A stretch of 64,000 nt of DNA. Origin: Paenibacillus crassostreae. Lineage in GTDB: Bacteria; Bacillota; Bacilli; Paenibacillales; Paenibacillaceae. The notes beneath the pieces are model-generated. The model saw only the letters and a program-made list of their open reading frames with translations. It ran no database searches and was not told the DNA's origin. Below are positions 1 through 64,000 of this stretch, piece after piece (the first letter of the stretch is position 1; each line of letters opens with the position of its first letter). The DNA is taken from positions 310,001 through 374,000 of the forward strand of contig NZ_CP017770.1 of assembly GCF_001857945.1 (NCBI RefSeq). Direction: 5' to 3'. A program made the position numbers and the translations under genes.

Positions 1-30
1 TCCATCAGCCAGCGTTATATATCTCGACAT
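1..30 (-). CDS. partial cassette gene, 5' end only (MSRYITLADG...)
   Basis: An ATG at 28-30 on the minus strand is preceded by a strong AGGAGG ribosome binding site (38-43 on the plus strand as cctcct) at normal spacing. Only ten codons are inside the window, so the product cannot be named. Its position just upstream of a cassette boundary core (tcatctaac, 72-80) and its strand fit the next gene of the cassette array. Confidence 0.6.
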   Translation of the reverse strand, partial: MSRYITLADG

Positions 31-71
31 AATTTACCTCCTGGTTTTAAATAAAAACTCACTTCGTAATT

Positions 72-150
72 TCATCTAACGTACCCACATTTCTGATGTT
101 CGATCGGCTTAAGGTGCGTAGCACCGGGTCGTCAGCGCCTTCTTTGTAAT
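72..150 (-). repeat. attC-like cassette repeat A (right half degraded)
   Basis: It starts with the boundary 9-mer tcatctaac (72-80) followed by the conserved interior (ttctgatgttcgatcggctt, then a ccgggtcgtcag segment) seen in the other repeats. The right half, including the expected GTTATAGGA partner for the cassette that begins at 852-860, is not recognisable. The limit at about 150 is approximate. Confidence 0.6.
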
Positions 151-205
151 ACTCTCAACCTTAATTAACTTTAACTATCGTGTCCTATAAGTGCAACTAG
201 ATGCT

Positions 206-763
206 TTATTTTTGATAGCAAGTTTCATACTTGTCCTTCATTAACAAACTTTGACAAGCTAGACCATTTTCGTGATAAATCTCTTTACCTATCTCCAATT
301 CAATACTTCTATTGGAATTTGGATATTTAGGTTCTTCATTTACAATATATAGAGTATCTTCATCCTTCCACTCCATAACAAATTTACTTTTTGCATCACT
401 ATAATAAACAGTCTCGATTTTATCAAGCTCATCATTGTAAGTGATTTCTACCCATACATTGACACCACCAGCGGCACCACCATATGTCATATAGTAAGCA
501 TTAGCTGTATATTTTTCATTCGGTGAATCCACGGGTCCTTTGTAAAATTCACCCTCAAGGTTATTAAATGTAAAAAAGTATTGACTATATGCAAATAGTG
601 CAAAAACCACAATAATCCCTGTCAGAGAAGCAAATAGTAGCTTTTTCGGGAATAGTTTCCTTCTTGTAAAAAAAAAAAATAATTTTAAACAAAAAATGAT
701 AAAAATCAAAACAGTTAAGAGAAGAATTGAAAGACCAAATAAATTTAAATAAAGACCATTCAT
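206..763 (-). CDS. DUF5412-like membrane protein (cassette gene)
   Basis: 185 residues. Two hydrophobic segments lie near residues 8-30 and 42-62, and the C-terminal part is predicted to be extracytoplasmic. The region SPNEKYTANAYYMTYGGAAG, followed by an NVWVEI strand and a VMEWKDEDTLYIVNEEPKYP motif, matches my memory of the DUF5412 family of Bacillus and Paenibacillus, whose function is unknown. The start is an ATG with a weak GGAAG site. It sits alone between repeats A and B with no obvious promoter, as expected of a cassette gene. The name rests on recollection of the family motif; no biochemical role can be inferred. Confidence 0.75.
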   Translation of the reverse strand: MNGLYLNLFGLSILLLTVLIFIIFCLKLFFFFTRRKLFPKKLLFASLTGIIVVFALFAYSQYFFTFNNLEGEFYKGPVDSPNEKYTANAYYMTYGGAAGGVNVWVEITYNDELDKIETVYYSDAKSKFVMEWKDEDTLYIVNEEPKYPNSNRSIELEIGKEIYHENGLACQSLLMKDKYETCYQK

Positions 764-851
764 ATTTCTTCCGTTATTTGTTAAATTAACCTGCCTTAGC
801 TAAAAAACATCTATGAATAGTTATAAAGGGTTATCATGATGTGCGCTGAAG

Positions 852-1003
852 TCCTATAACTTTGCGCATTCCTAACGTTCAAGCGGCTTTAGGACCGCAG
901 AGGTCCGGGTGGCTCCGCCACTTAGCCGATTGGATGTGTCGCCTGAATAACCCCCTTGGAAATCCTTCTTGGCGATCAAGGGCGAATACGATGTTATCAG
1001 ATG
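852..1003 (-). repeat. attC-like cassette repeat B
   Basis: The left boundary 9-mer is tcctataac (852-860) and the right one is gttatcaga (993-1001). The interior carries the family elements: cattcctaacgttcaagcgg, a stem partner near cttagccgattgga, then tgtcgcctgaa and ggcgatcaaggg. The right 9-mer is the exact reverse complement of tctgataac at 2561-2569, the far end of the next cassette. It does not match the left end of the same repeat. On the minus strand the order is AAC core, imperfect hairpin, GTT core, as in an attC site. Confidence 0.8.
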
Positions 1004-1009
1004 TGATTG

Positions 1010-1357
1010 CCTTCTTCGAGTTACTCTACAACTCACTTCATTAATTACTTCATTTCTCTTCGTTCTTTACATTTCTTTATAAAATTCTACTCTGAATGCG
1101 CCGCAATCCCTTTGATCAATAACTAACCTAGAGTCGGTTCTTAAATTATTTACCATTTCCTAATCTTCATGTTTCATTAGGGCAACCTCGCTTGGAACAC
1201 AAACTAACTATGTATTTCAGATTTTACCATATTTACATTTCTTGTTGTATTGAACTATAAAAATATCCCTTTTTCTTAGCTAGAAAGTGCTTAGAAAAAA
1301 GGGATGTATTTTGCGTAGAAGATGCTTATTATATACGTTTAATAAATCGAACTTAAG
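1010..1357 (-). other. cassette 2 tail: possible decayed short ORF, then terminator
   Basis: No intact gene is seen. On the minus strand one frame (about 1210 to 1061) reads as two short stretches separated by a single TAG. The second stretch runs from an ATG through VNNLRTDSRLVIDQRDCG to a TAA. It may be the remnant of a small protein or chance. A rho-independent terminator for the ankyrin gene lies at 1264-1305. Confidence 0.3.
1264..1305 (-). terminator. terminator of the ankyrin cassette gene
   Basis: A hairpin with an A/T-rich stem of about 15 bp (ccctttttcttag against cttagaaaaaaggg) is followed on the minus strand by a T-rich tract. It lies about 50 bp past the ankyrin gene stop codon. 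Confidence 0.65.
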
Positions 1358-2413
1358 TTATCGCTTATAGACAGGCTGTTCCAGAGTAATAGGATTCGGA
1401 TTGCTGAGTACCCAATGCACTGACAGTTCGCACAGTCTCGCAGGTTCATCACTACCATTTCCGTTGTGAAGTTCTTTCGCTAATGTTACTGCCTCTTGAA
1501 GTGCAGCAGCATTTAATGGTGTGCCCAAGCTAAAGTAATGTATCAAAATATTAAGCATTTTACGATATTGATTATCCCAGTTGATACCGCCATTATCTAA
1601 AATTTCGTATGACACTTTACCTGTAATACGGATAACCTCACCCTGTACCGTTTTTGCATGTCCGTTTGAAGGAATGAGTAAATTCCAGAGTTCATTATGT
1701 TGCGCCTGCCAACCCTTTGTTGTTACTGTTATTGAAGAGGCACCGTCGTGCGTCTGTCGCTTCTCTACTGGAGGAACATCAAATAGCTCATATAGACGTA
1801 AAAGTGCCTCATCGGTTTGATTTAAATATTCTTTATTAAAGCCATCTCTGTGAAATTCAAAGTCGCTTCCAATTCGCTTAATAAAGTCTTTCATTTCAGG
1901 CGTTACTGTTGTTTCAGCGCTAAGCAAAATATCGGCAACTTCCGCCATATTGACAATATCCGCGTTTCTGCAACATGCCAAAGCTTTTACTAATGGAGTC
2001 TGTTTCATCTTATTTTCTGCATTGATATTTGCTCCTTTAGTAACCAACGTTTGAACCGCTTTTGGTTTAAATGAACCTACGGCAGCAAATAAAGGTGTCT
2101 CGTTTTGATAATCAATGGCTTCTATATCTGCACCTAAATCAAGCAGCAATTCAGTATTACCGCACCAACTTTTTGCATGTTCGTGCAAAGGCGTTTTTTC
2201 GTAATTGTCTCTAGCATTTATATCAGCACCCTGTTCCACGAGCCAGCGAACCAATTCATTCGGTATTTTGAAAAAGCTCAAGGCTGTTGATTTACTGTAA
2301 CCACCACGGGCATCCAATTCACATTGGGTAAATACCTCTTTTAAAGCTGAAATATCGTCCGTTTTAATTAGTTCATCAAAATTTTTCGGCAAAGTTTTTT
2401 TCTTCTTTCCCAT
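1358..2413 (-). CDS. ankyrin-repeat protein (cassette gene)
   Basis: 351 residues. A lysine-rich N-terminus leads into about four ankyrin repeats (residues 45-170), with motifs LVEQGADINARDNYEKTPLH, LLDLGADIEAIDYQNETPLF and LVTKGANINAENKMKQTPL. The C-terminal 180 residues have no motif I recognise. Ankyrin repeats mediate protein-protein contacts, so a binding or inhibitory role is possible but not shown. The start is an ATG behind a ggaggaaagt site. The gene fills cassette 2, whose 9-bp ends (993-1001 and 2561-2569) match perfectly. Confidence 0.85.
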   Translation of the reverse strand: MGKKKKTLPKNFDELIKTDDISALKEVFTQCELDARGGYSKSTALSFFKIPNELVRWLVEQGADINARDNYEKTPLHEHAKSWCGNTELLLDLGADIEAIDYQNETPLFAAVGSFKPKAVQTLVTKGANINAENKMKQTPLVKALACCRNADIVNMAEVADILLSAETTVTPEMKDFIKRIGSDFEFHRDGFNKEYLNQTDEALLRLYELFDVPPVEKRQTHDGASSITVTTKGWQAQHNELWNLLIPSNGHAKTVQGEVIRITGKVSYEILDNGGINWDNQYRKMLNILIHYFSLGTPLNAAALQEAVTLAKELHNGNGSDEPARLCELSVHWVLSNPNPITLEQPVYKR

Positions 2414-2560
2414 ATGTACTTTCCTCCTTACTTCAGAGTATATAAATTTTCTTGATCACCAAATACATTTTAGATTTTATCATCTTTTCTTTTAGTATTA
2501 AAAATTGCTCTTGAAATCAAGTTTCTAAAATATATTTTTAGACATTGTCCTACAATCATT

Positions 2561-2720
2561 TCTGATAACGTTCAGACATTTACGACGTTCCATCCCCTTA
2601 AAGGCCGTAGGCCTGGCTACAAATGCAGTTAGAGGAATGTGTCCGGCAATACTTCATCGAAAATTCTTACCCGGACCAAGGAGAGTCATCGACAATGCGT
2701 AAATGTGCTGTTATCCGATG
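2561..2720 (-). repeat. attC-like cassette repeat C
   Basis: The left 9-mer tctgataac (2561-2569) is followed by the variant interior (acgacgttcc, gtgtccggcaa, cggaccaagg), and the right 9-mer is gttatccga (2710-2718). The interior is more diverged than in E, H and I. The right 9-mer does not match the start of the next cassette (tcacctaac, 3511), so cassette 3 is not self-consistent. Confidence 0.75.
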
Positions 2721-2981
2721 ATTACATTCTAATTTCTTATAATCGTTAGAAAATTGTTCTTTGCAGTGGCATCAATTATCTGATTATTGGATTTACTTGC
2801 GGTATCACCAAGTGTATCAATGATGAGGCTTCAAGAGTTGTTTGCAGGAGCTTTGATCTTACGATCAATTTTCTTCAGTTTCTTCCCAAATTGCAAATTT
2901 TCCATAACCTAAAAACTCACGCACCTCAAGAACCTTACTGCCCCGTATAACAATTTCCATACCATTTTCAGAGTCCCATAC

Positions 2982-3476
2982 TCACACATCATCTTCAATG
3001 AATTCTGTTCTATTCGCTTTAATCCAATCATTCATTCTATTTATTGAAGTTTCCGAGCAATCAATATACTTATCATATAGCGCTATCACGTCATTCATTA
3101 GCCTTTTGTCATTTTCTAAATCCCTTTGATTTACTGTTTTCTTCAATCTATTTTGTTCCGCTATGAGGATCTCTATATCCTCTAATACTTCGGACAGAGC
3201 AATATTCTTAAAATAATTTAGTCCTTTTTTTATTCCATTCCATGATTTCAGTTCATTGATGTTATAAGCAGAGAACCAATAAAATTCTTCCAAGGTCTTT
3301 GTATGGTTATGAAAAGAATAAAATAAGTAGAGTCCCTTTTGCCCTTCGTTTAATTGGTTATACATGTCGGACTTGGCTGAGAGGTCCTTCCCCCGAACAG
3401 CTAACAACATCGGCTTTATACATAGCCAGCTTAAAGATTGGCTTTCAATATCTATTGGATTAAGTTTTACCCTCAT
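2982..3476 (-). CDS. hypothetical cassette protein, possibly cut by an in-frame stop
   Basis: 164 residues, mostly predicted helical; I do not recognise the family. The reading frame continues past the TGA at 2982 for 38 further sense codons to a second stop at 2865. The extension has good protein character, including MEIVIRGSKVLEVREFLGYG and FAIWEETEEN. This suggests that the original protein was about 203 residues and that a nonsense change (TGG to TGA, for example) removed its C-terminus. The start ATG has a gaggaga site upstream. The gene may be a recent pseudogene or a truncated but functional version. Confidence 0.6.
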   Translation of the reverse strand: MRVKLNPIDIESQSLSWLCIKPMLLAVRGKDLSAKSDMYNQLNEGQKGLYLFYSFHNHTKTLEEFYWFSAYNINELKSWNGIKKGLNYFKNIALSEVLEDIEILIAEQNRLKKTVNQRDLENDKRLMNDVIALYDKYIDCSETSINRMNDWIKANRTEFIEDDV

Positions 3477-3510
3477 TGAATTCTCCTCTCACTTAAGTTT
3501 TGCAGGAATT

Positions 3511-3612
3511 TCACCTAACGTTTCGTATTTCTGACGTCCTACCGGCTTAAGCTGTCTGAATGAACTAGCGAAGCGTTCAATCTTGACCGGGTGTCTCTGC
3601 CACTTAGCTGGT
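3511..3612 (-). repeat. attC-like cassette repeat D (right half deleted)
   Basis: The left 9-mer tcacctaac (3511-3519) and the interior (ctgacgtcctaccggcttaa to cacttagctggttgg) are present. The repeat then breaks off into a cttcttcgag segment that elsewhere lies beyond the right boundary (compare 1011-1020). The right core and its flank are missing, and the next gene ends only 17 bp further on. This looks like a deletion inside the site. Confidence 0.65.
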
Positions 3613-3628
3613 TGGCACTTCTTCGAGT

Positions 3629-4297
3629 TTACTTGTGCCAAATCATTGAATATCTCCATAATAAATGGATTTTAAATTTACTTGCTGGTAGAAGCTTAGT
3701 GTATACCTTTCTCAACTGATTAGTATCCATGTACTTATCATGTTTTAAATGTTCAATCCATGCTTCAATTTCTTCTTCTGTTTTTATCTTCTTACCTTTC
3801 TTCGTTATTAAATGGAATTTATTTAGTGGAATTGCAAATAAATTTAGCAAGTATTCAATCATTGTAGACTGTTCATATAAATCTAGAATTGCTATTACTC
3901 CATTAGGCTTAAGAGCTCTCCTTAGTTTAGGTAATATTTCTTCGAGTTCAAGGTGATGGAATACAGCAATAGAAACAATATAATCGTATGAGTTATCTTC
4001 TAGAGGTAGTTCCATAATGTTTCCGGTTTGATATATTATATTCGGAAATAATTTAGAGTGTTCAATTGCCTTTTGAATCATGACTGGAGATAAATCAATA
4101 CTTTCAACGCTCTTAACCTTTGTAGCTAGTATTCTAGAGAACTCTCCTTTACCGCATCCTATTTCCAATGCATTTATACTCTCATCAGGTATCTGCCTTA
4201 ATAGGAAATTGTGATAATGATTATTGTGATTCCATTCGTCATCATCCCCATTAGCAATACGATCAAAATCATTTTGTATTACTTCAGAATTATTCAA
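3629..4297 (-). CDS. class I SAM-dependent methyltransferase (cassette gene)
   Basis: 222 residues. The Rossmann-type SAM-binding motif I is ALEIGCGKGEFSRILA (about residues 38-53), followed by an acidic motif II (VESIDLSPVMIQKA) and a YDYIVSIAVFHHLE motif IV. The fold and motifs are those of Methyltransf_11/25-type enzymes; the substrate is unknown. The C-terminal part is rich in basic and aromatic residues. It lies between the broken repeat D and repeat E. The ATG start has an agggatga site. Confidence 0.85.
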   Translation of the reverse strand: MNNSEVIQNDFDRIANGDDDEWNHNNHYHNFLLRQIPDESINALEIGCGKGEFSRILATKVKSVESIDLSPVMIQKAIEHSKLFPNIIYQTGNIMELPLEDNSYDYIVSIAVFHHLELEEILPKLRRALKPNGVIAILDLYEQSTMIEYLLNLFAIPLNKFHLITKKGKKIKTEEEIEAWIEHLKHDKYMDTNQLRKVYTKLLPASKFKIHLLWRYSMIWHK

Positions 4298-4338
4298 TTG
4301 AACTCATCCCTTCAAAGTTTTTAAAGCTTTGCCATCTT

Positions 4339-4502
4339 TCACATAACGTTTGGCATTCCTGACGTTCAAGTAGCTTAAGTGACTGCAGGGAACAGGTCAT
4401 CAGCCTTAGCTGGTTGAATGTATCGCCTGAACTCATTTCTCTGATATCCCTCTTGGCGATCAAGGGCGAATGCCCGCAGTAAGTATGTGGTGTTATGTGA
4501 TG
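4339..4502 (-). repeat. attC-like cassette repeat E
   Basis: The left 9-mer is tcacataac (4339-4347) and the right one gttatgtga (4492-4500). The interior is one of the best conserved copies: cattcctgacgttcaagtag near the left, cttagctggttgaatgtatc in the middle, and ggcgatcaagggcgaatgcc near the right. The right 9-mer pairs exactly with tcacataac at 4951-4959, the other end of the next cassette. Confidence 0.85.
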
Positions 4503-4533
4503 CTCTCGGCTTCACTGAATTAACTTCAAATCA

Positions 4534-4893
4534 TTAGTTATTATTATGCTTTATTTCTTCTATTACTGAATATCCTTTAGATCTATCTTTACATGTCCAT
4601 TCCCATTCTTCAAAGATTCTTAATCTACCATCATCCATAAATTCTGGTATTGATTTACAAATACCTGTCATTATTTCTTTGTTTTCATTAATATGGTGAT
4701 ACCTCATATCTAAGCATCCATCTCCATCTACTACTGCAACTAAATGTCCCTTTACTACTCCGCCTCCTGAGTATTCTGCCCACACTGTATCTTCTTCTTG
4801 ATAGTAATGAAAAATTGTTTCTTGATTTACTTCACCATTTTCAGTGTTCTTGACTGTCTTGAAGATCTTGCTATTGTAATTAACTGGATTCAT
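4534..4893 (-). CDS. small hypothetical cassette protein
   Basis: 119 residues, beta-rich. Features include a GGGVVKGHLVAVVDGDGCLD stretch, MRYHHIN, and a C-terminal RIFEEWEWTCKDRSKGYS motif. Similar small Bacillota proteins are sometimes labelled N-acetylglutamate synthase in databases, but no acetyl-CoA-binding motif is visible, so I leave the function open. The start ATG (4891-4893) follows a gaggagtt site. The gene occupies cassette 5, whose 9-bp ends match perfectly. Confidence 0.7.
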   Translation of the reverse strand: MNPVNYNSKIFKTVKNTENGEVNQETIFHYYQEEDTVWAEYSGGGVVKGHLVAVVDGDGCLDMRYHHINENKEIMTGICKSIPEFMDDGRLRIFEEWEWTCKDRSKGYSVIEEIKHNNN

Positions 4894-4950
4894 AATAACT
4901 CCTCTGTATTCTCTAGTAATTTATTGATTTTATCCGATTTTCTGAGAGTT

Positions 4951-5133
4951 TCACATAACGTTTCCGTGTTCACGACGTCCATTCACCCTAAGCTGCACGA
5001 GTCCTAGCATGATCTCGGCCGGCCGCGATGCGGTTTTGGTGAATGGATGTGTCGCCTGAATCAGCCTCCCCGACTTATCATCTGGCGACCGAGGCGCTTG
5101 TCCAACGATACGTCAACACATTGTTATCTGACG
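4951..5133 (-). repeat. attC-like cassette repeat F
   Basis: The left 9-mer is tcacataac (4951-4959) and the right one gttatctga (5123-5131). The centre is longer and GC-richer than in the sister copies (a gatctcggccggccgcgatg segment), which makes this the longest site at about 181 bp. The right 9-mer pairs exactly with tcagataac at 5571-5579. Confidence 0.8.
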
Positions 5134-5164
5134 TTGACGGCATCTTCGAATACTCTTTCAAATA

Positions 5165-5518
5165 TTACTTACATATCATTAATATATTTCCATCAGGATC
5201 TTTTATATTAAACCAGTGTCCGTTTTCAATTTCTGTTATCAGTTCAATATTCATAGACTTTATGTATTCATAGGATTTTTCAATATCATCTGTAGCTAAT
5301 TGAACACTTGGAATCTTAAATACATTATCTGGTGAATATATCTGGCTGTCTAATACAATATTTGTCTTTCCTTGCATTGAAAGAACATAAATATGTCCAA
5401 AAAATATCTCTCCATCGTTTGGTAGGTTAAGTAGATTACAATACCAATCTCTGGCGCTTTCAATATTACTAACAGGAATGAATACTCCATTAATTAGGTT
5501 TTTTATTGGACTTGTCAT
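5165..5518 (-). CDS. VOC/glyoxalase-fold protein (cassette gene)
   Basis: 117 residues, a single vicinal-oxygen-chelate module pair. The N-terminal half has GVFIPVSNIESARDWYCNLL, and the C-terminal half ends in HWFNIKDPDGNILMI, the usual last strand with a metal-ligand-type region. Substrate unknown; the family includes glyoxalases, dioxygenases and antibiotic-binding proteins. I chose the ATG at 5516-5518 because a CGGAGG site lies nine bases upstream; the longer open frame would begin inside repeat G. The gene fills cassette 6, which has perfect 9-bp ends. Confidence 0.85.
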   Translation of the reverse strand: MTSPIKNLINGVFIPVSNIESARDWYCNLLNLPNDGEIFFGHIYVLSMQGKTNIVLDSQIYSPDNVFKIPSVQLATDDIEKSYEYIKSMNIELITEIENGHWFNIKDPDGNILMICK

Positions 5519-5570
5519 ACAATTATTACCTCCGTTTATTGATTTGATCTTTATATGTATTTCGTCAGTT

Positions 5571-5720
5571 TCAGATAACGTTCTTGTATTCACGAAACTC
5601 CTAGCCTTAGATTGCTCTTATCTTAGGCTGGGGAATTGGTTGTCTGAGCTTCTTCCATGATTATACCTCTGACAACCAAAGGGCGATAGCCCTGCAGCGT
5701 AAATACTATGTTAGATGATG
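5571..5720 (-). repeat. attC-like cassette repeat G
   Basis: The left 9-mer is tcagataac (5571-5579) and the right one gttagatga (5710-5718). The right core fits the classical GTTRRRY consensus. It pairs exactly with tcatctaac at 6419-6427. The interior is diverged (attcacgaaactcctagcct) but keeps the same symmetry and the gttgtctgagct and aagggcgatagccc segments. Confidence 0.8.
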
Positions 5721-5749
5721 TTGCTTCTTCTCCGAAATACTTATAACAA

Positions 5750-6388
5750 TTACTCTTTAAAATTCCATTCATCATAAAAGTGACTTAAATATTCTTCCAT
5801 AAATAAATGTCTTTTCTGCGCTATCTCTTTCGCATAATTCGTATTCATCAAATCCTTAATTTTCAATAGTTTTTCATAGAAGTGGTATATTGCCGTTTTT
5901 TCATTTGATCTGTAATCCATATTAGTATTATCTTGTTCCAAATTATGTATTTGCTGTCCTTTCCAACCCGAATATACAAATGTTCTAGCAATTCCTATTG
6001 CCCCTAAAGCATCTAGTCGATCAGCATCTTGAACAATTTGACCTTCTATTGTTTTCATTGGTTTGTTCTGTCCGCCATTATAAGACATTGTTGATATTAT
6101 ACTCATGACTTTATCTATACACTCTTTATCGTCTATATTCTGTATCATCCAATTCCGTACTTTATCTAATCCTGCTTGTTTTGATTCATTTATTTTTTCA
6201 TCAGCAATGTCATGAAGAAGTGCTGCCAATTCACATATAAAATAATCTGCCTTCTCGTTCTTTGCAATTTCTAGAGCTATATTTCTAACCCGATTACAAT
6301 GCCACCAATCATGACCGGATCGATCAAATTCTAGTTCTTCCTTCACAAAATTCTCCGCAAGTTTGATAAGAGCTTTATTGTTTTTCAT
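5750..6388 (-). CDS. HD-domain phosphohydrolase (cassette gene)
   Basis: 212 residues. The HD signature is complete: an N-terminal His with HDWWHCNRVRNIALEIA (about residues 26-42), the metal-binding pair in AALLHDIADEK (about 57-67), and a distal Asp in VQDADRLDALGAIGIAR. This arrangement matches YedJ/YpgQ-like nucleotide phosphohydrolases; the specific nucleotide cannot be read from sequence. The ATG start has a gaggtaga site. It is the only gene of cassette 7, whose ends gttagatga and tcatctaac are exact partners. Confidence 0.88.
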   Translation of the reverse strand: MKNNKALIKLAENFVKEELEFDRSGHDWWHCNRVRNIALEIAKNEKADYFICELAALLHDIADEKINESKQAGLDKVRNWMIQNIDDKECIDKVMSIISTMSYNGGQNKPMKTIEGQIVQDADRLDALGAIGIARTFVYSGWKGQQIHNLEQDNTNMDYRSNEKTAIYHFYEKLLKIKDLMNTNYAKEIAQKRHLFMEEYLSHFYDEWNFKE

Positions 6389-6418
6389 CTCTACCTCTTT
6401 TTCTGATTTTAGGCAATT

Positions 6419-6581
6419 TCATCTAACGTTTGACATTCCTGACGTTCAAGTGGCTTAAGTGACCGTAGGGAACGGGTCGTCAGACTTAGCTGCTTGAATG
6501 TATCGCCTGAATAATCTTCTTGCAAATTTTCCTAGCGATCAAGGGCGAATGCCCGAAGTAGGAATGCGGTGCTAGGTGATG
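6419..6581 (-). repeat. attC-like cassette repeat H
   Basis: The left 9-mer is tcatctaac (6419-6427) and the right end is gctaggtga (6571-6579). The interior is nearly identical to those of E and I. The right core reads GCT instead of the invariant GTT, and it does not match the far end of the following cassette (tcctataac, 7224), so this site may be disabled or rearranged. Confidence 0.8.
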
Positions 6582-6612
6582 TCACAGTCCTCTTGGATAA
6601 ACCTTATAAAAT

Positions 6613-7179
6613 CTAATCATTCCACATTCTTGTTACTACTTCTAATTCTAAGTCCTTGAATTGCATTTTATAGATATCTGGTTTCTTTAATTGATTCAAA
6701 AACTCCAAGCCAAAAGCTGGATCAAAATGATTCATCATCAAAGTCATTACAAGACCATGAGTCCCGATTGCTATTTTCTTCCCTCTGTGCTCTTTTAATA
6801 TGAGTTTTAGAACTGAGATTGCTCTTTTCTGACAATCAGCATTAGACTCTCCACCTGGCAAGGTATAATCAGGGACATTAAAACTCTCTCTGATACTAGA
6901 CATTAACTCTGCATTATCAATAATATAAGATCCAAAATGACGTTCTCTAAGATCTTCAAATACTTTAACATCTAACTTTAAGTGCTCGGCCAATCCCTCA
7001 ACACTAAGAATTGCTCGAGTATAAGGACTTGATATAATCATGTCTATTCCTTCATCTATAAGTAACTTCGTTACTTTTTCAATATCGATCTTTCCTTTTG
7101 GGGTAAGCCCTCTTATTCTTTCATTTCCTTCATTGTATGGTGATTCTCCATGCCTAATCATATAGATAATTGTCTTCAT
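6613..7179 (-). CDS. histidine phosphatase family protein (cassette gene)
   Basis: 188 residues with the phosphoglycerate-mutase-like signature RHGES at residues 9-13 (catalytic His10), a second catalytic His in AIGTHGLVMTLMM, an Arg in SSPYTRAILS and a Glu in ERHFGSY. These residues form the phosphate pocket of the clan, so phosphatase activity on a small phosphorylated metabolite is likely. The start ATG follows a aggaggcctgtATG-type site. It lies in cassette 8, whose two end sequences do not match each other. Confidence 0.88.
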   Translation of the reverse strand: MKTIIYMIRHGESPYNEGNERIRGLTPKGKIDIEKVTKLLIDEGIDMIISSPYTRAILSVEGLAEHLKLDVKVFEDLRERHFGSYIIDNAELMSSIRESFNVPDYTLPGGESNADCQKRAISVLKLILKEHRGKKIAIGTHGLVMTLMMNHFDPAFGLEFLNQLKKPDIYKMQFKDLELEVVTRMWND

Positions 7180-7223
7180 ACAGGCCTCCTTTAAATGCTT
7201 TCATTAAATGTCACACTGTGATT

Positions 7224-7387
7224 TCCTATAACGTTGAGCATTCCTGACGTTCAAGTGGCTTAAGGATCGTAGGTCCGGGTCGTCAGACTTAGCCGATTGG
7301 ATGTGTCGCCTGAATTGACTTCTCCGAATATCCCCTTGGCGACCAAGGAGTGTCAGCGACGATGTATTAATGTTTTGTTATCGGATG
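7224..7387 (-). repeat. attC-like cassette repeat I
   Basis: The left 9-mer is tcctataac (7224-7232) and the right one gttatcgga (7377-7385). The interior is highly conserved (cattcctgacgttcaagtgg, cttagccgattggatgtgtc, ggcgaccaagga). The right 9-mer pairs exactly with tccgataac at 7929-7937. Confidence 0.85.
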
Positions 7388-7425
7388 TTATTGCCACCAT
7401 GTATTACTATCAAATGAGTCAGTGA

Positions 7426-7899
7426 TCATTCCCAAGATGTGTATTCCTCTAAGAAAAAATCCCCTTCTATTTCAAGGATCGTCTTCGGTTTACTGTCATC
7501 ATAATAACTAATATCTATCGTTGTTCCACTCCATTGAAGAAAAAAGACCCCATTACCTCTATACTCCAAGTTTATTAAGTTTTCATCTACATCTTGATGT
7601 TCAAAATAATACAATCTAGCATCCAGGTCTTTATTTTCTTCGTTATATCCTTGCGAGAGTTCAAACGATCTAGTCCCAAATTCATTGAGTACTAACTTAT
7701 CAAGATATATTGTAACTTCAGCATTTGGATTCATTGCGAAATTAGCAGTATCTTCAACCGACATAATAGCTTGAGAGTCTGTCTCAGTTTCAAACCACAT
7801 CATTATTGTTTCATCAGCTCTACGAACAACATAAGCCCTTGATTCTAATAGTTTAAATTTCTCAGTTCCATTAAAACGTTTAAGGGTCATAGTACCCAT
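7426..7899 (-). CDS. hypothetical cassette protein
   Basis: 157 residues, predicted mainly beta, acidic, no signal peptide. Stretches such as RAYVVRRADETIMMWFETET and GNGVFFLQWSGTTIDISYYD suggest a compact beta-sandwich or barrel, but I recognise no family. The ATG has a good AAGGAG site seven to eight bases upstream. It is the first gene of the array, next to the decayed recombinase, and its cassette ends (7377-7385 and 7929-7937) match perfectly. Confidence 0.7.
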   Translation of the reverse strand: MGTMTLKRFNGTEKFKLLESRAYVVRRADETIMMWFETETDSQAIMSVEDTANFAMNPNAEVTIYLDKLVLNEFGTRSFELSQGYNEENKDLDARLYYFEHQDVDENLINLEYRGNGVFFLQWSGTTIDISYYDDSKPKTILEIEGDFFLEEYTSWE

Positions 7900-7928
7900 A
7901 ATATATTCTCCTTAAATTTGCAATAATT

Positions 7929-7990
7929 TCCGATAACGTTCGCACATTACCAACGTTCAAGTAGCTTAAGTGACCGTAGGGAACGGTATA
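7929..7990 (-). repeat. attC-like repeat J, left half, fused to recombinase remnant
   Basis: The left 9-mer tccgataac (7929-7937) and the first part of the conserved interior (caacgttcaagtagcttaag, then a gaccgtagggaacgg segment) are present. The right half is absent: sequence from about 7990 merges into the end of the recombinase remnant. This marks the outer boundary of the array. Confidence 0.7.
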
Positions 7991-8017
7991 CCGCTCTGTG
8001 CTTCACACACTCTGGTG

Positions 8018-8310
8018 ACCAAGTAATTCCTGGATGTAACGATATTAATCCCATCCTTCATAAGATAAGTCGTAAAGGAATGTCTCCATACATGACAACT
8101 GACATCCTTAATAATTTTGGCTTCAGCTAGTGCTTTGAGCTAATCGTCTGATTAACATGAGCGTGGGAATGACTCCTTTTTAGCATTGAAAGTGTAAATT
8201 ACTGCACTGCCAAATATATAGTTACTCGTATGCGCAGACTCAAGAGTATAGGTGTAAAAACGTTCCACTTATGATATGTCTCGCTCTTTACCACCGCACC
8301 TTTCCAGACA
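8018..8310 (-). pseudogene. decayed tyrosine recombinase, integron-integrase-like C-terminal part
   Basis: On the minus strand, pieces of a tyrosine recombinase catalytic domain appear in order but in different frames. First is a GGKER-like strand (8281-8295), then HVNQTISSKA, then LAEAKIIKDVSCHVWRHSF continuing TTYLMKDGINIVT, then after a one-base frameshift QELLGHQSV, followed by TGA. The box II pattern HxxRHSF and the LLGH box are diagnostic of the superfamily. The VSCH lead-in and the spacing resemble integron integrases more than XerC/D. The catalytic Tyr segment and the N-terminal domain are missing and several frames are broken, so it cannot be active. It lies on the same strand as, and immediately upstream of, the cassettes. 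Confidence 0.7.
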
Positions 8311-8404
8311 GACACCGAGCTCTTTTTTATACAAAAACAACAAAATAACTTTCCCGTAAATTTATTCCTTTTAGTATAACAGCCATTCACATATATGGAC
8401 ATTG

Positions 8405-8570
8405 ATATATAAAAAGGCCCTAAGATGATTGCTCATCTTAAAGCCCTATACTTCGGTGGAGAAATACTCTCCCTTATCGAATTTCACAACTACCCTTTCC
8501 TCACTCAAACAAGTGCCGGTGCCTATCAAAGCACCTCACCAGCTCATTAATATGTTTAGCTTAGGACATA
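8405..8570 (-). ncRNA. possible structured leader with intrinsic terminator, unknown class
   Basis: On the minus strand a GC-rich, hairpin-forming segment (gaggtgctttgataggcacc; an aagggagag arm opposing ctccaccgaag) ends in a clear terminator-like hairpin (ggctttaagatga against tcatcttagggcc, 8413-8445) followed by a T-run. The GAGGTGC and ACCGAAG motifs loosely recall L-box-type RNAs, but the remaining consensus is absent and no biosynthetic gene follows. Downstream lies only the recombinase remnant. It could be an orphaned riboswitch or simply the terminator region of the upstream serine hydrolase gene. Confidence 0.35.
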
Positions 8571-8581
8571 TCTACAACACT

Positions 8582-10387
8582 CTAAACATACAAATTCCAT
8601 CCCACAATAAAAGCAGCCAATATAAAAGCCGAGATGCCAGTTATGATGTACATAACCTTTTGCTTTTTGCTGTAACTGCTCTTCCACAGTTTGTAAATAA
8701 GCAAGCCAAGATACGCCACTGCTAGAACCACATAAAGCAGGTTAAACATTAAATTGATGCGTAACGAAGAATAAGCGGGAAAACTTTGAAACCTTAACCT
8801 CGTGTGTATGATGAAAAGATTAAGAAGGAGTAAGACACCTGCAAAATTAATTGCAAGATGATATTTATCAAACTTGGTTGGATGATTTCCTCGTTTATAT
8901 AGTTTGTAAAGAAGCATCCGGATTAAATAGCCGATCAAAGCACATAAACTGAAAATGATGGCTAGCGCAACAGGAATAAGAGATATCTTAATTAAGTTTA
9001 CCTTTAAATTCGATACAGGCAAGAAATCAATATAAGGGGTGACGGAAATTTTCTCAACAACACCATTATGCTCGACAACATTATAAAAACTACTTAACTC
9101 AGCTTTTGTGTATTTTGTTATGTCAAGTGCTGTAAATAAGTCAGTAAATCTAGAGGCTGCCCGTCGTGCGGATTGAAAATATCCTCCCCCCTCCGAAGTA
9201 ATTGAATTAGAATACATAGTACTACCAAAAATTTCTTTAATAAGTCCATAATAATAAATTTCTTCAAAAGACTGGTTTGTCATTACCACCATCCCAAATT
9301 TAGATTCTGGATCAAAGACAAGTTTACTTGAAAATCCTTTTAAATTCCCCTCGTGCATCAGTGTAGGTACCCAGTATTCCATCTCAACGAACCCATGCGC
9401 AAATCGAGGAATAGAAGTCCCGTCATAGTATAGACTTGTTGACAACATTTCGTTTAGCGTATCCCTGTTCGTAAATAATAAATTATTATCATCCACAGGC
9501 ATCAGCGCTGCAAGGAATTTCGCTAAATCCTCTGCTGTTCCAATGGCTGCCCCTGTAGGATAAAACGTTACGTATACTCTGTTCTGAGGGATCAGTTTCA
9601 AATCTTTAGTATACCCTTCAATCTCATTCCTTCTTTGTACTAAATCTGGATGATCTTGCCCCGTTGGATGAATCGAGGTGTCGTTCATATTAAGCGGTTT
9701 AAATATATGTTGATTGACATATTCATAAAAAGGTTGGTCGCTTATCAATTCCACGATGTAACCGGCTAGACCAACGCCATAGTTAGAATAACCCACTATG
9801 CTATTCGGTTTATATATCTGTTTCGGTTCATTTTTACGCAAAGTTTCTCCTAATTCTAAAGTTTCATTCTCGGAATAATAGAACACCTCGGCCATTGTTT
9901 GATCTTCCCAACCCGCATTGTGATGCATCAGGTTCAAGAGGGTAATTGGATCATCATATTTCAGCTTTTTGAAAAATCCCTCTGGCAAATATTCCTGGAT
10001 ATCCGTCTCCAAATCAAGCTTTCCTTGTTCGACAAGCTGCATCACACTCGTATAGACCAACAGTTTAGAGATGGAAGCCCATTCAAAAACAGTAGAGGTA
10101 TCCGCCTTTCGCTGATTCTCAATATCTGCGTAACCATATGCCTTATTCACAATAGTTTCACCATCTTTGATAACCACAATCGAAACGGCAGCGGTATACT
10201 TCTCATACGAGGCAACATAAGCATCAATCGTTTCCTCTAACTTGGATAAAGGAATCCTAGATGGTGTAGTCTCAACCTGTTCTTCTTCAGCGTGGGCAGG
10301 TACTGCTATTGCCATAATGATAAATATGAATGACAGAACACAAGCAATTACTTTGTTTACAGTGTGAACACTACGATCTTTCTGCAT
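8582..10387 (-). CDS. membrane-anchored beta-lactamase-fold serine hydrolase
   Basis: 601 residues. A signal sequence ends at about AHA33. The beta-lactamase/PBP4*-like domain (residues 50-400) carries the nucleophile motif S105-I-S-K108, the second motif Y200-S-N202 and a late HEG motif (near residue 343). C-terminal to it are about 100 residues and then at least three transmembrane helices (about 480-600). This layout belongs to the class C-related Bacillota serine hydrolases (FmtA/PbpX/EstB-like), whose substrates may be D-Ala esters, peptides or small esters. Extracytoplasmic action is expected. The ATG start has a aggagag site. No neighbour suggests a pathway. Confidence 0.88.
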   Translation of the reverse strand: MQKDRSVHTVNKVIACVLSFIFIIMAIAVPAHAEEEQVETTPSRIPLSKLEETIDAYVASYEKYTAAVSIVVIKDGETIVNKAYGYADIENQRKADTSTVFEWASISKLLVYTSVMQLVEQGKLDLETDIQEYLPEGFFKKLKYDDPITLLNLMHHNAGWEDQTMAEVFYYSENETLELGETLRKNEPKQIYKPNSIVGYSNYGVGLAGYIVELISDQPFYEYVNQHIFKPLNMNDTSIHPTGQDHPDLVQRRNEIEGYTKDLKLIPQNRVYVTFYPTGAAIGTAEDLAKFLAALMPVDDNNLLFTNRDTLNEMLSTSLYYDGTSIPRFAHGFVEMEYWVPTLMHEGNLKGFSSKLVFDPESKFGMVVMTNQSFEEIYYYGLIKEIFGSTMYSNSITSEGGGYFQSARRAASRFTDLFTALDITKYTKAELSSFYNVVEHNGVVEKISVTPYIDFLPVSNLKVNLIKISLIPVALAIIFSLCALIGYLIRMLLYKLYKRGNHPTKFDKYHLAINFAGVLLLLNLFIIHTRLRFQSFPAYSSLRINLMFNLLYVVLAVAYLGLLIYKLWKSSYSKKQKVMYIITGISAFILAAFIVGWNLYV

Positions 10388-11006
10388 CAGCTACTCTCCT
10401 TCAACATCAAATAATAAGATCAGATCTAACTCATCTTCCTCAGCATATTTCGATAAGAAATACTGCCGAATCAATCTCACTCCATGCTGAAGTCAAGGTG
10501 TTTTAAGAGTGCACATTAAAATTTGTTCATTAAGTTATAATCTACGATTCTCCATCACTCTGTTTTTGGCAAGATTTGTTTTGCCACTTCCTTAGATTCA
10601 TAGAATACAGGTCTACCTTCAGGCGAATTCACCTAATCGCCTTCTATAGAGTGATAGACGAGGCTCTTCATTATCTACAACCTACTTTGTCAGCAGATCA
10701 AGTGAACTCTGGAAGCAAAGGATATCTTCGATACTGCCATGAGTGTAGATTATGCGTATATTCCTATTCTATTTCTTCCCCGCATCGATATCTTGCGGTC
10801 GCAAGCCTTCCCAAATATTGGGCATGTCCACCAATTCAGGATGTTCTCTTTGTCACTTTTCTATTGTTAGCCGAAGTTCGACTAGGAATTGATGTAGAAC
10901 CCATTAGATATTCCCCGACTCTGTTGTTAATCTCACTACTCATCTAAACGAAAAGTCTGGGTGAAAAAGTTTCTCTTCTAATGTTTTCCTTGAACCTCAC
11001 CCTTGT
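10388..11006. other. about 620 bp without a convincing gene
   Basis: No ORF with protein-like character and a ribosome binding site is seen. A 123-codon plus-strand frame (10576-10947) lacks a plausible site and has unlikely composition. On the minus strand a short stretch around 10560-10640 reads VNSPEGRPVFYESKEVAKQI before a stop and may be a remnant of a degraded gene. Confidence 0.4.
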
Positions 11007-11702
11007 CTAATCAGATATATGAAATTGTTTTTGCAGGTATTTAAGTGCCTCAGGAGTACATACACTCTTAAGCATATGATTTAGATCGGAGCCTGCTTCT
11101 TCGCGAGTTTTTGAAAGCTCAGTAATACCAGCATCTAACATCCAATGGCTCACCGTTTCATAAGATGTACTATTCCACCCATTTGGTTCTCCTTTGTCAT
11201 TCACTTTTTCCTTCACACCAGAGATCACAATATCTAAATTTCCTTGGAGTTCTAACAGTGCATTATCAAATGTTAATTTCATTTCTTTAGCCTTCATACC
11301 AACACGTCCTCGAAGTTCACGCGTATCAATACCTTCATCATCAAGGATGACATGGTATACATCTAATGCAGCTTTGGATAATAAACCGTCCTTATATCGT
11401 TTATCAGGTTCATCTGAATGCCCGAGAACCTTAAGTACATAAGGAAACCAATCACGTGAGACTAGAATAGCTTTCTTTTTAAACATTTTGCCATATGCTG
11501 CCGTTCCGTCTCCTGGGAAGCGTACTCTCCACGACCATGGGTCATGAATTGTACCTGAATGCCATTGATTAGGTTCAGTAATACTTCCTAATGAAGGGTG
11601 TCCGGGAATAAGGGGAGCTAGTGGCAGAATACCAACTCGCTTGATTATCTGTGTAGCTTCCTCATATGTGTTTGTTATTTCGTAATTCATTTCTAATTCC
11701 AT
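11007..11702 (-). CDS. conserved cytoplasmic protein, possibly AlkZ-related
   Basis: 231 residues, no signal or membrane segment. Notable motifs are GILPLAPLIPGHPSL near the N-terminus, WHSGTIHDPWSWRVRFPGDG, and a winged-helix-like centre (LRGRVGMKAKEMKLTFDNAL). The layout recalls Bacillota proteins labelled AlkZ-related (HTH_42-like DNA-binding superfamily), but the name is from memory and weak. A strong aaggagagg site supports the ATG at 11702. It is a single gene. Confidence 0.55.
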   Translation of the reverse strand: MELEMNYEITNTYEEATQIIKRVGILPLAPLIPGHPSLGSITEPNQWHSGTIHDPWSWRVRFPGDGTAAYGKMFKKKAILVSRDWFPYVLKVLGHSDEPDKRYKDGLLSKAALDVYHVILDDEGIDTRELRGRVGMKAKEMKLTFDNALLELQGNLDIVISGVKEKVNDKGEPNGWNSTSYETVSHWMLDAGITELSKTREEAGSDLNHMLKSVCTPEALKYLQKQFHISD

Positions 11703-11857
11703 CTTTATTCCTCTCCTTCTTTTCTCTTAGTTAAAGGCCGAATCCAATGATATTACCAAGGTAATACAAGACAAACAATGACCATACAATAGAATCATAA
11801 ACCATGTATTGATGTAGTACAGGGAGAATATTATATACCCTGAAAAGGAGGAATGGC

Positions 11858-12343
11858 ATGTCACAATTCTTCAATAAGATGAAACAAGGTGTCTCTGATG
11901 CTGGTAAAAAAGCGCATAATACCGTTGAATCCGCTACATTGAAAATGCAAATATCATCGAAAGAAAAAGAAATAGATAAGAACTATACTGCTATTGGACG
12001 TATTGTACATCAAAGTATTGCCCGCAAAGAAAGTATGATCCCAATCAATAAACTACAGAAGAATCAACAAATCATTCTAAAACTTGAGAAAGAAATTGAA
12101 CATATGCAACGAAAAGTCCAGCAAATCCAAAGTCAAAAGGAATGTGGTTGTGGAAAAATGTTACCTGCAGATGCTACGTATTGCCCTTTTTGCGGACAAC
12201 AATTTCATACGGTTAAGGTTAAATCTGTCCCGCTTCAAGGAAGTAAATCTTCTAACATCATTCATTGTGTTCAATGCGGTACATCCGTTTCAACAATAGA
12301 CCACTTTTGTAGGAGTTGCGGATATCAATTAAGGATGAGTTGA
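11858..12343 (+). CDS. coiled-coil protein with C-terminal zinc ribbons
   Basis: 161 residues. The N-terminal 95 residues are predicted as a charged coiled coil. The C-terminus has two zinc-ribbon knuckle pairs: CGCGKMLPADATYCPFCG and CVQCGTSVSTIDHFCRSCG. Such proteins are common hypothetical zinc-ribbon proteins in Paenibacillus; some related Bacillus proteins act as membrane or envelope adaptors, but no function can be assigned here. The start has a textbook AAGGAGG site at ideal spacing. It is monocistronic and ends before a bidirectional terminator. Confidence 0.8.
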   Translation: MSQFFNKMKQGVSDAGKKAHNTVESATLKMQISSKEKEIDKNYTAIGRIVHQSIARKESMIPINKLQKNQQIILKLEKEIEHMQRKVQQIQSQKECGCGKMLPADATYCPFCGQQFHTVKVKSVPLQGSKSSNIIHCVQCGTSVSTIDHFCRSCGYQLRMS

Positions 12344-12377
12344 ACCTCTTTAGTCGGATCATTGCGAGACTATTACC

Positions 12378-12411
12378 AAAAAGCGGAAGGCTTTTCATGC
12401 CTTCCGCTTTT
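12378..12411. terminator. bidirectional terminator
   Basis: A perfect hairpin (aaaagcggaaggc against gccttccgctttt) sits between the convergent zinc-ribbon and epimerase genes, with A and T runs on both sides. Confidence 0.85.
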
Positions 12412-12421
12412 GATTGGTATA

Positions 12422-13426
12422 TTATGCTTCTACAAAATACAAACGACTTGTTCCTTCCCATACTTCACCCGGCTCAAGTCCAATAAGTCCAATCTCTTCG
12501 GCATCTCTACCATTAATATTAGGCGCATTCACGAGATTCATTTGTGGTTCTGGGCAGAAGAACTTCTCACACGCACCATTATTCCAAATCATCCAATGCT
12601 TATATGATGTACCAACATCATAGATTAACTTATCACCAGTTCTTGTATCCGTCAGTTCCATGAAATTCCGACCATTCTGCGTAACCGATGTATAGTGATT
12701 ATCCATGCTTGCAAAATACGGATTAACTCCCTCACTCTTCATCAATTGTTCATCTGCGGTTAGAGGCTGAATTCGCCCGGTTGGCAAATTCCGTTCACTA
12801 AGTTCCTGGCGTTCACCTATACTGATCTTCACTAGATAATCTGAAGCTGAACTTTCAGGTACAAATGGAGCATTGATTGCCGTATGGAAAGCAAGTAAAT
12901 TTGGCATCCGTTCTTTGCCTTCATTCTTCACAGTTACTTGTTGTTGAAGTCCTGCGTCACTGAGGGTATATCGTAATGTAATCGTGAATTCGAATGGGAA
13001 ATACTTTTTATAGAGATGTCCCTCACTCACTTTCTGTGAAAGAACAACCTTACTCTCATATGTATCTGCGGAGAAATGAACTACACTCCATGGAAGGGTA
13101 TGCATATATCCATGTAAATGATTGCCCATTGCTTGCTCATTGATTGGGAGTTCATAAACTTTACCTTCCCAAGGGAACTTACCATCTTCGAAACGGTTCG
13201 GTGGGAACAATACGGGAATACCATAAATTCCAGGATTAGCTTTGAAATCTTCCATTTCATTCGCTTGTGGTTCACGTAAGAAATGGTAACCTTTCTCTGT
13301 ATCACGGAATAGAATTAAATTACCGCCTAGCTCAGGCAATATAGCAGCTTCATAGCGTCCATGCTTCAACCATATTGCTTTCTCTCCTTGAAAATCTGCT
13401 TCGTATGCGGAATATTGTGTACTCAT
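12422..13426 (-). CDS. aldose 1-epimerase family protein
   Basis: 334 residues, cytoplasmic. The family features are an N-terminal AAILPELGGNLI strand, HLHGYMHTLPW with a candidate catalytic His, LAFHTAINAPF with a second His, and a late Glu-containing GEVWEGTSRLYFV. Galactose mutarotase-like enzymes interconvert alpha and beta anomers of aldoses or hexose 6-phosphates; the substrate is not determinable here. Start ATG with a aggaggc site. It is a single gene, convergent with the zinc-ribbon gene. Confidence 0.85.
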   Translation of the reverse strand: MSTQYSAYEADFQGEKAIWLKHGRYEAAILPELGGNLILFRDTEKGYHFLREPQANEMEDFKANPGIYGIPVLFPPNRFEDGKFPWEGKVYELPINEQAMGNHLHGYMHTLPWSVVHFSADTYESKVVLSQKVSEGHLYKKYFPFEFTITLRYTLSDAGLQQQVTVKNEGKERMPNLLAFHTAINAPFVPESSASDYLVKISIGERQELSERNLPTGRIQPLTADEQLMKSEGVNPYFASMDNHYTSVTQNGRNFMELTDTRTGDKLIYDVGTSYKHWMIWNNGACEKFFCPEPQMNLVNAPNINGRDAEEIGLIGLEPGEVWEGTSRLYFVEA

Positions 13427-13633
13427 GAATAGCCTCCTAAATGAATATTAAATAATATGCTATATCATATCATGTTCTTATAAGTTATCCAAAGCGTAAA
13501 CTTCACAAAAAAGTTTGTATTCATAGAGAAATTATATCGGCAAGGATTTCATAAATAATGTAAAATATACATGTTGGTTGAAAAATATACCGTATATTAC
13601 ATTATCGTTTTATTTGTTAGAGAGGAGAGAATC

Positions 13634-14221
13634 ATGTCGAACAGTTTAGAACTATTGGTTGCTACAGATTTCAGCCAATTAAGTGAGGTTCTGCAAGAAA
13701 AGATATATTATGAATATTATGATTATGTGTACGGCATGGTATATTACATAGTTAAAGATCATGCTGCCACGGAAGATATAATACAAGATGCCTTTATACA
13801 AATCATTAAAAAGAAACCTATTTTTGATAATGTGATCAAATTGAAAGCATGGTTAAAAGTCGTCACCAAAAACTCATCTATTAATTATTTAAGAAAAAAC
13901 AAAAAACACCGTAACCAAGTCGACATTGAAAGTGTTTATACATATATAGATGAAGGATTGCAAGTTCCAATCTCTGTTGAGAATTTCGTGGAAAGTAAGA
14001 TGATGGAAGATTCTATTCAAGCTATAGTGAATTCATTGAAACCTGAGTTCCGCGTGTTAATTGAATACCGCTGGAAACAAGGATTGTCCTATAGAGAAAT
14101 TTCAGAATTGTTAGATATTAGTGAGGAAGTTATCAAACAAAGATTATTCCGCGCTCGTGAGAATGTGAAGAAAAAGCTACATAAAGAATGGGGGGTTATG
14201 GATGAACAACGAAAGATTTGA
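13634..14221 (+). CDS. ECF-type RNA polymerase sigma factor
   Basis: 195 residues. Region 2 spans about residues 20-90 (YEYYDYVYGMVYYIVKDH, then ATEDIIQDAFIQIIKK and a WLKVVTKNSSINYLRK segment). Region 4 spans about 130-190 with a typical helix-turn-helix (LSYREISELLDISEEVIKQR). No region 1 or 3 is seen, as in group IV sigma factors. The ATG at 13634 is preferred over an earlier frame start because of the aggagag site. It overlaps the next gene by 20 bp, so the two are translationally coupled and probably form a sigma/anti-sigma pair. Confidence 0.88.
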   Translation: MSNSLELLVATDFSQLSEVLQEKIYYEYYDYVYGMVYYIVKDHAATEDIIQDAFIQIIKKKPIFDNVIKLKAWLKVVTKNSSINYLRKNKKHRNQVDIESVYTYIDEGLQVPISVENFVESKMMEDSIQAIVNSLKPEFRVLIEYRWKQGLSYREISELLDISEEVIKQRLFRARENVKKKLHKEWGVMDEQRKI

Positions 14222-15002
14222 TCAATGGTTTGATGATACCTTTGAGCAATCTGTTTCAACAACCTCTCTTACCTCCGATGAATCCAAAAAACAATCTTGG
14301 CAAAAAGTTCAAGTAGAAATTCATAAATTGAATAAGTCTAAAAAAAGAAAACGCCATTTCCAACTCGCAGGCATTGTCGCTGCGTCCGTCGCTGCTGGAT
14401 CCATTATATTCAACCCGCCAGCTGTAACTCAAGCGATCTCACCCGTGTTCCAATCTATCAAAAATTTGGGTAATGGGGTTGTAAATATTATCGTCGAGAC
14501 CTACAGTCAACCGAATCTAGACGAGGCAATCACTGCTCCTCCACCTGAGAACTATCCTGAAGATCCAAACAATCCTTCGGCTACATTGCATAGCATTTCT
14601 GAGGATAAGTCTTATGTCTTAACCATGGAAGAAGTACAGGACAATATTTCATTCATTTATCCTGATTTTCAAAAAATACCAGAGCGGTTTCAATTAATGA
14701 GTTCTGAAATGGCTGATTTAACTTCTGGTCAGAAGGCTGATTCAATCACAATGACATATAGAACAACGAATGGTGAACCCATGCGGATTATGCTACAATC
14801 TTTCAGCGAACGACAGATGGGCTCTTCTTCTTCTGGCTCTTTAGAAACAGAAATTCTAACTCTCAATAATGATATTGAAGTATTCTTCACACCAGGTAGG
14901 TTCAACGATGTTCAGTTCATATACAATGGATTATCCGTTCGAATATTCGGAAATGTAAGTAAGGAAGAACTTATTGCGATTACAGAGAGTCTGCCTAACT
15001 AA
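14202..15002 (+). CDS. anti-sigma-factor-like membrane protein, DUF4367-type C-terminus
   Basis: 266 residues. An N-terminal cytoplasmic segment of about 55 residues is followed by one transmembrane helix (about 57-78, LAGIVAASVAAGSIIFNPPA) and an extracytoplasmic domain of about 190 residues. Its last part (MTYRTTNGEPMRIMLQSFSE to SLPN) resembles DUF4367. This topology and the overlap with the sigma factor gene suggest that it holds the sigma factor at the membrane until an envelope signal arrives. No zinc-binding ZAS motif is visible, so the sequestration mode is inferred only from context. Confidence 0.75.
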   Translation: MNNERFDQWFDDTFEQSVSTTSLTSDESKKQSWQKVQVEIHKLNKSKKRKRHFQLAGIVAASVAAGSIIFNPPAVTQAISPVFQSIKNLGNGVVNIIVETYSQPNLDEAITAPPPENYPEDPNNPSATLHSISEDKSYVLTMEEVQDNISFIYPDFQKIPERFQLMSSEMADLTSGQKADSITMTYRTTNGEPMRIMLQSFSERQMGSSSSGSLETEILTLNNDIEVFFTPGRFNDVQFIYNGLSVRIFGNVSKEELIAITESLPN

Positions 15003-15028
15003 ATCAGAATTAAATAACCCCCTTATCG

Positions 15029-15067
15029 CTAAAGGGAGGCATCAGCTAAGCTGACACCTCCCTTTAG
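15029..15067. terminator. bidirectional terminator
   Basis: A long hairpin (ctaaagggaggcatcagct region paired with agctgacacctccctttag) lies between two convergent genes, followed by a T-rich tract on the plus strand. Confidence 0.85.
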
Positions 15068-15073
15068 TCTTTT

Positions 15074-15556
15074 CTATTTTGTAATAAGGATCGACGATGT
15101 ATAAGTTACAAATTGTTCCTTAATATCACCCTTCTTAATCCAATGGTTACTCATTCCTCGGTAATAATAACCTTTTGTTACATCCCAATCTGCTTTACCT
15201 GTGAAATTATCACTTAGCGTGGTCGATAATACTGTACTTTTAATGGTAATCCAATCTTTCCCTGTCCATCGCTGTATAGATACGTCAGCCCCTAAAGAAC
15301 TTACCGTTTCGTAAGCAACTGTTGTTGCATTGACTCGTACCTTCAGATTACCCTGATCCGTAATCGTGCTTATACCATCAAACAAATAAACAAAACTCGG
15401 ATTTATTTCTGTTACCTTTATTTCCTCTTTAGGAGGTGGAGTTGTAAGTGCTCCCGATACTTTCGTATCATCAGCACCCACCTCAAGTGCAAACATCATA
15501 CTCATTAATGTGACTAGCAAAGTAACGGTTAACGATTTCTTGAAAGACTTGCGCAT
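15074..15556 (-). CDS. secreted protein, DUF6147-like
   Basis: 160 residues. A signal peptide (basic start MRKSFKKS, hydrophobic core to about residue 27, ending near EVGA) is followed by a beta-rich domain of 130 residues with VSIQRWTGKDWITIKS and GYYYRGMSNHWIKKGDIKE. This pattern matches small secreted Bacillota proteins grouped as DUF6147, recalled from memory; function unknown. The ATG start has a gaggagtt site. Monocistronic. Confidence 0.65.
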   Translation of the reverse strand: MRKSFKKSLTVTLLVTLMSMMFALEVGADDTKVSGALTTPPPKEEIKVTEINPSFVYLFDGISTITDQGNLKVRVNATTVAYETVSSLGADVSIQRWTGKDWITIKSTVLSTTLSDNFTGKADWDVTKGYYYRGMSNHWIKKGDIKEQFVTYTSSILITK

Positions 15557-15641
15557 AATTACTTAACTCCTCTCTGGATTTATATGGAATATAATATAAA
15601 CGCTTATATCCAGAAAAAAGTTATATGTTTTTTTGATGAAA

Positions 15642-17003
15642 TTATGATGCTCCTTCTTCTATACCTACAAATTGCTTTCTAATCAGTTGAATTCGCGAAA
15701 TACGCTTATTATCTGTTTCATCAACTATATATACATGATTGTCGAATTCTACAGATTGACCTTTCTGTGGAGGTATGGTTTCAAGTCGTGAATACAACCA
15801 ACCACCAATAGTATCATAATCCGTAGAATCCATATCCAATTCGAATCGTTCATTGACCTCATCAATCAACATTAATCCATCAATGGAATATTCATCATCA
15901 CTTATTTTCTCGATTCCTGGCCGCTCTTCGTCAAATTCATCCTGTATTTCTCCTACAATTTCTTCCATGATGTCTTCCATCGTGACAAGACCTGAAGTTC
16001 CACCATACTCATCAATTAATATGGCTATTTGCGACTTGCCTCTTTGCATCAGCTTAAGTAACGTACTGATATGGATTGACTCTGGTACGGTAATAATAGG
16101 TCGGATAATCGATGGATACTCTTTATCATTCGTACGAATTAAATCCTTAATATGAATAAAACCGATAATATTGTCCTTATCCCCATCACAAATAGGATAA
16201 CGTGTTCTCATGCCGTCAAATGCAATCTCGAGATTCTCTTCTCTTGTTCCATCTTGGTAAAGGCAGATCATTTCTGTTCGAGGGATCATGATCTCACGTG
16301 CGGTCGTTTCCGCAAATCCAAATATATTATCAACAAGTGCAAGTTCTGTGTTATTAATAAGTCCACTTTTATTGCTTTCTTTCATGAGAATACGTATTTC
16401 TTGCTCCGTATGAGCCGAACCTAGATCTGAATCCGTTGAGACATTGAAAATGCGTAATATTAGTTTAGCCAATCCGTTTAGAATCCAAATAAATGGAGAC
16501 ATCAGCTTATAGAACAACGTCATGGGTCCTGCTGATAGCAACGTGACAGCATCCGATTTATGCAATGCAAATGTTTTGGGTGCTATTTCACCTAATACAG
16601 AATGAAGAATTGTAATAATAACAAATGAGACGATCATTGATATAGTATATATCACTGTTTCACTAGTTCCGAATATGTCAAAAAGAGGATGTAACCATTG
16701 TGCCATAGCAGGTGCACCAATCCATCCAAGTCCTAATGATGATATTGTAATTCCAAGTTGACAAGCTAATAAGTATGAGTCCACATTGTTCGTAATATTT
16801 CTTGCTAATAATGCACCTTTGCGTCCATCAGAGACTAATGTGTCAATTCGACTACTCCTGGCTTTTACCATTGCATACTCTGCTGAAACAAAAAAACCAT
16901 TTAATAATATTAATGCAATAACTAAAAATATACTTAGTTCACTCGGTAATGGGTCCAATCTTGTTCCTATTCGCCGTAATCCTCCACTGACGAATAGGTA
17001 CAC
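15642..17003 (-). CDS. CNNM/HlyC-CorC family membrane protein with CBS pair
   Basis: About 430-450 residues. An N-terminal DUF21/CNNM domain has four hydrophobic segments (about 25-180), followed by two CBS domains (about 220-345, with IMIPRTEMICLYQDGTREEN and LMQRGKSQIAILIDEYGGTS) and a CorC/HlyC C-terminal domain. The family takes part in Mg2+ and other divalent cation homeostasis or efflux. The start is uncertain: the GTG at 17001-17003 is only a base or two from the AAGGAGG site; a TTG at 16956-16958 is an alternative. The neighbour at 24388 is a paralogue. Confidence 0.88.
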   Translation of the reverse strand: MYLFVSGGLRRIGTRLDPLPSELSIFLVIALILLNGFFVSAEYAMVKARSSRIDTLVSDGRKGALLARNITNNVDSYLLACQLGITISSLGLGWIGAPAMAQWLHPLFDIFGTSETVIYTISMIVSFVIITILHSVLGEIAPKTFALHKSDAVTLLSAGPMTLFYKLMSPFIWILNGLAKLILRIFNVSTDSDLGSAHTEQEIRILMKESNKSGLINNTELALVDNIFGFAETTAREIMIPRTEMICLYQDGTREENLEIAFDGMRTRYPICDGDKDNIIGFIHIKDLIRTNDKEYPSIIRPIITVPESIHISTLLKLMQRGKSQIAILIDEYGGTSGLVTMEDIMEEIVGEIQDEFDEERPGIEKISDDEYSIDGLMLIDEVNERFELDMDSTDYDTIGGWLYSRLETIPPQKGQSVEFDNHVYIVDETDNKRISRIQLIRKQFVGIEEGAS

Positions 17004-17211
17004 CTCCTTCGTTTTTTTAAAATGATTTGTGGAACGAATAGCATCACTGCATGATTAAACATCAATTTCCCAAGTCATTCATCTCCATTTCGTAAATGTT
17101 TGAAGCCTTATTATTAATTATATAGTTATACATTACACAGTCAAACGGTGAGGTATGACTATATTTTACAAAAACAATATGATTTGATCTAAAAACAACG
17201 ATTAAACACTT

Positions 17212-17258
17212 CAAAAGGGATGCCTTCGTCAATTCAGACGAAATTGCATCCCTTTTGG
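17212..17258. terminator. terminator after gerQ
   Basis: A long hairpin (caaaagggatgc against gcatcccttttg) lies 17 bp past the gerQ stop codon. It can act in both directions. Confidence 0.8.
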
Positions 17259-17274
17259 CAACTTTATACTATGA

Positions 17275-17769
17275 TTAACGTCTCATTGGTTGCATAGTAC
17301 CCGGCACACCTGGATATTGATAATTAATTGGCTCATCAAAAGTAATATAATCCAAATAGATTGTTAACAATATAACTCTCCGTCCCGTATCGGGTTCACT
17401 AATAATAATGTGATCACGTCCGGCAGCTTCCACCACACCTTTAAATATTCTTGCATTCCATTCTTTGTTATTCTCATAGGTCATATAGAATGTTCCTACT
17501 TTACCTACATTAAGGCGTAAAATATTCTCAATATAGGATTGCTCAAATACAGGGGCATTGGTTGAAACAACGTTCCCAGTGGGCGTCATCGGATTTCCAC
17601 TTGCTACTTGTGGGGGTTTCATATATGACCCTCCTACTCCATTACCCATACCATTATTCATTCCCATTCCATTATTCATACCCATACCCATTACACTACC
17701 ATTTGGTGCACCGTTAACCCCACGTGTATTCCCAATGGTGTATCCTACCGGTTGAAATTGTTGCATCAT
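17275..17769 (-). CDS. gerQ: spore coat protein GerQ
   Basis: 164 residues. A Gly/Asn/Met-rich N-terminal half carries GMNNGMGMNNGMGNG repeats. The conserved C-terminal domain has QSYIENILRLNVGKVGTFYM, NNKEWNARIFKGVVEAAGRD and YLDYITFDEPI. In B. subtilis GerQ is a transglutaminase-crosslinked coat protein needed to localise the cortex hydrolase CwlJ. The gene follows cwlJ directly on the same strand, consistent with co-expression late in sporulation. The ATG has an aggagg site. Confidence 0.92.
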   Translation of the reverse strand: MMQQFQPVGYTIGNTRGVNGAPNGSVMGMGMNNGMGMNNGMGNGVGGSYMKPPQVASGNPMTPTGNVVSTNAPVFEQSYIENILRLNVGKVGTFYMTYENNKEWNARIFKGVVEAAGRDHIIISEPDTGRRVILLTIYLDYITFDEPINYQYPGVPGTMQPMRR

Positions 17770-17846
17770 GATCTAAATTCCTCCTTATGTGTACAAGCAA
17801 TAACTTAATCTTCTAATTTTGTTTTTTTGATTCACTTTACATTCTG

Positions 17847-18269
17847 TTAATAGACTGTCGGACAATCTTGAGGTGTTGGTGTAAAAAAGCAATGTGCTTT
17901 AAATCTCCCAGTATTTTGCTGATTATACCAAGTGGCTGGGCAGTCCCCTACTGGTCTGAAGAACCAAAGCGCATTGCTAGCAGGCCATCTACGTTCCCCT
18001 CTGATGACTCTTTCAGCAAGTCGGATATCTTTGTCACGAGCTGCTTGATAGAAATATCCTTTTTGTGTAGCTTCAAATCCACCCGGGCTTTGGAAGACCA
18101 TATCTTCTAAGTTGCGGATATTATTGAAATCTAGACAATCTCCTAATACACGATTGACCCCAACATTCCCGACCATTAACATGCCTGCTTCTCCATCTTC
18201 TTCAGCTTCAGCTCTCATTAATCTGGCTAGCATCTTCGTATGTGCAGAAGTCGTTTTTACAACGGGCAC
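17847..18269 (-). CDS. cwlJ: spore cortex-lytic cell wall hydrolase CwlJ
   Basis: 140 residues, no signal peptide, single SleB/CwlJ catalytic domain: LMRAEAEEDGEAGMLMVGNV contains the catalytic Glu, followed by the FYQAARDKDIRLAERVIRGE region and NALWFFRPVGDCPATWYN. CwlJ degrades spore-cortex peptidoglycan in response to Ca-dipicolinate and depends on GerQ, encoded next door. The start is a GTG behind an AGGAGG at seven bases. That ribosome binding site is part of one copy of a 34-bp tandem repeat (18281-18314, 18342-18375). Confidence 0.92.
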   Translation of the reverse strand: MPVVKTTSAHTKMLARLMRAEAEEDGEAGMLMVGNVGVNRVLGDCLDFNNIRNLEDMVFQSPGGFEATQKGYFYQAARDKDIRLAERVIRGERRWPASNALWFFRPVGDCPATWYNQQNTGRFKAHCFFTPTPQDCPTVY

Positions 18270-18280
18270 CCTTACACCTC

Positions 18281-18375
18281 CTAAAAGTTTTTGAGCATAA
18301 CATCCTGATTGACATCGAAAAAACTACTTCGGAAGCATTGGCTAAAAGTTTTTGAGCATAACATCCTGAATGACA
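18281..18375. repeat. 34-bp direct repeat upstream of cwlJ
   Basis: Two copies (18281-18314 and 18342-18375) are identical except for one base and lie 61 bp apart. The first copy runs into the cwlJ ribosome binding site, so the repeat duplicates the 5' untranslated region. Confidence 0.9.
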
Positions 18376-18391
18376 GCTTCTAATTTCACCA

Positions 18392-18419
18392 TATCTTATG
18401 TGCGATAGCCCAGTTTGTG
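18392..18419 (-). promoter_or_regulatory. possible sporulation sigma (SigE/SigK-like) promoter for cwlJ
   Basis: On the minus strand CATAAGATA (18392-18400) fits the SigK -10 pattern CATANNNTA, with an AC 16 bp upstream. B. subtilis cwlJ is transcribed by a mother-cell sigma factor. This is motif matching by eye. Confidence 0.35.
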
Positions 18420-18455
18420 ACACAACAAATATAAATTCCTATATTTTACATGGAG

Positions 18456-18484
18456 TTGATATCTGCCTAATATTCAAGAATTAT
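18456..18484 (+). promoter_or_regulatory. possible SigA promoter for the ugp operon
   Basis: TTGATA (18456-18461), 17 bp, then AATTAT (18479-18484), about 70 bp upstream of the first ugp gene. No clear Pho box was found. Confidence 0.35.
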
Positions 18485-18553
18485 GATGTGTTGGAAAGTT
18501 AGCTACTAATAACTGGAATTACAAAATTAGCTGAGAGTGAGGAATATCCGTTC

Positions 18554-19504
18554 ATGGAAAAAGAAATCATCCTACATAAAGCAATACCGAGATCCTTTAT
18601 ACATTCTTTCTCTACCCGTTCCATACGAACTAATCGTTGGTTAGAACGAGTAATTGCTTATGCATTTCTAGCACCTTCCTTGGTGTTGTTTAGTATTTTT
18701 CTATTCTATCCGCTTATTAAATCGGTGTACCTCAGTATGTATTTAACAGATCCTCGCGGGCGTGTCGCACAATTTGTAGGCTTAAAGAACTTTACAGATC
18801 TATTGAGCTCTGAACTCTTCTATAAAAGTATTACAAATACTTTAAGTTTCATTCTACTAACCGTTCCTACTGGAATCATTCTAGCCATGTTGCTTGCAGC
18901 AATAGCACAGAATCGACTGCGCGGAATATTTCTATTTCGATTTATATTTTCCTTACCCATGGCAATATCAGTTGGTACAGGTTCTATCATCTGGATGATT
19001 CTATACCATCCTACCTTAGGGGTATTTAATTACTTCCTAACTCTAATGAATGCAACCCCAATCCATTGGTTAACAGATCCTAAATGGGCACTTATATCCA
19101 TCTCAATCATGACGGTATGGATGAACTTAGGTTTTCAATTCATTGTATTACTTAGTGGTATGCAGAGCGTTCCCGAAGATATTTACGATAGCGCTAAAAT
19201 TGACGGATCAGGTTCATTTCGTACTTTCTTCAAATTAACATTACCACTCATTACACCCTCTTTATTCTTTGTAGCCGTTGTATCTATGATTGGTGCATTC
19301 CAATCATTTGGGCAGATCAATATTCTGACCAAAGGTGGCCCGATGAATAGTACGAACGTCATGGTGTTTAATATTTATCAAGATGCATTTGTGAATTATA
19401 GGTTCGGTGTTGGTAGTGCTCAAGCGTTAATTCTCTTTACTATTATTCTCATTCTAACTTTGATCCAATTCAAGTTCCTAGAGAAGAAGGTGCATTATCA
19501 ATGA
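18554..19504 (+). CDS. ugpA: sugar/glycerol-phosphate ABC permease, UgpA-like
   Basis: 316 residues with six transmembrane helices and the inner-membrane signature of MalF/UgpA permeases, including the EAA loop (DSAKIDGSGSFRTFFKLTLP, about 215-234). It forms the channel with the next gene product. Its assignment to glycerol-3-phosphate is taken from the UgpB-like binding protein at 20442. The stop overlaps the next start by four bases (ATGA), which indicates translational coupling. No cognate ATPase is encoded here, so a shared MsmK/UgpC-type ATPase elsewhere is likely. Confidence 0.85.
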   Translation: MEKEIILHKAIPRSFIHSFSTRSIRTNRWLERVIAYAFLAPSLVLFSIFLFYPLIKSVYLSMYLTDPRGRVAQFVGLKNFTDLLSSELFYKSITNTLSFILLTVPTGIILAMLLAAIAQNRLRGIFLFRFIFSLPMAISVGTGSIIWMILYHPTLGVFNYFLTLMNATPIHWLTDPKWALISISIMTVWMNLGFQFIVLLSGMQSVPEDIYDSAKIDGSGSFRTFFKLTLPLITPSLFFVAVVSMIGAFQSFGQINILTKGGPMNSTNVMVFNIYQDAFVNYRFGVGSAQALILFTIILILTLIQFKFLEKKVHYQ

Positions 19505-20325
19505 TCATCAACAAATGGAATCAAAGCTTCTTATATCTCGCATTAGCGATAGCTTCATGTCTAATCTTGTTTCCCTTACTTTACACGCTATCTTCCTCTT
19601 TTATGACAAGCGGAGAATCAGCTATATATCCACCACGATTCATTCCTAGTGAATTACGTTGGGATAATTATTTGGAAGTCTTACAGACCATTCCGGTTAT
19701 AAGGTTTATCAGTAATAGTTTCGTTGTATCTACTTTTATCATGTTAGGACAGATCGTAACAGCGAGTACAGCAGCTTATGCTTTCGCATTTCTTCGTTTC
19801 CCTGGAAAAACATTTCTGTTCGCATTATTCCTTGCAACCATGATGATCCCTTGGGAAGTAACGATGATTCCAAATTATTTAACGGTAAAAGATTGGAATT
19901 TACTAGATAGTTATACGGGCTTAATCTTACCTTTTCTAGCTTCAGCATTCGGAACATTCTTATTGAGACAAGCCTATCTGCAATTGCCATCCGAATTATT
20001 TGAAGCAGCCCGAATCGATGGTTGCGGGCATTTCCGTATCTTTCTTTCATTAGTTATCCCTTTAACTACTCCTGCGATCGCAACGCTTGGTGTCTATACA
20101 TTCTTAAATCATTGGAATAACTATTTATGGCCCCTTCTCATTACGAATAAAGAAGAAATGCGTACGGTTCAAATCGGAATCAGTATGCTGCAATTTGAAG
20201 AAATGACCTCTTGGAACTTAGTCCTAGCAGGCGTAGTGACTGTTCTGATTCCTTCTCTACTACTGCTTATTCTTGGCTTAAAACCACTCGTCAAAGGAAT
20301 TACTGCGGGTGCTCTTAAAGGCTAA
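19501..20325 (+). CDS. ugpE: sugar/glycerol-phosphate ABC permease, UgpE-like
   Basis: 274 residues, six transmembrane helices, MalG/UgpE family. The EAA loop is LFEAARIDGCGHFRIFLSLV (about 165-184), which docks the ATPase. It starts inside the end of ugpA and is followed after 116 bp by the binding-protein gene, which has its own strong ribosome binding site. The permease pair and binding protein make an importer lacking its ATPase in this window. Confidence 0.86.
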   Translation: MIINKWNQSFLYLALAIASCLILFPLLYTLSSSFMTSGESAIYPPRFIPSELRWDNYLEVLQTIPVIRFISNSFVVSTFIMLGQIVTASTAAYAFAFLRFPGKTFLFALFLATMMIPWEVTMIPNYLTVKDWNLLDSYTGLILPFLASAFGTFLLRQAYLQLPSELFEAARIDGCGHFRIFLSLVIPLTTPAIATLGVYTFLNHWNNYLWPLLITNKEEMRTVQIGISMLQFEEMTSWNLVLAGVVTVLIPSLLLLILGLKPLVKGITAGALKG

Positions 20326-20441
20326 ATGTGATGAAGGCTCAAATGATTCACCTATTATGGTCCGACATTAGAAAATCCTTTGTGGAATATTTCTAATTTC
20401 AGATAAAAACATTGATTTACTAAGGGAGAGAAAAAAAGATC

Positions 20442-21839
20442 ATGAATTTAAGAAAAGTCGGTAGCAAGACCAATGTTCTAATGATGTTATTTTGTATCCT
20501 GTTTTTGACCTCCGCATGTGGATCAACGGTCAGTAACAATGCAACTGCAGAAACAGCTGTTGCTACATCCAGTAGTGAAGAAAAAACTGAAACTGTTAAG
20601 AAAACGGAACCAGTGAAAGTCGTATGGTGGCACTCAATGAGTGGAGGACTTGGAGAAGCAGTGGATAAGCTTGTTGCAGATTTCAATAGTTCACAAGAAA
20701 ATGTTCAGGTTGAAGCCGTTTTTCAAGGAACCTATGATGAAAGTTTGAATAAATTAAAAGCTGCGATGGACTCAGATAGTAGCCCTGCTCTCATGCAGGT
20801 ATATGAGATTGGAAGCCGCTTCATGATCGATACTGATGCAGTAACACCCGTTCAGACATTTATTGATCAAGAGAAATATGACATTTCATCTTTAGAAGCA
20901 AATATTCTAGGGTATTATACATTCGATAATCAGTTGTATTCTATGCCTTTCAATACCTCCAACCCTATACTCTATTACAACAAAGACGCTTTCAAAGCAG
21001 CAGGATTAGATCCTGAGAATCCTCCTAAGACTTATGAAGAGCTAGCTGTAGCTGCTAAAGCATTAACTAGTGAAGGTCAAACAGGCGCTTCTTTTGCAAT
21101 CTACGGTTGGTTCATAGAGCAATTACTAGCGAATCAAGGTGTAGAATTCATCAATAATGGTAACGGACGAACTACACCTGCAACTTCTTCTTTATTAAAT
21201 AGTGAAGCAAGCGTTGCAACATTAACATGGTGGAAACAAATGTTAGATGATAAATCTATGATGAATCTTGGTCGTAAAACAGATGATACTAAGAAAGCAT
21301 TTGCTGCAGGACAGATCGCAATGACGTTGGATTCTACTGCTTCTCTACGCGGTATCGTTAGCTCAGCTGATGGTAAATTCGAAGTAGGAACGGGTTTCTT
21401 ACCTAAACCTGAAGGTTCTTCTGATGGTGGAGTTGTTGTCGGCGGAGCAAGCTTATGGATTATGAATAATAAGTCCCAAGAAGAACAGCAAGGGGCTTGG
21501 GAGTTCATTAAATTCTTAGCAGAACCAGCAACACAAGCATATTGGCACGTAAACACAGGATACTTCCCGATCACGCAAAAAGCTTACGATGAGCAAATTG
21601 TAAAAGATAATCTAACTGCATACCCTCAATTTCAAACAGCTATTGATCAACTTCATCAAACGAAACTTAATTTAGCAACACAGGGTGCTGTGATGGGTGT
21701 CTTCCCTGAAGCACGTCAATTGACAGAAACAGCTATTGAAGAAGTATTAAACGATAGTAAATCTCCACAAGAAGCATTGGATGACGCAGCCAAAGCCATT
21801 AGTAGCAAGATCGAAGAATATAATTTGACCGTTAAATAA
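20442..21839 (+). CDS. ugpB: glycerol-3-phosphate-type ABC substrate-binding lipoprotein, UgpB-like
   Basis: 465 residues. A lipoprotein signal with lipobox TSAC (Cys26) and a Ser/Thr/Glu-rich linker precede a family 1 solute-binding domain. Several stretches follow the E. coli UgpB pattern closely: WWHSMSGGLGEAVDKLV, QVYEIGSRFMI, MPFNTSNPILYYNKDAFKAA, GLDPENPPKTYEELA, GGASLWIMNN and HVNTGYFPIT. This makes glycerol-3-phosphate or a glycerophosphodiester the best substrate guess. The start has an AAGGGAGAG site. A strong terminator follows. Confidence 0.88.
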   Translation: MNLRKVGSKTNVLMMLFCILFLTSACGSTVSNNATAETAVATSSSEEKTETVKKTEPVKVVWWHSMSGGLGEAVDKLVADFNSSQENVQVEAVFQGTYDESLNKLKAAMDSDSSPALMQVYEIGSRFMIDTDAVTPVQTFIDQEKYDISSLEANILGYYTFDNQLYSMPFNTSNPILYYNKDAFKAAGLDPENPPKTYEELAVAAKALTSEGQTGASFAIYGWFIEQLLANQGVEFINNGNGRTTPATSSLLNSEASVATLTWWKQMLDDKSMMNLGRKTDDTKKAFAAGQIAMTLDSTASLRGIVSSADGKFEVGTGFLPKPEGSSDGGVVVGGASLWIMNNKSQEEQQGAWEFIKFLAEPATQAYWHVNTGYFPITQKAYDEQIVKDNLTAYPQFQTAIDQLHQTKLNLATQGAVMGVFPEARQLTETAIEEVLNDSKSPQEALDDAAKAISSKIEEYNLTVK

Positions 21840-21852
21840 TGATTTGAAACAA

Positions 21853-21902
21853 GAAAAGCTCTCCCATTCAACTGCAATTGCAGTATTGGGAGAGCTTTTT
21901 TT
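21853..21902 (+). terminator. terminator of the ugp operon
   Basis: A hairpin (aaaagctctcccat paired with attgggagagctttt) is followed by a run of T. It also faces the convergent DUF2500 gene. Confidence 0.88.
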
Positions 21903-21911
21903 CAACATTAG

Positions 21912-22331
21912 TTAATCATATCCTTGTCGATTGCTTGAACCTTCTACTTGAGGGGTATTACGTGGGGTTCGAAGAAACCCCATATATCGAGTGCCTTTAA
22001 AGGTTAACTGACCTGTATCTCCTTCAGCACAAAGGCCATACTCTTCCCCATTCACAGCAAACTCAATTCGATCTCCACTGTCAACTTCAAAGGTAATATA
22101 GTAACTAGTACGAGTATAACTAGATATTTGATCATTTTGGTGGTTATGATGTTGGCTAACTTCGTTACGTTTACTCACAATACTCGACCCTACGGTGAGT
22201 ACAGGTTGTTTATTATTATGCTTCCATTGTGATATCCCTTTACTAACACTCCATAACAAAATCCCCATAATGACAATCATGAAGATTGGCATGATCGTTC
22301 CTACAAAATCAAACATCCAGAATGAGTTCAT
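21912..22331 (-). CDS. DUF2500 family membrane protein
   Basis: 139 residues. One N-terminal transmembrane helix (about residues 8-28) is followed by a short cytoplasmic or external beta domain with VLTVGSSIVSKRNEVSQHHN, YYITFEVDSGDRIEFAVNGE and GDTGQLTFKGTRYMGF. This is the DUF2500 (E. coli YhhM-like) pattern; function unknown. Monocistronic, convergent with ugpB. Confidence 0.8.
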   Translation of the reverse strand: MNSFWMFDFVGTIMPIFMIVIMGILLWSVSKGISQWKHNNKQPVLTVGSSIVSKRNEVSQHHNHQNDQISSYTRTSYYITFEVDSGDRIEFAVNGEEYGLCAEGDTGQLTFKGTRYMGFLRTPRNTPQVEGSSNRQGYD

Positions 22332-22440
22332 TCCTAATCTTCTCCCCCTTATGTAATGCGATTAAGACTTGGTCACTTACTTCCTTATCATATATATGCT
22401 TGACACTTAAGATATTGATTGTTTTTTATAAAAAACAAAT

Positions 22441-22470
22441 AAGAGATAAGGCATTGTTGCCCTATCTCTT
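22441..22470 (-). terminator. terminator of the small Cys-rich gene
   Basis: A hairpin (aagagatagggca against a tgccttatctctt arm) is followed on the minus strand by a T-rich tract. Confidence 0.75.
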
Positions 22471-22490
22471 CGTCATTCATTATTAGAGTA

Positions 22491-22676
22491 TTAAACATTC
22501 ATTAATTGCAGAAAAGTCTGAGTTTCATCCAATGCACTTTCTTCTGTCATAAGTCCTTGCTCGGTCCAACAAGCTCTACATTTCTCTTCAGTAGTACATA
22601 AATGAGCATCTTCACATGTATAGCAAAATTGAAGTAAGTTCTGAGTAATATCCTTATTATAATTGAAAGTTGTCAT
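22491..22676 (-). CDS. small Cys-rich protein (61 residues)
   Basis: The start is set at the ATG of MTTFNYNKD because a GGAG lies nine bases upstream; an earlier in-frame GTG overlaps that site. The centre has CYTCEDAHLCTTEEKCRACW, which holds CxxC and CxxC pairs spaced like a zinc knuckle or metal cluster. No family recognised. It has its own terminator, so it is likely a real gene. A small metal-binding or regulatory protein is a guess. Confidence 0.65.
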   Translation of the reverse strand: MTTFNYNKDITQNLLQFCYTCEDAHLCTTEEKCRACWTEQGLMTEESALDETQTFLQLMNV

Positions 22677-22829
22677 CGTTCCCACTCCTATCGACTTGTT
22701 TTATTTTCTATCTTGTTTATATATTTAAGATATCATAGTTATTGAAATTTATTTGTGATAATATTCACAATGTACATCAAAATTAATATTTTATTTTTTT
22801 TAATTTTATTTTTTTTAACAATTTAACAA

Positions 22830-24116
22830 CTAAAGAACTTCCCAGCTAACGCCACCATTTATAGTCTGCAAAAGTAATGAACGCTTCTTTTCAGTGTTTT
22901 CTAACAATATCCAGCCTATATTAGATGAAACAAAATCTATTTTCGCTACTTTTGGGTAACTGTCTAAATATTGTTGTAATAACTGGCTAGCTGGTAACTC
23001 CATCCAATTCACTCCGCGATCGACTGTATGGTACATAAACGAATCATGTAAGTACCAACCTTCATTCTCATTAATAAATACGGGACTAAGCATCGCATTC
23101 AAATCATTTGCCCATTTCAGATTAAAAGGAGCAAACTCCCAAGTCTGTCCTTTATTCGTCGTGAAATAACCATTGAATTTACTTCCTTCATCTGTAGAAC
23201 AATTCAAAGGTATATATCCATGATTAGTTGATCCATTAAGGATTCGAGGAGTTCCTAAATTCAATATGCTGCAACCCCTCATTTTATTAAAGTCTATGAA
23301 GTCTGAGAATATATTCCATGTATTCCCGCCATCTTCTGTTGTATATAGTTTTGGCGTCTCCATATCCTGTACGGTTACAAAGCCATGAAGTGAATCAACA
23401 AATGTCATGTCCTTGATGTTACCCGCATACGAAATGGAACTAACTGTATCACTTGATGAGGTTAATGATCCCGTATTCTGCATGATCTTAGTCCAACTAG
23501 CTCCACCATCATCAGTTCTATAGAGGTATTTCTCTTCACGACTCGTACTACTTTCTGAAGAGGTCATGATCCAACCTCTAGATAAAGTAGAGAAAGATAT
23601 ACCATTACTCTTATCTGACTTAGGTAATGCGGATATCTTCCATTGTCCTCCCCCATTTGTTGTACGAAGAACAACCGTTTCATTGATTTCTTGACCATCG
23701 CGGATTATCCAACCATTATTCTTATCTATAAAGAATAGGTCTGTACCGTATTTCGGATTCGTAGTAAATTGAACATTCTCTGCTGGGGAAATATTAATCC
23801 AGGTTTCTCCATTATCTTCGGTAAGATATAATCTCAGTGATTTGCGAGTTATCCCCCAAGCTAGTCCAGTTGTATTATCTATTAAATGAAAATCTATCAA
23901 CCGAGTCTGAATCTGATATTGTTCCATCTCATTAGTTGTCTTATCCATCGCGTCCGAACTAACGATGTTCAAAGTCTGTCCTTGCTCACTTAAATCCTCT
24001 TGTTCTACGGATGTTGAATTATCTGATTCGATGACGTCGTTATCTTTATTACAAGCAGTCAGTATCAAACTGAGTATAAATATTAAGCTAAACAATATAT
24101 ATCGTCTTGATTGCAT
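22830..24116 (-). CDS. lipoprotein with BNR/YCF48-like beta-propeller repeats
   Basis: 428 residues. Lipobox LTAC (Cys22), a low-complexity linker, then about seven Asp-box-type repeats, such as LTEDNGETWINI, RTTNGGGQWKIS, RTDDGGASWTKI, TTEDGGNTWNIF, HTVDRGVNWMEL and QTINGGVSWEVL, each ending a propeller blade. It resembles the photosystem assembly factor Ycf48 and exo-sialidase folds, but enzymatic residues are not evident; in Bacillota such lipoproteins are uncharacterised. Outer face of the membrane. Confidence 0.82.
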   Translation of the reverse strand: MQSRRYILFSLIFILSLILTACNKDNDVIESDNSTSVEQEDLSEQGQTLNIVSSDAMDKTTNEMEQYQIQTRLIDFHLIDNTTGLAWGITRKSLRLYLTEDNGETWINISPAENVQFTTNPKYGTDLFFIDKNNGWIIRDGQEINETVVLRTTNGGGQWKISALPKSDKSNGISFSTLSRGWIMTSSESSTSREEKYLYRTDDGGASWTKIMQNTGSLTSSSDTVSSISYAGNIKDMTFVDSLHGFVTVQDMETPKLYTTEDGGNTWNIFSDFIDFNKMRGCSILNLGTPRILNGSTNHGYIPLNCSTDEGSKFNGYFTTNKGQTWEFAPFNLKWANDLNAMLSPVFINENEGWYLHDSFMYHTVDRGVNWMELPASQLLQQYLDSYPKVAKIDFVSSNIGWILLENTEKKRSLLLQTINGGVSWEVL

Positions 24117-24272
24117 TATTCATGCCTCCGTGATTACAAACTTTATTGAGAATTAACACTATTACAAGTTAGTATTATAACATAAAATAGCGATATCATC
24201 GTTAGTATGAAACTCTAGATATCGAAAATCTCTCTTTCCCCTATTTACTTAAGTAAGTTGTTATCATATTGT

Positions 24273-24300
24273 AGTAAACGTAATATATATTATGTTAACC
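24273..24300 (+). repeat. Xer/dif-like site 1
   Basis: Left arm AGTAAACGTAA, 6-bp spacer TATATA, right arm TTATGTTAACC. The right arm is the XerD-arm type; spacer plus right arm differ from B. subtilis dif (as I recall it, right arm TTATGTAAACT) at two positions. It is in the same orientation as sites 2 and 3. Confidence 0.6.
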
Positions 24301-24346
24301 ATATCGATGGAAGTACAAGCACAAACTTATACATTCTTATAATTCC

Positions 24347-24374
24347 AAAAAAAAACAGCCACTAGGGCTGCTTT
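24347..24374 (-). terminator. terminator of the second CNNM gene
   Basis: A hairpin (agcagccctagtggctg) is followed by a run of nine T on the minus strand. Confidence 0.85.
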
Positions 24375-24387
24375 AGTAATGAATAGG

Positions 24388-25686
24388 CTAAGCTAGAACT
24401 AAGACTTCAACTTTACAATATCGATGCTTATCTTTTTCAAGCAAAGTAAATGTGATATTATCGTGTTGCCATTGCTCGCCTTCTTCTAGTTCAGACTGAT
24501 GACCATATAACCATCCACCGATTGAATCCCACTCTTCTGTTTCAAACTCAGTTGGTAGCAAATTGTTTATGAGTACTAAGGAGACCTTTCCATCGGCAAT
24601 AATATGATTATCATCAATTCTAGTAATCTCTTGTTCTTCTTCTGAATCAAATTCATCACGGATTTCTCCAACAATTTGTTCCAATATATCTTCAATGGTT
24701 ACCATTCCTGTGGTGCCACCATATTCGTCTACTAGAATAGCAAGGTGAGTACTTTCTCTCTGCATTTTCTTTAATAGAGCATCGATTGGTGTTGAATCTG
24801 GAACGGACATCACTTGCTGTAGTAGTGATTGTATTTCGACTTGAGGATTATCATTATAAGCTAAAAAGAATTGTTTGGTATTAATGATGCCAATAATATT
24901 ATCTTTACTATCTTGTGCAACAGGGAATCGAGTATACTGCTCTGTTTTGATAATATCCATGTTCTCTTGCTGCGTTTTATCTGTATATAAGCACACCATA
25001 TCTGTACGAGGTACGAGAATATCTTTTGCAAGCATATTATCGAAGGCAAAGATACGATTCACATAACCTAATTCATTCTTATTGATCTTTCCACTTTCAT
25101 AGCTTTCATTTATTATAATCTGAAGTTCTTCTTCAGAATGGGCTTCCTCATGTTCAGATGCAGGTGTGATCCCAATCATTTTGACTAATTGATTCGCTGA
25201 ACCGTTAAGAACCCAGATAAAAGGTCTCATGATCTTGTCAAACCAAATGATGGGTTGAGCTGTTAATAATGCAATCATTTCCGTCTTACGGATTGCAACT
25301 GTTTTTGGTGCTAATTCACCAATGACTACATGTAGGTACGTAATAACTCCAAATGCAATGATAAAGGAAACAACCTCATTAATTGCTTGTGATATATTCA
25401 TCTTCTCAAATAAAGGATGTAGAATAGCCTCTACTGTGGGTTCCCCTAACCAACCTAATCCGAGTGATGTAATCGTAATACCCAATTGACATGCAGATAA
25501 ATATCCATCTAAATGATTGAGTACTTTTTTTACAGCTGTTGCATTCTTTCTACCTTCACTAATCATTTGATCCACACGGCTTGAACGAAGTCGTACCATT
25601 GCGAACTCTACTGCTACGAAAAAGGCTGAAAATGCAATCAAAATAGCAATTAATAAAAGATTTAACCCGGTCCTATCACTTTCCAC
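24388..25686 (-). CDS. CNNM/HlyC-CorC family membrane protein with CBS pair (second copy)
   Basis: 432 residues, same architecture as the protein at 15642: a DUF21 membrane domain (about 10-185), two CBS domains (about 210-335, with ILVPRTDMVCLYTDKTQQEN and MQRESTHLAILVDEYGGTTG) and a C-terminal CorC domain. The two share long stretches such as ACQLGITI(S/T)SLGLGW. The family works in divalent-cation export or resistance. It lies between dif-like sites 1 and 2. Confidence 0.88.
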   Translation of the reverse strand: MESDRTGLNLLLIAILIAFSAFFVAVEFAMVRLRSSRVDQMISEGRKNATAVKKVLNHLDGYLSACQLGITITSLGLGWLGEPTVEAILHPLFEKMNISQAINEVVSFIIAFGVITYLHVVIGELAPKTVAIRKTEMIALLTAQPIIWFDKIMRPFIWVLNGSANQLVKMIGITPASEHEEAHSEEELQIIINESYESGKINKNELGYVNRIFAFDNMLAKDILVPRTDMVCLYTDKTQQENMDIIKTEQYTRFPVAQDSKDNIIGIINTKQFFLAYNDNPQVEIQSLLQQVMSVPDSTPIDALLKKMQRESTHLAILVDEYGGTTGMVTIEDILEQIVGEIRDEFDSEEEQEITRIDDNHIIADGKVSLVLINNLLPTEFETEEWDSIGGWLYGHQSELEEGEQWQHDNITFTLLEKDKHRYCKVEVLVLA

Positions 25687-25786
25687 TACAACATCTTCTC
25701 CTTAAAAATTATAATTTTTATATACTTACAAATAGTAATTATACATTGTTCAGAGCTTTATATCAAAATATACTATAATAGACACC

Positions 25787-25824
25787 AAAAAACGCAACGA
25801 TTGGAAATTGCTATCGTTGCGTTA
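25787..25824 (-). terminator. terminator of the DUF3900 gene
   Basis: A strong hairpin (aacgcaacgat against atcgttgcgtt) is followed by TTTTTT on the minus strand. Confidence 0.85.
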
Positions 25825-25924
25825 TATAGCCAATCATGAGTCAAATTATGGTTGAGTAATACATGAACTAAGCTAACTATTATCAAATATTTTAATTAAT
25901 GATATTAATATTTAATGAGATTTA

Positions 25925-27013
25925 TTACACATCATCGCCATCCAACTCATTCTGAGTCTGTAGGAGTCGTTCAGAAACCGTTCGAAAACTTTCTGGTTGT
26001 AATAATTCAACGGGTGAGTAACTTTTATCAAATGTAAAGGCGTCTCCTTCGATAATAACAGCATATCCATCGCGTAGCTTTGTAAGATGAATTTTGTCAC
26101 CGTAATCGGCTAGGAAGCCTTTTATAAATGTTTCTCCCAGTTTGAACTTGATTTCGATTTCCGGCTTGATCTCAACAATTCGCTCTGCTGCCTCCACCAC
26201 TTGCTCTGGCTCCCACTTTTCCTGCAAATTTCGTTTGTCACTCGCAGCCCAGAGCTCTAATTCACGTTCTTCTTGGTGACGTTCTTCTTGGCTAGCATCC
26301 GGCCATTTAGTCTCTACATACGTCTGAACAAATTCCATCACATGCTCATTTACGATCTCTGGAATGGATTGTTCATAAGTTACAAACTTCAAGAAATCTT
26401 CGAAATATCGGGCATGGGATGATTGATGGATTTTAAGTTCCCATTCCTCTATTATTCCCTCTTCTGGCATATAGGGATACTGAATAGATTTAATATTTCG
26501 GGCGTTGATCGCCATTTCAACCTGACTTACTAAATTCCGTTCATCAGATATCCGTGCTATTTTCTGTTCGAAGTCACATTTGAGCACGAAAATAAATGGA
26601 TCATCTGAATGAGTAGACAATACCGCTTGAATGATAATCAATGCTCCACCGCGAACGGAACTTGTATCTAGGTAACTGCGGATTAGATCATCACAAGCAT
26701 TCTTATAGTCTTCTTTATTATCCACCAAGCGAAGTCTAGTAAATAGATTATAGTTAGGATTACTATCTAATTCATGACCTGGTTCAACAATAAAACGACC
26801 AATTTTGGTCGGAGGCTGCTCAGTATTCGGATTCTTCTCTACCTTCCGTTTGGCCGTTCGTGCGAATTCTCCATCGAGAAATTTACTGATTTCACTATCC
26901 ATATATTCTTCACTGTCTAGCGTTTGATAATGTTTATAGTTCTTAATGGTCTGACCTTCACGGCTTTCGACTTGTATCACAAAGAAAGATAAGTGCTGTA
27001 CGTTAAATCGCAT
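25925..27013 (-). CDS. DUF3900-like conserved protein
   Basis: 362 residues, cytoplasmic. The start MRFNVQHLSFFVIQVESREG, the DLIRSYLDTSSVRGGALII segment and the acidic C-terminus (FDKSYSPVELLQPESFRTV) match my memory of DUF3900, a Bacillus/Paenibacillus family of unknown function; nucleoid-associated proteins share some of the layout. The ATG has an aggggttc site. Dif-like site 2 lies 160-190 bp upstream. Confidence 0.65.
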   Translation of the reverse strand: MRFNVQHLSFFVIQVESREGQTIKNYKHYQTLDSEEYMDSEISKFLDGEFARTAKRKVEKNPNTEQPPTKIGRFIVEPGHELDSNPNYNLFTRLRLVDNKEDYKNACDDLIRSYLDTSSVRGGALIIIQAVLSTHSDDPFIFVLKCDFEQKIARISDERNLVSQVEMAINARNIKSIQYPYMPEEGIIEEWELKIHQSSHARYFEDFLKFVTYEQSIPEIVNEHVMEFVQTYVETKWPDASQEERHQEERELELWAASDKRNLQEKWEPEQVVEAAERIVEIKPEIEIKFKLGETFIKGFLADYGDKIHLTKLRDGYAVIIEGDAFTFDKSYSPVELLQPESFRTVSERLLQTQNELDGDDV

Positions 27014-27172
27014 GTTGAACCCCTTTTATAATGTAATTTCTATATAATTCCGCAGATACGGATTTTCTAAAATGATTGTTCAATTAATATATTGGATATA
27101 AACAGTTATCGCAAGACAAATATTATTGGGATTTTACTAGAAAATGGGTTTGATAGTAAAACTATTTTAGTT

Positions 27173-27200
27173 GGTTTACATAACAAATATTATGTTAACC
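27173..27200 (+). repeat. Xer/dif-like site 2, next to the recombinase gene
   Basis: Left arm GGTTTACATAA, spacer CAAATA, right arm TTATGTTAACC. The arms are inverted repeats matching at 10 of 11 positions. It begins about 48 bp past the recombinase stop codon. Confidence 0.65.
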
Positions 27201-27247
27201 ATTTTCAATATATGTCCAATTATTCTATTTATTTCGGACATATTTCA

Positions 27248-28171
27248 TTAGTTCATAGAGAATTCAGGTAATTCTAATGTCAATTTCGACATTGCTTCCT
27301 CCTTCTCTCTACTTGTGATATGTGTGTAAACTGTCGTAGTCTGAATAGAAGAATGTCCTAGTAATTCTTGAACTGTACGTAAGTCTGCCCCTTTACGAAG
27401 CAGCATCGTTGCAAACGAATGTCGTAATTTATGGCTTGAATATGGCATCCGATTCATTACTGGTACATCATCTTGAAACCGAGCAAACGTATCCGAAGCC
27501 GCTTGCTGGATCGCACGAATCGATAACCGTCTTCCTTTTTGCGAGATGAACATGGCCGTTTCTTTATTACGTTTAGGTAACAACCTCTCTGCGATAGCAA
27601 GTTCCAATACAGGACAGACAGATTCCGGCACGGGTATAGTTCTCCACTTACGCCCTTTCCCGAATACACTAAGTAATCGTCGTTCCAGATTGAAATCAGC
27701 GATGTCAAGGGTATGGACCTCTCCCACACGAAGCCCCATGTAAGCCATTAACAGGAAGATCGCAAGATTACGATTACGGTACTTCCCATCAACTGCATTG
27801 AAGAATTTGTTCATTTCAGATTCCTCTAAATATACAGGTGCGCGGTTCTTATCCGTTCTAGATTTCTTAATATCTTGCGCTGGATTTACATTATGTAGTT
27901 CTAATTCGATCAGAGCTTTGAAGAAACAATTGACAGAAGCGTGCTTTCGATTACGTGTAGCATCACTCACGCCACGTTCTCGTACTGATGATAAATAAGA
28001 TACAACATGAAATTTCTTAACATTTTCTAACGTTTTACCACCTAGCGAGTCCAGAAATTCATTCACATCAGATAGATATGACTTTTGTGTATGAACCGTG
28101 TAACCAGCATCTTTCATCCAAATTAAAAAGGCTTCCAGCGCTTCTTCGTAGTCTTCGTTCATATCCATCAC
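27248..28171 (-). CDS. tyrosine recombinase, Xer-like
   Basis: 307 residues. The N-terminal SAM-like core-binding domain (about 8-100) precedes a catalytic domain with a complete active site: Arg148 in MGLRVGEV, Lys173 in GKGRKWR, His247 and Arg250 in HKLRHSF, His273 in LLGHSS and nucleophile Tyr282 in TVYTHI. Nothing indicates inactivation. It starts with GTG or the following ATG, behind a GGAGG. It follows gerPE by 39 bp, in the place where gerPF is usual, and lies next to dif-like site 2, its likely target. It could be a chromosomal dimer-resolving Xer protein or an element-specific integrase. Confidence 0.88.
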
Positions 28172-28210
28172 GCCTTCACCTCCATTTCATCCTTCAGACA
28201 AATCATTGTA

Positions 28211-28570
28211 TCATAGATTTGATCTACTGACCTGACTTCTCAGATTAATAGTGCCGTTGTTACCGATTTGAAAGGTCGTACCGGTGGAAATCGACAATAC
28301 TTTGACCTGCTTCAACGTAATCAATGATTCTGTTGGAAGGATCTGAGCCTCAAACTCATCAGCATCATAATCTCTAACAATACACCCTAAGAATGGTTTT
28401 GCATAATGAGGTACGTCCCTATGATCTTTTTCCTGTTGATGTAAGTTAGGAGTGGTCTTTTCTCTTCGTTCCATAGAACTAGACCTTATACTACCAACAT
28501 CACCATTAACAAATATAGAACTATTAGAAATGTTATTTATATAAACATTGTGAATTTTAGAATTTTTCAT
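28211..28570 (-). CDS. gerPE: spore germination protein GerPE
   Basis: 119 residues. The N-terminal NVYINNISNSSIFVNGDVGS and the C-terminal VKVLSISTGTTFQIGNNGTI are two copies of the short GerP-type beta motif, as in GerPE of Bacillus. GerP proteins are coat-associated and help germinants cross the spore coat. It is fifth in a tight operon (4-bp spacing to gerPD) and the last gerP gene here; gerPF is not seen. Confidence 0.85.
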   Translation of the reverse strand: MKNSKIHNVYINNISNSSIFVNGDVGSIRSSSMERREKTTPNLHQQEKDHRDVPHYAKPFLGCIVRDYDADEFEAQILPTESLITLKQVKVLSISTGTTFQIGNNGTINLRSQVSRSNL

Positions 28571-28573
28571 AAG

Positions 28574-28780
28574 TTAATTACCTTTAGTAGAAAGAGTATT
28601 ACTGATAGTATCCCCGCTATTGCATCCAGCAGCAGACATACTATATTCCATAATATGATCATAAATAGATGAGCAATTAATCGTTTGGCTATCTCCAACT
28701 AGGAATACGGATGATCCTGCTATTGAAATAATTTTTACAGCATTGACTTGTAGTTCCTTATTAACGACGATCACTTTCAT
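28574..28780 (-). CDS. gerPD: spore germination protein GerPD
   Basis: 68 residues: VIVVNKELQVNAVKIISIAG and SSVFLVGDSQTINCSS match the GerPD pattern. A GAAGGGTGAG site lies inside the end of gerPC. Role in coat permeability to germinants by homology. Confidence 0.83.
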   Translation of the reverse strand: MKVIVVNKELQVNAVKIISIAGSSVFLVGDSQTINCSSIYDHIMEYSMSAAGCNSGDTISNTLSTKGN

Positions 28781-28787
28781 ACAAATC

Positions 28788-29372
28788 TCACCCTTCGTTT
28801 ATATTAAACTCCATATGACGTTTTACGGCTATATCGATATCGACTTGTATTTGTTTAATAATAGAATTGCAAACTTCTTCATCAGTTTCAGATCTTTCTT
28901 TAAGTTTAGGCATTTGTCCGAGATATTCATTAATTCTACCATCCATCTGTTGTTGAAGATCCTGAGTTACCATGTGGATGAACTGAGGGTTCATATTTAA
29001 ATTCCGCTCACTCGCTAAGTAAGCTAGTTGTTTCGGGACCTCTTCTTGGACATATTGCTTAACCGTAGGATGTATTTTCTCGTATAAAGCCTTATTCTCT
29101 GCTTCATTTGTACCTATGGGTTGACCATTCACCATGACCTCTTCAAAGTTATTTCCCTCATTCGGATTTATCCCTATATTTAAAGTACCTTCTAACTTCT
29201 CTATTTTCAATTGTTCAAAGTGATAGTTAATCGGACCTATATTTGCTGATTTTTTGTTCTTCAGATGTTCTATTTCACTTTGTAGTTCACCATACCTCTT
29301 CTCTAACTGCTGAATCTTATCAGACTGCATTCTTAACTCATTAAAAAGCTGTTGAACGTAATATGGGTGCAT
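28788..29372 (-). CDS. gerPC: spore germination protein GerPC
   Basis: 194 residues from the ATG at 29372 (MHPYYVQQL), preceded by a gaagggaag site; a TTG six codons earlier is less likely. A coiled coil (about 12-45, KIQQLEKRYGELQSEIEHLK) is followed by GPINYHFEQLKIEKLEGTLN and a helical, glutamine-rich C-terminus, as in GerPC, the largest GerP protein. It lies in frame order between gerPB and gerPD. Confidence 0.88.
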   Translation of the reverse strand: MHPYYVQQLFNELRMQSDKIQQLEKRYGELQSEIEHLKNKKSANIGPINYHFEQLKIEKLEGTLNIGINPNEGNNFEEVMVNGQPIGTNEAENKALYEKIHPTVKQYVQEEVPKQLAYLASERNLNMNPQFIHMVTQDLQQQMDGRINEYLGQMPKLKERSETDEEVCNSIIKQIQVDIDIAVKRHMEFNINEG

Positions 29373-29423
29373 GCCTTCCCTTCTCTCCAATGCTCATGGT
29401 ATTGCGAATCTTATAATCATAAT

Positions 29424-29612
29424 CTATGAGGTGAACAGAATTGCTGGTATAGGTAAAGGAATAAGAGGTCGATTTTTAGCATCCTTGGATGGAAAACGAT
29501 GTGACAAAACATTGATTTTCCCTGCTGTACCTATCTGCAGAATCGAGGAATTGGAAATCGAACCAACTTTAAGATGATGAACCGTAACACACTGATATAC
29601 TGAAATATTCAT
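29424..29612 (-). CDS. gerPB: spore germination protein GerPB
   Basis: 62 residues starting at MNISVYQCV, which is preferred over an in-frame GTG because of the aagggtgtgg site. It contains HHLKVGSISNSSILQIGTAG, the GerPB signature. It starts 15 bp after the gerPA stop codon. Confidence 0.87.
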   Translation of the reverse strand: MNISVYQCVTVHHLKVGSISNSSILQIGTAGKINVLSHRFPSKDAKNRPLIPLPIPAILFTS

Positions 29613-29627
29613 TACTAACCACACCCT

Positions 29628-29852
29628 TTAAGGAGGAGCAATCTGATCTACCACATCTGAGTCCATCGTATTAGTACTGCTTGCTTGGTTATTTGTAATG
29701 TTCGTACCGATGGAATCACCAATCGAGAAAGAGTTGGCACCGGCATAGATTTTTGAGTTACTGCTTAATATAACGGATGCTGTATTTCCTACTAAGACCG
29801 TGGAACTGGGACCTACATTATTAATTTTAATGTTGCCAATAATTGAAACCAC
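29628..29852 (-). CDS. gerPA: spore germination protein GerPA (GerPA/GerPF family)
   Basis: 74 residues: MVSIIGNIKINNVGPSSTVL, then VGNTASV, an AGANSFSIGDSI segment and a C-terminal MDSDVVDQ. This is the GerPA/GerPF fold; its place as first gene makes it GerPA. Start GTG behind a gaggggtgg site. Divergent from the Hsp20-like gene. Confidence 0.87.
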   Translation of the reverse strand: MVSIIGNIKINNVGPSSTVLVGNTASVILSSNSKIYAGANSFSIGDSIGTNITNNQASSTNTMDSDVVDQIAPP

Positions 29853-29965
29853 CGTTCCACCCCTCTCTTCAGAAGATACACCATTCTATGTGGCTATAAG
29901 CCCAATTGTCACTGAAAAAGTCAACCGCCCATACAATGGATAAAAGAGAAGGAGGCCTAGAAGAA

Positions 29966-30415
29966 ATGAGTTCCAATAAGTCCAATCCGTTAGATTGGTT
30001 TAATGAAGATCCTTTTTTCAAAAAACAACTATCTCTGAAGGACCTCGAAGAACAGTGGAAGCTAGATCCTAATCAGATCGAAGGTTATGTTGAAAAAGTT
30101 ATAAGAGAAGCTACTTCTACTCCATTAACAACTGCCGAATCAAATTTAATCTATGAACATATCGATACACACAACCTCCTAATCACAAAAATAACGATAC
30201 CCAAACACACCCATCCTGAAAATATTGGAGTTCAGCTAAATCGGACACAGATCAAAATCACGGGTCTGAAAAATGAACAGAGTAAAATTATCCAACTGCC
30301 TTGCTCCATTAATCCAGATATTAGCAAAGGGACTTATAAGCATGGATCTTTACAACTCAAGATGCCGAAATCGTCATCAGGTCGATTCAAAGATATTGTG
30401 GTCCGATATTTATAA
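29966..30415 (+). CDS. Hsp20/alpha-crystallin-like protein
   Basis: 149 residues from the ATG at 29966, which has an AAGGAGG ten bases upstream; an earlier frame start lacks one. The C-terminal 90 residues form an ACD-type beta domain (LLITKITIPKHTHPENIGVQ, LNRTQIKITGL, LQLKMPKS). The N-terminal half is short and helical. Similar genes lie beside gerP operons in Bacillus and encode coat-associated small heat-shock-like proteins; that role is inferred from context. Confidence 0.75.
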   Translation: MSSNKSNPLDWFNEDPFFKKQLSLKDLEEQWKLDPNQIEGYVEKVIREATSTPLTTAESNLIYEHIDTHNLLITKITIPKHTHPENIGVQLNRTQIKITGLKNEQSKIIQLPCSINPDISKGTYKHGSLQLKMPKSSSGRFKDIVVRYL

Positions 30416-30483
30416 TTTCCTCGAAAACAATGGTTAATTATGTTGCCACTTACCCCTCCATCAATTTTAAAATAGCTTAAAAT

Positions 30484-30520
30484 CAAAACAGCGTATAATT
30501 TATGTTATACGCTGTTTTTT
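30484..30520 (+). terminator. terminator of the Hsp20-like gene
   Basis: A hairpin (acagcgtataa against ttatacgctgt) is followed by TTTTTT. Confidence 0.85.
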
Positions 30521-30646
30521 GTGCCTTTTTATATGTTATTTCATATACCTAGTGACAAACTAAACATTATTGTTGATAATGATATAGTGGCTATTTATGC
30601 AACACGTATTTTCATAAATTTGTACGATACACAGGAGGTTTATTCT

Positions 30647-31867
30647 TTGACAGGATCCAAGACTCAATCATCAGCCAGCGCATCTGCTGCAACAACGGTC
30701 TACCCGATATTATTTGCGATTAGTATCGTTCATTTATTAAACGACACGATGCAATCAACGGTATCTGCTCTTTTTCCAATATTAAAAGATTCCATGAATC
30801 TTAGCTTTAGTCAGATAGGTCTGATCGCGTTCGCCATGAATATTACAGCATCCCTATTACAGCCTTTAATTGGAATGTATGCTGATGTCCGACCACGACC
30901 ATACATATTGCCGTTTGGTGTCTGCTTTACTTTGATTGGAATCATCACACTAGCCATAGCACCAAGTTTTGCTGTAGTACTGTTCGCTGTCATTTCCATA
31001 GGGATAGGGTCAGCCATATTTCACCCAGAATCCTCACGTGTTGCATACTTAGCTAGCGGAGGTAAACGGGGGTTCTCACAGTCCTTATTCCAGGTCGGTG
31101 GAAACATAGGGAGTTCCCTTGGACCGATCATGACTGCACTCATTTTTGTAAAAATCGGCCAATTCGGTGTCATCTGGTTCACAATTGCTGCACTTACTGC
31201 CATTGCAATACAGTTCAAAGTAGCCCAATGGTACGGTAAACAAACCTTGCATGTCACCCCTACTAAGAAAAAAGCAGCTGCCAACGTTCGTCATACTGGG
31301 CTTAGTCGTGCTCAGGTCATCGGAACCATCGTTATCTTAGTATTTCTTGTGTTCTCAAAGAATGTGTACATGTCCAGTATCACTTCTTTCTATACTTTCT
31401 TCTTGATAGAAACTCATGGAGTCACTATACAGCATGCACAATACTTTTTATTCGCTTTCCTTGGGGCGGCAGCCCTTGGTACATTTTTAGGCGGTCCCTT
31501 GTCTGACAGATATGGTCGGAGAAATATCATCTGGCTCTCTATACTAGGTACAGCTCCCTTCTCGATTCTAATGCCACATGTATCCTTGGCATGGGCAGCT
31601 GTCCTAAGTATATTCGCTGGTTTTATTCTTTCATCAGCATTCTCAATCATCGTCGTTTATGCGCAGGAATTAGTCCCTGGCAAGATTGGTCTCATTTCTG
31701 GATTGTTCTTCGGACTGGCTTTCGGGTTAGGCGGATTAGGCTCTGCTGTTATGGGTAATATTGCAGATCATACAAGCATCCCATTTATCATGAACCTATC
31801 CTCATATTTACCGCTACTCGGGATGTTGGCTATCTTGTTGCCTAAAGATAAAGAGTTAATTAGATAA
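30647..31867 (+). CDS. MFS exporter, fosmidomycin-resistance (Fsr) type
   Basis: 406 residues from a TTG at 30647 that follows AGGAGG by eight bases; the longer frame would start inside the preceding terminator and adds an unlikely N-terminus. Twelve hydrophobic segments. Motifs include HLLNDTMQSTVSALFPILKD at the first helix, IGIGSAIFHPESSRVAYLAS and a FLGGPLSDRYGRRNIIWLS loop, all typical of Fsr-like drug/proton antiporters. The substrate is unknown. Confidence 0.85.
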   Translation: MTGSKTQSSASASAATTVYPILFAISIVHLLNDTMQSTVSALFPILKDSMNLSFSQIGLIAFAMNITASLLQPLIGMYADVRPRPYILPFGVCFTLIGIITLAIAPSFAVVLFAVISIGIGSAIFHPESSRVAYLASGGKRGFSQSLFQVGGNIGSSLGPIMTALIFVKIGQFGVIWFTIAALTAIAIQFKVAQWYGKQTLHVTPTKKKAAANVRHTGLSRAQVIGTIVILVFLVFSKNVYMSSITSFYTFFLIETHGVTIQHAQYFLFAFLGAAALGTFLGGPLSDRYGRRNIIWLSILGTAPFSILMPHVSLAWAAVLSIFAGFILSSAFSIIVVYAQELVPGKIGLISGLFFGLAFGLGGLGSAVMGNIADHTSIPFIMNLSSYLPLLGMLAILLPKDKELIR

Positions 31868-31882
31868 TTTTTTGACCATTAG

Positions 31883-31930
31883 TACAAAACACTGGATAGA
31901 GCCTTAATAAGGCACTATCCAGTGTTTTGT
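31883..31930. terminator. terminator after the MFS gene
   Basis: A perfect long hairpin (acaaaacactggatag with ctatccagtgttttgt) is followed by T-rich sequence. Confidence 0.88.
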
Positions 31931-31961
31931 TTATTAGAGTTTTTTTAAGTTAATCCCATCT

Positions 31962-31989
31962 GGTTTACATAATAAAAATTATGTAAACT
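31962..31989 (+). repeat. Xer/dif-like site 3
   Basis: Left arm GGTTTACATAA (identical to site 2), spacer TAAAAA, right arm TTATGTAAACT (identical, as I recall, to the right arm of B. subtilis dif). It lies in a convergent intergenic region, where an operator is unlikely. Confidence 0.65.
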
Positions 31990-32027
31990 AGTCGAGTCTA
32001 ATCAAATTGTAAGATCTTATTTTCACT

Positions 32028-32717
32028 TCATCGAAAACTTTCAAGTGGTATACTAAACAAATTAATGACACTGCCATCCTCTGCACTATATTCAAATAAC
32101 TCAAGGATAAGAGTTCCATTAAGTGGCAACTTTTCTTCTGGAATTTGAATATCGAGTGTGAAAGCAGACCACTCTGGCGCGCCCATATCCAAGGTTAGAA
32201 AATCCTCCACTAAATAATTATGACCGTCTGAAACTGCATAATTCATCGTTACTTCGAACACTCGACCCTCACCGGTTATCGTATACTTACCCTTTAAGCC
32301 AGTAACCTTAATATTTCGAAAAGCCTTATTTTCTACAGATCTTTCAGCGATCACTTCAATCTTCTCTGCTGATCCTTGCATGGGAAATGATTCTGCCACA
32401 GGTCCATCAATCCAATATTGAACCTTTTGCCCTACCATTAAGGTAGACGCTTCGTTTGTTTGAAGCCATATGGCGCTTCCTTTGTAGCTCTCAGAAATAT
32501 CATTCCACGTTTTGTCGAAGTCTTCTGTGTTCACTTGATCCAACACCAACACGCTATTATCTGTCACTTCAAATATGAATCCTTCTTCCATTTGTGAAAC
32601 TGTGCCTTCATCATTGGATACAGCTCCTCCAATAGATTTTGATTCTCCAGTAGAAGTACATCCAGTGACGACTAAGATTAACATCATGATCATCAACAAA
32701 GATTTGAGTTGTTTCAT
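32028..32717 (-). CDS. hypothetical lipoprotein
   Basis: 229 residues from MKQLKSLLM (ATG 32717, with an AGGAAGGAG site; the earlier in-frame ATG has none). Lipobox VTGC (Cys20). Residues 45-100 look like an OB-type DUF3221 domain (FIFEVTDNSVLVLDQV and LMVGQKVQYWIDG), followed by an immunoglobulin-like beta domain. Function unknown; surface exposed. Confidence 0.72.
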   Translation of the reverse strand: MKQLKSLLMIMMLILVVTGCTSTGESKSIGGAVSNDEGTVSQMEEGFIFEVTDNSVLVLDQVNTEDFDKTWNDISESYKGSAIWLQTNEASTLMVGQKVQYWIDGPVAESFPMQGSAEKIEVIAERSVENKAFRNIKVTGLKGKYTITGEGRVFEVTMNYAVSDGHNYLVEDFLTLDMGAPEWSAFTLDIQIPEEKLPLNGTLILELFEYSAEDGSVINLFSIPLESFR

Positions 32718-32942
32718 CGTATAACTCCTTCCTGCTTTCATTTAATGTCCCTTAAATTATAGACGATATTGAATGAGAATCCTTAACTTACATTTTATCA
32801 CTTTCACATGGTGATATTAAATATAATTCCATAAACCATCTATGATGTTTTGTAAAAATTTACACAGTTTTTACACTTCTTCTTCGAGTTAATAGTAAAA
32901 TGAATAAGAATATACAATAATCTAACAAGGTATGGTGGAAAT

Positions 32943-35042
32943 ATGTTGAACACTGCTGAAAAAACAACTATCAATCGTACTTTACCATCTGGATATCTTA
33001 ATCGAGACTTAAGTTGGATTGAATTTAATCAACGCGTACTACAAGAGGCTCAAGATCCTAATAACCTTCTGCTTGAACGAACTCGTTTTTTAGCTATTGT
33101 CTCGAGTAATTTGGACGAGTTCATGAGTGTTCGTGTTGCTGGTATTCAAGATCAGATTAGAGCGGGTTATACGAAGAAAGATTTTACCGGCTATACCCCT
33201 TCTGGATTATACAAACGACTTTTGAAAAAAGTATCGAAAATCATTACAGAGCAATATCGTACATTTCGTGATATTTCTAGACAATTGAACAAAGAAGGTA
33301 TTTATTTCACAGAGTATGAAGATTTAAATGCTGCTCAGAAACAAGCGATGGAACAATACTATCAGGAAATCATATTCCCTGTGCTTACGCCAATGGCTGT
33401 AGATCAAAGTAGACCTTTCCCACTTGTTCACAGTAAATTCGTCTATTTATCTGTCGTACTGAATAGAATTGATGACGATGGAAATGAACCCTTTTTTGCA
33501 ATTTTGCAAATACCATATAACCTTGCTCGATGCATACCATTACCTCACCGCACCAATAGTAAGAAGAGACAATTTATTTTTTTAGAAGAGCTAATCAAAC
33601 AACATATTCACACACTATTTAGTGGGTATACTCCTATTGCAGTTCATGAATTCCGGATCACCCGTAACTCTGATTTAAGCATTAATGAAGATGGTGCTGA
33701 GGACTTATTGGAAGAAATCGAGAAGGAAATACGCAAACGTAGATGGGGTTCACCTGTATGTCTAGAGGTAGATAAAGGAATTCATCCATATGCATTAAGT
33801 CTGTTACAAGAAGAGTTTGAAATTACGGATTCTATTTTTGAAATTGATGGTCCTCTCGACTTAAACTTCCTTCAAAATTTCGCAGGATCTTTGAAGGGAT
33901 ATTCACATTTGAGCCATCGTCCAATTGATCCAGTCTATCCGATGGAATTCGATGAGAATGAAGATTTCTTCGAAGTACTAAGAGAGCGTGATGTACTTGC
34001 CTATCATCCCTATGAGTCTTTCGAAGCTGTAACAGATTTCGTAACACAAGCTGCAGAAGATGAACATGTCATGGCCATTAAGATGACTCTATATCGTGTA
34101 AGTGGCAACTCTCCGTTAATACAAGCTCTAGCTTCTGCAGCGGAATCAGGAAAACAGGTCACTGTTGTGGTGGAACTAAAAGCTAGATTTGATGAGGAAC
34201 GCAATATTGCGTGGGCGCGGAAGCTTGAGAAATCAGGTTGTCATGTTGTATATGGCTTAATTGGTTTAAAAACACATGCGAAAATAACCTTAATTGTTCG
34301 ACAAGAAGGTCAAGAATTACAACGATATGTTCATGTAGGTACAGGGAATTATAATGATAGTACGGCCAAAGTATACACAGATCTAAGTCTGTTCACATCC
34401 AATCACAATATCGGACTTGATGCATCAGAATTATTTAACCAAATGACAGGTTACTCAACTAACTACGATTGGAATGCTATTACCGTTGCTCCGACAAATA
34501 TGAGTAGTACTCTCTTCGATCTTATTCGTAGGGAAGCAGATCATGCTTCTGCCGGTAGACCAGCGAGAATTATCGCTAAAATGAACTCTTTGTCCAATCA
34601 AGAAATGATCGATGAGCTATATGATGCTTCCAAAGCTGGCGTTAATATTGATCTTATCGTGCGAGGCGTATGTTGTCTTCGTCCTGGTGTTCCCGGATTA
34701 AGTGAGAATATTACCGTACGTAGCATTGTTGATCACTTTTTGGAACATTCACGCATTTATTATTTTGAGAATGGTGGTACTCCTGAAGTATGGATATCTA
34801 GTGCGGATTGGATGACTCGTAATCTAACTAGACGTATTGAACTGATGTGCCCCGTGTATGATCCGCATATTCAAAAATTAGTCTTTCAAATCTTACACTT
34901 ATCTCTAGAAGATAATGTCAAAGCGAGATTTCTCCAATCTAATGGGAATTATGAGTTTATGAACGACGAAAAGGCTCCAATCAGAAGCCAATTCGAAGCA
35001 ATGAACGTTAAGAAATGGAAGGGAAGTCTACCTTCAATTTAA
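32943..35042 (+). CDS. ppk1: polyphosphate kinase 1
   Basis: 699 residues, full length for Ppk1. It makes polyphosphate from ATP by a phospho-His intermediate. Domains in order: N (about 15-120, YLNRDLSWIEFNQRVLQEA), H (about 130-320), C1 and C2 (about 335-690). The phosphorylated His lies in LIGLKTHAKITLIVR and the second essential His in SIVDHFLEHSRIYYF. The ATG follows a weak ggtggaa site. The 3' end overlaps the convergent ppx gene by 35 bp. Confidence 0.95.
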   Translation: MLNTAEKTTINRTLPSGYLNRDLSWIEFNQRVLQEAQDPNNLLLERTRFLAIVSSNLDEFMSVRVAGIQDQIRAGYTKKDFTGYTPSGLYKRLLKKVSKIITEQYRTFRDISRQLNKEGIYFTEYEDLNAAQKQAMEQYYQEIIFPVLTPMAVDQSRPFPLVHSKFVYLSVVLNRIDDDGNEPFFAILQIPYNLARCIPLPHRTNSKKRQFIFLEELIKQHIHTLFSGYTPIAVHEFRITRNSDLSINEDGAEDLLEEIEKEIRKRRWGSPVCLEVDKGIHPYALSLLQEEFEITDSIFEIDGPLDLNFLQNFAGSLKGYSHLSHRPIDPVYPMEFDENEDFFEVLRERDVLAYHPYESFEAVTDFVTQAAEDEHVMAIKMTLYRVSGNSPLIQALASAAESGKQVTVVVELKARFDEERNIAWARKLEKSGCHVVYGLIGLKTHAKITLIVRQEGQELQRYVHVGTGNYNDSTAKVYTDLSLFTSNHNIGLDASELFNQMTGYSTNYDWNAITVAPTNMSSTLFDLIRREADHASAGRPARIIAKMNSLSNQEMIDELYDASKAGVNIDLIVRGVCCLRPGVPGLSENITVRSIVDHFLEHSRIYYFENGGTPEVWISSADWMTRNLTRRIELMCPVYDPHIQKLVFQILHLSLEDNVKARFLQSNGNYEFMNDEKAPIRSQFEAMNVKKWKGSLPSI

Positions 35043-36540
35043 GATCCCATGCGCCCTTAAACACCTTGATTACACGATCTAATTCTTCTTGTTCGATATA
35101 TGTCTCAACATCGCTACGAATGGTGAGATGCAGTGTTTTATCAACGATCTTGGTTGAGATAGATTGGACAGCCTGTGTTTCACTTTGATCTAACGCAATA
35201 CACAATTGAACAATCGATCCTAACTTATGAATCCATTCCTCGTCGGATGGCAGTAATATATCCATATGATCTACGGATAATTTCTGCTTCCGGCTTTTTG
35301 TATTGTAGGAGGCTATTAAGCCACAGAGAATGATCTCCCGATGCGTAAGTCCTCGGATTGACGTATTCATAATCCAGTAATGGGTATGTTGATTATATTG
35401 ATAATAGTTGATATGTCCACCAATACGATACAACATGATTGAAACGTACAGGAGCTTTTTAATTTCTTCAGTATCTCCCTCTTCACGTAATGTATCATAC
35501 AAGGTAGTGGACAATTGATGAAGATGCTGTAAATGGGTCGGTGAAACTTGTGCTTCGAAGGTTAATAATCTCTTAATACTGAAATCCAGTGTATTGGACT
35601 TTACCGGACTAACTGGATCTAATAAATCATGGAGCATCCCTTCACGAAGCCCTTCTCCACTGATCAGACAACGAATTGCCTGAATATATTGATATACCGT
35701 ATGGAAAATAATTAGTCCAGATACGATGATATCAGCTCGATTTTTGGACAATCCATTCACATTTTTACGTTGTTCTAACGTAAGATACGGAAGATCATCA
35801 TATAGATGATTGATGACACCTGTCTCCAATGCATAATGATGTGAAGTGGGTAAGGAGTAGCTACATTGCTTCTGATCTATTTTACCAAGTGAACGTATCG
35901 TTCCGCCTAGACCAAACAAAGGTAGACCAGGTCTTGATTGTAACCATTCTTGCTCATGTAACTTGTCTAACACATATGTGCGAAGTTGCTGAATCTGATC
36001 GATATTCCAATGCCCACGGTCCCCGAACATGATATTGGTATTAACCGCTCCGAAGGGTAATGACACACTGCTAACATATCTTCGATTCTCAAATAGTGTA
36101 ATCTCAGTACTTCCACCACCGATATCCACAATGAAGCCATCATCAATATCGAATGAGTTAATCACTCCAAGAAAACCAAAGTAGGCCTCTTCTTTTCCTG
36201 TAATGAGATGGATATCGATTCCTGATTGCTGTGATAAGTATTCAATGATTTCATCCGAGTTACTAGCATTTCGAATCGCTGCCGTTGCACCCGCACGAAT
36301 CTGATTCACTCCAAATGTTGTACATACCAACTTGAATTGCTTCAGAATAGGAACAATTGAATCCATCCCCTGCTCTTCAAGTCGTCCCTGCTCATTTATT
36401 TTCTCACTTAAGCGTGCGGAACTCTTGCACTCTTTAATAACCCTATATCCACCATCAACTGTTGTATCATAAATAACCAAGCGTATGGAGTTGGAGCCAA
36501 TGTCAATAATACCAATCCGATTGATCGTATCCTTCATCAT
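35008..36540 (-). CDS. ppx: exopolyphosphatase / GppA-family phosphatase
   Basis: 510 residues. The N-terminal ASKHA-fold part has IGIIDIGSNSIRLVIYD, FIVDIGGGSTEITLFENRR and LFGLGGTIRSLG; the C-terminal 190 residues form an HD-like helical domain. It hydrolyses polyphosphate from the ends, or pppGpp in GppA-type enzymes. The gene is transcribed toward ppk1 and their ends overlap. ATG start with an AGAGGAG site. Confidence 0.93.
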   Translation of the reverse strand: MMKDTINRIGIIDIGSNSIRLVIYDTTVDGGYRVIKECKSSARLSEKINEQGRLEEQGMDSIVPILKQFKLVCTTFGVNQIRAGATAAIRNASNSDEIIEYLSQQSGIDIHLITGKEEAYFGFLGVINSFDIDDGFIVDIGGGSTEITLFENRRYVSSVSLPFGAVNTNIMFGDRGHWNIDQIQQLRTYVLDKLHEQEWLQSRPGLPLFGLGGTIRSLGKIDQKQCSYSLPTSHHYALETGVINHLYDDLPYLTLEQRKNVNGLSKNRADIIVSGLIIFHTVYQYIQAIRCLISGEGLREGMLHDLLDPVSPVKSNTLDFSIKRLLTFEAQVSPTHLQHLHQLSTTLYDTLREEGDTEEIKKLLYVSIMLYRIGGHINYYQYNQHTHYWIMNTSIRGLTHREIILCGLIASYNTKSRKQKLSVDHMDILLPSDEEWIHKLGSIVQLCIALDQSETQAVQSISTKIVDKTLHLTIRSDVETYIEQEELDRVIKVFKGAWDLKLKVDFPSIS

Positions 36541-36645
36541 TTATACTCCTCTTTCTTGTTGTATTGGCAACTTGTATTATCGATATCTAAGTTAATAATA
36601 TAGCATATTTCTCCTATATTATTTAATATGATTGAACTTACATCA

Positions 36646-37524
36646 TCATATTAGAAATTTGATAATCGTATCATTTACATATTCGTGGTTTTCCAATGAT
36701 AAAGCATGACCCGCATTAGGTACGACATGGGACTGTATATTAGGAATTAATCGTAAAGCTTTAGACAACATCTTACGGTAATTATAGATTACTTCCTGAT
36801 CACCAACCATCAGCAAGATCTTCATAGAAAGGCTTTGTAACTCATGATCTTTAAAGACAGAAGGCATCACACGGATCTGAGGTACACAATTCATTCCCGA
36901 GATGATGAACTGATGTATGAGTTGTTCGGCCTGATCATCCGGCTCATAGGTTCGGCTCATAAACCATGATAATTCCTTACGAAGACGAGATTCTGTGGGA
37001 AATACAATTGCTGGATATACTTTAAACATAAATTTCGGAGTTATTCTATAAATTCCTGATGCTGGTGCTAATAAGATTAGCTTCTCTACTTTCTCGGGGT
37101 AACGCAGGGCGAAATTTAATGATAGCCAACCACCCATCGAATGCCCCATAAATATAGCTGATTGAAGATGTAAGCCATGGAGAACGTCTGAAATCCAAAG
37201 AGCCGCTTCATCTCGTGTTTTCAGTGGAGATGTGTTCTTGCTTTTTCCTAAATCACCTATTGTATCTACCGCATACACCCTGAAATGTCTAGTTAAAGAT
37301 TCAATATTCGGGTACCACATCGTTGCACTGAAAGTCATCCCATGAAATAACATGATTGCTGGAGCTTCAATCGAACCCGATGCAACGATGTGTGTATCTC
37401 CGAAACATGTGGATATCATTAAATCTTCAAAAGGTACAGTCCATAGTTTCATTGTCTCATCATATGCACGAGTGAACTTATCTCTATCAGCTTTAGCACG
37501 AAAAATTGAATTGCTTTGCTCCAT
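36646..37524 (-). CDS. alpha/beta hydrolase
   Basis: 292 residues from the ATG of MEQSNSIFR (37524), which has a gaaagga site; the longer frame has none. Nucleophile elbow GHSMGGW (Ser about 130), oxyanion-type HGMTFSATMW, a catalytic Asp in LLMVGDQEVIYN and a His in PNAGHALSLENHE. The fold and size match YvaM/carboxylesterase-like hydrolases. The substrate is unknown. It follows the truncated MurE-like gene by 43 bp and may be its operon partner. Confidence 0.87.
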   Translation of the reverse strand: MEQSNSIFRAKADRDKFTRAYDETMKLWTVPFEDLMISTCFGDTHIVASGSIEAPAIMLFHGMTFSATMWYPNIESLTRHFRVYAVDTIGDLGKSKNTSPLKTRDEAALWISDVLHGLHLQSAIFMGHSMGGWLSLNFALRYPEKVEKLILLAPASGIYRITPKFMFKVYPAIVFPTESRLRKELSWFMSRTYEPDDQAEQLIHQFIISGMNCVPQIRVMPSVFKDHELQSLSMKILLMVGDQEVIYNYRKMLSKALRLIPNIQSHVVPNAGHALSLENHEYVNDTIIKFLI

Positions 37525-37567
37525 AATTATTATATCCTTTCTAATAACTAATTCTCCCGTTGACAAA

Positions 37568-38674
37568 CTAACGATTCTTCAAAGCGTCTGTTGTATGTGC
37601 GTAGTCAACATTCACAAGAGAATCTTGACTAGCATCAATAATCTCCATTCGTCCCGTAACATTCGTATACTCAGATAATGCTTGTCGTATGACACGAAGC
37701 GGGATTTGCTCCGCTAGGGCAGTTGCAATAGCCGCAAGCACATTATAAACATTAAAGGCGTCAATCATGTTGTATTCTATCGTTTCCATACCCGCAAAAG
37801 AAACAAGTCTGAACTTCGTACCTTTCGTGGTCAATTGAATGTCTGTTGCCATCACATCTGCTGAATGGTTAATACCGTATGTAATCACTTGAGCTGTAGT
37901 TAGATTATGGAATACATCTGAAGCGGGATCATCCACGTTGAGAATAGCAAATTTTTGTTTAGAAGGATCAGATGAGTACGTATTCCCCATTCTTGCGAAT
38001 AGCGAAGCTTTTGCCATAAGATAGTTGTCCATCGTACCATGATAATCAAGATGATCTCCAGTTAAATTCGTAAAGACCGCTGTACGAAATTCACATCCAA
38101 TAACTCGTCCCATATCTAAACCTTGAGAAGTCACTTCCATCACACAATAGTCTATCGAACATTCCTTCATTCTCGCTAAATTCGCTTGTAACTTATGTGG
38201 TTCCTGTGTATTGAGGTTACTTTTACGTATAGTATTACCGATCTTTGTTCCTAAATTGCCCATCAGACCTGTCCGGTAAAGAGCATAACCTAAGATGAAT
38301 TCAATGATATGACTTGTCGTTGTTTTTCCGTTGGTACCTGTCACCCCGATTAATTTCAGTTCTTGACTCGGATAACCGTAGAAATGTGAAGAAAGTAGAG
38401 CTAGAGCAAATCTGGCGTTCGGCACTTTTATGGTAGGTACCTTGCCGTTGGCTGAGACATCTCTTTCAACGATTACCGCTACCGCTCCAGCTTTTATGGC
38501 ATGATCAATATACGGATGGCGATCTTCTTGAAGACCTGGAATACCTGATATACAGACGAATAAATCACCTTGCTTCACTTCACGTGAATTCATACTTATT
38601 CCTGTTATGTCAACATTCACATTTCCTTGAGCTGAATAAATGGTTAGTTGCTCAATGAGTTCTTTAAGTTTCAT
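37568..38674 (-). CDS. MurE-like UDP-MurNAc-tripeptide synthetase lacking the C-terminal domain
   Basis: 368 residues from the ATG at 38674 (TGGAGG site); typical MurE has about 490. Present: the UDP-MurNAc-binding domain (about 1-95) and the ATPase domain with P-loop GVTGTNGKTTT (about 108-118) and NLTGDHLDYHGTM. The protein stops at VNVDYAHTTDALKNR, exactly where the C-terminal ligase domain starts, so the amino-acid-binding motif (DNPR in DAP-adding enzymes) is absent. It is therefore a truncated paralogue or pseudogene, not the essential MurE. No frame remnant of the missing domain is obvious before the next gene. Confidence 0.82.
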   Translation of the reverse strand: MKLKELIEQLTIYSAQGNVNVDITGISMNSREVKQGDLFVCISGIPGLQEDRHPYIDHAIKAGAVAVIVERDVSANGKVPTIKVPNARFALALLSSHFYGYPSQELKLIGVTGTNGKTTTSHIIEFILGYALYRTGLMGNLGTKIGNTIRKSNLNTQEPHKLQANLARMKECSIDYCVMEVTSQGLDMGRVIGCEFRTAVFTNLTGDHLDYHGTMDNYLMAKASLFARMGNTYSSDPSKQKFAILNVDDPASDVFHNLTTAQVITYGINHSADVMATDIQLTTKGTKFRLVSFAGMETIEYNMIDAFNVYNVLAAIATALAEQIPLRVIRQALSEYTNVTGRMEIIDASQDSLVNVDYAHTTDALKNR

Positions 38675-38767
38675 GCTATATGCCTCCATTATTTAGTAAA
38701 GTTAGATATTAATATACATTCGCTTAAAAGTTATATTTTCCCTTTACATCATTAATTTTTCCAATAG

Positions 38768-38803
38768 AAAAGCCTCTGGAGATGTACTCCAAAGGCTCTT
38801 GAT
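38768..38803 (-). terminator. terminator of the ytr-like operon
   Basis: A hairpin (agcctttggagtacatctcc with aggct) is followed by a short T-run on the minus strand. Confidence 0.75.
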
Positions 38804-38823
38804 CTTTAAAATCATATATTTCC

Positions 38824-39072
38824 CTATACGGATATCATTTCGTGTCTGCAACGGATGGATTGGCTTGTGACCCTTTTCTTCAGTAAATCACGTTGGGTAT
38901 CCACTGGCATATAGCAGAATTCATCGACCTCAGCTAAGGCAAGCAGTGTTCTCTTGGTTGCATCCATTGCTAATTCCTCATCTCGTAAAATGTAATATGC
39001 CAATTGGTACCCATACGTTTCCAATCTTCTTAATGTTTCTATTGTTCTATTAAAGTAATCTGTTGATTTCAT
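38824..39072 (-). CDS. small protein resembling sigma-factor region 2 start
   Basis: 82 residues. YGYQLAYYILRDEELAMDAT followed by KRTLLALAEVDEF recalls the first helices of ECF sigma region 2 but lacks the rest and the DNA-binding domain. It could be a sigma-like fragment, an adaptor or an unrelated helical protein. It begins 23 bp after the previous gene and ends at the operon terminator. Confidence 0.55.
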   Translation of the reverse strand: MKSTDYFNRTIETLRRLETYGYQLAYYILRDEELAMDATKRTLLALAEVDEFCYMPVDTQRDLLKKRVTSQSIRCRHEMISV

Positions 39073-39095
39073 TGGGATTACCTCACATTTACATG

Positions 39096-40334
39096 TTATT
39101 CAACAATCGCCAAGCTATAGAGTTCCACATTCTTCATATGATCCGTATTTTCCGATCCTGCGCCATCTAGCACAACTTCGCCTTTATAAACAATAACTCC
39201 ATTCGCCAGATTTATTACAGCAACCATGGGATTATCATTGTGATGATAAAGGATATTTAATTTGTCATTGCTCATAATACCAGTAGCGATAGTGTCACCA
39301 CTGAGTAGCTGGGTCGTTATCGAGATTACGTCTTTATCTAACTTCTCTGTAACTAGGTTGAAGCGTGATACTGTCAACCCATCGGATTCATAATTTAGGA
39401 TAGAAAGAATGCTACCATCTAAACGATATGAAGTATTCACTCCCATTTTAACGGTAGATAGTAAACTTGAAAGATCTATCAGTTCTCCTGTCTGATACGT
39501 ATAGGAATAGAAATGCTTATCCAGAAGTACACGGTTATATTCATCGTTCTTCATTGGAGCACGAGTCTCCTCACTTACTACAAATACAGCAACATCACTT
39601 TGTGTAGTTAAGTCCGCATTAGTAATTATATTATAATTCAACTCAACATTGTCCTTAGTCGATATCCCATAATTTAGAATCTCTTGGTCCGTCAAAGTTC
39701 CAGTATTTACATCCACAATATAATCATGATACTGATTTGAATCAGTAATATCCACTTCTGACCATGGGTGATTATTAAATGTTAGTATATGGATTTTATC
39801 TTCAAAGAATTGTACATCTACGACATAACTGAAGACATAGGGCATTTCGCCCACAATCGTATCATAATGTTTCACTTCACCTGAAGTTTGATTAAGAAGA
39901 TCAATCTTTAGTAGTAGTTCAGGTTTGGTAGCATCAGGATTATTGACAGCTTCTGCATAAATAATCCACTCCTCATCCTTATAAAAGCTGTTACCATTAC
40001 CCTTTCCCCACATGAAGGAGCGATGGTCTTTGATCATCTCACGGGTACCAGGCTGTTCGGCAATCCATGTTCGTGACGAATTTGAAAACATTTTACTATA
40101 AATACTCTGACTACTCTCATAATCACTACCATCCGTTGTCACGCTTAATATTTCAGATCCTCTTCCTCCGATATATGAGCCAAGAACCTGAATCTGTGCC
40201 CCTTCGTTAACATCCCCTTCAATAGTCGCTAGCTTATATTGTGGCAGATGATCTGTTGCGCCATATACATAATACGTACCTAATCCAACAATCATGAACA
40301 CACTTAATAGTATTGAAAACCAATAACGTCTCAT
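39096..40334 (-). CDS. membrane-anchored extracytoplasmic protein of the ytr-like operon
   Basis: 412 residues from the second of two adjacent ATGs (six bases after AAGGAGG). One N-terminal transmembrane helix (about 5-25), then a beta-rich domain that may be a propeller (repeated short strands such as DKIHILTFNNH and DKLNILYHHND). No recognised family. Its position after an ABC permease suggests an exported partner of that transporter. Confidence 0.7.
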   Translation of the reverse strand: MRRYWFSILLSVFMIVGLGTYYVYGATDHLPQYKLATIEGDVNEGAQIQVLGSYIGGRGSEILSVTTDGSDYESSQSIYSKMFSNSSRTWIAEQPGTREMIKDHRSFMWGKGNGNSFYKDEEWIIYAEAVNNPDATKPELLLKIDLLNQTSGEVKHYDTIVGEMPYVFSYVVDVQFFEDKIHILTFNNHPWSEVDITDSNQYHDYIVDVNTGTLTDQEILNYGISTKDNVELNYNIITNADLTTQSDVAVFVVSEETRAPMKNDEYNRVLLDKHFYSYTYQTGELIDLSSLLSTVKMGVNTSYRLDGSILSILNYESDGLTVSRFNLVTEKLDKDVISITTQLLSGDTIATGIMSNDKLNILYHHNDNPMVAVINLANGVIVYKGEVVLDGAGSENTDHMKNVELYSLAIVE

Positions 40335-40345
40335 CATACTCCTCC

Positions 40346-41185
40346 TTACACTGTGATCTTCTTGGCCAAAAGTCTGCATCCAAGCCATACCGATATCGCA
40401 ACAACACATATACACATAACCAATTCGATAACAAAAATCTCATTAGGATATAGGTATCCATCCATTACATTTAATCCTAAACTGACTATAGGAAGTATAA
40501 CAGCTAATGAGCATATCGTTAGGTAAAGAACGGCATATAGAATGCCTATACGGCGATAGCTTCTTTCGATCAGAATAGCTGTAAAAATTGCTAAAACTGC
40601 CATAATACCTAATCCATATGAAACCAGAAACTCATCAAAATTGCCTGGTGTTAATATTGTCAAAGCTTGAGTGGATTTGATAATATCCAATAACGTGGAC
40701 GGTTCCCTCAGATTAAGTGGTACGATAAGATTGAAGATGAACTCTTCCACAGGTAACAATGCTAACTGAAAAGATACAAGTCCGAATACAAATAGAAGAA
40801 TAGCTGTGACTTTTGCGAAATAAATATGTTGTCTTGCAGTTGGTAGCGTTAATAACCGATAAATAAATGTATCTCGACCAAACCAATCGCGATACCATAT
40901 TAGAAATACATAAATAGCAAGCACACCAACACTGAGTAGTATCGGGGCTATAAAAAGGATTTGTGTGTTGTAGATCATCTCAAAAAATGAAAGTTTGCCA
41001 CTAGTTCCACCATACCCAAAGGAAGCTCCATTCTGTAAACCGTCTTCTACCCACTCGTTAATCCACCACTTAGTCCACCAGATCACAGCACCAAATTGAC
41101 ATAATGCCGTTATTCCCATTAACCCTAGCAGTATATATTTGAAACGATTGACCTCCATATGTACAAGCTTCAAATAACTTTTCAC
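40346..41185 (-). CDS. ABC transporter membrane subunit, YtrC/D-like
   Basis: 279 residues with about six hydrophobic segments, ABC-2-like. It starts with a GTG that overlaps the stop codon of the ATPase gene by four bases and has a GGGAGG ten bases upstream. Together with the ATPase and the GntR regulator it resembles the B. subtilis ytrABCDEF operon, which responds to cell-wall-active antibiotics. The transported substrate is unknown. Confidence 0.75.
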   Translation of the reverse strand: MKSYLKLVHMEVNRFKYILLGLMGITALCQFGAVIWWTKWWINEWVEDGLQNGASFGYGGTSGKLSFFEMIYNTQILFIAPILLSVGVLAIYVFLIWYRDWFGRDTFIYRLLTLPTARQHIYFAKVTAILLFVFGLVSFQLALLPVEEFIFNLIVPLNLREPSTLLDIIKSTQALTILTPGNFDEFLVSYGLGIMAVLAIFTAILIERSYRRIGILYAVLYLTICSLAVILPIVSLGLNVMDGYLYPNEIFVIELVMCICVVAISVWLGCRLLAKKITV

Positions 41186-41871
41186 GGTAGGTACACCTCC
41201 CTCATGACATCAACGATGGACTTGCCTTCCTCGCTACGCATCTCTTCACAATTAAAGTCGCGATCGATCACTCCATCTTTCATGAGTACAGCTTTATCGA
41301 TCAAATGCTCCATCTCCCCGATTTCGTGTGTTGTTAGTAATACACCACGATCTTCGATTAAATGGCTGGAGAACACTTCTGCAATCATACTTCGACTGAA
41401 CATATCAATCCCTGAGAATGGTTCGTCCATCAATACGTATTGTGTATCCTGCGCAAGACCAATGACTAGATTGTATTTAGCAGCTGTTCCTTTTGAAAGG
41501 TTGCCAATTCTCTCTGTTCTATCCAAATTAAAAAACTGCATAAGTTCATCAGCCCGACTTGTATTCCAATTCAGATAAAAGTCTTTCATGAACTGTAACC
41601 CTTCGGCCAGCTTCATACTAAGCGGCATCGTTAAATGATCTGGGATAAATGACACCTTCTCATACATGCTCGTATTCATAGACTGGCCGTCAATCTGGAT
41701 CTTACCTGATTTAAGTGGTGTTAATCCCATAATGGCCTTCAGAATCGTTGATTTACCTGCTCCGTTATTGCCGATGAGACAAGTGATTTGGCCTTTCTCT
41801 GCTGTGAAGGAGACACCGTTTAGTATAGATCGACCTCGATATCGCTTATGAATATCAATAACCTCAATCAT
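41182..41871 (-). CDS. ABC transporter ATPase, YtrB-like
   Basis: 229 residues. Walker A GNNGAGKST (about 35-43), signature NLSKGTAAKYNLVIG in place of the usual LSGGQ (LSKGT), Walker B YVLMDEPFSG and switch His in LLTTHEIGE. Size and signature are those of the short YtrB/EcsA-type export ATPases. Overlaps the regulator gene by 8 bp and the permease gene by 4 bp. Confidence 0.88.
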   Translation of the reverse strand: MIEVIDIHKRYRGRSILNGVSFTAEKGQITCLIGNNGAGKSTILKAIMGLTPLKSGKIQIDGQSMNTSMYEKVSFIPDHLTMPLSMKLAEGLQFMKDFYLNWNTSRADELMQFFNLDRTERIGNLSKGTAAKYNLVIGLAQDTQYVLMDEPFSGIDMFSRSMIAEVFSSHLIEDRGVLLTTHEIGEMEHLIDKAVLMKDGVIDRDFNCEEMRSEEGKSIVDVMREVYLP

Positions 41872-42295
41872 GCAAGTCTCCTCCTTCCTGAACTTGTTGT
41901 TCTATCGTATTTCTTTCAAGATATTTCTGTTTAACGATATCCAATAGCTCATCTACGGGAACGTCTATTTTACGAACCGAACCAACAAAGGCATCAACAG
42001 CCTCACTAATTAATTCTGAACGAATCTTGCGTAGCACATGTTCATCAAGTGTAATACGACTTGGTGAATTTCCTTCCGTTATGATCAATTGCTGCTCCTC
42101 CATTTCTTTATACGCTTTCTGTGCCGTATTGGGATTAATCTTTAGCATTGCCCCTAGTTCCCTCCGCGAAGGAATGATCTGCCCCGCCTCCAGCCGACCG
42201 GTTGCAAGCTGTTCTTTGAAATGACGGACAACTTGCAAATATACCGGATCTCGGCCATTGAAAGTGACTTCCGTCCAGCCTTCATTCATTTTCAT
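41864..42295 (-). CDS. GntR family regulator, YtrA-like
   Basis: 143 residues. N-terminal winged helix (about 10-75: VVRHFKEQLATGRLEAGQII and the recognition helix region RRELGAMLKINPNTAQKAYK), then a short C-terminal helical dimerisation domain, as in the YtrA subfamily. These repress their own ABC operon. The promoter region at 42323-42384 has two dyads suited to such a dimer. Confidence 0.88.
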   Translation of the reverse strand: MKMNEGWTEVTFNGRDPVYLQVVRHFKEQLATGRLEAGQIIPSRRELGAMLKINPNTAQKAYKEMEEQQLIITEGNSPSRITLDEHVLRKIRSELISEAVDAFVGSVRKIDVPVDELLDIVKQKYLERNTIEQQVQEGGDLHD

Positions 42296-42324
42296 CCTGC
42301 TACCTCACATTCTTTTTTCAGCGT

Positions 42325-42384
42325 GTGTACTGCGTGGTTCATACACTTTTAATGTATTATCCCCATAATACAGTTGATTGTCAA
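42325..42384 (-). promoter_or_regulatory. promoter and dyads of the ytrA-like operon
   Basis: On the minus strand: -35 TTGACA (42379-42384), 17 bp, -10 GATAAT (42356-42361). A perfect dyad, gtattat-cccc-ataatac (42354-42371), covers the -10. A second, gtgta-N12-tacac (42325-42346), lies near the start of transcription. Either could bind the GntR-type product of the operon. Confidence 0.6.
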
Positions 42385-42484
42385 TAGCTATCATTTAGTT
42401 GTTTAGCGCTACGCAAATAGAGAGGAACATAAGTTTTCAGTTCCTCCCAAAGAGAATATTCCTTCAAGTTATTCTATTTTCAAC

Positions 42485-43249
42485 TTAAAGCGCTATCCAG
42501 TTCCTTCTAAGAATTTCAACCGCATGCAATAGCGATTCTGTGTATGGATGATGGCTGCCGGTTTGTATGAAATCCGAATCGAAAATCTCAACCATTCTGC
42601 CATCTTTCATCACCAGGATATCCTCGCATAAGTTAGCCACGAGCGAAAGATCATGCGTAATGAATATAAGAGATAGCTGCTGCTCGGCTTTAAGCTGCTG
42701 TAGTAACTCAATGATTGTATGCTGATGAATCATATCCAGATTAGAGACGATCTCATCGCATACAAGCACCTTAGGCTTTACGATCAGTGCTTTTGCAATA
42801 CAGGCACGTTGATACTGCCCTCCACTCAAATGACTAGGCGCCGCGTTCAATAACGTTAGAGGTAACCCCACTTTCGTGGCATATTCTATCACAAGTTCTT
42901 TTCTCTCGCTTTTGTTCAGCTTCGTGAAATGACATAATGGCTCCTCTATGCTTTGTGAAATGGTCATACGTGGATCAAGCGAAGCCGTTGTGTTCTGAAA
43001 TACGAATTGAATTTGTCTATACCAGCTTCTGAAATCAGATGTCTTGTTCGTAGGTGCAGGGATGCCGTCAAGAAGAATTTGACCAGAGGTCGGACGCTCC
43101 AACGCCATAATGAGCTTCGCAAGCGTTGACTTTCCACTTCCGCTCTCACCAACAATCGCCAATGAACGACCTGCCTGTACTGTCAGATCAATACGTTCAA
43201 GAATAAGTGTTTTTCCAATCCTTTTCGATAGTTTTTTTATTTCTAACAT
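42485..43249 (-). CDS. Nik/Dpp-type ABC importer ATPase (second subunit)
   Basis: 254 residues from the ATG at 43249 (MLEIKKL; AAGGAG upstream at long spacing). Walker A GESGSGKST, signature SHLSGGQYQRACIAKAL, Walker B VLVCDEIVSNLD and switch His in FITHDLSL. Corresponds to NikE/DppF. It lacks the extended C-terminal oligopeptide-binding Cys motif of OppF, which fits Nik-type systems. Last gene of the five-gene operon. Confidence 0.85.
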   Translation of the reverse strand: MLEIKKLSKRIGKTLILERIDLTVQAGRSLAIVGESGSGKSTLAKLIMALERPTSGQILLDGIPAPTNKTSDFRSWYRQIQFVFQNTTASLDPRMTISQSIEEPLCHFTKLNKSERKELVIEYATKVGLPLTLLNAAPSHLSGGQYQRACIAKALIVKPKVLVCDEIVSNLDMIHQHTIIELLQQLKAEQQLSLIFITHDLSLVANLCEDILVMKDGRMVEIFDSDFIQTGSHHPYTESLLHAVEILRRNWIAL

Positions 43250-43268
43250 AGTTAATTCAACTGTCTCC

Positions 43269-44051
43269 TTAAGAAAGCATAAATGGGGAGCGACATTGCC
43301 ATAGCTCCTTCGTATAGGCATGCTTCGGATACTGTACCACAGCCATTGTGCTGTCTTGTTCGATGATTTCACCTCGATACATGACTGCAATGGTATCTGC
43401 CATGTAACCTGCTATAAGTAAATCATGTGTAACAAATAACGAGCTCATACCGCTCTCCGCCGTTAAATCCCGCAGCAGGGATAGAATATCAGCTTGCGTA
43501 GTTACATCTAGTGCGCTTGTAGGTTCATCTGCAATCAGTAATTCAGGTTCCAGCAAGAGTGCCATTGCGATCATAACTCGCTGATTCATACCTCCGCTCA
43601 ATTCGAAGGGATACTGCTTCATCAACTTATCTACCGTTTTAAGAGAGACCTTTTCCAGCATCCTTCTTACTTTGCGCTCCGCTTCCAGTTTACTAACCGA
43701 GATATGACTCCGAAGTACGTCACCTAGCTGTCGTCCGATCGGTATGGCTGGGTGAAGAGCTTGTTCAGGATGCTGAGGTATTACACCGATCTGACTACCA
43801 CGCACCCTTTGCCACTCACGCGGACTGAAATGAGCCGTATTATGTCCTTTAAAAAGAAGCTCTCCCGACATTTTCATTTGATTAGGAAGCATGCCTAGCA
43901 TAGCTTTAATCGTCAATGTTTTGCCGCTGCCACTTTCGCCAATCAAACAAAGTGTCTTTCCGGCATGTAAGGAGAAATTACTATTCAGTACTAGATCTTG
44001 ATTGTCGCTACTCCTAATCGTTAACTCCTTCACTTCGGCTATAATGGTCAT
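43269..44051 (-). CDS. Nik/Dpp-type ABC importer ATPase (first subunit)
   Basis: 260 residues. Walker A GESGSGKTL, signature FELSGGMNQRVMIAMALLLE, Walker B LLIADEPTSALDVTTQADIL, switch His in FVTHDLL. Corresponds to NikD/DppD, the partner of the next ATPase. Start ATG with a aaggggaag site. Operon spacing of 19 bp to both sides. Confidence 0.88.
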   Translation of the reverse strand: MTIIAEVKELTIRSSDNQDLVLNSNFSLHAGKTLCLIGESGSGKTLTIKAMLGMLPNQMKMSGELLFKGHNTAHFSPREWQRVRGSQIGVIPQHPEQALHPAIPIGRQLGDVLRSHISVSKLEAERKVRRMLEKVSLKTVDKLMKQYPFELSGGMNQRVMIAMALLLEPELLIADEPTSALDVTTQADILSLLRDLTAESGMSSLFVTHDLLIAGYMADTIAVMYRGEIIEQDSTMAVVQYPKHAYTKELWQCRSPFMLS

Positions 44052-44070
44052 TTGTCACTTCCCCTTTCAC

Positions 44071-44871
44071 CTATTTTAGCTTATATCGGCTTCGTAATTT
44101 CTCTCCGCATAGCTGAAATGCGCATGCTGTAACAAAAATCATGAATCCTGGAAAGAACCCCATCCATGGGGCAATTTGCAAATAATTTTTCCCATCTAGC
44201 AGCATAACTCCCCACTCTGGCGAAGGAGGTTGCGCACCGATTCCAAGAAAGGATAAGCCTGATAATGTCAGAATGACCTTACTCACATCTAGAATCACAA
44301 GCGTTAATACCTGTGGAATAATATTGGGGACAATATGACGGACAATCGTATTCAAACCAAAAGAACCGCTTACTCGACTTGAGAGAATATATGGCTCTTT
44401 CTTCACATCGTGCACAAGACCTCGTATAATACGGACATATTTAGCCCACCATGATAACAGAATCGCTAAATAGACGTTTTCCATACCGAACCCCAAAAAT
44501 CCAATAATCACAATAGTAAGTAGAATATTGGGTACCGCAACAAAAATATCCGTTATACTCATAATCAGCATGTCGAGGCGGCTACCATAATAACCGCTAA
44601 GCGTGCCAAGGGCCAAACTTATAATCATAACTATACCCAAAACGACAAATGCAGGAAAAATGGATTGTTTAATTCCGGACAGTATCCTGCTGAAAATATC
44701 TCGTCCTAAATAATCCGTTCCAAAAATGTGATGAAAATGAGGCTTTAGCAACTTGGCATCATAGTCCGGTTGAAAAGGATCATATGGCTGTAGCCACGGT
44801 GCAAAAATACCCGCTAGTATTAATACAATAATAAAAAGCAACGCGGCCGATACCATTTTATTTGTCTTCAT
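44071..44871 (-). CDS. Nik/Dpp-type ABC importer permease, NikC/DppC-like
   Basis: 266 residues from the ATG of MKTNKMVSA (44871); the longer frame overlaps the previous gene and is improbable. About six membrane helices and the EAA-like loop (SSRVSGSFGLNTIVRHIVPN). The HHIFGTDYLGRDIFSRILSG segment is typical of the OppC/DppC subfamily. It pairs with the permease encoded just upstream. Confidence 0.85.
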   Translation of the reverse strand: MKTNKMVSAALLFIIVLILAGIFAPWLQPYDPFQPDYDAKLLKPHFHHIFGTDYLGRDIFSRILSGIKQSIFPAFVVLGIVMIISLALGTLSGYYGSRLDMLIMSITDIFVAVPNILLTIVIIGFLGFGMENVYLAILLSWWAKYVRIIRGLVHDVKKEPYILSSRVSGSFGLNTIVRHIVPNIIPQVLTLVILDVSKVILTLSGLSFLGIGAQPPSPEWGVMLLDGKNYLQIAPWMGFFPGFMIFVTACAFQLCGEKLRSRYKLK

Positions 44872-44879
44872 AAAGGTAA

Positions 44880-45827
44880 TCAATTCTCCCACCTCTGTTT
44901 CTCCATCTGGATGCGAGGGTCTGCTAAATAATAGCAAAGATCTGTTATAAAATTTAAAATGAAGATCGTAGCCGCTAGCAATAAGCCACACCCTTGTATA
45001 ACGGGGAAGTCGCGGCTATAGATCATATCTAGCATATATTTACCGATACCAGGGAAGCTGAATACATTCTCGATAATAATAGCTGCACCAAAAAAACTAG
45101 GGAAACTCGTTCCGACAATCGTTATTACCGGAATGAGCATCGCTCGAAATAAGTAAGAAGGATAAAAGATCCACCCTTTCAAACCGCGAGCCGTTGCCGC
45201 TTCGATATAGGAGGCTTGTTTGTATTCAAGCGTAAAGGATCGAATCATTCGGATAAAATACATGCTTTCCACGATGCTAATGGTCGCTACAGGAAGAACA
45301 TAGTGGCGTACCGATCCGCTTCCGATAATCGGAAATAATGGCCAGAACACACCAAAACAAAACATAAAAATAATAGCCAGCCAATACATTGGAATCGACA
45401 ATCCTAACACCGTAACGGTGTACGTTATTCGATCGAACAAGCTCTTCTCGTGAAGTGCACTCATCACGCCGAGCGGAACAGACAGAACAAAGGTTACCAA
45501 AAAAGAACTAATCATAAGAAGAAGGGTAGGCCCCAATCTTGAGAAGATCTCTTCTGTTACAGGTGCATTTGAAATAAAAGAATAACCCAAATTACCTTGA
45601 ACTAACTCAAGTATCCACGACATATATTGAACGACAAGCGATCGATCGAGTCCCCATTTATGTTGCATGATTGCAATCTGATTGGCATCAGGAACAGCTC
45701 CAAGTCCCTGCAGCAACAGCGCTGCTGGGTCCCCGGGAGCCAAATGCATAAGTATAAACACAAACACCGTTAACACGAAAAGCGTTAGGATAAGCATACC
45801 TAAGCGACTAGAAATATATCTCAGCAT
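44880..45827 (-). CDS. Nik/Dpp-type ABC importer permease, NikB/DppB-like
   Basis: 315 residues, six helices. The N-terminal YISSRLGMLILTLFVLTVFV and the FILMHLAPGDPAA motif are diagnostic of OppB/DppB/NikB. EAA loop YIEAATARGLKGWIFYPSYL. Its ATG overlaps the stop codon of the binding-protein gene by one base. Confidence 0.88.
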   Translation of the reverse strand: MLRYISSRLGMLILTLFVLTVFVFILMHLAPGDPAALLLQGLGAVPDANQIAIMQHKWGLDRSLVVQYMSWILELVQGNLGYSFISNAPVTEEIFSRLGPTLLLMISSFLVTFVLSVPLGVMSALHEKSLFDRITYTVTVLGLSIPMYWLAIIFMFCFGVFWPLFPIIGSGSVRHYVLPVATISIVESMYFIRMIRSFTLEYKQASYIEAATARGLKGWIFYPSYLFRAMLIPVITIVGTSFPSFFGAAIIIENVFSFPGIGKYMLDMIYSRDFPVIQGCGLLLAATIFILNFITDLCYYLADPRIQMEKQRWEN

Positions 45828-47434
45828 TACTTGTCCTCAATGTGCAGCTGATGCCATTTCACGGGGTTGTCTTCAATATTACCAAAGGTAAAATCAGAGA
45901 TCTTACTGTTATGAATAAAGGTTTGCTTCGTGTAAAAAATCGGTACCGTCATGGCTTCTTCGTGAATGCGATCAAATACACGATCAAATATAGCCTGCTG
46001 CTCCGATTGTGAAATGGTATTTGCAATCTGGTCCAATTCAGCGGTTAACATATCATCCTGATAAGCAACCGCTGGCGTATCGACCGTGTTATAGAACAAG
46101 GAACTCAAGAAACGATAGGGTAGTTGCGCATCCGTGTAAGTGCGATACAACAGAAGATCATATTGTTTGTTCGTCCAAAGCGCATCGTAATAAGCTGCTC
46201 TCTCCTGATTTAGAATATCTACCTTCACTCCGATATCCTTCATCTGATCTTGAAAGATTTCGGCCATCTCCTTCCACTCAGGGTATTCTTCTGTTTGAAT
46301 GACAAGTCTGAACTTGATTACCTGGCCATCTTTTTCGTATAACTTACTACTTGCGTTCAATTGATAGCCTGAGGCTTCTATTAATTGCTTCGCTTTATCT
46401 ACGTTATAATCATAGAAGGGCTGGTTGTCGGGTGTAACAAAAGCGACGGTGCTTTGGAATAAACCCAATACTTCGGCACCTTTTCCGCTCATCATTTTGC
46501 TCGTATCTGTTCCATAGTTTATCGCCTGTCGTATATTCTTATCAGCTAGAAACTCATTTCTCTGGTTAATCACTATGAAATAGGACATCGTACTGGCATT
46601 CGTCTCAATTATGTATTTATCGTTATTCTCGAATAATGCGATATTCTCATAAGGAACATTACCTACCTCACCGCCAGCCATATCGATCTCTCCATTCTGA
46701 AGCGCTAATACGCGAGCTTGGGGATCGGTAATCACTTTGAATACAAGAGAGTAGTTCGCCACCGATTCTTTCCAATAATGCTCATTCGCCACTAATACCG
46801 TATCCGAGCCTTCCTTGTAGCTATCGAGCTTCCATGGGCCTGTACCGATTGGCTCCGTGAATTCGCCCCCTATTGCTCCATTGGGAACAACTGCATTTGG
46901 ACTCATGATTCGAAACGGACGAGCTTGGCTAAGCTCTAGCAAGGTCTGAGATGCCATTTCTTTGAATGTTAGTACAACGGTATACTCATCTGGCGTTTCA
47001 ATCTTTTCCAACTTTCGGACGATTTCTAATGAAGCCATCTCCTCGTTAACTGCAGTACGCTCCAATGAGAACTTTACAGCCGCAGAGTTGAATGCCGTTC
47101 CATCTGAGAATAACACGCCCTTTCTTAAATGAAAGGTATATGTCTTCCCATCTTTAGCAACCTCCCATGATTCCGCAAGACTAGGCTCTATTTTACCGCC
47201 CTCTCCAAATTCGACTAAAGCATCATAAATGGCTGTTTGGACTGCTCGAGCACCATTATATGTTGTGGCATCGATTTTATCCCCCTTTAGATCTTGCGTA
47301 ATCGCAACCGTAACTCGCTTTATCGCCTCTTCTTTTCCAGTTGCTACGGGGGTAGAGTTAGGCGTACAGCCAGTTAATCCAACAACTATAATACAAAAAC
47401 TAACCATCATAATGATACTAAATCTCCTAAACAT
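45827..47434 (-). CDS. NikA/CntA-like ABC substrate-binding lipoprotein
   Basis: 535 residues from the ATG at 47434 (AGGAGG at six bases). Lipobox LTGC (Cys23). Family 5 solute-binding protein. ARAVQTAIYDALVEFGEGGK, ESWEVAKDGKTYTFHLRKGV, SQARPFRIMSP and EPIGTGPWKLDSYKEGSD follow the NikA pattern more closely than peptide-binding OppA. The cargo may be nickel, or zinc or another metal bound to an opine metallophore as in CntA. It is first in the operon, behind a promoter whose spacer is filled by a Zur-box-like dyad. Confidence 0.85.
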   Translation of the reverse strand: MFRRFSIIMMVSFCIIVVGLTGCTPNSTPVATGKEEAIKRVTVAITQDLKGDKIDATTYNGARAVQTAIYDALVEFGEGGKIEPSLAESWEVAKDGKTYTFHLRKGVLFSDGTAFNSAAVKFSLERTAVNEEMASLEIVRKLEKIETPDEYTVVLTFKEMASQTLLELSQARPFRIMSPNAVVPNGAIGGEFTEPIGTGPWKLDSYKEGSDTVLVANEHYWKESVANYSLVFKVITDPQARVLALQNGEIDMAGGEVGNVPYENIALFENNDKYIIETNASTMSYFIVINQRNEFLADKNIRQAINYGTDTSKMMSGKGAEVLGLFQSTVAFVTPDNQPFYDYNVDKAKQLIEASGYQLNASSKLYEKDGQVIKFRLVIQTEEYPEWKEMAEIFQDQMKDIGVKVDILNQERAAYYDALWTNKQYDLLLYRTYTDAQLPYRFLSSLFYNTVDTPAVAYQDDMLTAELDQIANTISQSEQQAIFDRVFDRIHEEAMTVPIFYTKQTFIHNSKISDFTFGNIEDNPVKWHQLHIEDK

Positions 47435-47478
47435 GTATACTCCTCCTGATGTATGGTACGTGACCATCATAATTTAGC

Positions 47479-47534
47479 TTGACGTAAACATCTAACTAAG
47501 GTTAAATAATAATCGTAAAGATTACTATTAGCAA
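47479..47534. promoter_or_regulatory. divergent promoters with a Zur-box-like dyad
   Basis: Minus-strand promoter: -35 TTGCTA (47529-47534), 17 bp, -10 TATTAT (47506-47511). The spacer holds tcgtaaagattacta (47513-47527), which matches the Bacillus Zur consensus TCGTAATNATTACGA at 12 of 14 defined positions. A plus-strand promoter (TTGACG 47479-47484, 17 bp, TTAAAT 47502-47507) serves the methyltransferase, and the dyad sits at its start point. Consensus from memory. Confidence 0.5.
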
Positions 47535-47569
47535 GTGTTTTTTACAAGCTAAATAAGAGGAGAGATAAT

Positions 47570-48328
47570 ATGACTGTTAACAAAGAGCAGCAAAAGGAAC
47601 ATCAAGCCTATTGGGATAAAGGTGCCGATATTTATGATGGGATTATAGAAAATGAAATTACGAATGAGTCTTATGATAAATGGGAAGCGATAATAAGTAA
47701 GCAGCTAAAGGATAAGAAAGAACTAAAGGTACTCGACGTCGGAACTGGCCCTTGCTTCTTCGGTATTCTGTTATCTCGTATGGGGCACCATGTAACAGCT
47801 ATTGATTCCTCTCCTGAAATGATTCAGAAAGCTCATAAGAACGCCGAAAAATACGACTGCACGATCAGCATTATTCAAACAGATATTTTAGAATTCACTC
47901 CACTGCAGACATTTGATCTGATCATATCCCGCAATGTCACTTGGTTTCTACCGAATCCTGTAGCCGTTTATCAGAAGTGGCATGAATGGCTAAATGAAGG
48001 TGGAGAAACAATTATATTCGACGGTAATTGGAACTTGTTCTTAACTGACCCGAAGGAAGCAGCACTTTTCAACATTGCTCAGAAAGAGGCTATTGCAGCA
48101 GGTTATGTCCCTTATCGAACGGAGGAGGAAATCGCAGAAGGTGATCAAATCGCCTTAACGTTGCCACTAAGTTATGTGAAACGGCCAGCCTGGGATGTCG
48201 ATATGCTGACCTATATTGGATTTCAATCTGTTACTGTATTGCAGGGCTTTGACTCAGCGGTTCACAGTGAAACCGCGCAGATTCTGAATCAGCATCGTCC
48301 AATGTTCGCCATTATCGCAGCTAAATAG
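47570..48328 (+). CDS. class I SAM-dependent methyltransferase beside a metal importer
   Basis: 252 residues. Motif I VLDVGTGPCFFGILLSRMGH (about 55-74), motif II VTAIDSSPEMIQKA, motif IV FDLIISRNVTWFLPNP. Closest by eye to Methyltransf_11/25 enzymes; substrate unknown. It is divergent from the NikA-like operon and shares its control region, so it may act on a metallophore or on a metal-related small molecule. ATG with AGAGGAGAG site. Confidence 0.85.
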   Translation: MTVNKEQQKEHQAYWDKGADIYDGIIENEITNESYDKWEAIISKQLKDKKELKVLDVGTGPCFFGILLSRMGHHVTAIDSSPEMIQKAHKNAEKYDCTISIIQTDILEFTPLQTFDLIISRNVTWFLPNPVAVYQKWHEWLNEGGETIIFDGNWNLFLTDPKEAALFNIAQKEAIAAGYVPYRTEEEIAEGDQIALTLPLSYVKRPAWDVDMLTYIGFQSVTVLQGFDSAVHSETAQILNQHRPMFAIIAAK

Positions 48329-48386
48329 GCGAATCAGTACTGCCTTGGTATGTATCATATCGTAAAGATTCATCATTGTTGATATC

Positions 48387-48429
48387 AAAAAACACTGCCC
48401 TAGCCAGATACGGCTAAGAGCAGTGTTAA
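48387..48429 (-). terminator. terminator of the rbs operon
   Basis: A hairpin (aacactgctcttagcc with ggctagggcagtgtt) is followed by TTTTTT on the minus strand. Confidence 0.88.
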
Positions 48430-48462
48430 CAATGTGGAACTATATTGTAATCGTGTCCTCTA

Positions 48463-49380
48463 TTACTCTTTCACTACCAACTTAAGTGGTGCAGCAATCA
48501 AACTTTCTACGTTCTTCCCTTCTAGAACATCTTTGGCTGCTTGAACGGATAGTTCCCCAATTAATTCAGGTTGTTGAGCAACAGTCCCTGTTAATTTACC
48601 AGCTTGAATTGAATCTAGAGCATCATCATTTCCATCAAATCCAATCACAGGAATATTTTTACCTGAACTTTGTATCGCTTCTATCGCACCAAGTGCCATT
48701 TCATCATTGTGAGCAAAAACAGCTTGAACTTCTGGATTTCCTTGAAGCAAGTTCTCCATCACGGTCAATCCCTTCGTACGGTCAAAATCAGCGGACTGCT
48801 TCGCAATAACATCAAGCTGAGTATCCGCAATTTGATGGAATCCTTCGCCACGTTCACGCGTAGCGGATGCCCCTGGTGAACCTTCTAGCTCAATCACTTT
48901 CGCACCTTTGCCAAGTTGTTCTACAATATACTCCGCACCCATTACTCCACCTTTTACATTATCTGAGGCCACGAGTGCTTCAACATCTCCTTGTTCAGAG
49001 GAGCGATCCAATGCAATGACAGGAATGCCTAGACTATTAGCTGTCTGTACTACCGTAGAAATAGCAGATGAATCCACTGGATTGATCAGAAGAGAATTCA
49101 CGCCTTGTTGCATTAGATCTTCAACGTCATTACTCTGTTTCGCTGAATCATTTTGTGCATCAATCACAATAACTTCCATTCCTAGCTTATTAGCCTCATT
49201 CATAACACCATCTTTTAAAGATACGAAGAATGGGTTGTTTAGTGTTGAAATCGATAATCCAATTTTTATCTGATCTAAATTATCATTGTTATTCGATTTA
49301 GCCCACTCTGGTGGCTCTAATGAACATCCTGTTAGCAACACCAATAGTAATGAAATAAGAATTAGCGCACTCTTTTTCAT
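48463..49380 (-). CDS. rbsB: ribose ABC transporter substrate-binding lipoprotein
   Basis: 305 residues. Lipobox LTGC (Cys19), then a type I periplasmic-binding fold: IGLSISTLNNPFFVSLKDGV, VIDAQNDSAKQSNDVEDLMQ, LINPVDSSAI, ELEGSPGASATRERGEGFHQ, FAHNDEMALGAIEAI and IPVIGFDGNDDAL are all RbsB motifs. Last gene of rbsRKDACB. Binds ribose outside the membrane. Confidence 0.95.
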   Translation of the reverse strand: MKKSALILISLLLVLLTGCSLEPPEWAKSNNNDNLDQIKIGLSISTLNNPFFVSLKDGVMNEANKLGMEVIVIDAQNDSAKQSNDVEDLMQQGVNSLLINPVDSSAISTVVQTANSLGIPVIALDRSSEQGDVEALVASDNVKGGVMGAEYIVEQLGKGAKVIELEGSPGASATRERGEGFHQIADTQLDVIAKQSADFDRTKGLTVMENLLQGNPEVQAVFAHNDEMALGAIEAIQSSGKNIPVIGFDGNDDALDSIQAGKLTGTVAQQPELIGELSVQAAKDVLEGKNVESLIAAPLKLVVKE

Positions 49381-49395
49381 ATTTAATTCCCCCTC

Positions 49396-50364
49396 TTATG
49401 CCGTTTTCTTACGGTCAATTAATACAGCAATTGCAATAACGATCCCTTTAACTACCATTTGATAGAAAGAGGATACTCCAAGTAAATTCAATCCATTATT
49501 CAATATACCGATGATTAGTGCACCAATGAGAGTACCTACTATTCTTCCTCGTCCACCTGTTAAGCTCGTTCCACCTAATACAACCGCTGCGATCGCATCT
49601 AACTCATAGGATGTACCGGCAGTTGGTTGTGCTGAGTTCAACCTAGAAGTCAAGATAGCTCCAGCTAATGCAGATAACATACCAATCAATGAATAAATCA
49701 TGATTTTTACACGTGCGACTTTGATACCAGAAATGATGGATGCCTTTTCGTTACCACCAATCGCATATGTTTTACGACCAAAAGGAGTTTTGTGTAATAC
49801 GACCCATAAGACAATAAATACGATAATCATCGTGATCGCAGGTACAGGAATACCTAGAAAATATCCTCGCCCAAATAATTGGAACATCATGCTGTCACCA
49901 AGACCTGTTATGGGGTTACCATTTGTATACACAAGCGTTAATCCTCTGAAGATCGTCATCGTTGCCAACGTCGCGATAAAAGGCGCCATTTTACCTTTAG
50001 TAATCATTAGCCCGTTGACCATACCCATCACTCCACCAAGTAAACAACCCACGATGATAGCTAAGATCGGATCCAATCCTGAGAGCATAAGATTCGCCAT
50101 CAACGCACTAGATAGAGCGAGAATTGAACCAACCGATAAATCGATACCTCCTGTTAGAATTACAAAGGTCATTCCAAAAGCAATCAGTGCATTAATAGCA
50201 ACCTGTCTTAATAAATTTAAAATATTTAACGGATCTAAAAAGCTTGGGTTCAGCACGGTTACAATAATTATGAGTATGATTAGTCCTAATAATGGACCAA
50301 GTGTTTGCGTGATTTGACCGATTTTAAAGCCTTTATTACCTTTTTCATCGTTGATCGTTTTCAT
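49396..50364 (-). CDS. rbsC: ribose ABC transporter permease
   Basis: 322 residues, eight to ten hydrophobic segments. GMTFVILTGGIDLSVGSILA and LDAIAAVVLGGTSLTGGRGR are the RbsC signatures. Its ribosome binding site lies within the end of rbsA. Membrane channel for ribose. Confidence 0.95.
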   Translation of the reverse strand: MKTINDEKGNKGFKIGQITQTLGPLLGLIILIIIVTVLNPSFLDPLNILNLLRQVAINALIAFGMTFVILTGGIDLSVGSILALSSALMANLMLSGLDPILAIIVGCLLGGVMGMVNGLMITKGKMAPFIATLATMTIFRGLTLVYTNGNPITGLGDSMMFQLFGRGYFLGIPVPAITMIIVFIVLWVVLHKTPFGRKTYAIGGNEKASIISGIKVARVKIMIYSLIGMLSALAGAILTSRLNSAQPTAGTSYELDAIAAVVLGGTSLTGGRGRIVGTLIGALIIGILNNGLNLLGVSSFYQMVVKGIVIAIAVLIDRKKTA

Positions 50365-50365
50365 A

Positions 50366-51847
50366 CTATTGACCTCCTGTAGCTAATGTCATAATGTTTT
50401 CTTGTGTGGCTTCCTGTTTCGAAAGTTCTCCACTTATATGCCCTTCATGAACGACTAGAATTCGGTCACTCATGCCTAAGACTTCCGGCAGCTCTGAGGA
50501 GACCATAATAATGGCAACACCACGTTCCGTTAACTCATTCATTAATTGATAAATTTCGCGTTTCGCTCCTACATCAACCCCACGTGTTGGTTCATCTAGT
50601 ATTAGTACACTCAGTCCAATTCCTATCCATTTCGCAATAACCACTTTCTGTTGATTTCCGCCAGATAGACTACGAACTAGTGTTGCTGAGGACTGTGTCT
50701 TGATCTGCAGACGCTTAATGAGAACATCTACAAATTCCTGTTCTTTCTTATCTTTAATTAATCCTTTAGGTGCAAAACTATGAAGGTTCGTAAGAACCAT
50801 ATTGTCACGAATGGAGAAATCTAGCACTAACCCTTCGTCTTTCCGGTCTTCTGTAACAAATCCTATGCCTGCTTTAACAGCATCTTCAGGGTTTCGAATG
50901 GATACTTTTTTCCCGTGTACCCAAATTTCACCTTTATCTAAGGAATCTATTCCGAATACAGTTCTCATAATTTCTGTTCGTCCTGACCCCATTAATCCAG
51001 AGAATCCTAATATTTCACCAGCCCGTAAAGAGAAACTAACGTCTTTGAATTGCCCCTTCTTTGATGTATTCTTAACTTCTAGCACAATTTCTCCAAGATT
51101 GGATGTACGCTCTGGGTAGCGATCCGTTATTTCTCGCCCAACCATTTTTTTAACTACATCATCAAAGTTTGTTTCAGGGATCGCCTTAGTATCTACTGTT
51201 TTCCCATCACGCATGACCGTAATCCGGTCACATATCTCAAATATCTCTTCCATTCGATGTGAAATATATACGATTGATACGCCATCCTTTTTTAGTGATG
51301 CAATAACTTCAAATAGTTTCCGTATTTCTCTTTCTGTTAAAGCAGCGGTAGGCTCGTCCATGACAATAACCTTGGCATCAGTCATTAATGCTTTCGCTAT
51401 CTCGATCATTTGTTTCTCACCTACCGAACATTTCCCTGCTTCTTGGTTCAGTGGAATGCTCACAGAGAGTTTCCGAAACTGCTCTGTAGCTAGCGCTTTC
51501 ATCTCTTTCATATTTAATAGTCCAAAATTCGATGTCCGTTCCTTACCGATGAATAAATTATCGAGCACAGTCATATCTGACCATACATTAAGCTCTTGAT
51601 GGATAAACGCAATTCCTCTTTGTTCCGCTTCTTTAGGACTCTCAAAATACGTTTCCTTATCATCTATCATTATCGTGCCTTGATCACGCTGATGAAGACC
51701 AATCAGAATGTTCATTAATGTAGACTTGCCCGCACCATTCTCGCCCATTAACGCGTGGATTTCACCTTCCTGTAAATCGAAATTCACACCCGTTAGCACG
51801 CGGTTAGTACCAAATGACTTATAGATATCGTGCATAGTAATATGCAT
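50366..51847 (-). CDS. rbsA: ribose ABC transporter ATPase (double)
   Basis: 493 residues with two ATPase modules. First: Walker A GENGAGKST, signature CSVGEKQMIEIAKAL, Walker B VIVMDEPTAAL. Second: Walker A-like GLMGSGRTE (degenerate, as usual in RbsA), signature LSGGNQQKVVIAKWIGIG, Walker B VLILDEPTRGVDVGAK. Start ATG with GGGAGG site. Confidence 0.95.
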   Translation of the reverse strand: MHITMHDIYKSFGTNRVLTGVNFDLQEGEIHALMGENGAGKSTLMNILIGLHQRDQGTIMIDDKETYFESPKEAEQRGIAFIHQELNVWSDMTVLDNLFIGKERTSNFGLLNMKEMKALATEQFRKLSVSIPLNQEAGKCSVGEKQMIEIAKALMTDAKVIVMDEPTAALTEREIRKLFEVIASLKKDGVSIVYISHRMEEIFEICDRITVMRDGKTVDTKAIPETNFDDVVKKMVGREITDRYPERTSNLGEIVLEVKNTSKKGQFKDVSFSLRAGEILGFSGLMGSGRTEIMRTVFGIDSLDKGEIWVHGKKVSIRNPEDAVKAGIGFVTEDRKDEGLVLDFSIRDNMVLTNLHSFAPKGLIKDKKEQEFVDVLIKRLQIKTQSSATLVRSLSGGNQQKVVIAKWIGIGLSVLILDEPTRGVDVGAKREIYQLMNELTERGVAIIMVSSELPEVLGMSDRILVVHEGHISGELSKQEATQENIMTLATGGQ

Positions 51848-51866
51848 GATTGTAGCCTCCCTTCAT

Positions 51867-52265
51867 TTATCCGAAATTGACTCCAGCTTGTAGAATACAG
51901 TTAGCATAAGGACTAGCTTCACCCGTACGTATAATAACTTTAGCCTTATGTGTTAACAGCTTAAATTGTTCGTGTGATAATTTCTCTATAAGTATTCCGT
52001 TAAATTGGTTATTTATATATTGTGACGTTTTTTGATTTTCAGTATCTAACTCTTCCGCTACAATCACCTTTTCAATGACCATGTCCTCTATAATGATATC
52101 CACAACGTCTTGGAAGCTAGGGACACCCAACTTCAGAGCTAGATCAATCTTAGGAACCCATGCTGGAATCGGCAGGCCGACATCTGCGATGACAATAGTA
52201 TCGGTATGACCTAAGTCAGCTAGAATCTTGGAAATATGACTATTTAAAATTCCTTGTTTCTTCAT
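51867..52265 (-). CDS. rbsD: D-ribose pyranase
   Basis: 132 residues: KKQGILNSHISKILADLGHT with the catalytic His, DTIVIADVGLPIPAWVPKID, and C-terminal IRTGEASPYANCILQAGV. RbsD converts the beta-pyran to the beta-furan form of ribose before phosphorylation. ATG at 52265 with AAGGGAG nine bases upstream. Confidence 0.95.
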   Translation of the reverse strand: MKKQGILNSHISKILADLGHTDTIVIADVGLPIPAWVPKIDLALKLGVPSFQDVVDIIIEDMVIEKVIVAEELDTENQKTSQYINNQFNGILIEKLSHEQFKLLTHKAKVIIRTGEASPYANCILQAGVNFG

Positions 52266-52267
52266 CA

Positions 52268-53146
52268 CTAAAGGCTCCCTTCTACTTCTGCTCGTATGGG
52301 CATTCCACCTTGTGCACCGAATTTGGTAACGGATAACGAAGCCGCCCGGTTACCAAACCTCACACTATCCTGCAATGATTTCCCTTCAGCGAGACCTACA
52401 GCAAAGGCAGCATTAAAAGTATCCCCTGCTCCAGTCGTATCTATAGCATTCACTTTATATGCAGGAACAACAACTTCTTGTATCCCATCGTAATAGCGCA
52501 CACCCTGACTTCCCTCTGTAATAAAAAGCTTATTCGGATACTTTCTTAAAGCTTCTGATGGACTCATGCCTGAGAATAGCACCGAACATTCATGTTCGTT
52601 GGGAGTTAAATACGTAGCATTCTCAATGACCGATTCGCTAATCGGACGTGCTGGTGCTGGATTGAGCATCATTGGAATTTTAAATTGATGGCAAATATCA
52701 CTTACATAGGATACCGTTTCTTCTGGGATCTCTTGTTGAATCAATACCATGTCACTTTTACGTATTGCTTCAAGTGCCAATTCAACAAAGGCAGGAGTGA
52801 CATGATCATTTGCTCCTTTTACGACGATAATACTATTATCACCTTCAGCTAAAATAATATGAGCCGTACCACTCTCCACACCTGTAACCGGTTCCACATT
52901 ATCGATAAGTACATGATTCAATTGGAAGTTATCCATGATTGCTTTTCCATAGAAATCATCACCTACGCAACCAATCATCGTAACTTCAGCACCTAAACGA
53001 GCAGCCGCTACAGCTTGATTGGCTCCCTTTCCTCCAGGCACTGTTGTGAATTTATCTCCAAGAACTGTTTCGCCAGCAGTAGGACGCTTGGACGAACTCA
53101 CCACCAAATCCATAGAACAACTTCCAATCACACAAATCTTAGCCAT
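52268..53146 (-). CDS. rbsK: ribokinase
   Basis: 292 residues from MAKICVIGS (ATG 53146, AGAAAGG site; an in-frame TTG lies three codons earlier). PfkB family: GGKGANQAVAAARLGAEVTM (N-terminal signature), and NAIDTTGAGDTFNAAFAVGL with the catalytic Asp. Phosphorylates ribose to ribose 5-phosphate. It starts six bases after the rbsR stop codon. Confidence 0.95.
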   Translation of the reverse strand: MAKICVIGSCSMDLVVSSSKRPTAGETVLGDKFTTVPGGKGANQAVAAARLGAEVTMIGCVGDDFYGKAIMDNFQLNHVLIDNVEPVTGVESGTAHIILAEGDNSIIVVKGANDHVTPAFVELALEAIRKSDMVLIQQEIPEETVSYVSDICHQFKIPMMLNPAPARPISESVIENATYLTPNEHECSVLFSGMSPSEALRKYPNKLFITEGSQGVRYYDGIQEVVVPAYKVNAIDTTGAGDTFNAAFAVGLAEGKSLQDSVRFGNRAASLSVTKFGAQGGMPIRAEVEGSL

Positions 53147-53151
53147 AATTA

Positions 53152-54141
53152 TCAACCTTTCTCTTGGTTTCTTCTAGTGGTTTCCCGTTCAACGAATCTA
53201 ACGGGGAGCTGAATAATTGAATCTTCCACTTTATCTTGCTCAATTAACTTAATAAGTAAACTAGCAGCCTCGCGCCCCATGTCATAAGTGGGTTGGTGTA
53301 TAGTGGATAACGATGGCGATAACAAGCTGCTTAACGGTATGTCATCAAATCCAATAATTTGAACATCTTGCGGTACAGACTTGCCTAGACGAAGTGCTTC
53401 ATGAAGAACTGCTGTTGCTACGATATCGTTACTGGCAATGACACCGTCCGTATTTATATATTTTTCAAATAATTCCTTAGCCCATGGTTCAACTCCAGTG
53501 TAAGAGAAAGAGGACGTCTGAATCACGTTATATGTCATATTCATTTCTTCAAGAACTTCTACAGCCCCTTGAAAACGATCTTGAGCCGGTTTGATATGTG
53601 CCGGGCCTTGGATAATCGTAATTCTCTTACTACCACGTGCAATAATTTCCTTTGCTGCAATACGTCCACCTTCTCTGCCATCAGCATAGACGGAAGGTCG
53701 TTCATTCGAAGTACGATCCAGAAAGACGATTGGAATTTGCAATTTAGTATAAATATCACTATCTGGAAAGTTTGTTGATGAAATCACACCGATAACGTTG
53801 TTTTGGACAAAAGTTTGAATGTAATCTAGCTCTTTAAATTCATTCTCATCACTATTCCCAAATATTAATCGATATCCATTCTCCTGCATCCGATCTTCTA
53901 CACCTCGTGCTAACAATGGAAAATAGGGATTGGTTATATCAGGCAACAATAGGCCTATTAATTTTGATTTTCGTTTAAATAATGACCGGGCCACTTCATT
54001 AGGTGTGTAATTGATTTGTTTGATGGCTGCTTCAACTTTCTTACGAGTATCTGTGTTGACATATCCCGATTCATTTAAGACTCTTGAAACGGTAGCCACG
54101 GATACACCAGCAATTCTCGCAACATCCTTAATCGTTACCAT
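53152..54141 (-). CDS. rbsR: LacI family ribose operon repressor
   Basis: 329 residues. N-terminal HTH VTIKDVARIAGVSVATVSRV with hinge helix (NEVARSLFKRKS), then a periplasmic-binding-protein-like sensor domain (LIGLLLPDITNPYFPLLARG, IIGFDDIPLSSLLSPSLSTI). First gene of the operon, so it is autoregulated. The operator is the palindrome at 54157-54176. Confidence 0.93.
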   Translation of the reverse strand: MVTIKDVARIAGVSVATVSRVLNESGYVNTDTRKKVEAAIKQINYTPNEVARSLFKRKSKLIGLLLPDITNPYFPLLARGVEDRMQENGYRLIFGNSDENEFKELDYIQTFVQNNVIGVISSTNFPDSDIYTKLQIPIVFLDRTSNERPSVYADGREGGRIAAKEIIARGSKRITIIQGPAHIKPAQDRFQGAVEVLEEMNMTYNVIQTSSFSYTGVEPWAKELFEKYINTDGVIASNDIVATAVLHEALRLGKSVPQDVQIIGFDDIPLSSLLSPSLSTIHQPTYDMGREAASLLIKLIEQDKVEDSIIQLPVRFVERETTRRNQEKG

Positions 54142-54156
54142 GTTGGTCTCATCTCC

Positions 54157-54216
54157 CTGTGTAACCGGTTACACAGGTTACACTTATAAATTATCATATC
54201 ATTTTAAAAATTACAA
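54157..54216 (-). promoter_or_regulatory. rbs promoter and RbsR operator palindrome
   Basis: Minus-strand promoter: -35 TTGTAA (54211-54216), 17 bp, -10 TAATTT (54188-54193). Just downstream lies a perfect 20-bp palindrome, ctgtgtaaccggttacacag (54157-54176), with the CG centre of LacI/CcpA-class operators. A further half site ggttacac follows (54177-54183). The position suits repression at initiation. Confidence 0.75.
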
Positions 54217-54324
54217 TCTTTTTTTATTTCTTGACTTGCTTTTCATAAATCTAGGTTAATTAACCATGGACACTAACTATTGCGGCTGATAGAATAGAAC
54301 AAGTTAAGGAACGGAGGCTTCATC

Positions 54325-55095
54325 GTGGATTATATCATTTTAGATATAGAATTTAACGGACGGAAATTTGCTAGTGATTTACCTATGGAAGTTATCGAGA
54401 TTGGAGCAGTACGACTAGACTCTAATTTACGACACATAGACGAATTCTCAGCATTAATCAAGCCAGTTTATTTCTCAAAACTCAATTCTTTTATAAAAAA
54501 GAAAACAGGAATCCCGCAAGAAGATATTGATCAAGCTGCTGGATTTGTAAAAGTTATAGGTGATTTCACAAATTGGTTAAACCATAGTGAATCTTTCCTT
54601 CTGCTTACTTGGGGAGGCGAAGATTTAAAACGAATTATATATGATACTCGTATGCACAAGCTTGATGATACTTACTGGATGGCTGCTAACTACTTCGATT
54701 TATTAAAGGGTTATATAAGATACAAGAATGTTACTAATGATGTGAGTGTTGAAGGTGCTCTACAAGATCTAAACATCGATCCTTCTGGTTCTGCGCATAG
54801 AGCATTAGATGATGCGAGAATGACCTCTGAAGTATTTCGCGCTATTTTCGATAAATTAAGCTTCGAATATACTCAACAGTTCAAGGATGTTTACTCTAAT
54901 GCGAAAGAACGAAGATTGGTGAAGAATGCGATTCGTTCAATGACGCTTCAGAAGTTACCTCTTACTTGGGAGAATCTACATGATCGTTATCTTAAAGAAA
55001 AGGTCACTCTAGAAGATCCAAGAAAACTTAAAGAACTTCAACAATATTTCACCACGGAATTAACGAAAGAAAAGCAACCTGTTGCTGCTAATTAG
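54325..55095 (+). CDS. DEDDh 3'-5' exonuclease, KapD/DnaQ-like
   Basis: 256 residues. Exo I YIILDIEFNG (Asp and Glu), Exo II region in VKVIGDFTNWLNHSESFLLL, Exo III SAHRALDDARMTSEVF with His and Asp. The C-terminal 80 residues are basic and helical. Related to KapD and eukaryotic ERI-type exonucleases; may act on RNA or DNA ends. The start is a GTG with CGGAGG eight bases upstream. Confidence 0.85.
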   Translation: MDYIILDIEFNGRKFASDLPMEVIEIGAVRLDSNLRHIDEFSALIKPVYFSKLNSFIKKKTGIPQEDIDQAAGFVKVIGDFTNWLNHSESFLLLTWGGEDLKRIIYDTRMHKLDDTYWMAANYFDLLKGYIRYKNVTNDVSVEGALQDLNIDPSGSAHRALDDARMTSEVFRAIFDKLSFEYTQQFKDVYSNAKERRLVKNAIRSMTLQKLPLTWENLHDRYLKEKVTLEDPRKLKELQQYFTTELTKEKQPVAAN

Positions 55096-55257
55096 GAATT
55101 ATACAATACCATTCTTATCAAAAAGAAATAATCACTATGGATAGCAATCCTAAGTGAATATTTCTTTTTTGGTCTCTGACAGACAATTAGACTCTTATTA
55201 GAGCTTATAAAATAACCTGATCCTCTAAATTTCTCCATAAGTGATGTGCCTCTCTAG

Positions 55258-55731
55258 CTACTCAAATAGTCCTCTTCCGATAAAGTTTGCAGAAACAGGC
55301 ACCTTCTCTATTTCTCGTGCAAATATGGATAATTGTCCAATATGATGAATTTCATGTGCAATGATATGCCGAACTACTTCTCCCCATCTGTCTGTCACTA
55401 TCGTTCCATCGGGTAGATGATCAATAAAAAGTTGGTTCTCCAAACTTCCATCCCAAGAATTTACGAACTCTTCCACTTCTTGACGGAATGTCGACTGGAG
55501 CATACGTACACGTTCTATACTTTGATAATCCGCGAAATTCTCCTGGAAATCAGATTGCCCCTGAAGTACACGAATCCAACTCCACTCTACGTCAATGATA
55601 TGAAACAATGTATGCAATATTCCACCAACTCCACCGGTCCGCTTACATAGTAAATCTTCCAAAGGGACATCTTCGCACCAGCGAAGCCATTCCTCACGCA
55701 CCATCCAATTATAGCGAAACATCGATTGCAA
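55258..55731 (-). CDS. DinB/YfiT-like family protein
   Basis: 157 residues, four-helix bundle. The metal-binding His triad appears as HTLFHIIDVEWSWIR (first His) and VRHIIAHEIHHIGQLSIFAR (last two). DinB-family proteins bind a divalent metal and include thiol-dependent transferases; the substrate is unknown. Start is a TTG with AAGGAG ten bases upstream; the next ATG is three codons later. Confidence 0.85.
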   Translation of the reverse strand: MQSMFRYNWMVREEWLRWCEDVPLEDLLCKRTGGVGGILHTLFHIIDVEWSWIRVLQGQSDFQENFADYQSIERVRMLQSTFRQEVEEFVNSWDGSLENQLFIDHLPDGTIVTDRWGEVVRHIIAHEIHHIGQLSIFAREIEKVPVSANFIGRGLFE

Positions 55732-56150
55732 TAGCTTCCAACTCCTTTATCCATCTTATTAAATAAAATGATCTCAAATAATCGCAAATTATATCCTATT
55801 TTCTCATTCTATGAATTGTTGCTTTGAATCATTTACATATACTATCTATGCAATTATACCTAGAAAATAAAATAAGTATACGAACAAATATGCGCAACAA
55901 GTTATTAGCCGAATATTTGTTCTGAATTAGAATCTGAAACTCTCAAAAGCGACACTATGTTCCGACAGCATGATGTGCAAACGAGACTAAATAGCTAGTT
56001 ATCCTGTCTCATATCAAGAGCATGTAAAATATGTAAAATAAGGATAAGATTTAACTGTTGTTCGATTAATTAAAATGAAGGAGGAAAGATAGGTTAGATG
56101 CTCATCATGAATAACTAGCGCATTATACCTGTGATAAAGGAGGATATATT
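55732..56150. other. intergenic region upstream of the surface protease
   Basis: About 420 bp, very AT-rich, between divergent genes. Ribosome binding sites for both are seen (AAAGGAGG ending about ten bases before 56151), but I find no convincing promoter pair, operator or RNA structure. Confidence 0.4.
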
Positions 56151-59100
56151 ATGAGAAAAAGTAGAAAAATAATTCGAAGCTATATGATCTATTCACTAAG
56201 TATCCTTCTCATATTGGGTATTGGCTTCCCAACAGTCTCCTATGCTGCTAATGTGGAAGACTTATCAAAGGACACTCTCCCCATTCAATCGTCTCTCAAA
56301 CCTCTTGGTAAAATAGATTTTAGCGATCAGACGAAGATTCCTGAGTTCAACAATATTGAATCACTTGGCCTTCATGAAGTTACAAGTACAGTCCCTCCAG
56401 AGAATTACGTTGCTTTTACCGATAGTACTGAACCTGTGACGGTGATTGTTGAACTACAGACTGAGCCGACGGAGGTTTTTGAAGCTACAATTCCATTAGG
56501 GGCCAGAGTTAGCATCAATAGTCATACAAATACACTTCGACAGGAACACAGTACATTCAAATCTGCTGCAACAAGTGAAGCGGGAGCACAATTCAATCGT
56601 GAATACACGAAAGTATTTAATGGCTACTCCATCACTCTTCCAGGTAATCAAATTGATCAATTACTCGATCTTCCTGGGGTCAAGTCCATCTATCCTAACG
56701 TTGAATATCACGCACTGGATGTCGTAGAATCAGAGGGTTTCACACCTTCGATGGATGTGAGTGCACCTTTTATTGGGGCAGATCAAATGTGGGAATCAGG
56801 ATATTCAGGTAAAGGGATCAAGGTTGGTGTCATCGATACCGGGATCGACTACAATCATCCTAGTCTAAAAGATGCTTATAGTGGTGGTTATGATTTCGTT
56901 GATGATGATGCCGATCCAATGGAAACTTTACCTGATGAGACAAAACCATTAAAGAATGGAAAGACGTATGATACATCGCATGGAACTCATGTGTCTGGCA
57001 CCATCGTAGGTCAAGGTGATCCTGAACATCCTGATGCAGGTAAAGGCTGGGTAAAGGGAATCGCACCAGAAGCTGATCTTTATGTATATCGTGTACTCGG
57101 ACCTTATGGAAGTGGATCATCTGAAGATGTTATTGCTGCCATAGAACAATCCGTTGCCGATGGTATGGATGTTATTAATCTGTCATTGGGCTCGAGTCTT
57201 AACAATCAATATAGCGCAGACTCCAAAGCCGCGGATAATGCCACTCTTGCTGGTGTTCATGTTGTTCTAGCTAATGGAAATGATGGCCCCGATGAGAAAA
57301 CGGTGGGTAGCCCTGCTGCTGCACAGTTAGCCATCTCAGTAGGAGCATCCTCACCACCTGTAAACACGCCGATTTTTGATTCGCAACAGATAGGTCGAAT
57401 CTATGCACAAATCGCAACTTACGCACCAGAACTAACTCCGGCAGATCAAGACTTAGATCTTGTGTATGCGAATCTTGGGTCAAAAGAAGACTATACAAAT
57501 TTAGATGTTCATGGGAAAACTGTTCTCGTATCTCGAGGAATCATTTCCTTTGCTGATAAAGCTATCAACGCAACAGAAGCTGGCGCAAAAGCTCTCATTA
57601 TTCATAATAATACAGCTGGTGAAATTGCTGCTACTCTAGGATCTTCAGGAAATTATGTTCCTACTTATACTATTACCCAAGCAGATGGACTCGCGTTAAA
57701 AGATGAAATCATAGCAAATGGTCAATCTACTGTAACTTTTACAATAATTGAAGAACAAGATCTTCTAGCAGATTTCAGTTCAAGAGGACCTTCTTTACCC
57801 TATTACTCTATTAAGCCAGATCTGTCTGCACCAGGGGTTGGCATCCGTTCATCGATACCCTCGTTTACAGGAGAATACAATGAAGCTTATGAAGATTCTC
57901 AAGGCACGAGTATGGCCGCTCCACATATTGCAGGCGCAGTGGCATTATTACTTGAGAAAGCAGAACAAGACGGAATAGATTTAAATCCAGATCAGATTAA
58001 ATCACTCCTAGCGAACAACTCCGTTCCACTCCAAGACCGTCAAGGCAGTCCTTACTCTGTGAATCAACAAGGTGCTGGCCGCGTGAGTTTAGTGAATAGT
58101 TCTGAAGCAGAGGCAATCGTGAAAGTGAAAGAACAACTGCCGGTACAACTACAAGGTGATGCTAATGCAGAATATTATACAAGTAGTGCATCGTTTGGTT
58201 TATTAAGTGCTCCAAGTAAAGCTTCTAAACTCATCACGGTTGATAATATAAGTAATTCCATTCAGAAATACGATATTACTGTGGATTGGTACAACAACGA
58301 TGGTCTTATAGTAGAACCTAGTATGAATACCTTATTTCTACGTCAAGGAACACCTAGCAGTTCATTTTCTCTTCACTTAGATATTCCAGAAGGTACTCCC
58401 GATGGTGAGTATGATGGTCAGGTTGTTCTGACACAAGAAGGAACTGGGCATCAGTTAAGAGTTCCATTTGCAGTATTTGTAGGCGAAAGCTATGAACTAG
58501 CTGATATTTCAAATATTGAATTGGGTGATGTGGTATTTTCACCTAATGGGGATAACATTGTTGATACAACCGAAATTTCATTCGCAGTTAATACACCACT
58601 AGAAGACTTCTCATTCTTTATTTTCGATGGTATTACGGGCGATCCTATTGGTTACACGTATGATTCAATACCCGTACGGCCTACACATGGAATTGATTAT
58701 CATAAATACACATGGGATGGTACAGTTACGATCTCAGACGGGAGTAAACTAAGCCTAACAAATGGTTATTATATTATGGTGCCTGTCGTCTGGGATACAG
58801 GTGATTTAATAACGAGTTCTGCAGAGGGATTCCTCGTAGATTTGACAGCACCTGAGATTGCTCTTGATAGTCAGAGTCTTATTTTAAATCCGAATCAGCC
58901 TGGCATAGGTATGATATCAGGAGAGTTTATCAACGATTTACAAATTGAATACTTGTATAGTGCAGAGACACTAATATCAGAATTAGTATCCGTATCAGCT
59001 ATCTTTGAATCTGCAGATGGTTATAAACAAGTTGATGGTAAGGTGGATGAAGATGGATATTTTCAAGTAGATGTCCCACTGCAAAAAGGAGACAATACGT

Positions 59101-60770
59101 ATTATTTATTCGCGTATGATTCTACAGGAAACGGCTTGCAGATCCCAGCTGAAGTTATTCAATATGACTTCGATCCAGACAGTAGCCAAGTCAACTTGTC
59201 AGCTTCTAATACTAAAGTAACTACTGGTGAGTCATTTAACGTAAACGTAAATTACTCCGTTACAGAAGATGTTTACTATGCAGAGTTCAACTTGACGTTC
59301 GATTCAAAACTTATTTTGAGTAAGGTTACTTCAACTGTCACCGATGATGTCTATGCTGGTACCGATCTCTCCAATCTCGACATCACCGATGTTGCTGGAA
59401 CAGATCAGAAACAATTGCATTATCAAGTTTTTCTACCTAACGGAGGATTACAAGGTTCATTACTAGAACTTACTTTCGTTGGATCAGAAGAGGGATCTTA
59501 TCCAATTAACATTTCAGATGTATTACTACTTAATGATAATCAAAAATTCATCCCGGTATATGGATTCTCGCCAACGGTTGTGAAAGTTAACAAGGAAGAT
59601 GAGCAGGTGCCAACAGATCCGACTATTCCTACAGATCCGCCTACCCCACCACCTACTTATTCGGGAGGTACTTTCTCAACAACAACCCCTACACCTAAGA
59701 AGCTAACATTCAAACAGGGATCCGTAGTTGAATCAGATAAGAACGATTCACATACCGCCCTATTTAGCGCAACTACTTCTATTCTTTTAGAGCAACTTAA
59801 GAAAGCAGATGCGAAGCTAGTAACATTAGATATTAGTGATGTGCCTGTTGGTACCTATGACACATTTAATATTCATATCGACAGCTCCGTAGTGAAACAA
59901 CTTCAAACAGATCAAAAAGATTTAGTGATTGTAGGTAAAGGATTCGAGATTGTTATTCCTTATCAATCCCTTGCTAATTTCACTGTAAAAGATGGATTCA
60001 ACCTATCGCTTTCTATCGCCAAATCAGATAGTAGTAAATCAGACATTCAGACTCCAGTAGGTGGAACTGCTAAGTTAGCTTCTGTAATCCTGACTATTCA
60101 AGAACCATCAACAAAGCTGACTACACCAGTCAAAATCACATTAAACCTTGACTCATCTAACTATACAAATCCCCTTAAATTGGGTGTATACTACCAAACC
60201 GTAAACAAACAATGGATGTATTTAAGAGCGGGTAATCTGAGTGCATCAAATTCAATCCAGTTCTCCACAATTGACTTAGGTTCTTTTACTACTGCAGAAG
60301 TTACGAAGAGCTTCATAGATATTCTGAATCACTGGTCTAAGCATGAAATAGAGGTATTGGCGGCACATTTTCTAATCAATGGGAAAGAAAGCACTGAGAC
60401 CTATAAGCCCAATGATCATGTTAATCAAGCAGAATTTCTAACAATTCTTGATCGGCTACAATCTTCTGCAACTACTTGGAATGATCGCATAGCTGAACAA
60501 GGATCTCGAAATAACCTAACACGTGAAGAAGCTGCTATTCTTCTTGCAAATGCACTTCTCAAAGATTCTGCTGAACATGTTGAGTTAACTTACAAAGATA
60601 TAGACAGCATTTCTAGTAATGCTCAGGCTGCAGTCGCTTTTGTTACGAGCAAAGGTTATCTTAAAGGGAATCCGAACCAGACATTTAACCCTCAAGGTTA
60701 TCTTACTCGTGCAGAAGTTGCCGTCATCATTTCTAGAGTATTAGCTGATTTACGATCAGACAATGAATAG
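56151..60770 (+). CDS. Vpr-like subtilase with cohesin-like and SLH domains
   Basis: 1539 residues, secreted and wall-anchored. Signal peptide to about Ala33; I9 propeptide (about 90-190); S8 catalytic domain (about 215-640) with Asp229 in GVIDTGIDYNHPS, His277 in SHGTHVSG and Ser587 in GTSMAAPHIAGA; a PA insert (about 410-530). Then Fn3/Ig-like domains (about 650-1010), a cohesin-type domain (about 1015-1145, VNLSASNTKVTTGESFNVNV and GGLQGSLLELTFVG), a proline/threonine linker, a beta domain and at least two SLH repeats near the C-terminus. SLH binds pyruvylated wall polymer. Likely role: surface protein degradation. Confidence 0.9.
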   Translation: MRKSRKIIRSYMIYSLSILLILGIGFPTVSYAANVEDLSKDTLPIQSSLKPLGKIDFSDQTKIPEFNNIESLGLHEVTSTVPPENYVAFTDSTEPVTVIVELQTEPTEVFEATIPLGARVSINSHTNTLRQEHSTFKSAATSEAGAQFNREYTKVFNGYSITLPGNQIDQLLDLPGVKSIYPNVEYHALDVVESEGFTPSMDVSAPFIGADQMWESGYSGKGIKVGVIDTGIDYNHPSLKDAYSGGYDFVDDDADPMETLPDETKPLKNGKTYDTSHGTHVSGTIVGQGDPEHPDAGKGWVKGIAPEADLYVYRVLGPYGSGSSEDVIAAIEQSVADGMDVINLSLGSSLNNQYSADSKAADNATLAGVHVVLANGNDGPDEKTVGSPAAAQLAISVGASSPPVNTPIFDSQQIGRIYAQIATYAPELTPADQDLDLVYANLGSKEDYTNLDVHGKTVLVSRGIISFADKAINATEAGAKALIIHNNTAGEIAATLGSSGNYVPTYTITQADGLALKDEIIANGQSTVTFTIIEEQDLLADFSSRGPSLPYYSIKPDLSAPGVGIRSSIPSFTGEYNEAYEDSQGTSMAAPHIAGAVALLLEKAEQDGIDLNPDQIKSLLANNSVPLQDRQGSPYSVNQQGAGRVSLVNSSEAEAIVKVKEQLPVQLQGDANAEYYTSSASFGLLSAPSKASKLITVDNISNSIQKYDITVDWYNNDGLIVEPSMNTLFLRQGTPSSSFSLHLDIPEGTPDGEYDGQVVLTQEGTGHQLRVPFAVFVGESYELADISNIELGDVVFSPNGDNIVDTTEISFAVNTPLEDFSFFIFDGITGDPIGYTYDSIPVRPTHGIDYHKYTWDGTVTISDGSKLSLTNGYYIMVPVVWDTGDLITSSAEGFLVDLTAPEIALDSQSLILNPNQPGIGMISGEFINDLQIEYLYSAETLISELVSVSAIFESADGYKQVDGKVDEDGYFQVDVPLQKGDNTYYLFAYDSTGNGLQIPAEVIQYDFDPDSSQVNLSASNTKVTTGESFNVNVNYSVTEDVYYAEFNLTFDSKLILSKVTSTVTDDVYAGTDLSNLDITDVAGTDQKQLHYQVFLPNGGLQGSLLELTFVGSEEGSYPINISDVLLLNDNQKFIPVYGFSPTVVKVNKEDEQVPTDPTIPTDPPTPPPTYSGGTFSTTTPTPKKLTFKQGSVVESDKNDSHTALFSATTSILLEQLKKADAKLVTLDISDVPVGTYDTFNIHIDSSVVKQLQTDQKDLVIVGKGFEIVIPYQSLANFTVKDGFNLSLSIAKSDSSKSDIQTPVGGTAKLASVILTIQEPSTKLTTPVKITLNLDSSNYTNPLKLGVYYQTVNKQWMYLRAGNLSASNSIQFSTIDLGSFTTAEVTKSFIDILNHWSKHEIEVLAAHFLINGKESTETYKPNDHVNQAEFLTILDRLQSSATTWNDRIAEQGSRNNLTREEAAILLANALLKDSAEHVELTYKDIDSISSNAQAAVAFVTSKGYLKGNPNQTFNPQGYLTRAEVAVIISRVLADLRSDNE

Positions 60771-60809
60771 GATGTAGAACCCACAAAATTCACAGATCAT
60801 TTAAATCAT

Positions 60810-60856
60810 AAAACAGGCACTGTAAGCTCGTTTCCTCGAGCTCTCAGTGCCTGTTT
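60810..60856. terminator. bidirectional terminator between the two surface-enzyme genes
   Basis: A long hairpin (aaacaggcactg with cagtgcctgttt, further paired around the gagctcg centre) lies between convergent stop codons. Confidence 0.88.
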
Positions 60857-60907
60857 CCATATAATACTCATCTGTTATGTTTATGAAGATTTACTTCATA
60901 GTCAATT

Positions 60908-63900
60908 TTATTGCCGTGATTTATCCATTTGGTAAATGATCATAGCTGCCTCTGCTCTTGTTGAATGTTTAAGTGGATGCAGTCTGGAATGAGTATCACC
61001 TTTGACCAAGCCCGCCTTAACCAACTGCGCTACGTCCTCCATGGCATAGGAAGAAATGTCAGAACGATCGGTGAACCCATTCAATTCAGTTAAATTTGCT
61101 ACACGATCTTCCCATTCATCCGCTACTCGAAGCGCTTTGGCTGTCATTAAGAACATATCTTGTCTTGTTATATTCTCCGTTGGATCAAACATTCCATTAG
61201 CTTTGCCATTTATGATACCGAGTTTCTTGGCAATTCCGACTTCATCATAATAATATGCAGTAGGTTTAATATCAGGGAAATTCGTATCCACTGTTGCAGA
61301 AAGACCTAACGCCTTTATCAGCATGATAATAAAGTCAGCACGTTTAATATTCTGACTTGGCGAGAAGGTAATCGACGATGTTCCATTTATCACACCTTTA
61401 GACGCCAATACTTCAATTTCATTTTTCGCCCAATCGAAATTAACCAGATCATTAAAAGACTTCTGCACAGATACAATACCAAATTGGCTGAAATGGGTTG
61501 TTATGAAAGATACTGTGCCTGTTTCGGCATCATATTTCCCATTAGGAACTGCAATCGGCTTTCCTGTATTATCAACATACCAGATCGTTATATGCTCCAG
61601 TAGTTCGAGTTCCTCTGCTGCAGGTTGATATGGAATAGTTACCTTAACGGGTGCGTCTGGATTATTGAAATCTATTTCGTTCCCATTAGCGTCTGTTAGG
61701 CTAAGCTCGATTACAGGACGGTTGCCGATTTGCTTACGTACCTCCGCAGATAATTTATTGAGATCAGCGTTTGCAATTTTTAACGCTAAGGTCGGAGAAT
61801 CAGTCAAGTCTACATGACTTATCATATTTCCTGGTAGTACAACATCGGCGATTTCCGTGGACACAACAATTTGCTGTAGCTTTCCACTTGTCGATATGGA
61901 TGCCGTTGGTAACGTCAATTCATACCCGAGGGCTCCTATCGTCTTTGGAAATTCAACTTCCACTTGTAACATGCCTCTATGATCAACAGTGGCTTGCGCT
62001 AATGCCCTACTCAGTTGAGTCTGATCTATCTTACCGTGTGCTGTGGAACCCGTTAATGTAGTAATAATTTTAACCAAACTACCCTTAATGGCTGGAGGAA
62101 TACTTGATGAATCCGTATTTCGTACTGGACTTACGTTTCCTGTTTCATCACCTTTGGGTACATCAACATCATCCCCAGGTTTGGGTTGTGGTGCAATCCA
62201 TTTCATGAAGTCTCCCATCATGATATTGCCTGTAGCATCTCTTGTGTAAGGAATGACTGGTACTAAACTTACAAAGTTAGCGTCAGTGAGTTCTACACCT
62301 GATTTATTGACAGATGCTGTTCCGTTATACATGTAGTTCGCATCAGAGCTTAATGCTAAAGGATAACTGTCTCTGACCTTAATATCTTTCTGATAGGAAA
62401 CGAATCCGTCAATCGTAAAATCAGTTTGGATATTACCGTATGACGTGAAGCTAATATTTCCTTTAGCATTATTAAATGCAATGTTATTCCTTGCAATTAC
62501 TCCAGGATTACTATTGCTGGTAAAACCATTAGCACCATTTCCAAATGCGATGCTGTTACGAATGATGTGCGGAACATGGATCCCTTCGCCGCCAAGTTTG
62601 AAGCCATTCTTATCTCCAGCTCCTATCTTTCCATCTGACAAGAATCCATTATTATAAGCGATGCTGTTCTCAATGATAACTGCTCCAATTGCTCCTGTTC
62701 CTGCTTTTGTGTATAAATCCCAACCATCATCTATATTGTTATGCGCAATACACCCTCTAAAAATATTCCCCTCACCAGATGTAAGCTTAGCAGCAAAACC
62801 ATCCGCATTATTATTCGAGGGGTCTACGTTATCATGTGATGTATTGTTCAGGATAAGATTATACGATGGCCACATCGTGATATCGTTATCTGAGCTCTCG
62901 GTGCGGCTAATTTGTAGCCCTGTATCTCCATTCTCATAAAAATTGCTATTTTCAATGATGTTATAGCTACCACCGACGGTAAATCCTTTCGTATTGTCTG
63001 CGGAACGTGTGAAATCAATACCTTTGATATGCCAATAACTACCGCTTAGAACAACCCCTTCTGACTTTTTATCGAAATCTATGATTGGTCGTGCTCCTTG
63101 TTCTGCAATTAACGTTTTCATTGCTCCAGTTTTACCATCATTATATTTCTTAATCTTGAGACTTGTATTGCGGACATATTTGCCATCAAGCATGATAATC
63201 CTCTGACCTGGTTGAACAAATTGGATGGCTGTATCTAAATCTAGTGGATTACCTTCCGATCCTGATCCGTCATGTGTCCCCGATGGCGATACATAGATAT
63301 CACCAAGATAAGATTTAGTTGTAACTGTAAAATTGCGAACTATTTTGTCATATGAGGTTAATTCCTGTGTGTCGTCTGGTAAGAACGTGACGCTGAAGTT
63401 GGTATTGCTATTTGGAGGAAGTAAGGTTGGTATGGACAGGATTTTACCAGATTCAATTGATCGATCCTGTGCAATGACCTTTTGCCCCTCTTTTACGATA
63501 ACTGTTCCATTGACATTTGATTTAATGATTAATTCGTAATCCGTATCGGATGTTTGGGCTAACGAAAGAATCTCAAATTCAGGTTCTGTAGCCTGCTTAG
63601 GCGGTTCAATTTTCGGAGGATCAGTCTGTGTTGCTGTAACTGAGAATTGGATGTTACTGACTTCAATTGTTGCTAATCGAGCAGCATAGAACCCAACATA
63701 AATTTTTGAATCTTGTGCATTTAAAATATCCGGAGTAAAGAATATCACTTCTTCTCCCTGATTTAAATTCCCGCTATAGCCACTATTCGTTTTGGCCAAT
63801 GTGAGTTTATAAGGCTGTATTGGATGTGTATTATTAGCTGTAGGTCTTACATTTTCTAACATGCTTGCTTTAATGCCTTGGCTTCCCGCACCGTCTGGTG

Positions 63901-64000
63901 TTGTAACACCCGTTCTGATGAATAACTGAGTTCCATTCGCTCCTGTTGTTGAACCACTGTAACCACCGATTGCTGCGATATTGGAAGCGAACACACTGCT
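60908..64000 (-). CDS. SLH-anchored PL9-like pectate lyase, 5' end beyond window
   Basis: At least 1028 residues; the frame is open to the right edge. From the N-terminal side of what is visible: a beta-sandwich module (to about 125), an Fn3-like module, then a right-handed beta-helix starting at DIYVSPSGTHDGSGSEGNPL. The helix carries NADGFAAKLTSGEGNIFRGC and NNIDDGWDLYTK, the calcium-binding and catalytic region of family PL9. Next are a Ser/Thr-rich linker, a beta domain and three SLH repeats (about 855-1025). It would cleave pectate or polygalacturonate at the cell surface. Alternative: another beta-helix polysaccharide lyase. Confidence 0.88.
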   Translation of the reverse strand, partial: SSVFASNIAAIGGYSGSTTGANGTQLFIRTGVTTPDGAGSQGIKASMLENVRPTANNTHPIQPYKLTLAKTNSGYSGNLNQGEEVIFFTPDILNAQDSKIYVGFYAARLATIEVSNIQFSVTATQTDPPKIEPPKQATEPEFEILSLAQTSDTDYELIIKSNVNGTVIVKEGQKVIAQDRSIESGKILSIPTLLPPNSNTNFSVTFLPDDTQELTSYDKIVRNFTVTTKSYLGDIYVSPSGTHDGSGSEGNPLDLDTAIQFVQPGQRIIMLDGKYVRNTSLKIKKYNDGKTGAMKTLIAEQGARPIIDFDKKSEGVVLSGSYWHIKGIDFTRSADNTKGFTVGGSYNIIENSNFYENGDTGLQISRTESSDNDITMWPSYNLILNNTSHDNVDPSNNNADGFAAKLTSGEGNIFRGCIAHNNIDDGWDLYTKAGTGAIGAVIIENSIAYNNGFLSDGKIGAGDKNGFKLGGEGIHVPHIIRNSIAFGNGANGFTSNSNPGVIARNNIAFNNAKGNISFTSYGNIQTDFTIDGFVSYQKDIKVRDSYPLALSSDANYMYNGTASVNKSGVELTDANFVSLVPVIPYTRDATGNIMMGDFMKWIAPQPKPGDDVDVPKGDETGNVSPVRNTDSSSIPPAIKGSLVKIITTLTGSTAHGKIDQTQLSRALAQATVDHRGMLQVEVEFPKTIGALGYELTLPTASISTSGKLQQIVVSTEIADVVLPGNMISHVDLTDSPTLALKIANADLNKLSAEVRKQIGNRPVIELSLTDANGNEIDFNNPDAPVKVTIPYQPAAEELELLEHITIWYVDNTGKPIAVPNGKYDAETGTVSFITTHFSQFGIVSVQKSFNDLVNFDWAKNEIEVLASKGVINGTSSITFSPSQNIKRADFIIMLIKALGLSATVDTNFPDIKPTAYYYDEVGIAKKLGIINGKANGMFDPTENITRQDMFLMTAKALRVADEWEDRVANLTELNGFTDRSDISSYAMEDVAQLVKAGLVKGDTHSRLHPLKHSTRAEAAMIIYQMDKSRQ

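Follow-up and report, generated by a model that had tools for sequence, protein, structure and literature searches.

The window, a 64,000-nucleotide stretch of the Paenibacillus crassostreae chromosome (NZ_CP017770.1, positions 310,001 to 374,000; positions given as C1 are chromosomal), carries at 70–7987 ten attC-like repeats, three of them partial, according to a profile search of the genome (Table 1), which agrees with the number of copies claimed by the first-pass annotation. That annotation also counted ten minus-strand genes; the ORF listing gives nine whole minus-strand ORFs of unrelated families between the repeats, and one further gene may end in the first bases of the window. The array runs past the edge of the window, with further copies at C1:308538-308705 and C1:305343-305447 (profile search). 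The true start of the glyoxalase-fold gene likely lies downstream of the listed GTG. At the head of the array, overlapping the half repeat and on the same strand as the cassettes, we found fragments of an integrase with stops, some from its N-terminal SAM-like domain and others from the C-terminal HxxR region. The array in the window is decayed and headless, with only this broken remnant at its head; set against the CALIN criterion (at least two attC sites, no integrase), it has ten repeats and nothing of an integrase beyond the remnant.

Table 1. Features of the cassette array and of the integrase remnant at its head (window positions).
Feature	Position	Strand	Remarks
attC-like repeat, partial, R' side alone kept	70..135	-	profile match; core TCATCTAAC on +
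Cassette gene, DUF5412 (PF17428)	206..763	-	
attC-like repeat, complete	852..1004	-	profile match; right core GTTATCAGA at 993
Cassette gene, ankyrin repeats	1358..2413	-	
attC-like repeat, complete	2559..2720	-	left core TCTGATAAC at 2561, partner of 993
Cassette gene, no Pfam match	2982..3476	-	
attC-like repeat, partial, right core lost	3509..3639	-	profile match
Cassette gene, class I methyltransferase (PF08241)	3629..4297	-	
attC-like repeat, complete	4337..4502	-	core GTTATGTGA at 4492; also folded
Cassette gene, no Pfam match	4534..4893	-	
attC-like repeat, complete	4949..5133	-	TCACATAAC at 4951, partner of 4492; GTTATCTGA at 5123
Cassette gene, glyoxalase fold (PF00903)	5165..5593	-	listed GTG start inside repeat
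attC-like repeat, complete	5569..5721	-	TCAGATAAC at 5571, partner of 5123; GTTAGATGA at 5710
Cassette gene, HD domain (PF01966)	5750..6388	-	
attC-like repeat, complete	6417..6582	-	TCATCTAAC at 6419, partner of 5710; right core GCTAGGTGA
Cassette gene, histidine phosphatase (PF00300)	6613..7179	-	
attC-like repeat, complete	7222..7388	-	GTTATCGGA at 7377
Cassette gene, first at array head, no Pfam match	7426..7899	-	
attC-like half repeat	7927..7987	-	TCCGATAAC at 7929, partner of 7377
Broken integron-type integrase remnant	7937..8207	-	TIGR02249 match C1:318026-318136; tblastn pieces

All five exact 9-bp pairs of cassette ends quoted in the first-pass annotation are present in the sequence, and self-matching ends occur, as had been claimed, in just one complete repeat of the window, that at 4337. 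In the three arrays of this genome the ends are exact at 9 letters in 30 of the 56 cassettes shorter than 3 kb, far beyond chance (mean of 4.0 matching cassettes, sd 1.8, maximum 13, in 10,000 shuffles), whereas the two ends within one repeat match in only 8/58. Other genomes behave likewise: exactly matching ends were found in 177 of 288 cassettes (two members of the set, L166 and L235, overlap on a single contig), against 12.5 in shuffled data (sd 3.4, maximum 27; 2,000 shuffles), and same-repeat ends match in 25/307.

Comparisons between cassettes locate the boundaries of the exchanged unit. The 322 cassette proteins form 259 protein clusters, 220 of which are singletons; at the DNA level there are 45 near full-length pairs between cassettes, and 10 near-identical pairs among 299 complete units. 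At the left end of these near-identical pairs (n=10) the variable core letters of the neighbour differ and agreement starts at TAAC; at the right end (n=7, with unrelated outer flanks) agreement extends through CGT and then drops. Near-identical units, in other words, start and end within TAACGT and consist of a gene plus a repeat, core to core; the shared unit ends inside the core, which bears out the earlier claim that the cassette and not the repeat is the matching unit. The cassette at 993-2569 has a full-length counterpart in another genome (G022, locus L220), 93% identical and with identical ends. Among homologous cassettes from different genomes with a next cassette in both, 0/58 pairs have homologous next cassettes. 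The first-pass annotation had named a fixed gene order, or a lack of co-variation of the 9-mers at other loci, as evidence against its mobile-cassette model; the order is not fixed in this comparison (made between species, not strains), the ends do match at other loci, and the model is supported. In these respects the arrays behave as integrons: a gene plus an attC site whose ends would restore R'/R'' on circularising, with differing genes between the sites and an order that differs between genomes. Judged from these alignments, the cassettes are shown to move as units. One could argue instead that these are ordinary intergenic repeats (REP, MITE or RNA elements) scattered between genes, with end matching due to hairpin constraint or gene conversion, and the repeats are indeed structured and similar to one another. 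That explanation is already contradicted, and we give it almost no weight, since matching follows the cassette, shared units comprise gene and repeat from core to core, and window 1-9000 gave no match to any Rfam family at E<=0.1; on the first and last of these grounds, REP and RNA elements were rejected.

After removal of 9 of 192 repeats for non-redundancy, the remaining 183 give a consensus of 16 pairs when folded as the bottom strand and no pairs when folded as the other, and single repeats fold better on the bottom strand in 143/183 cases (p=3e-18). Pair counts on the 41 best-scoring of the 183 repeats gave 29 pairs, and two-sided changes occur in 36 cells, where shuffled alignments average 12.3 (sd 6.6); 0/500 shuffles were as high, the count being made on the same alignment that predicted the fold. 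This covariation favors the hairpins. Computed with DNA parameters, the consensus of the alignment tilts toward the opposite strand (-2.57 vs -0.82 kcal/mol), and for two repeats the bottom strand was only moderately better than shuffled sequence (z -0.93 and -2.30). The predicted bottom-strand fold would comprise an R stem TAACG/TGTTA, a spacer, a second stem GCATT/AATGY and two inner hairpins.

Two further arrays are present in this genome, one at C1:6-79 kb and one of 33 repeats at C1:2149-2175 kb. The latter is longer than the array in the window and starts 79 bp behind a 386-aa tyrosine recombinase, an open (stop-free) copy of the integrase at C1:2176 kb; an attI-like core, GTTAACTGA, was predicted from the far end of cassette 1 and then found 79 bp behind the integrase stop. 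There is a fuller integron elsewhere in the same chromosome, beyond the view of the first-pass annotation. The arrangement recurs: of 41 distinct recombinase loci, 21 have an attI-like core with its exact partner beside the integrase gene (28/54 rows before duplicates were removed by hand), and there the array starts 36-164 bp behind the start of the integrase stop codon with cassettes and integrase on the same strand; the other 20 yielded no such core. Phylum-wide, such a core with its partner occurs at 11/20 loci vs 0/18 upstream controls. Of 29 loci flanked by 5 kb on either side, 20 have at least three repeats downstream of the integrase and 2 have them upstream; in a set of 80 recombinase loci, many on short contigs, 13 have an attI-like core with an exact partner and 25 have at least three repeats downstream. 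Over the 700 bases preceding the tblastn match, counted from where the match begins and not from the true start codon, simple patterns gave no LexA-like box in 54 rows, and a strict pattern gave none at this genome's integrase gene (4 sites in the genome vs 8 of the control).

The integrase is a tyrosine recombinase with an N-terminal extension of about 100 residues. Six residues are invariant in 23 sequences, and we take them to be the catalytic R, K, H, R, H and Y, the tyrosine being residue 361 of this integrase. The stretch from the lysine motif to the block preceding HxxR has 33 residues in this integrase, 32-33 in almost all relatives and 73-74 in eight IntI proteins, and an alignment from the structure database has a gap against IntI4 at the additional domain. 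As the alignments have it, the family is without the IntI additional domain of roughly 41 residues. The integrase also lies below the cut-offs of TIGR02249 (216.9 bits, cut-off 265), of the XerC and XerD equivalogs (185.4 and 180.6 bits vs 335.15 and 329.6) and of NF040815, "site-specific tyrosine recombinase/integron integrase", the XerA of archaea (213.3 bits, cut-off 220), a model that is silent on arrays. Among five relatives, L121 and L161 (the latter a Flavobacterium locus) pass NF040815 (228.4 and 227.0 bits) and L159, L139 and L119 stay below (214.5, 213.6 and 198.2); some relatives carry the NF040815 name in databases (P0037, P0078, P0082). TIGR02249 gives 219 bits for L121, 208.2 for L161, 207.6 for L159, 211.1 for L139 and 183.3 for L119, and 507.5 for IntI1.

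A canonical IntI integron was rejected on insert length and scores. It could still be proposed that the integrase is a diverged IntI, a plain new member of the known family, as TIGR02249 is its best NCBIfam match and IntI4 (2a3v) its best PDB match; given the sub-threshold score, the short interval and a quick tree in which the family stands beside IntI but the two sets of rows form separate clades, we consider this very unlikely. From that tree eight recombinases (short, broken or oddly long) were left out by hand, and L137, which has no open segment, is absent as well. The small tyrosine recombinases near array A (L005 and L007), first taken for integron integrases, were set aside: the elements there lie at cores, and the L005 recombinase adjoins an IS91-family transposase (NF033538, 449.7 bits). 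That the arrays were spread by this IS91-family element with its own recombinase would fit with element ends lying at attC-like cores and with the element recombinase falling inside the same family, but across 15 loci of this genome its end sequence has two occurrences, which fall in array A, and none in arrays B and C, and the idea is hardly tenable.

The repeat at 6417..6582 served as a 168-base single-sequence query for searching other genomes. Among 100 genomes of the same genus, 35 have repeats, 29 the integrase and 19 both (Fisher p=7e-5). No repeat match to this query was found in 10 of the 29 integrase-bearing genomes, one of which (G012) has 6 repeats by profile, and 16 of the 35 repeat-bearing genomes have no integrase at E<=1e-30. 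Many integrase copies in the genus are fragmentary or contain stops. The 16 genomes could be read as evidence that the cores are recombined in trans by host XerC/XerD or by an occasionally acquired canonical IntI, with the neighbouring recombinase a bystander; Xer and IntI are, after all, related enzymes. However, genomes without an integrase match are compatible with decay or with an integrase on another contig, none of the proteins of this genome reaches the IntI (TIGR02249) cut-off, and arrays with matching ends beside this integrase start at a core just behind it, in the same direction, in distant taxa. Action in trans by such enzymes seems improbable to us.

We therefore favor, with a probability of about 0.88, the reading that the window holds a row of integron-type cassettes, units that have changed neighbours at the TAACGT core and whose likely mover is a family of tyrosine recombinases distinct from IntI. 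In the proposed mechanism the integrase would recombine attI with the attC-like repeat, the latter acting, like the sites of IntI integrons, as a single bottom strand folded on itself; a cut at the core would release the cassette as a circle, and re-insertion at attI would make it the first in the row. The array in the window would be a leftover whose own integrase has decayed, and it could still be served by the open copy at C1:2176 kb.

With IntI integrons (class 1, the Vibrio superintegron) these arrays share tandem cassettes in one direction, palindromic attC sites with GTT/AAC cores, cassette-wise end matching, attI at the head, an adjacent tyrosine recombinase and crossover at the core, the IntI side of this list being in part general knowledge. 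They differ in an integrase with the N-terminal extension and without the additional domain, for which the extension may stand in, in the common direction of integrase and cassettes, in that simple patterns gave no LexA-like box and, in Paenibacillus, in cores that are mostly GTTANNNGA and sites of 150-200 bases that contain two inner hairpins. The title of a 2001 paper by Messier and Roy, listed among the references of PMC2426708, says that the additional domain is needed. Better folding of the bottom strand, seen in most single repeats here but not in the DNA-parameter consensus, may be another shared trait, the core and bottom strand of IntI attC being described in PMC4792948. The additional domain has been called necessary for integron integrases (PMC8138268, PMC9668308), and surveys selected integrases by this IntI-specific domain (PMC9668308, PMC2426708). 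Under such a rule arrays like the present ones would probably go unnoticed or register as orphan sites only, so that cassette exchange in Bacillota and Bacteroidota may be undercounted. The passages of PMC8138268 on "integron-like" simple tyrosine recombinases do not mention attC arrays beside insert-less members. According to PMC9024848, IntegronFinder 2.0 finds complete integrons extremely rare in Firmicutes and reports a few CALIN there, some of which could be arrays of the present kind. The array in the window resembles a CALIN in having no whole integrase at its head and differs in the remnant of a family integrase and in the open copy with its longer array in the same chromosome. A known Bacillota system was called with the IntegronFinder integrase profile, which the present arrays would presumably fail.

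Paenibacillus, other Bacillota, Bacteroidota and a spirochaete all show integrase, attI and array in one common order and orientation, though not at every integrase, and the integrase-array system reaches beyond Bacillota. As far as genome comparison goes, the system is real and widespread, of integron type and outside the IntI definition. That it forms a second class of integrons in Bacillota, Bacteroidota and Spirochaetota, with an integrase that never had the IntI additional domain, we consider the better bet, with considerable reservation. If so, capture of folded single-stranded cassettes would be independent of the additional domain, and would either predate it or have arisen twice. With a related family without this domain at the head of cassette arrays, one can test how integron integrases emerged from Xer-like enzymes and whether gaining the additional domain was decisive, a question discussed in PMC4792948. 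Gram-positive laboratory hosts may also gain a new recombinase and site pair from this family. Spirochaete integrons with reversed intI (PMC9668308) likewise have an unusual orientation of integrase relative to cassettes; their IntI is defined by its specific domain, whereas the enzyme at the Brucepastera locus (L159) is insert-less. In two Nitrospirota MAGs (L117 and L124) the signal is weak, with 1/2 matches each for consecutive ends vs 2/4 and 1/4 for other pairs. The repeats downstream of the integrase at L107 have 0/1 matching ends and look like something else, and at L151 and L180 repeats lie on both sides of the integrase.

The system in the window is very likely an integron by function. 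The ten repeats described in the first-pass annotation, three of which are partial, were re-found together with all five exact 9-bp end pairs in place; the minus-strand orientation of the genes was also correct, but their number was not, as nine rather than ten whole ORFs lie between the repeats. Cassette genes with a Pfam match encode DUF5412, ankyrin repeats, a methyltransferase, a glyoxalase fold, an HD domain and a histidine phosphatase, and the Pfam search gave no match for three of the nine ORFs. According to a profile search, the window's array (array B) continues leftward past the window edge as far as C1:305343, and two further arrays are present in the 4.76-Mb genome (table below). 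A single-repeat query matched 40 places; the iterated profile found 95 repeats in the fetched regions, some of them counted twice because both ends of contig C1 overlap, so that arrays near the contig ends count twice unless removed. Contig C4, which carries two repeats, may be a plasmid and is a possible vehicle for carrying cassettes between cells.

Coordinates of the cassette arrays and associated features in the P. crassostreae genome
Feature	Position	Properties
Array A	C1:6-79 kb	
Array B (the window's own)	C1:305-318 kb	
Array C	C1:2149-2175 kb	33 repeats, 25.7 kb, median spacing ~740 bases
Terminal redundancy of the assembly	C1:~5.8-37.5 kb; ~4592.7-4624.3 kb	repeats of the first region recur in the second
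Repeats on contig C4 (L091)	C4:10241-10404; 15324-15451	one complete, one partial; contig of 87,693 bases
Integrase remnant at head of window array	window 7937-8207	broken
IS91-family elements in array A (L021, L022; L005, L007)	C1:~8448-10880; 26124-28384	tyrosine recombinase, 286-293 aa
Further tyrosine recombinase (L003)	window 27248-28171 (C1:337248-338171)	307 aa, ~19 kb from array

The proposal that the cassette, and not the repeat, is the matching unit is confirmed. Counting all three arrays of the genome, exactly complementary 9-mer ends occur in 30/56 cassettes shorter than 3 kb (10,000 shuffles: mean 4.0, sd 1.8, maximum 13), whereas both ends of one repeat match in 8/58 cases. The 9-mers co-vary at other loci as well: in other genomes cassette ends match in 177/288 cases, against 12.5 (sd 3.4) after shuffling, and same-repeat ends in 25/307. 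Of the 333 cassettes compared, from which L166 was excluded because it is a copy, 322 contain an ORF of 50 codons or more, the longest ORF being in the cassette sense in 296 of them, and the 322 proteins form 259 clusters, with 220 singletons and 32 clusters found in at least two genomes. The possibility of a fixed gene order between the repeats, raised in the first-pass annotation, is not borne out: where the next cassette is present in both genomes, the next cassettes are homologous in 0/58 cross-genome homologous pairs. Near full-length DNA matches were found for 45 cassette pairs within or between genomes (up to 99.6% identity), including the window's ankyrin cassette, 93% identical to a cassette of genome G022, with identical ends. 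Crossovers were mapped in 10 near-identical pairs out of 299 complete units: on one side (n = 10) the neighbour's variable core letters differ and agreement runs from TAAC onward, and on the opposite side (n = 7) agreement extends through TAACGT and then drops. By this comparison of sequences, the cassettes have evidently moved as units.

attC sites consist of an R stem, an unpaired spacer, an L stem and a variable end, and their more stable fold is that of the gene-complementary strand. For the repeats here, the bottom-strand consensus structure predicted from the 41 best-scoring of 183 has 29 pairs: TAACG/TGTTA form the outer stem at the core, GCATT/AATGY the second stem beyond an asymmetric spacer, and two hairpins lie further inside; the predicted layout is that of attC, but with a larger, branched end. 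Counted on the same alignment that predicted the structure, 36 cells changed on both sides (shuffled: 12.3, sd 6.6; 0/500 as high). With DNA parameters, the gene-complementary strand folds better in 143/183 repeats; against bottom-strand folding, the consensus of the alignment under these DNA parameters tends towards the opposite strand, and single-repeat folds are moderately better than shuffled ones, no more.

A 386-aa tyrosine recombinase, encoded in the same direction as the cassettes, lies directly behind array C. Cassette 1 of this array ends in TCAGTTAAC, and therefore GTTAACTGA was expected at its opposite end; it was found 79 bases downstream of the first base of the integrase stop codon, preceded by a hairpin and with no match to the repeat profile at this core. 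We regard this position as a putative attI-like site. Of 41 distinct loci, 21 have a core in the attI position that is matched exactly at the distal end of cassette 1 (28/54 rows before duplicates were taken out by hand); two of the 41 (the window region and L223) probably concern other recombinases. Scanned earlier, the best 80 loci gave such a core with an exact partner in 13, and in these 13, 49 upstream cores yielded 2 chance partners. In a phylum-wide sample the integrase (E ≤ 1e-60) is present in 24/398 genomes and 20/266 genera; of the 20 loci that have 600 or more bases of downstream sequence, 11 show the core and partner, one of them (L259) probably by chance, vs 0/18 upstream controls. 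Several CGAAGTTCG-type palindromes or variants precede the core in L191, L193, L198, L200, L207 and L213, and are possibly binding sites of the integrase.

The possibility that this is an IntI integron was rejected on profile score and motif spacing. The array C integrase has its best profile match to the integron-integrase model TIGR02249, at 216.9 bits (cut-off 265); no protein of the genome exceeds the IntI cut-off, and none of five relatives tested reaches that of TIGR02249. It scores 213.3 bits (cut-off 220) on the XerA model NF040815, whose name includes "integron integrase" and whose cut-off is passed by two of the five relatives (L121, L161), and 185 and 181 bits on the XerC and XerD models. 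In the array C integrase, 33 residues separate the lysine motif from the block preceding HxxR, as do 32–33 in nearly all other family rows (28 in L116; L111 and L149 are not judgeable), against 73–74 in IntI1, IntI4 and six further IntI; compared with IntI4, the protein also has an N-terminal extension of ~100 residues. A quick maximum-likelihood tree with 100 rows places the eight IntI and the 89 family members, the IS91-element recombinase among them, each on a branch of their own (SH-aLRT 93 for both) and separates the two groups from the three remaining recombinases, all from this genome (SH-aLRT 97). The sister relation of the two groups is provisional, since these three long-branched recombinases are the only outgroup. 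The further recombinase in the window (L003) scores lower on TIGR02249 than the array integrase.

PMC9668308 uses the IntI domain as the definition, PMC2426708 selects integron integrases by the additional domain, and PMC4792948 treats a specific domain and the Xer-like ancestor; for an integron-like subgroup, PMC8138268 describes the insertion as not fully conserved, yet essential. Firmicutes and Bacteroidota appear among phyla with integrons in PMC8618304, Firmicutes integrons are called extremely rare in PMC9024848 (one complete case, a few CALIN), and Paenibacillus is mentioned in two papers on saliva integrons (PMC4909258, PMC7691350). Among the matches listed (titles and abstract openings, with preprints and most subscription journals outside), there was no paper on integrons of Paenibacillus or Flavobacterium, nor on insert-less integron integrases with arrays. 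Most likely, we are dealing with a second lineage of integrons that has an integrase family of its own, of which lineage the window's array is most likely a decayed representative.

The repeat query matches 35 of 100 genomes from the genus, and the integrase (E ≤ 1e-30) is present in 29; 19 have both, vs ~10 expected (p = 7e-5); G012, one of the ten integrase-only genomes, has repeats by profile. Many integrase copies contain stops or are fragmentary, so decay of the array head, as seen for the window's own array, seems to be frequent in the genus. In a named-genome scan with the integrase alignment (the best 80 of more than 80 loci), all nine named Paenibacillus loci among these 80 have the repeat downstream, in one direction. 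With the Paenibacillus profile, loci of other genera yielded a single additional match of fair quality (E = 1.8e-7, in the Bacillus MAG L120), and matches in L108, L159 and L167 were weak. In 25 of the best 80 loci, the integrase is followed by at least three de novo repeats; where 5 kb is available on both sides, such repeats occur downstream in 20/29 and upstream in 2/29. In 15 countable non-Paenibacillus loci, cassette ends match in 32/49 consecutive vs 11/298 non-consecutive comparisons (p = 1e-23), the best cases being Flavobacterium terrisoli (7/10), F. enshiense (6/8), Arundinibacter (3/4), the spirochaete Brucepastera (4/4) and Halanaerobacter from Bacillota (3/4); Polaribacter and Paludibacter each gave 2/2, and end matching is weak in two Nitrospirota loci. 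A MAG labelled Undinarchaeales archaeon (L111) matches the same integrase family, for which binning error and transfer are both possible.

The recombinase of the IS91-family elements in array A falls inside the integron-integrase family in the quick tree. These elements end at attC-like cores, with TGTT|GAACTAAACCGC on one side and CATCACATAAC on the other, as if they targeted attC cores.
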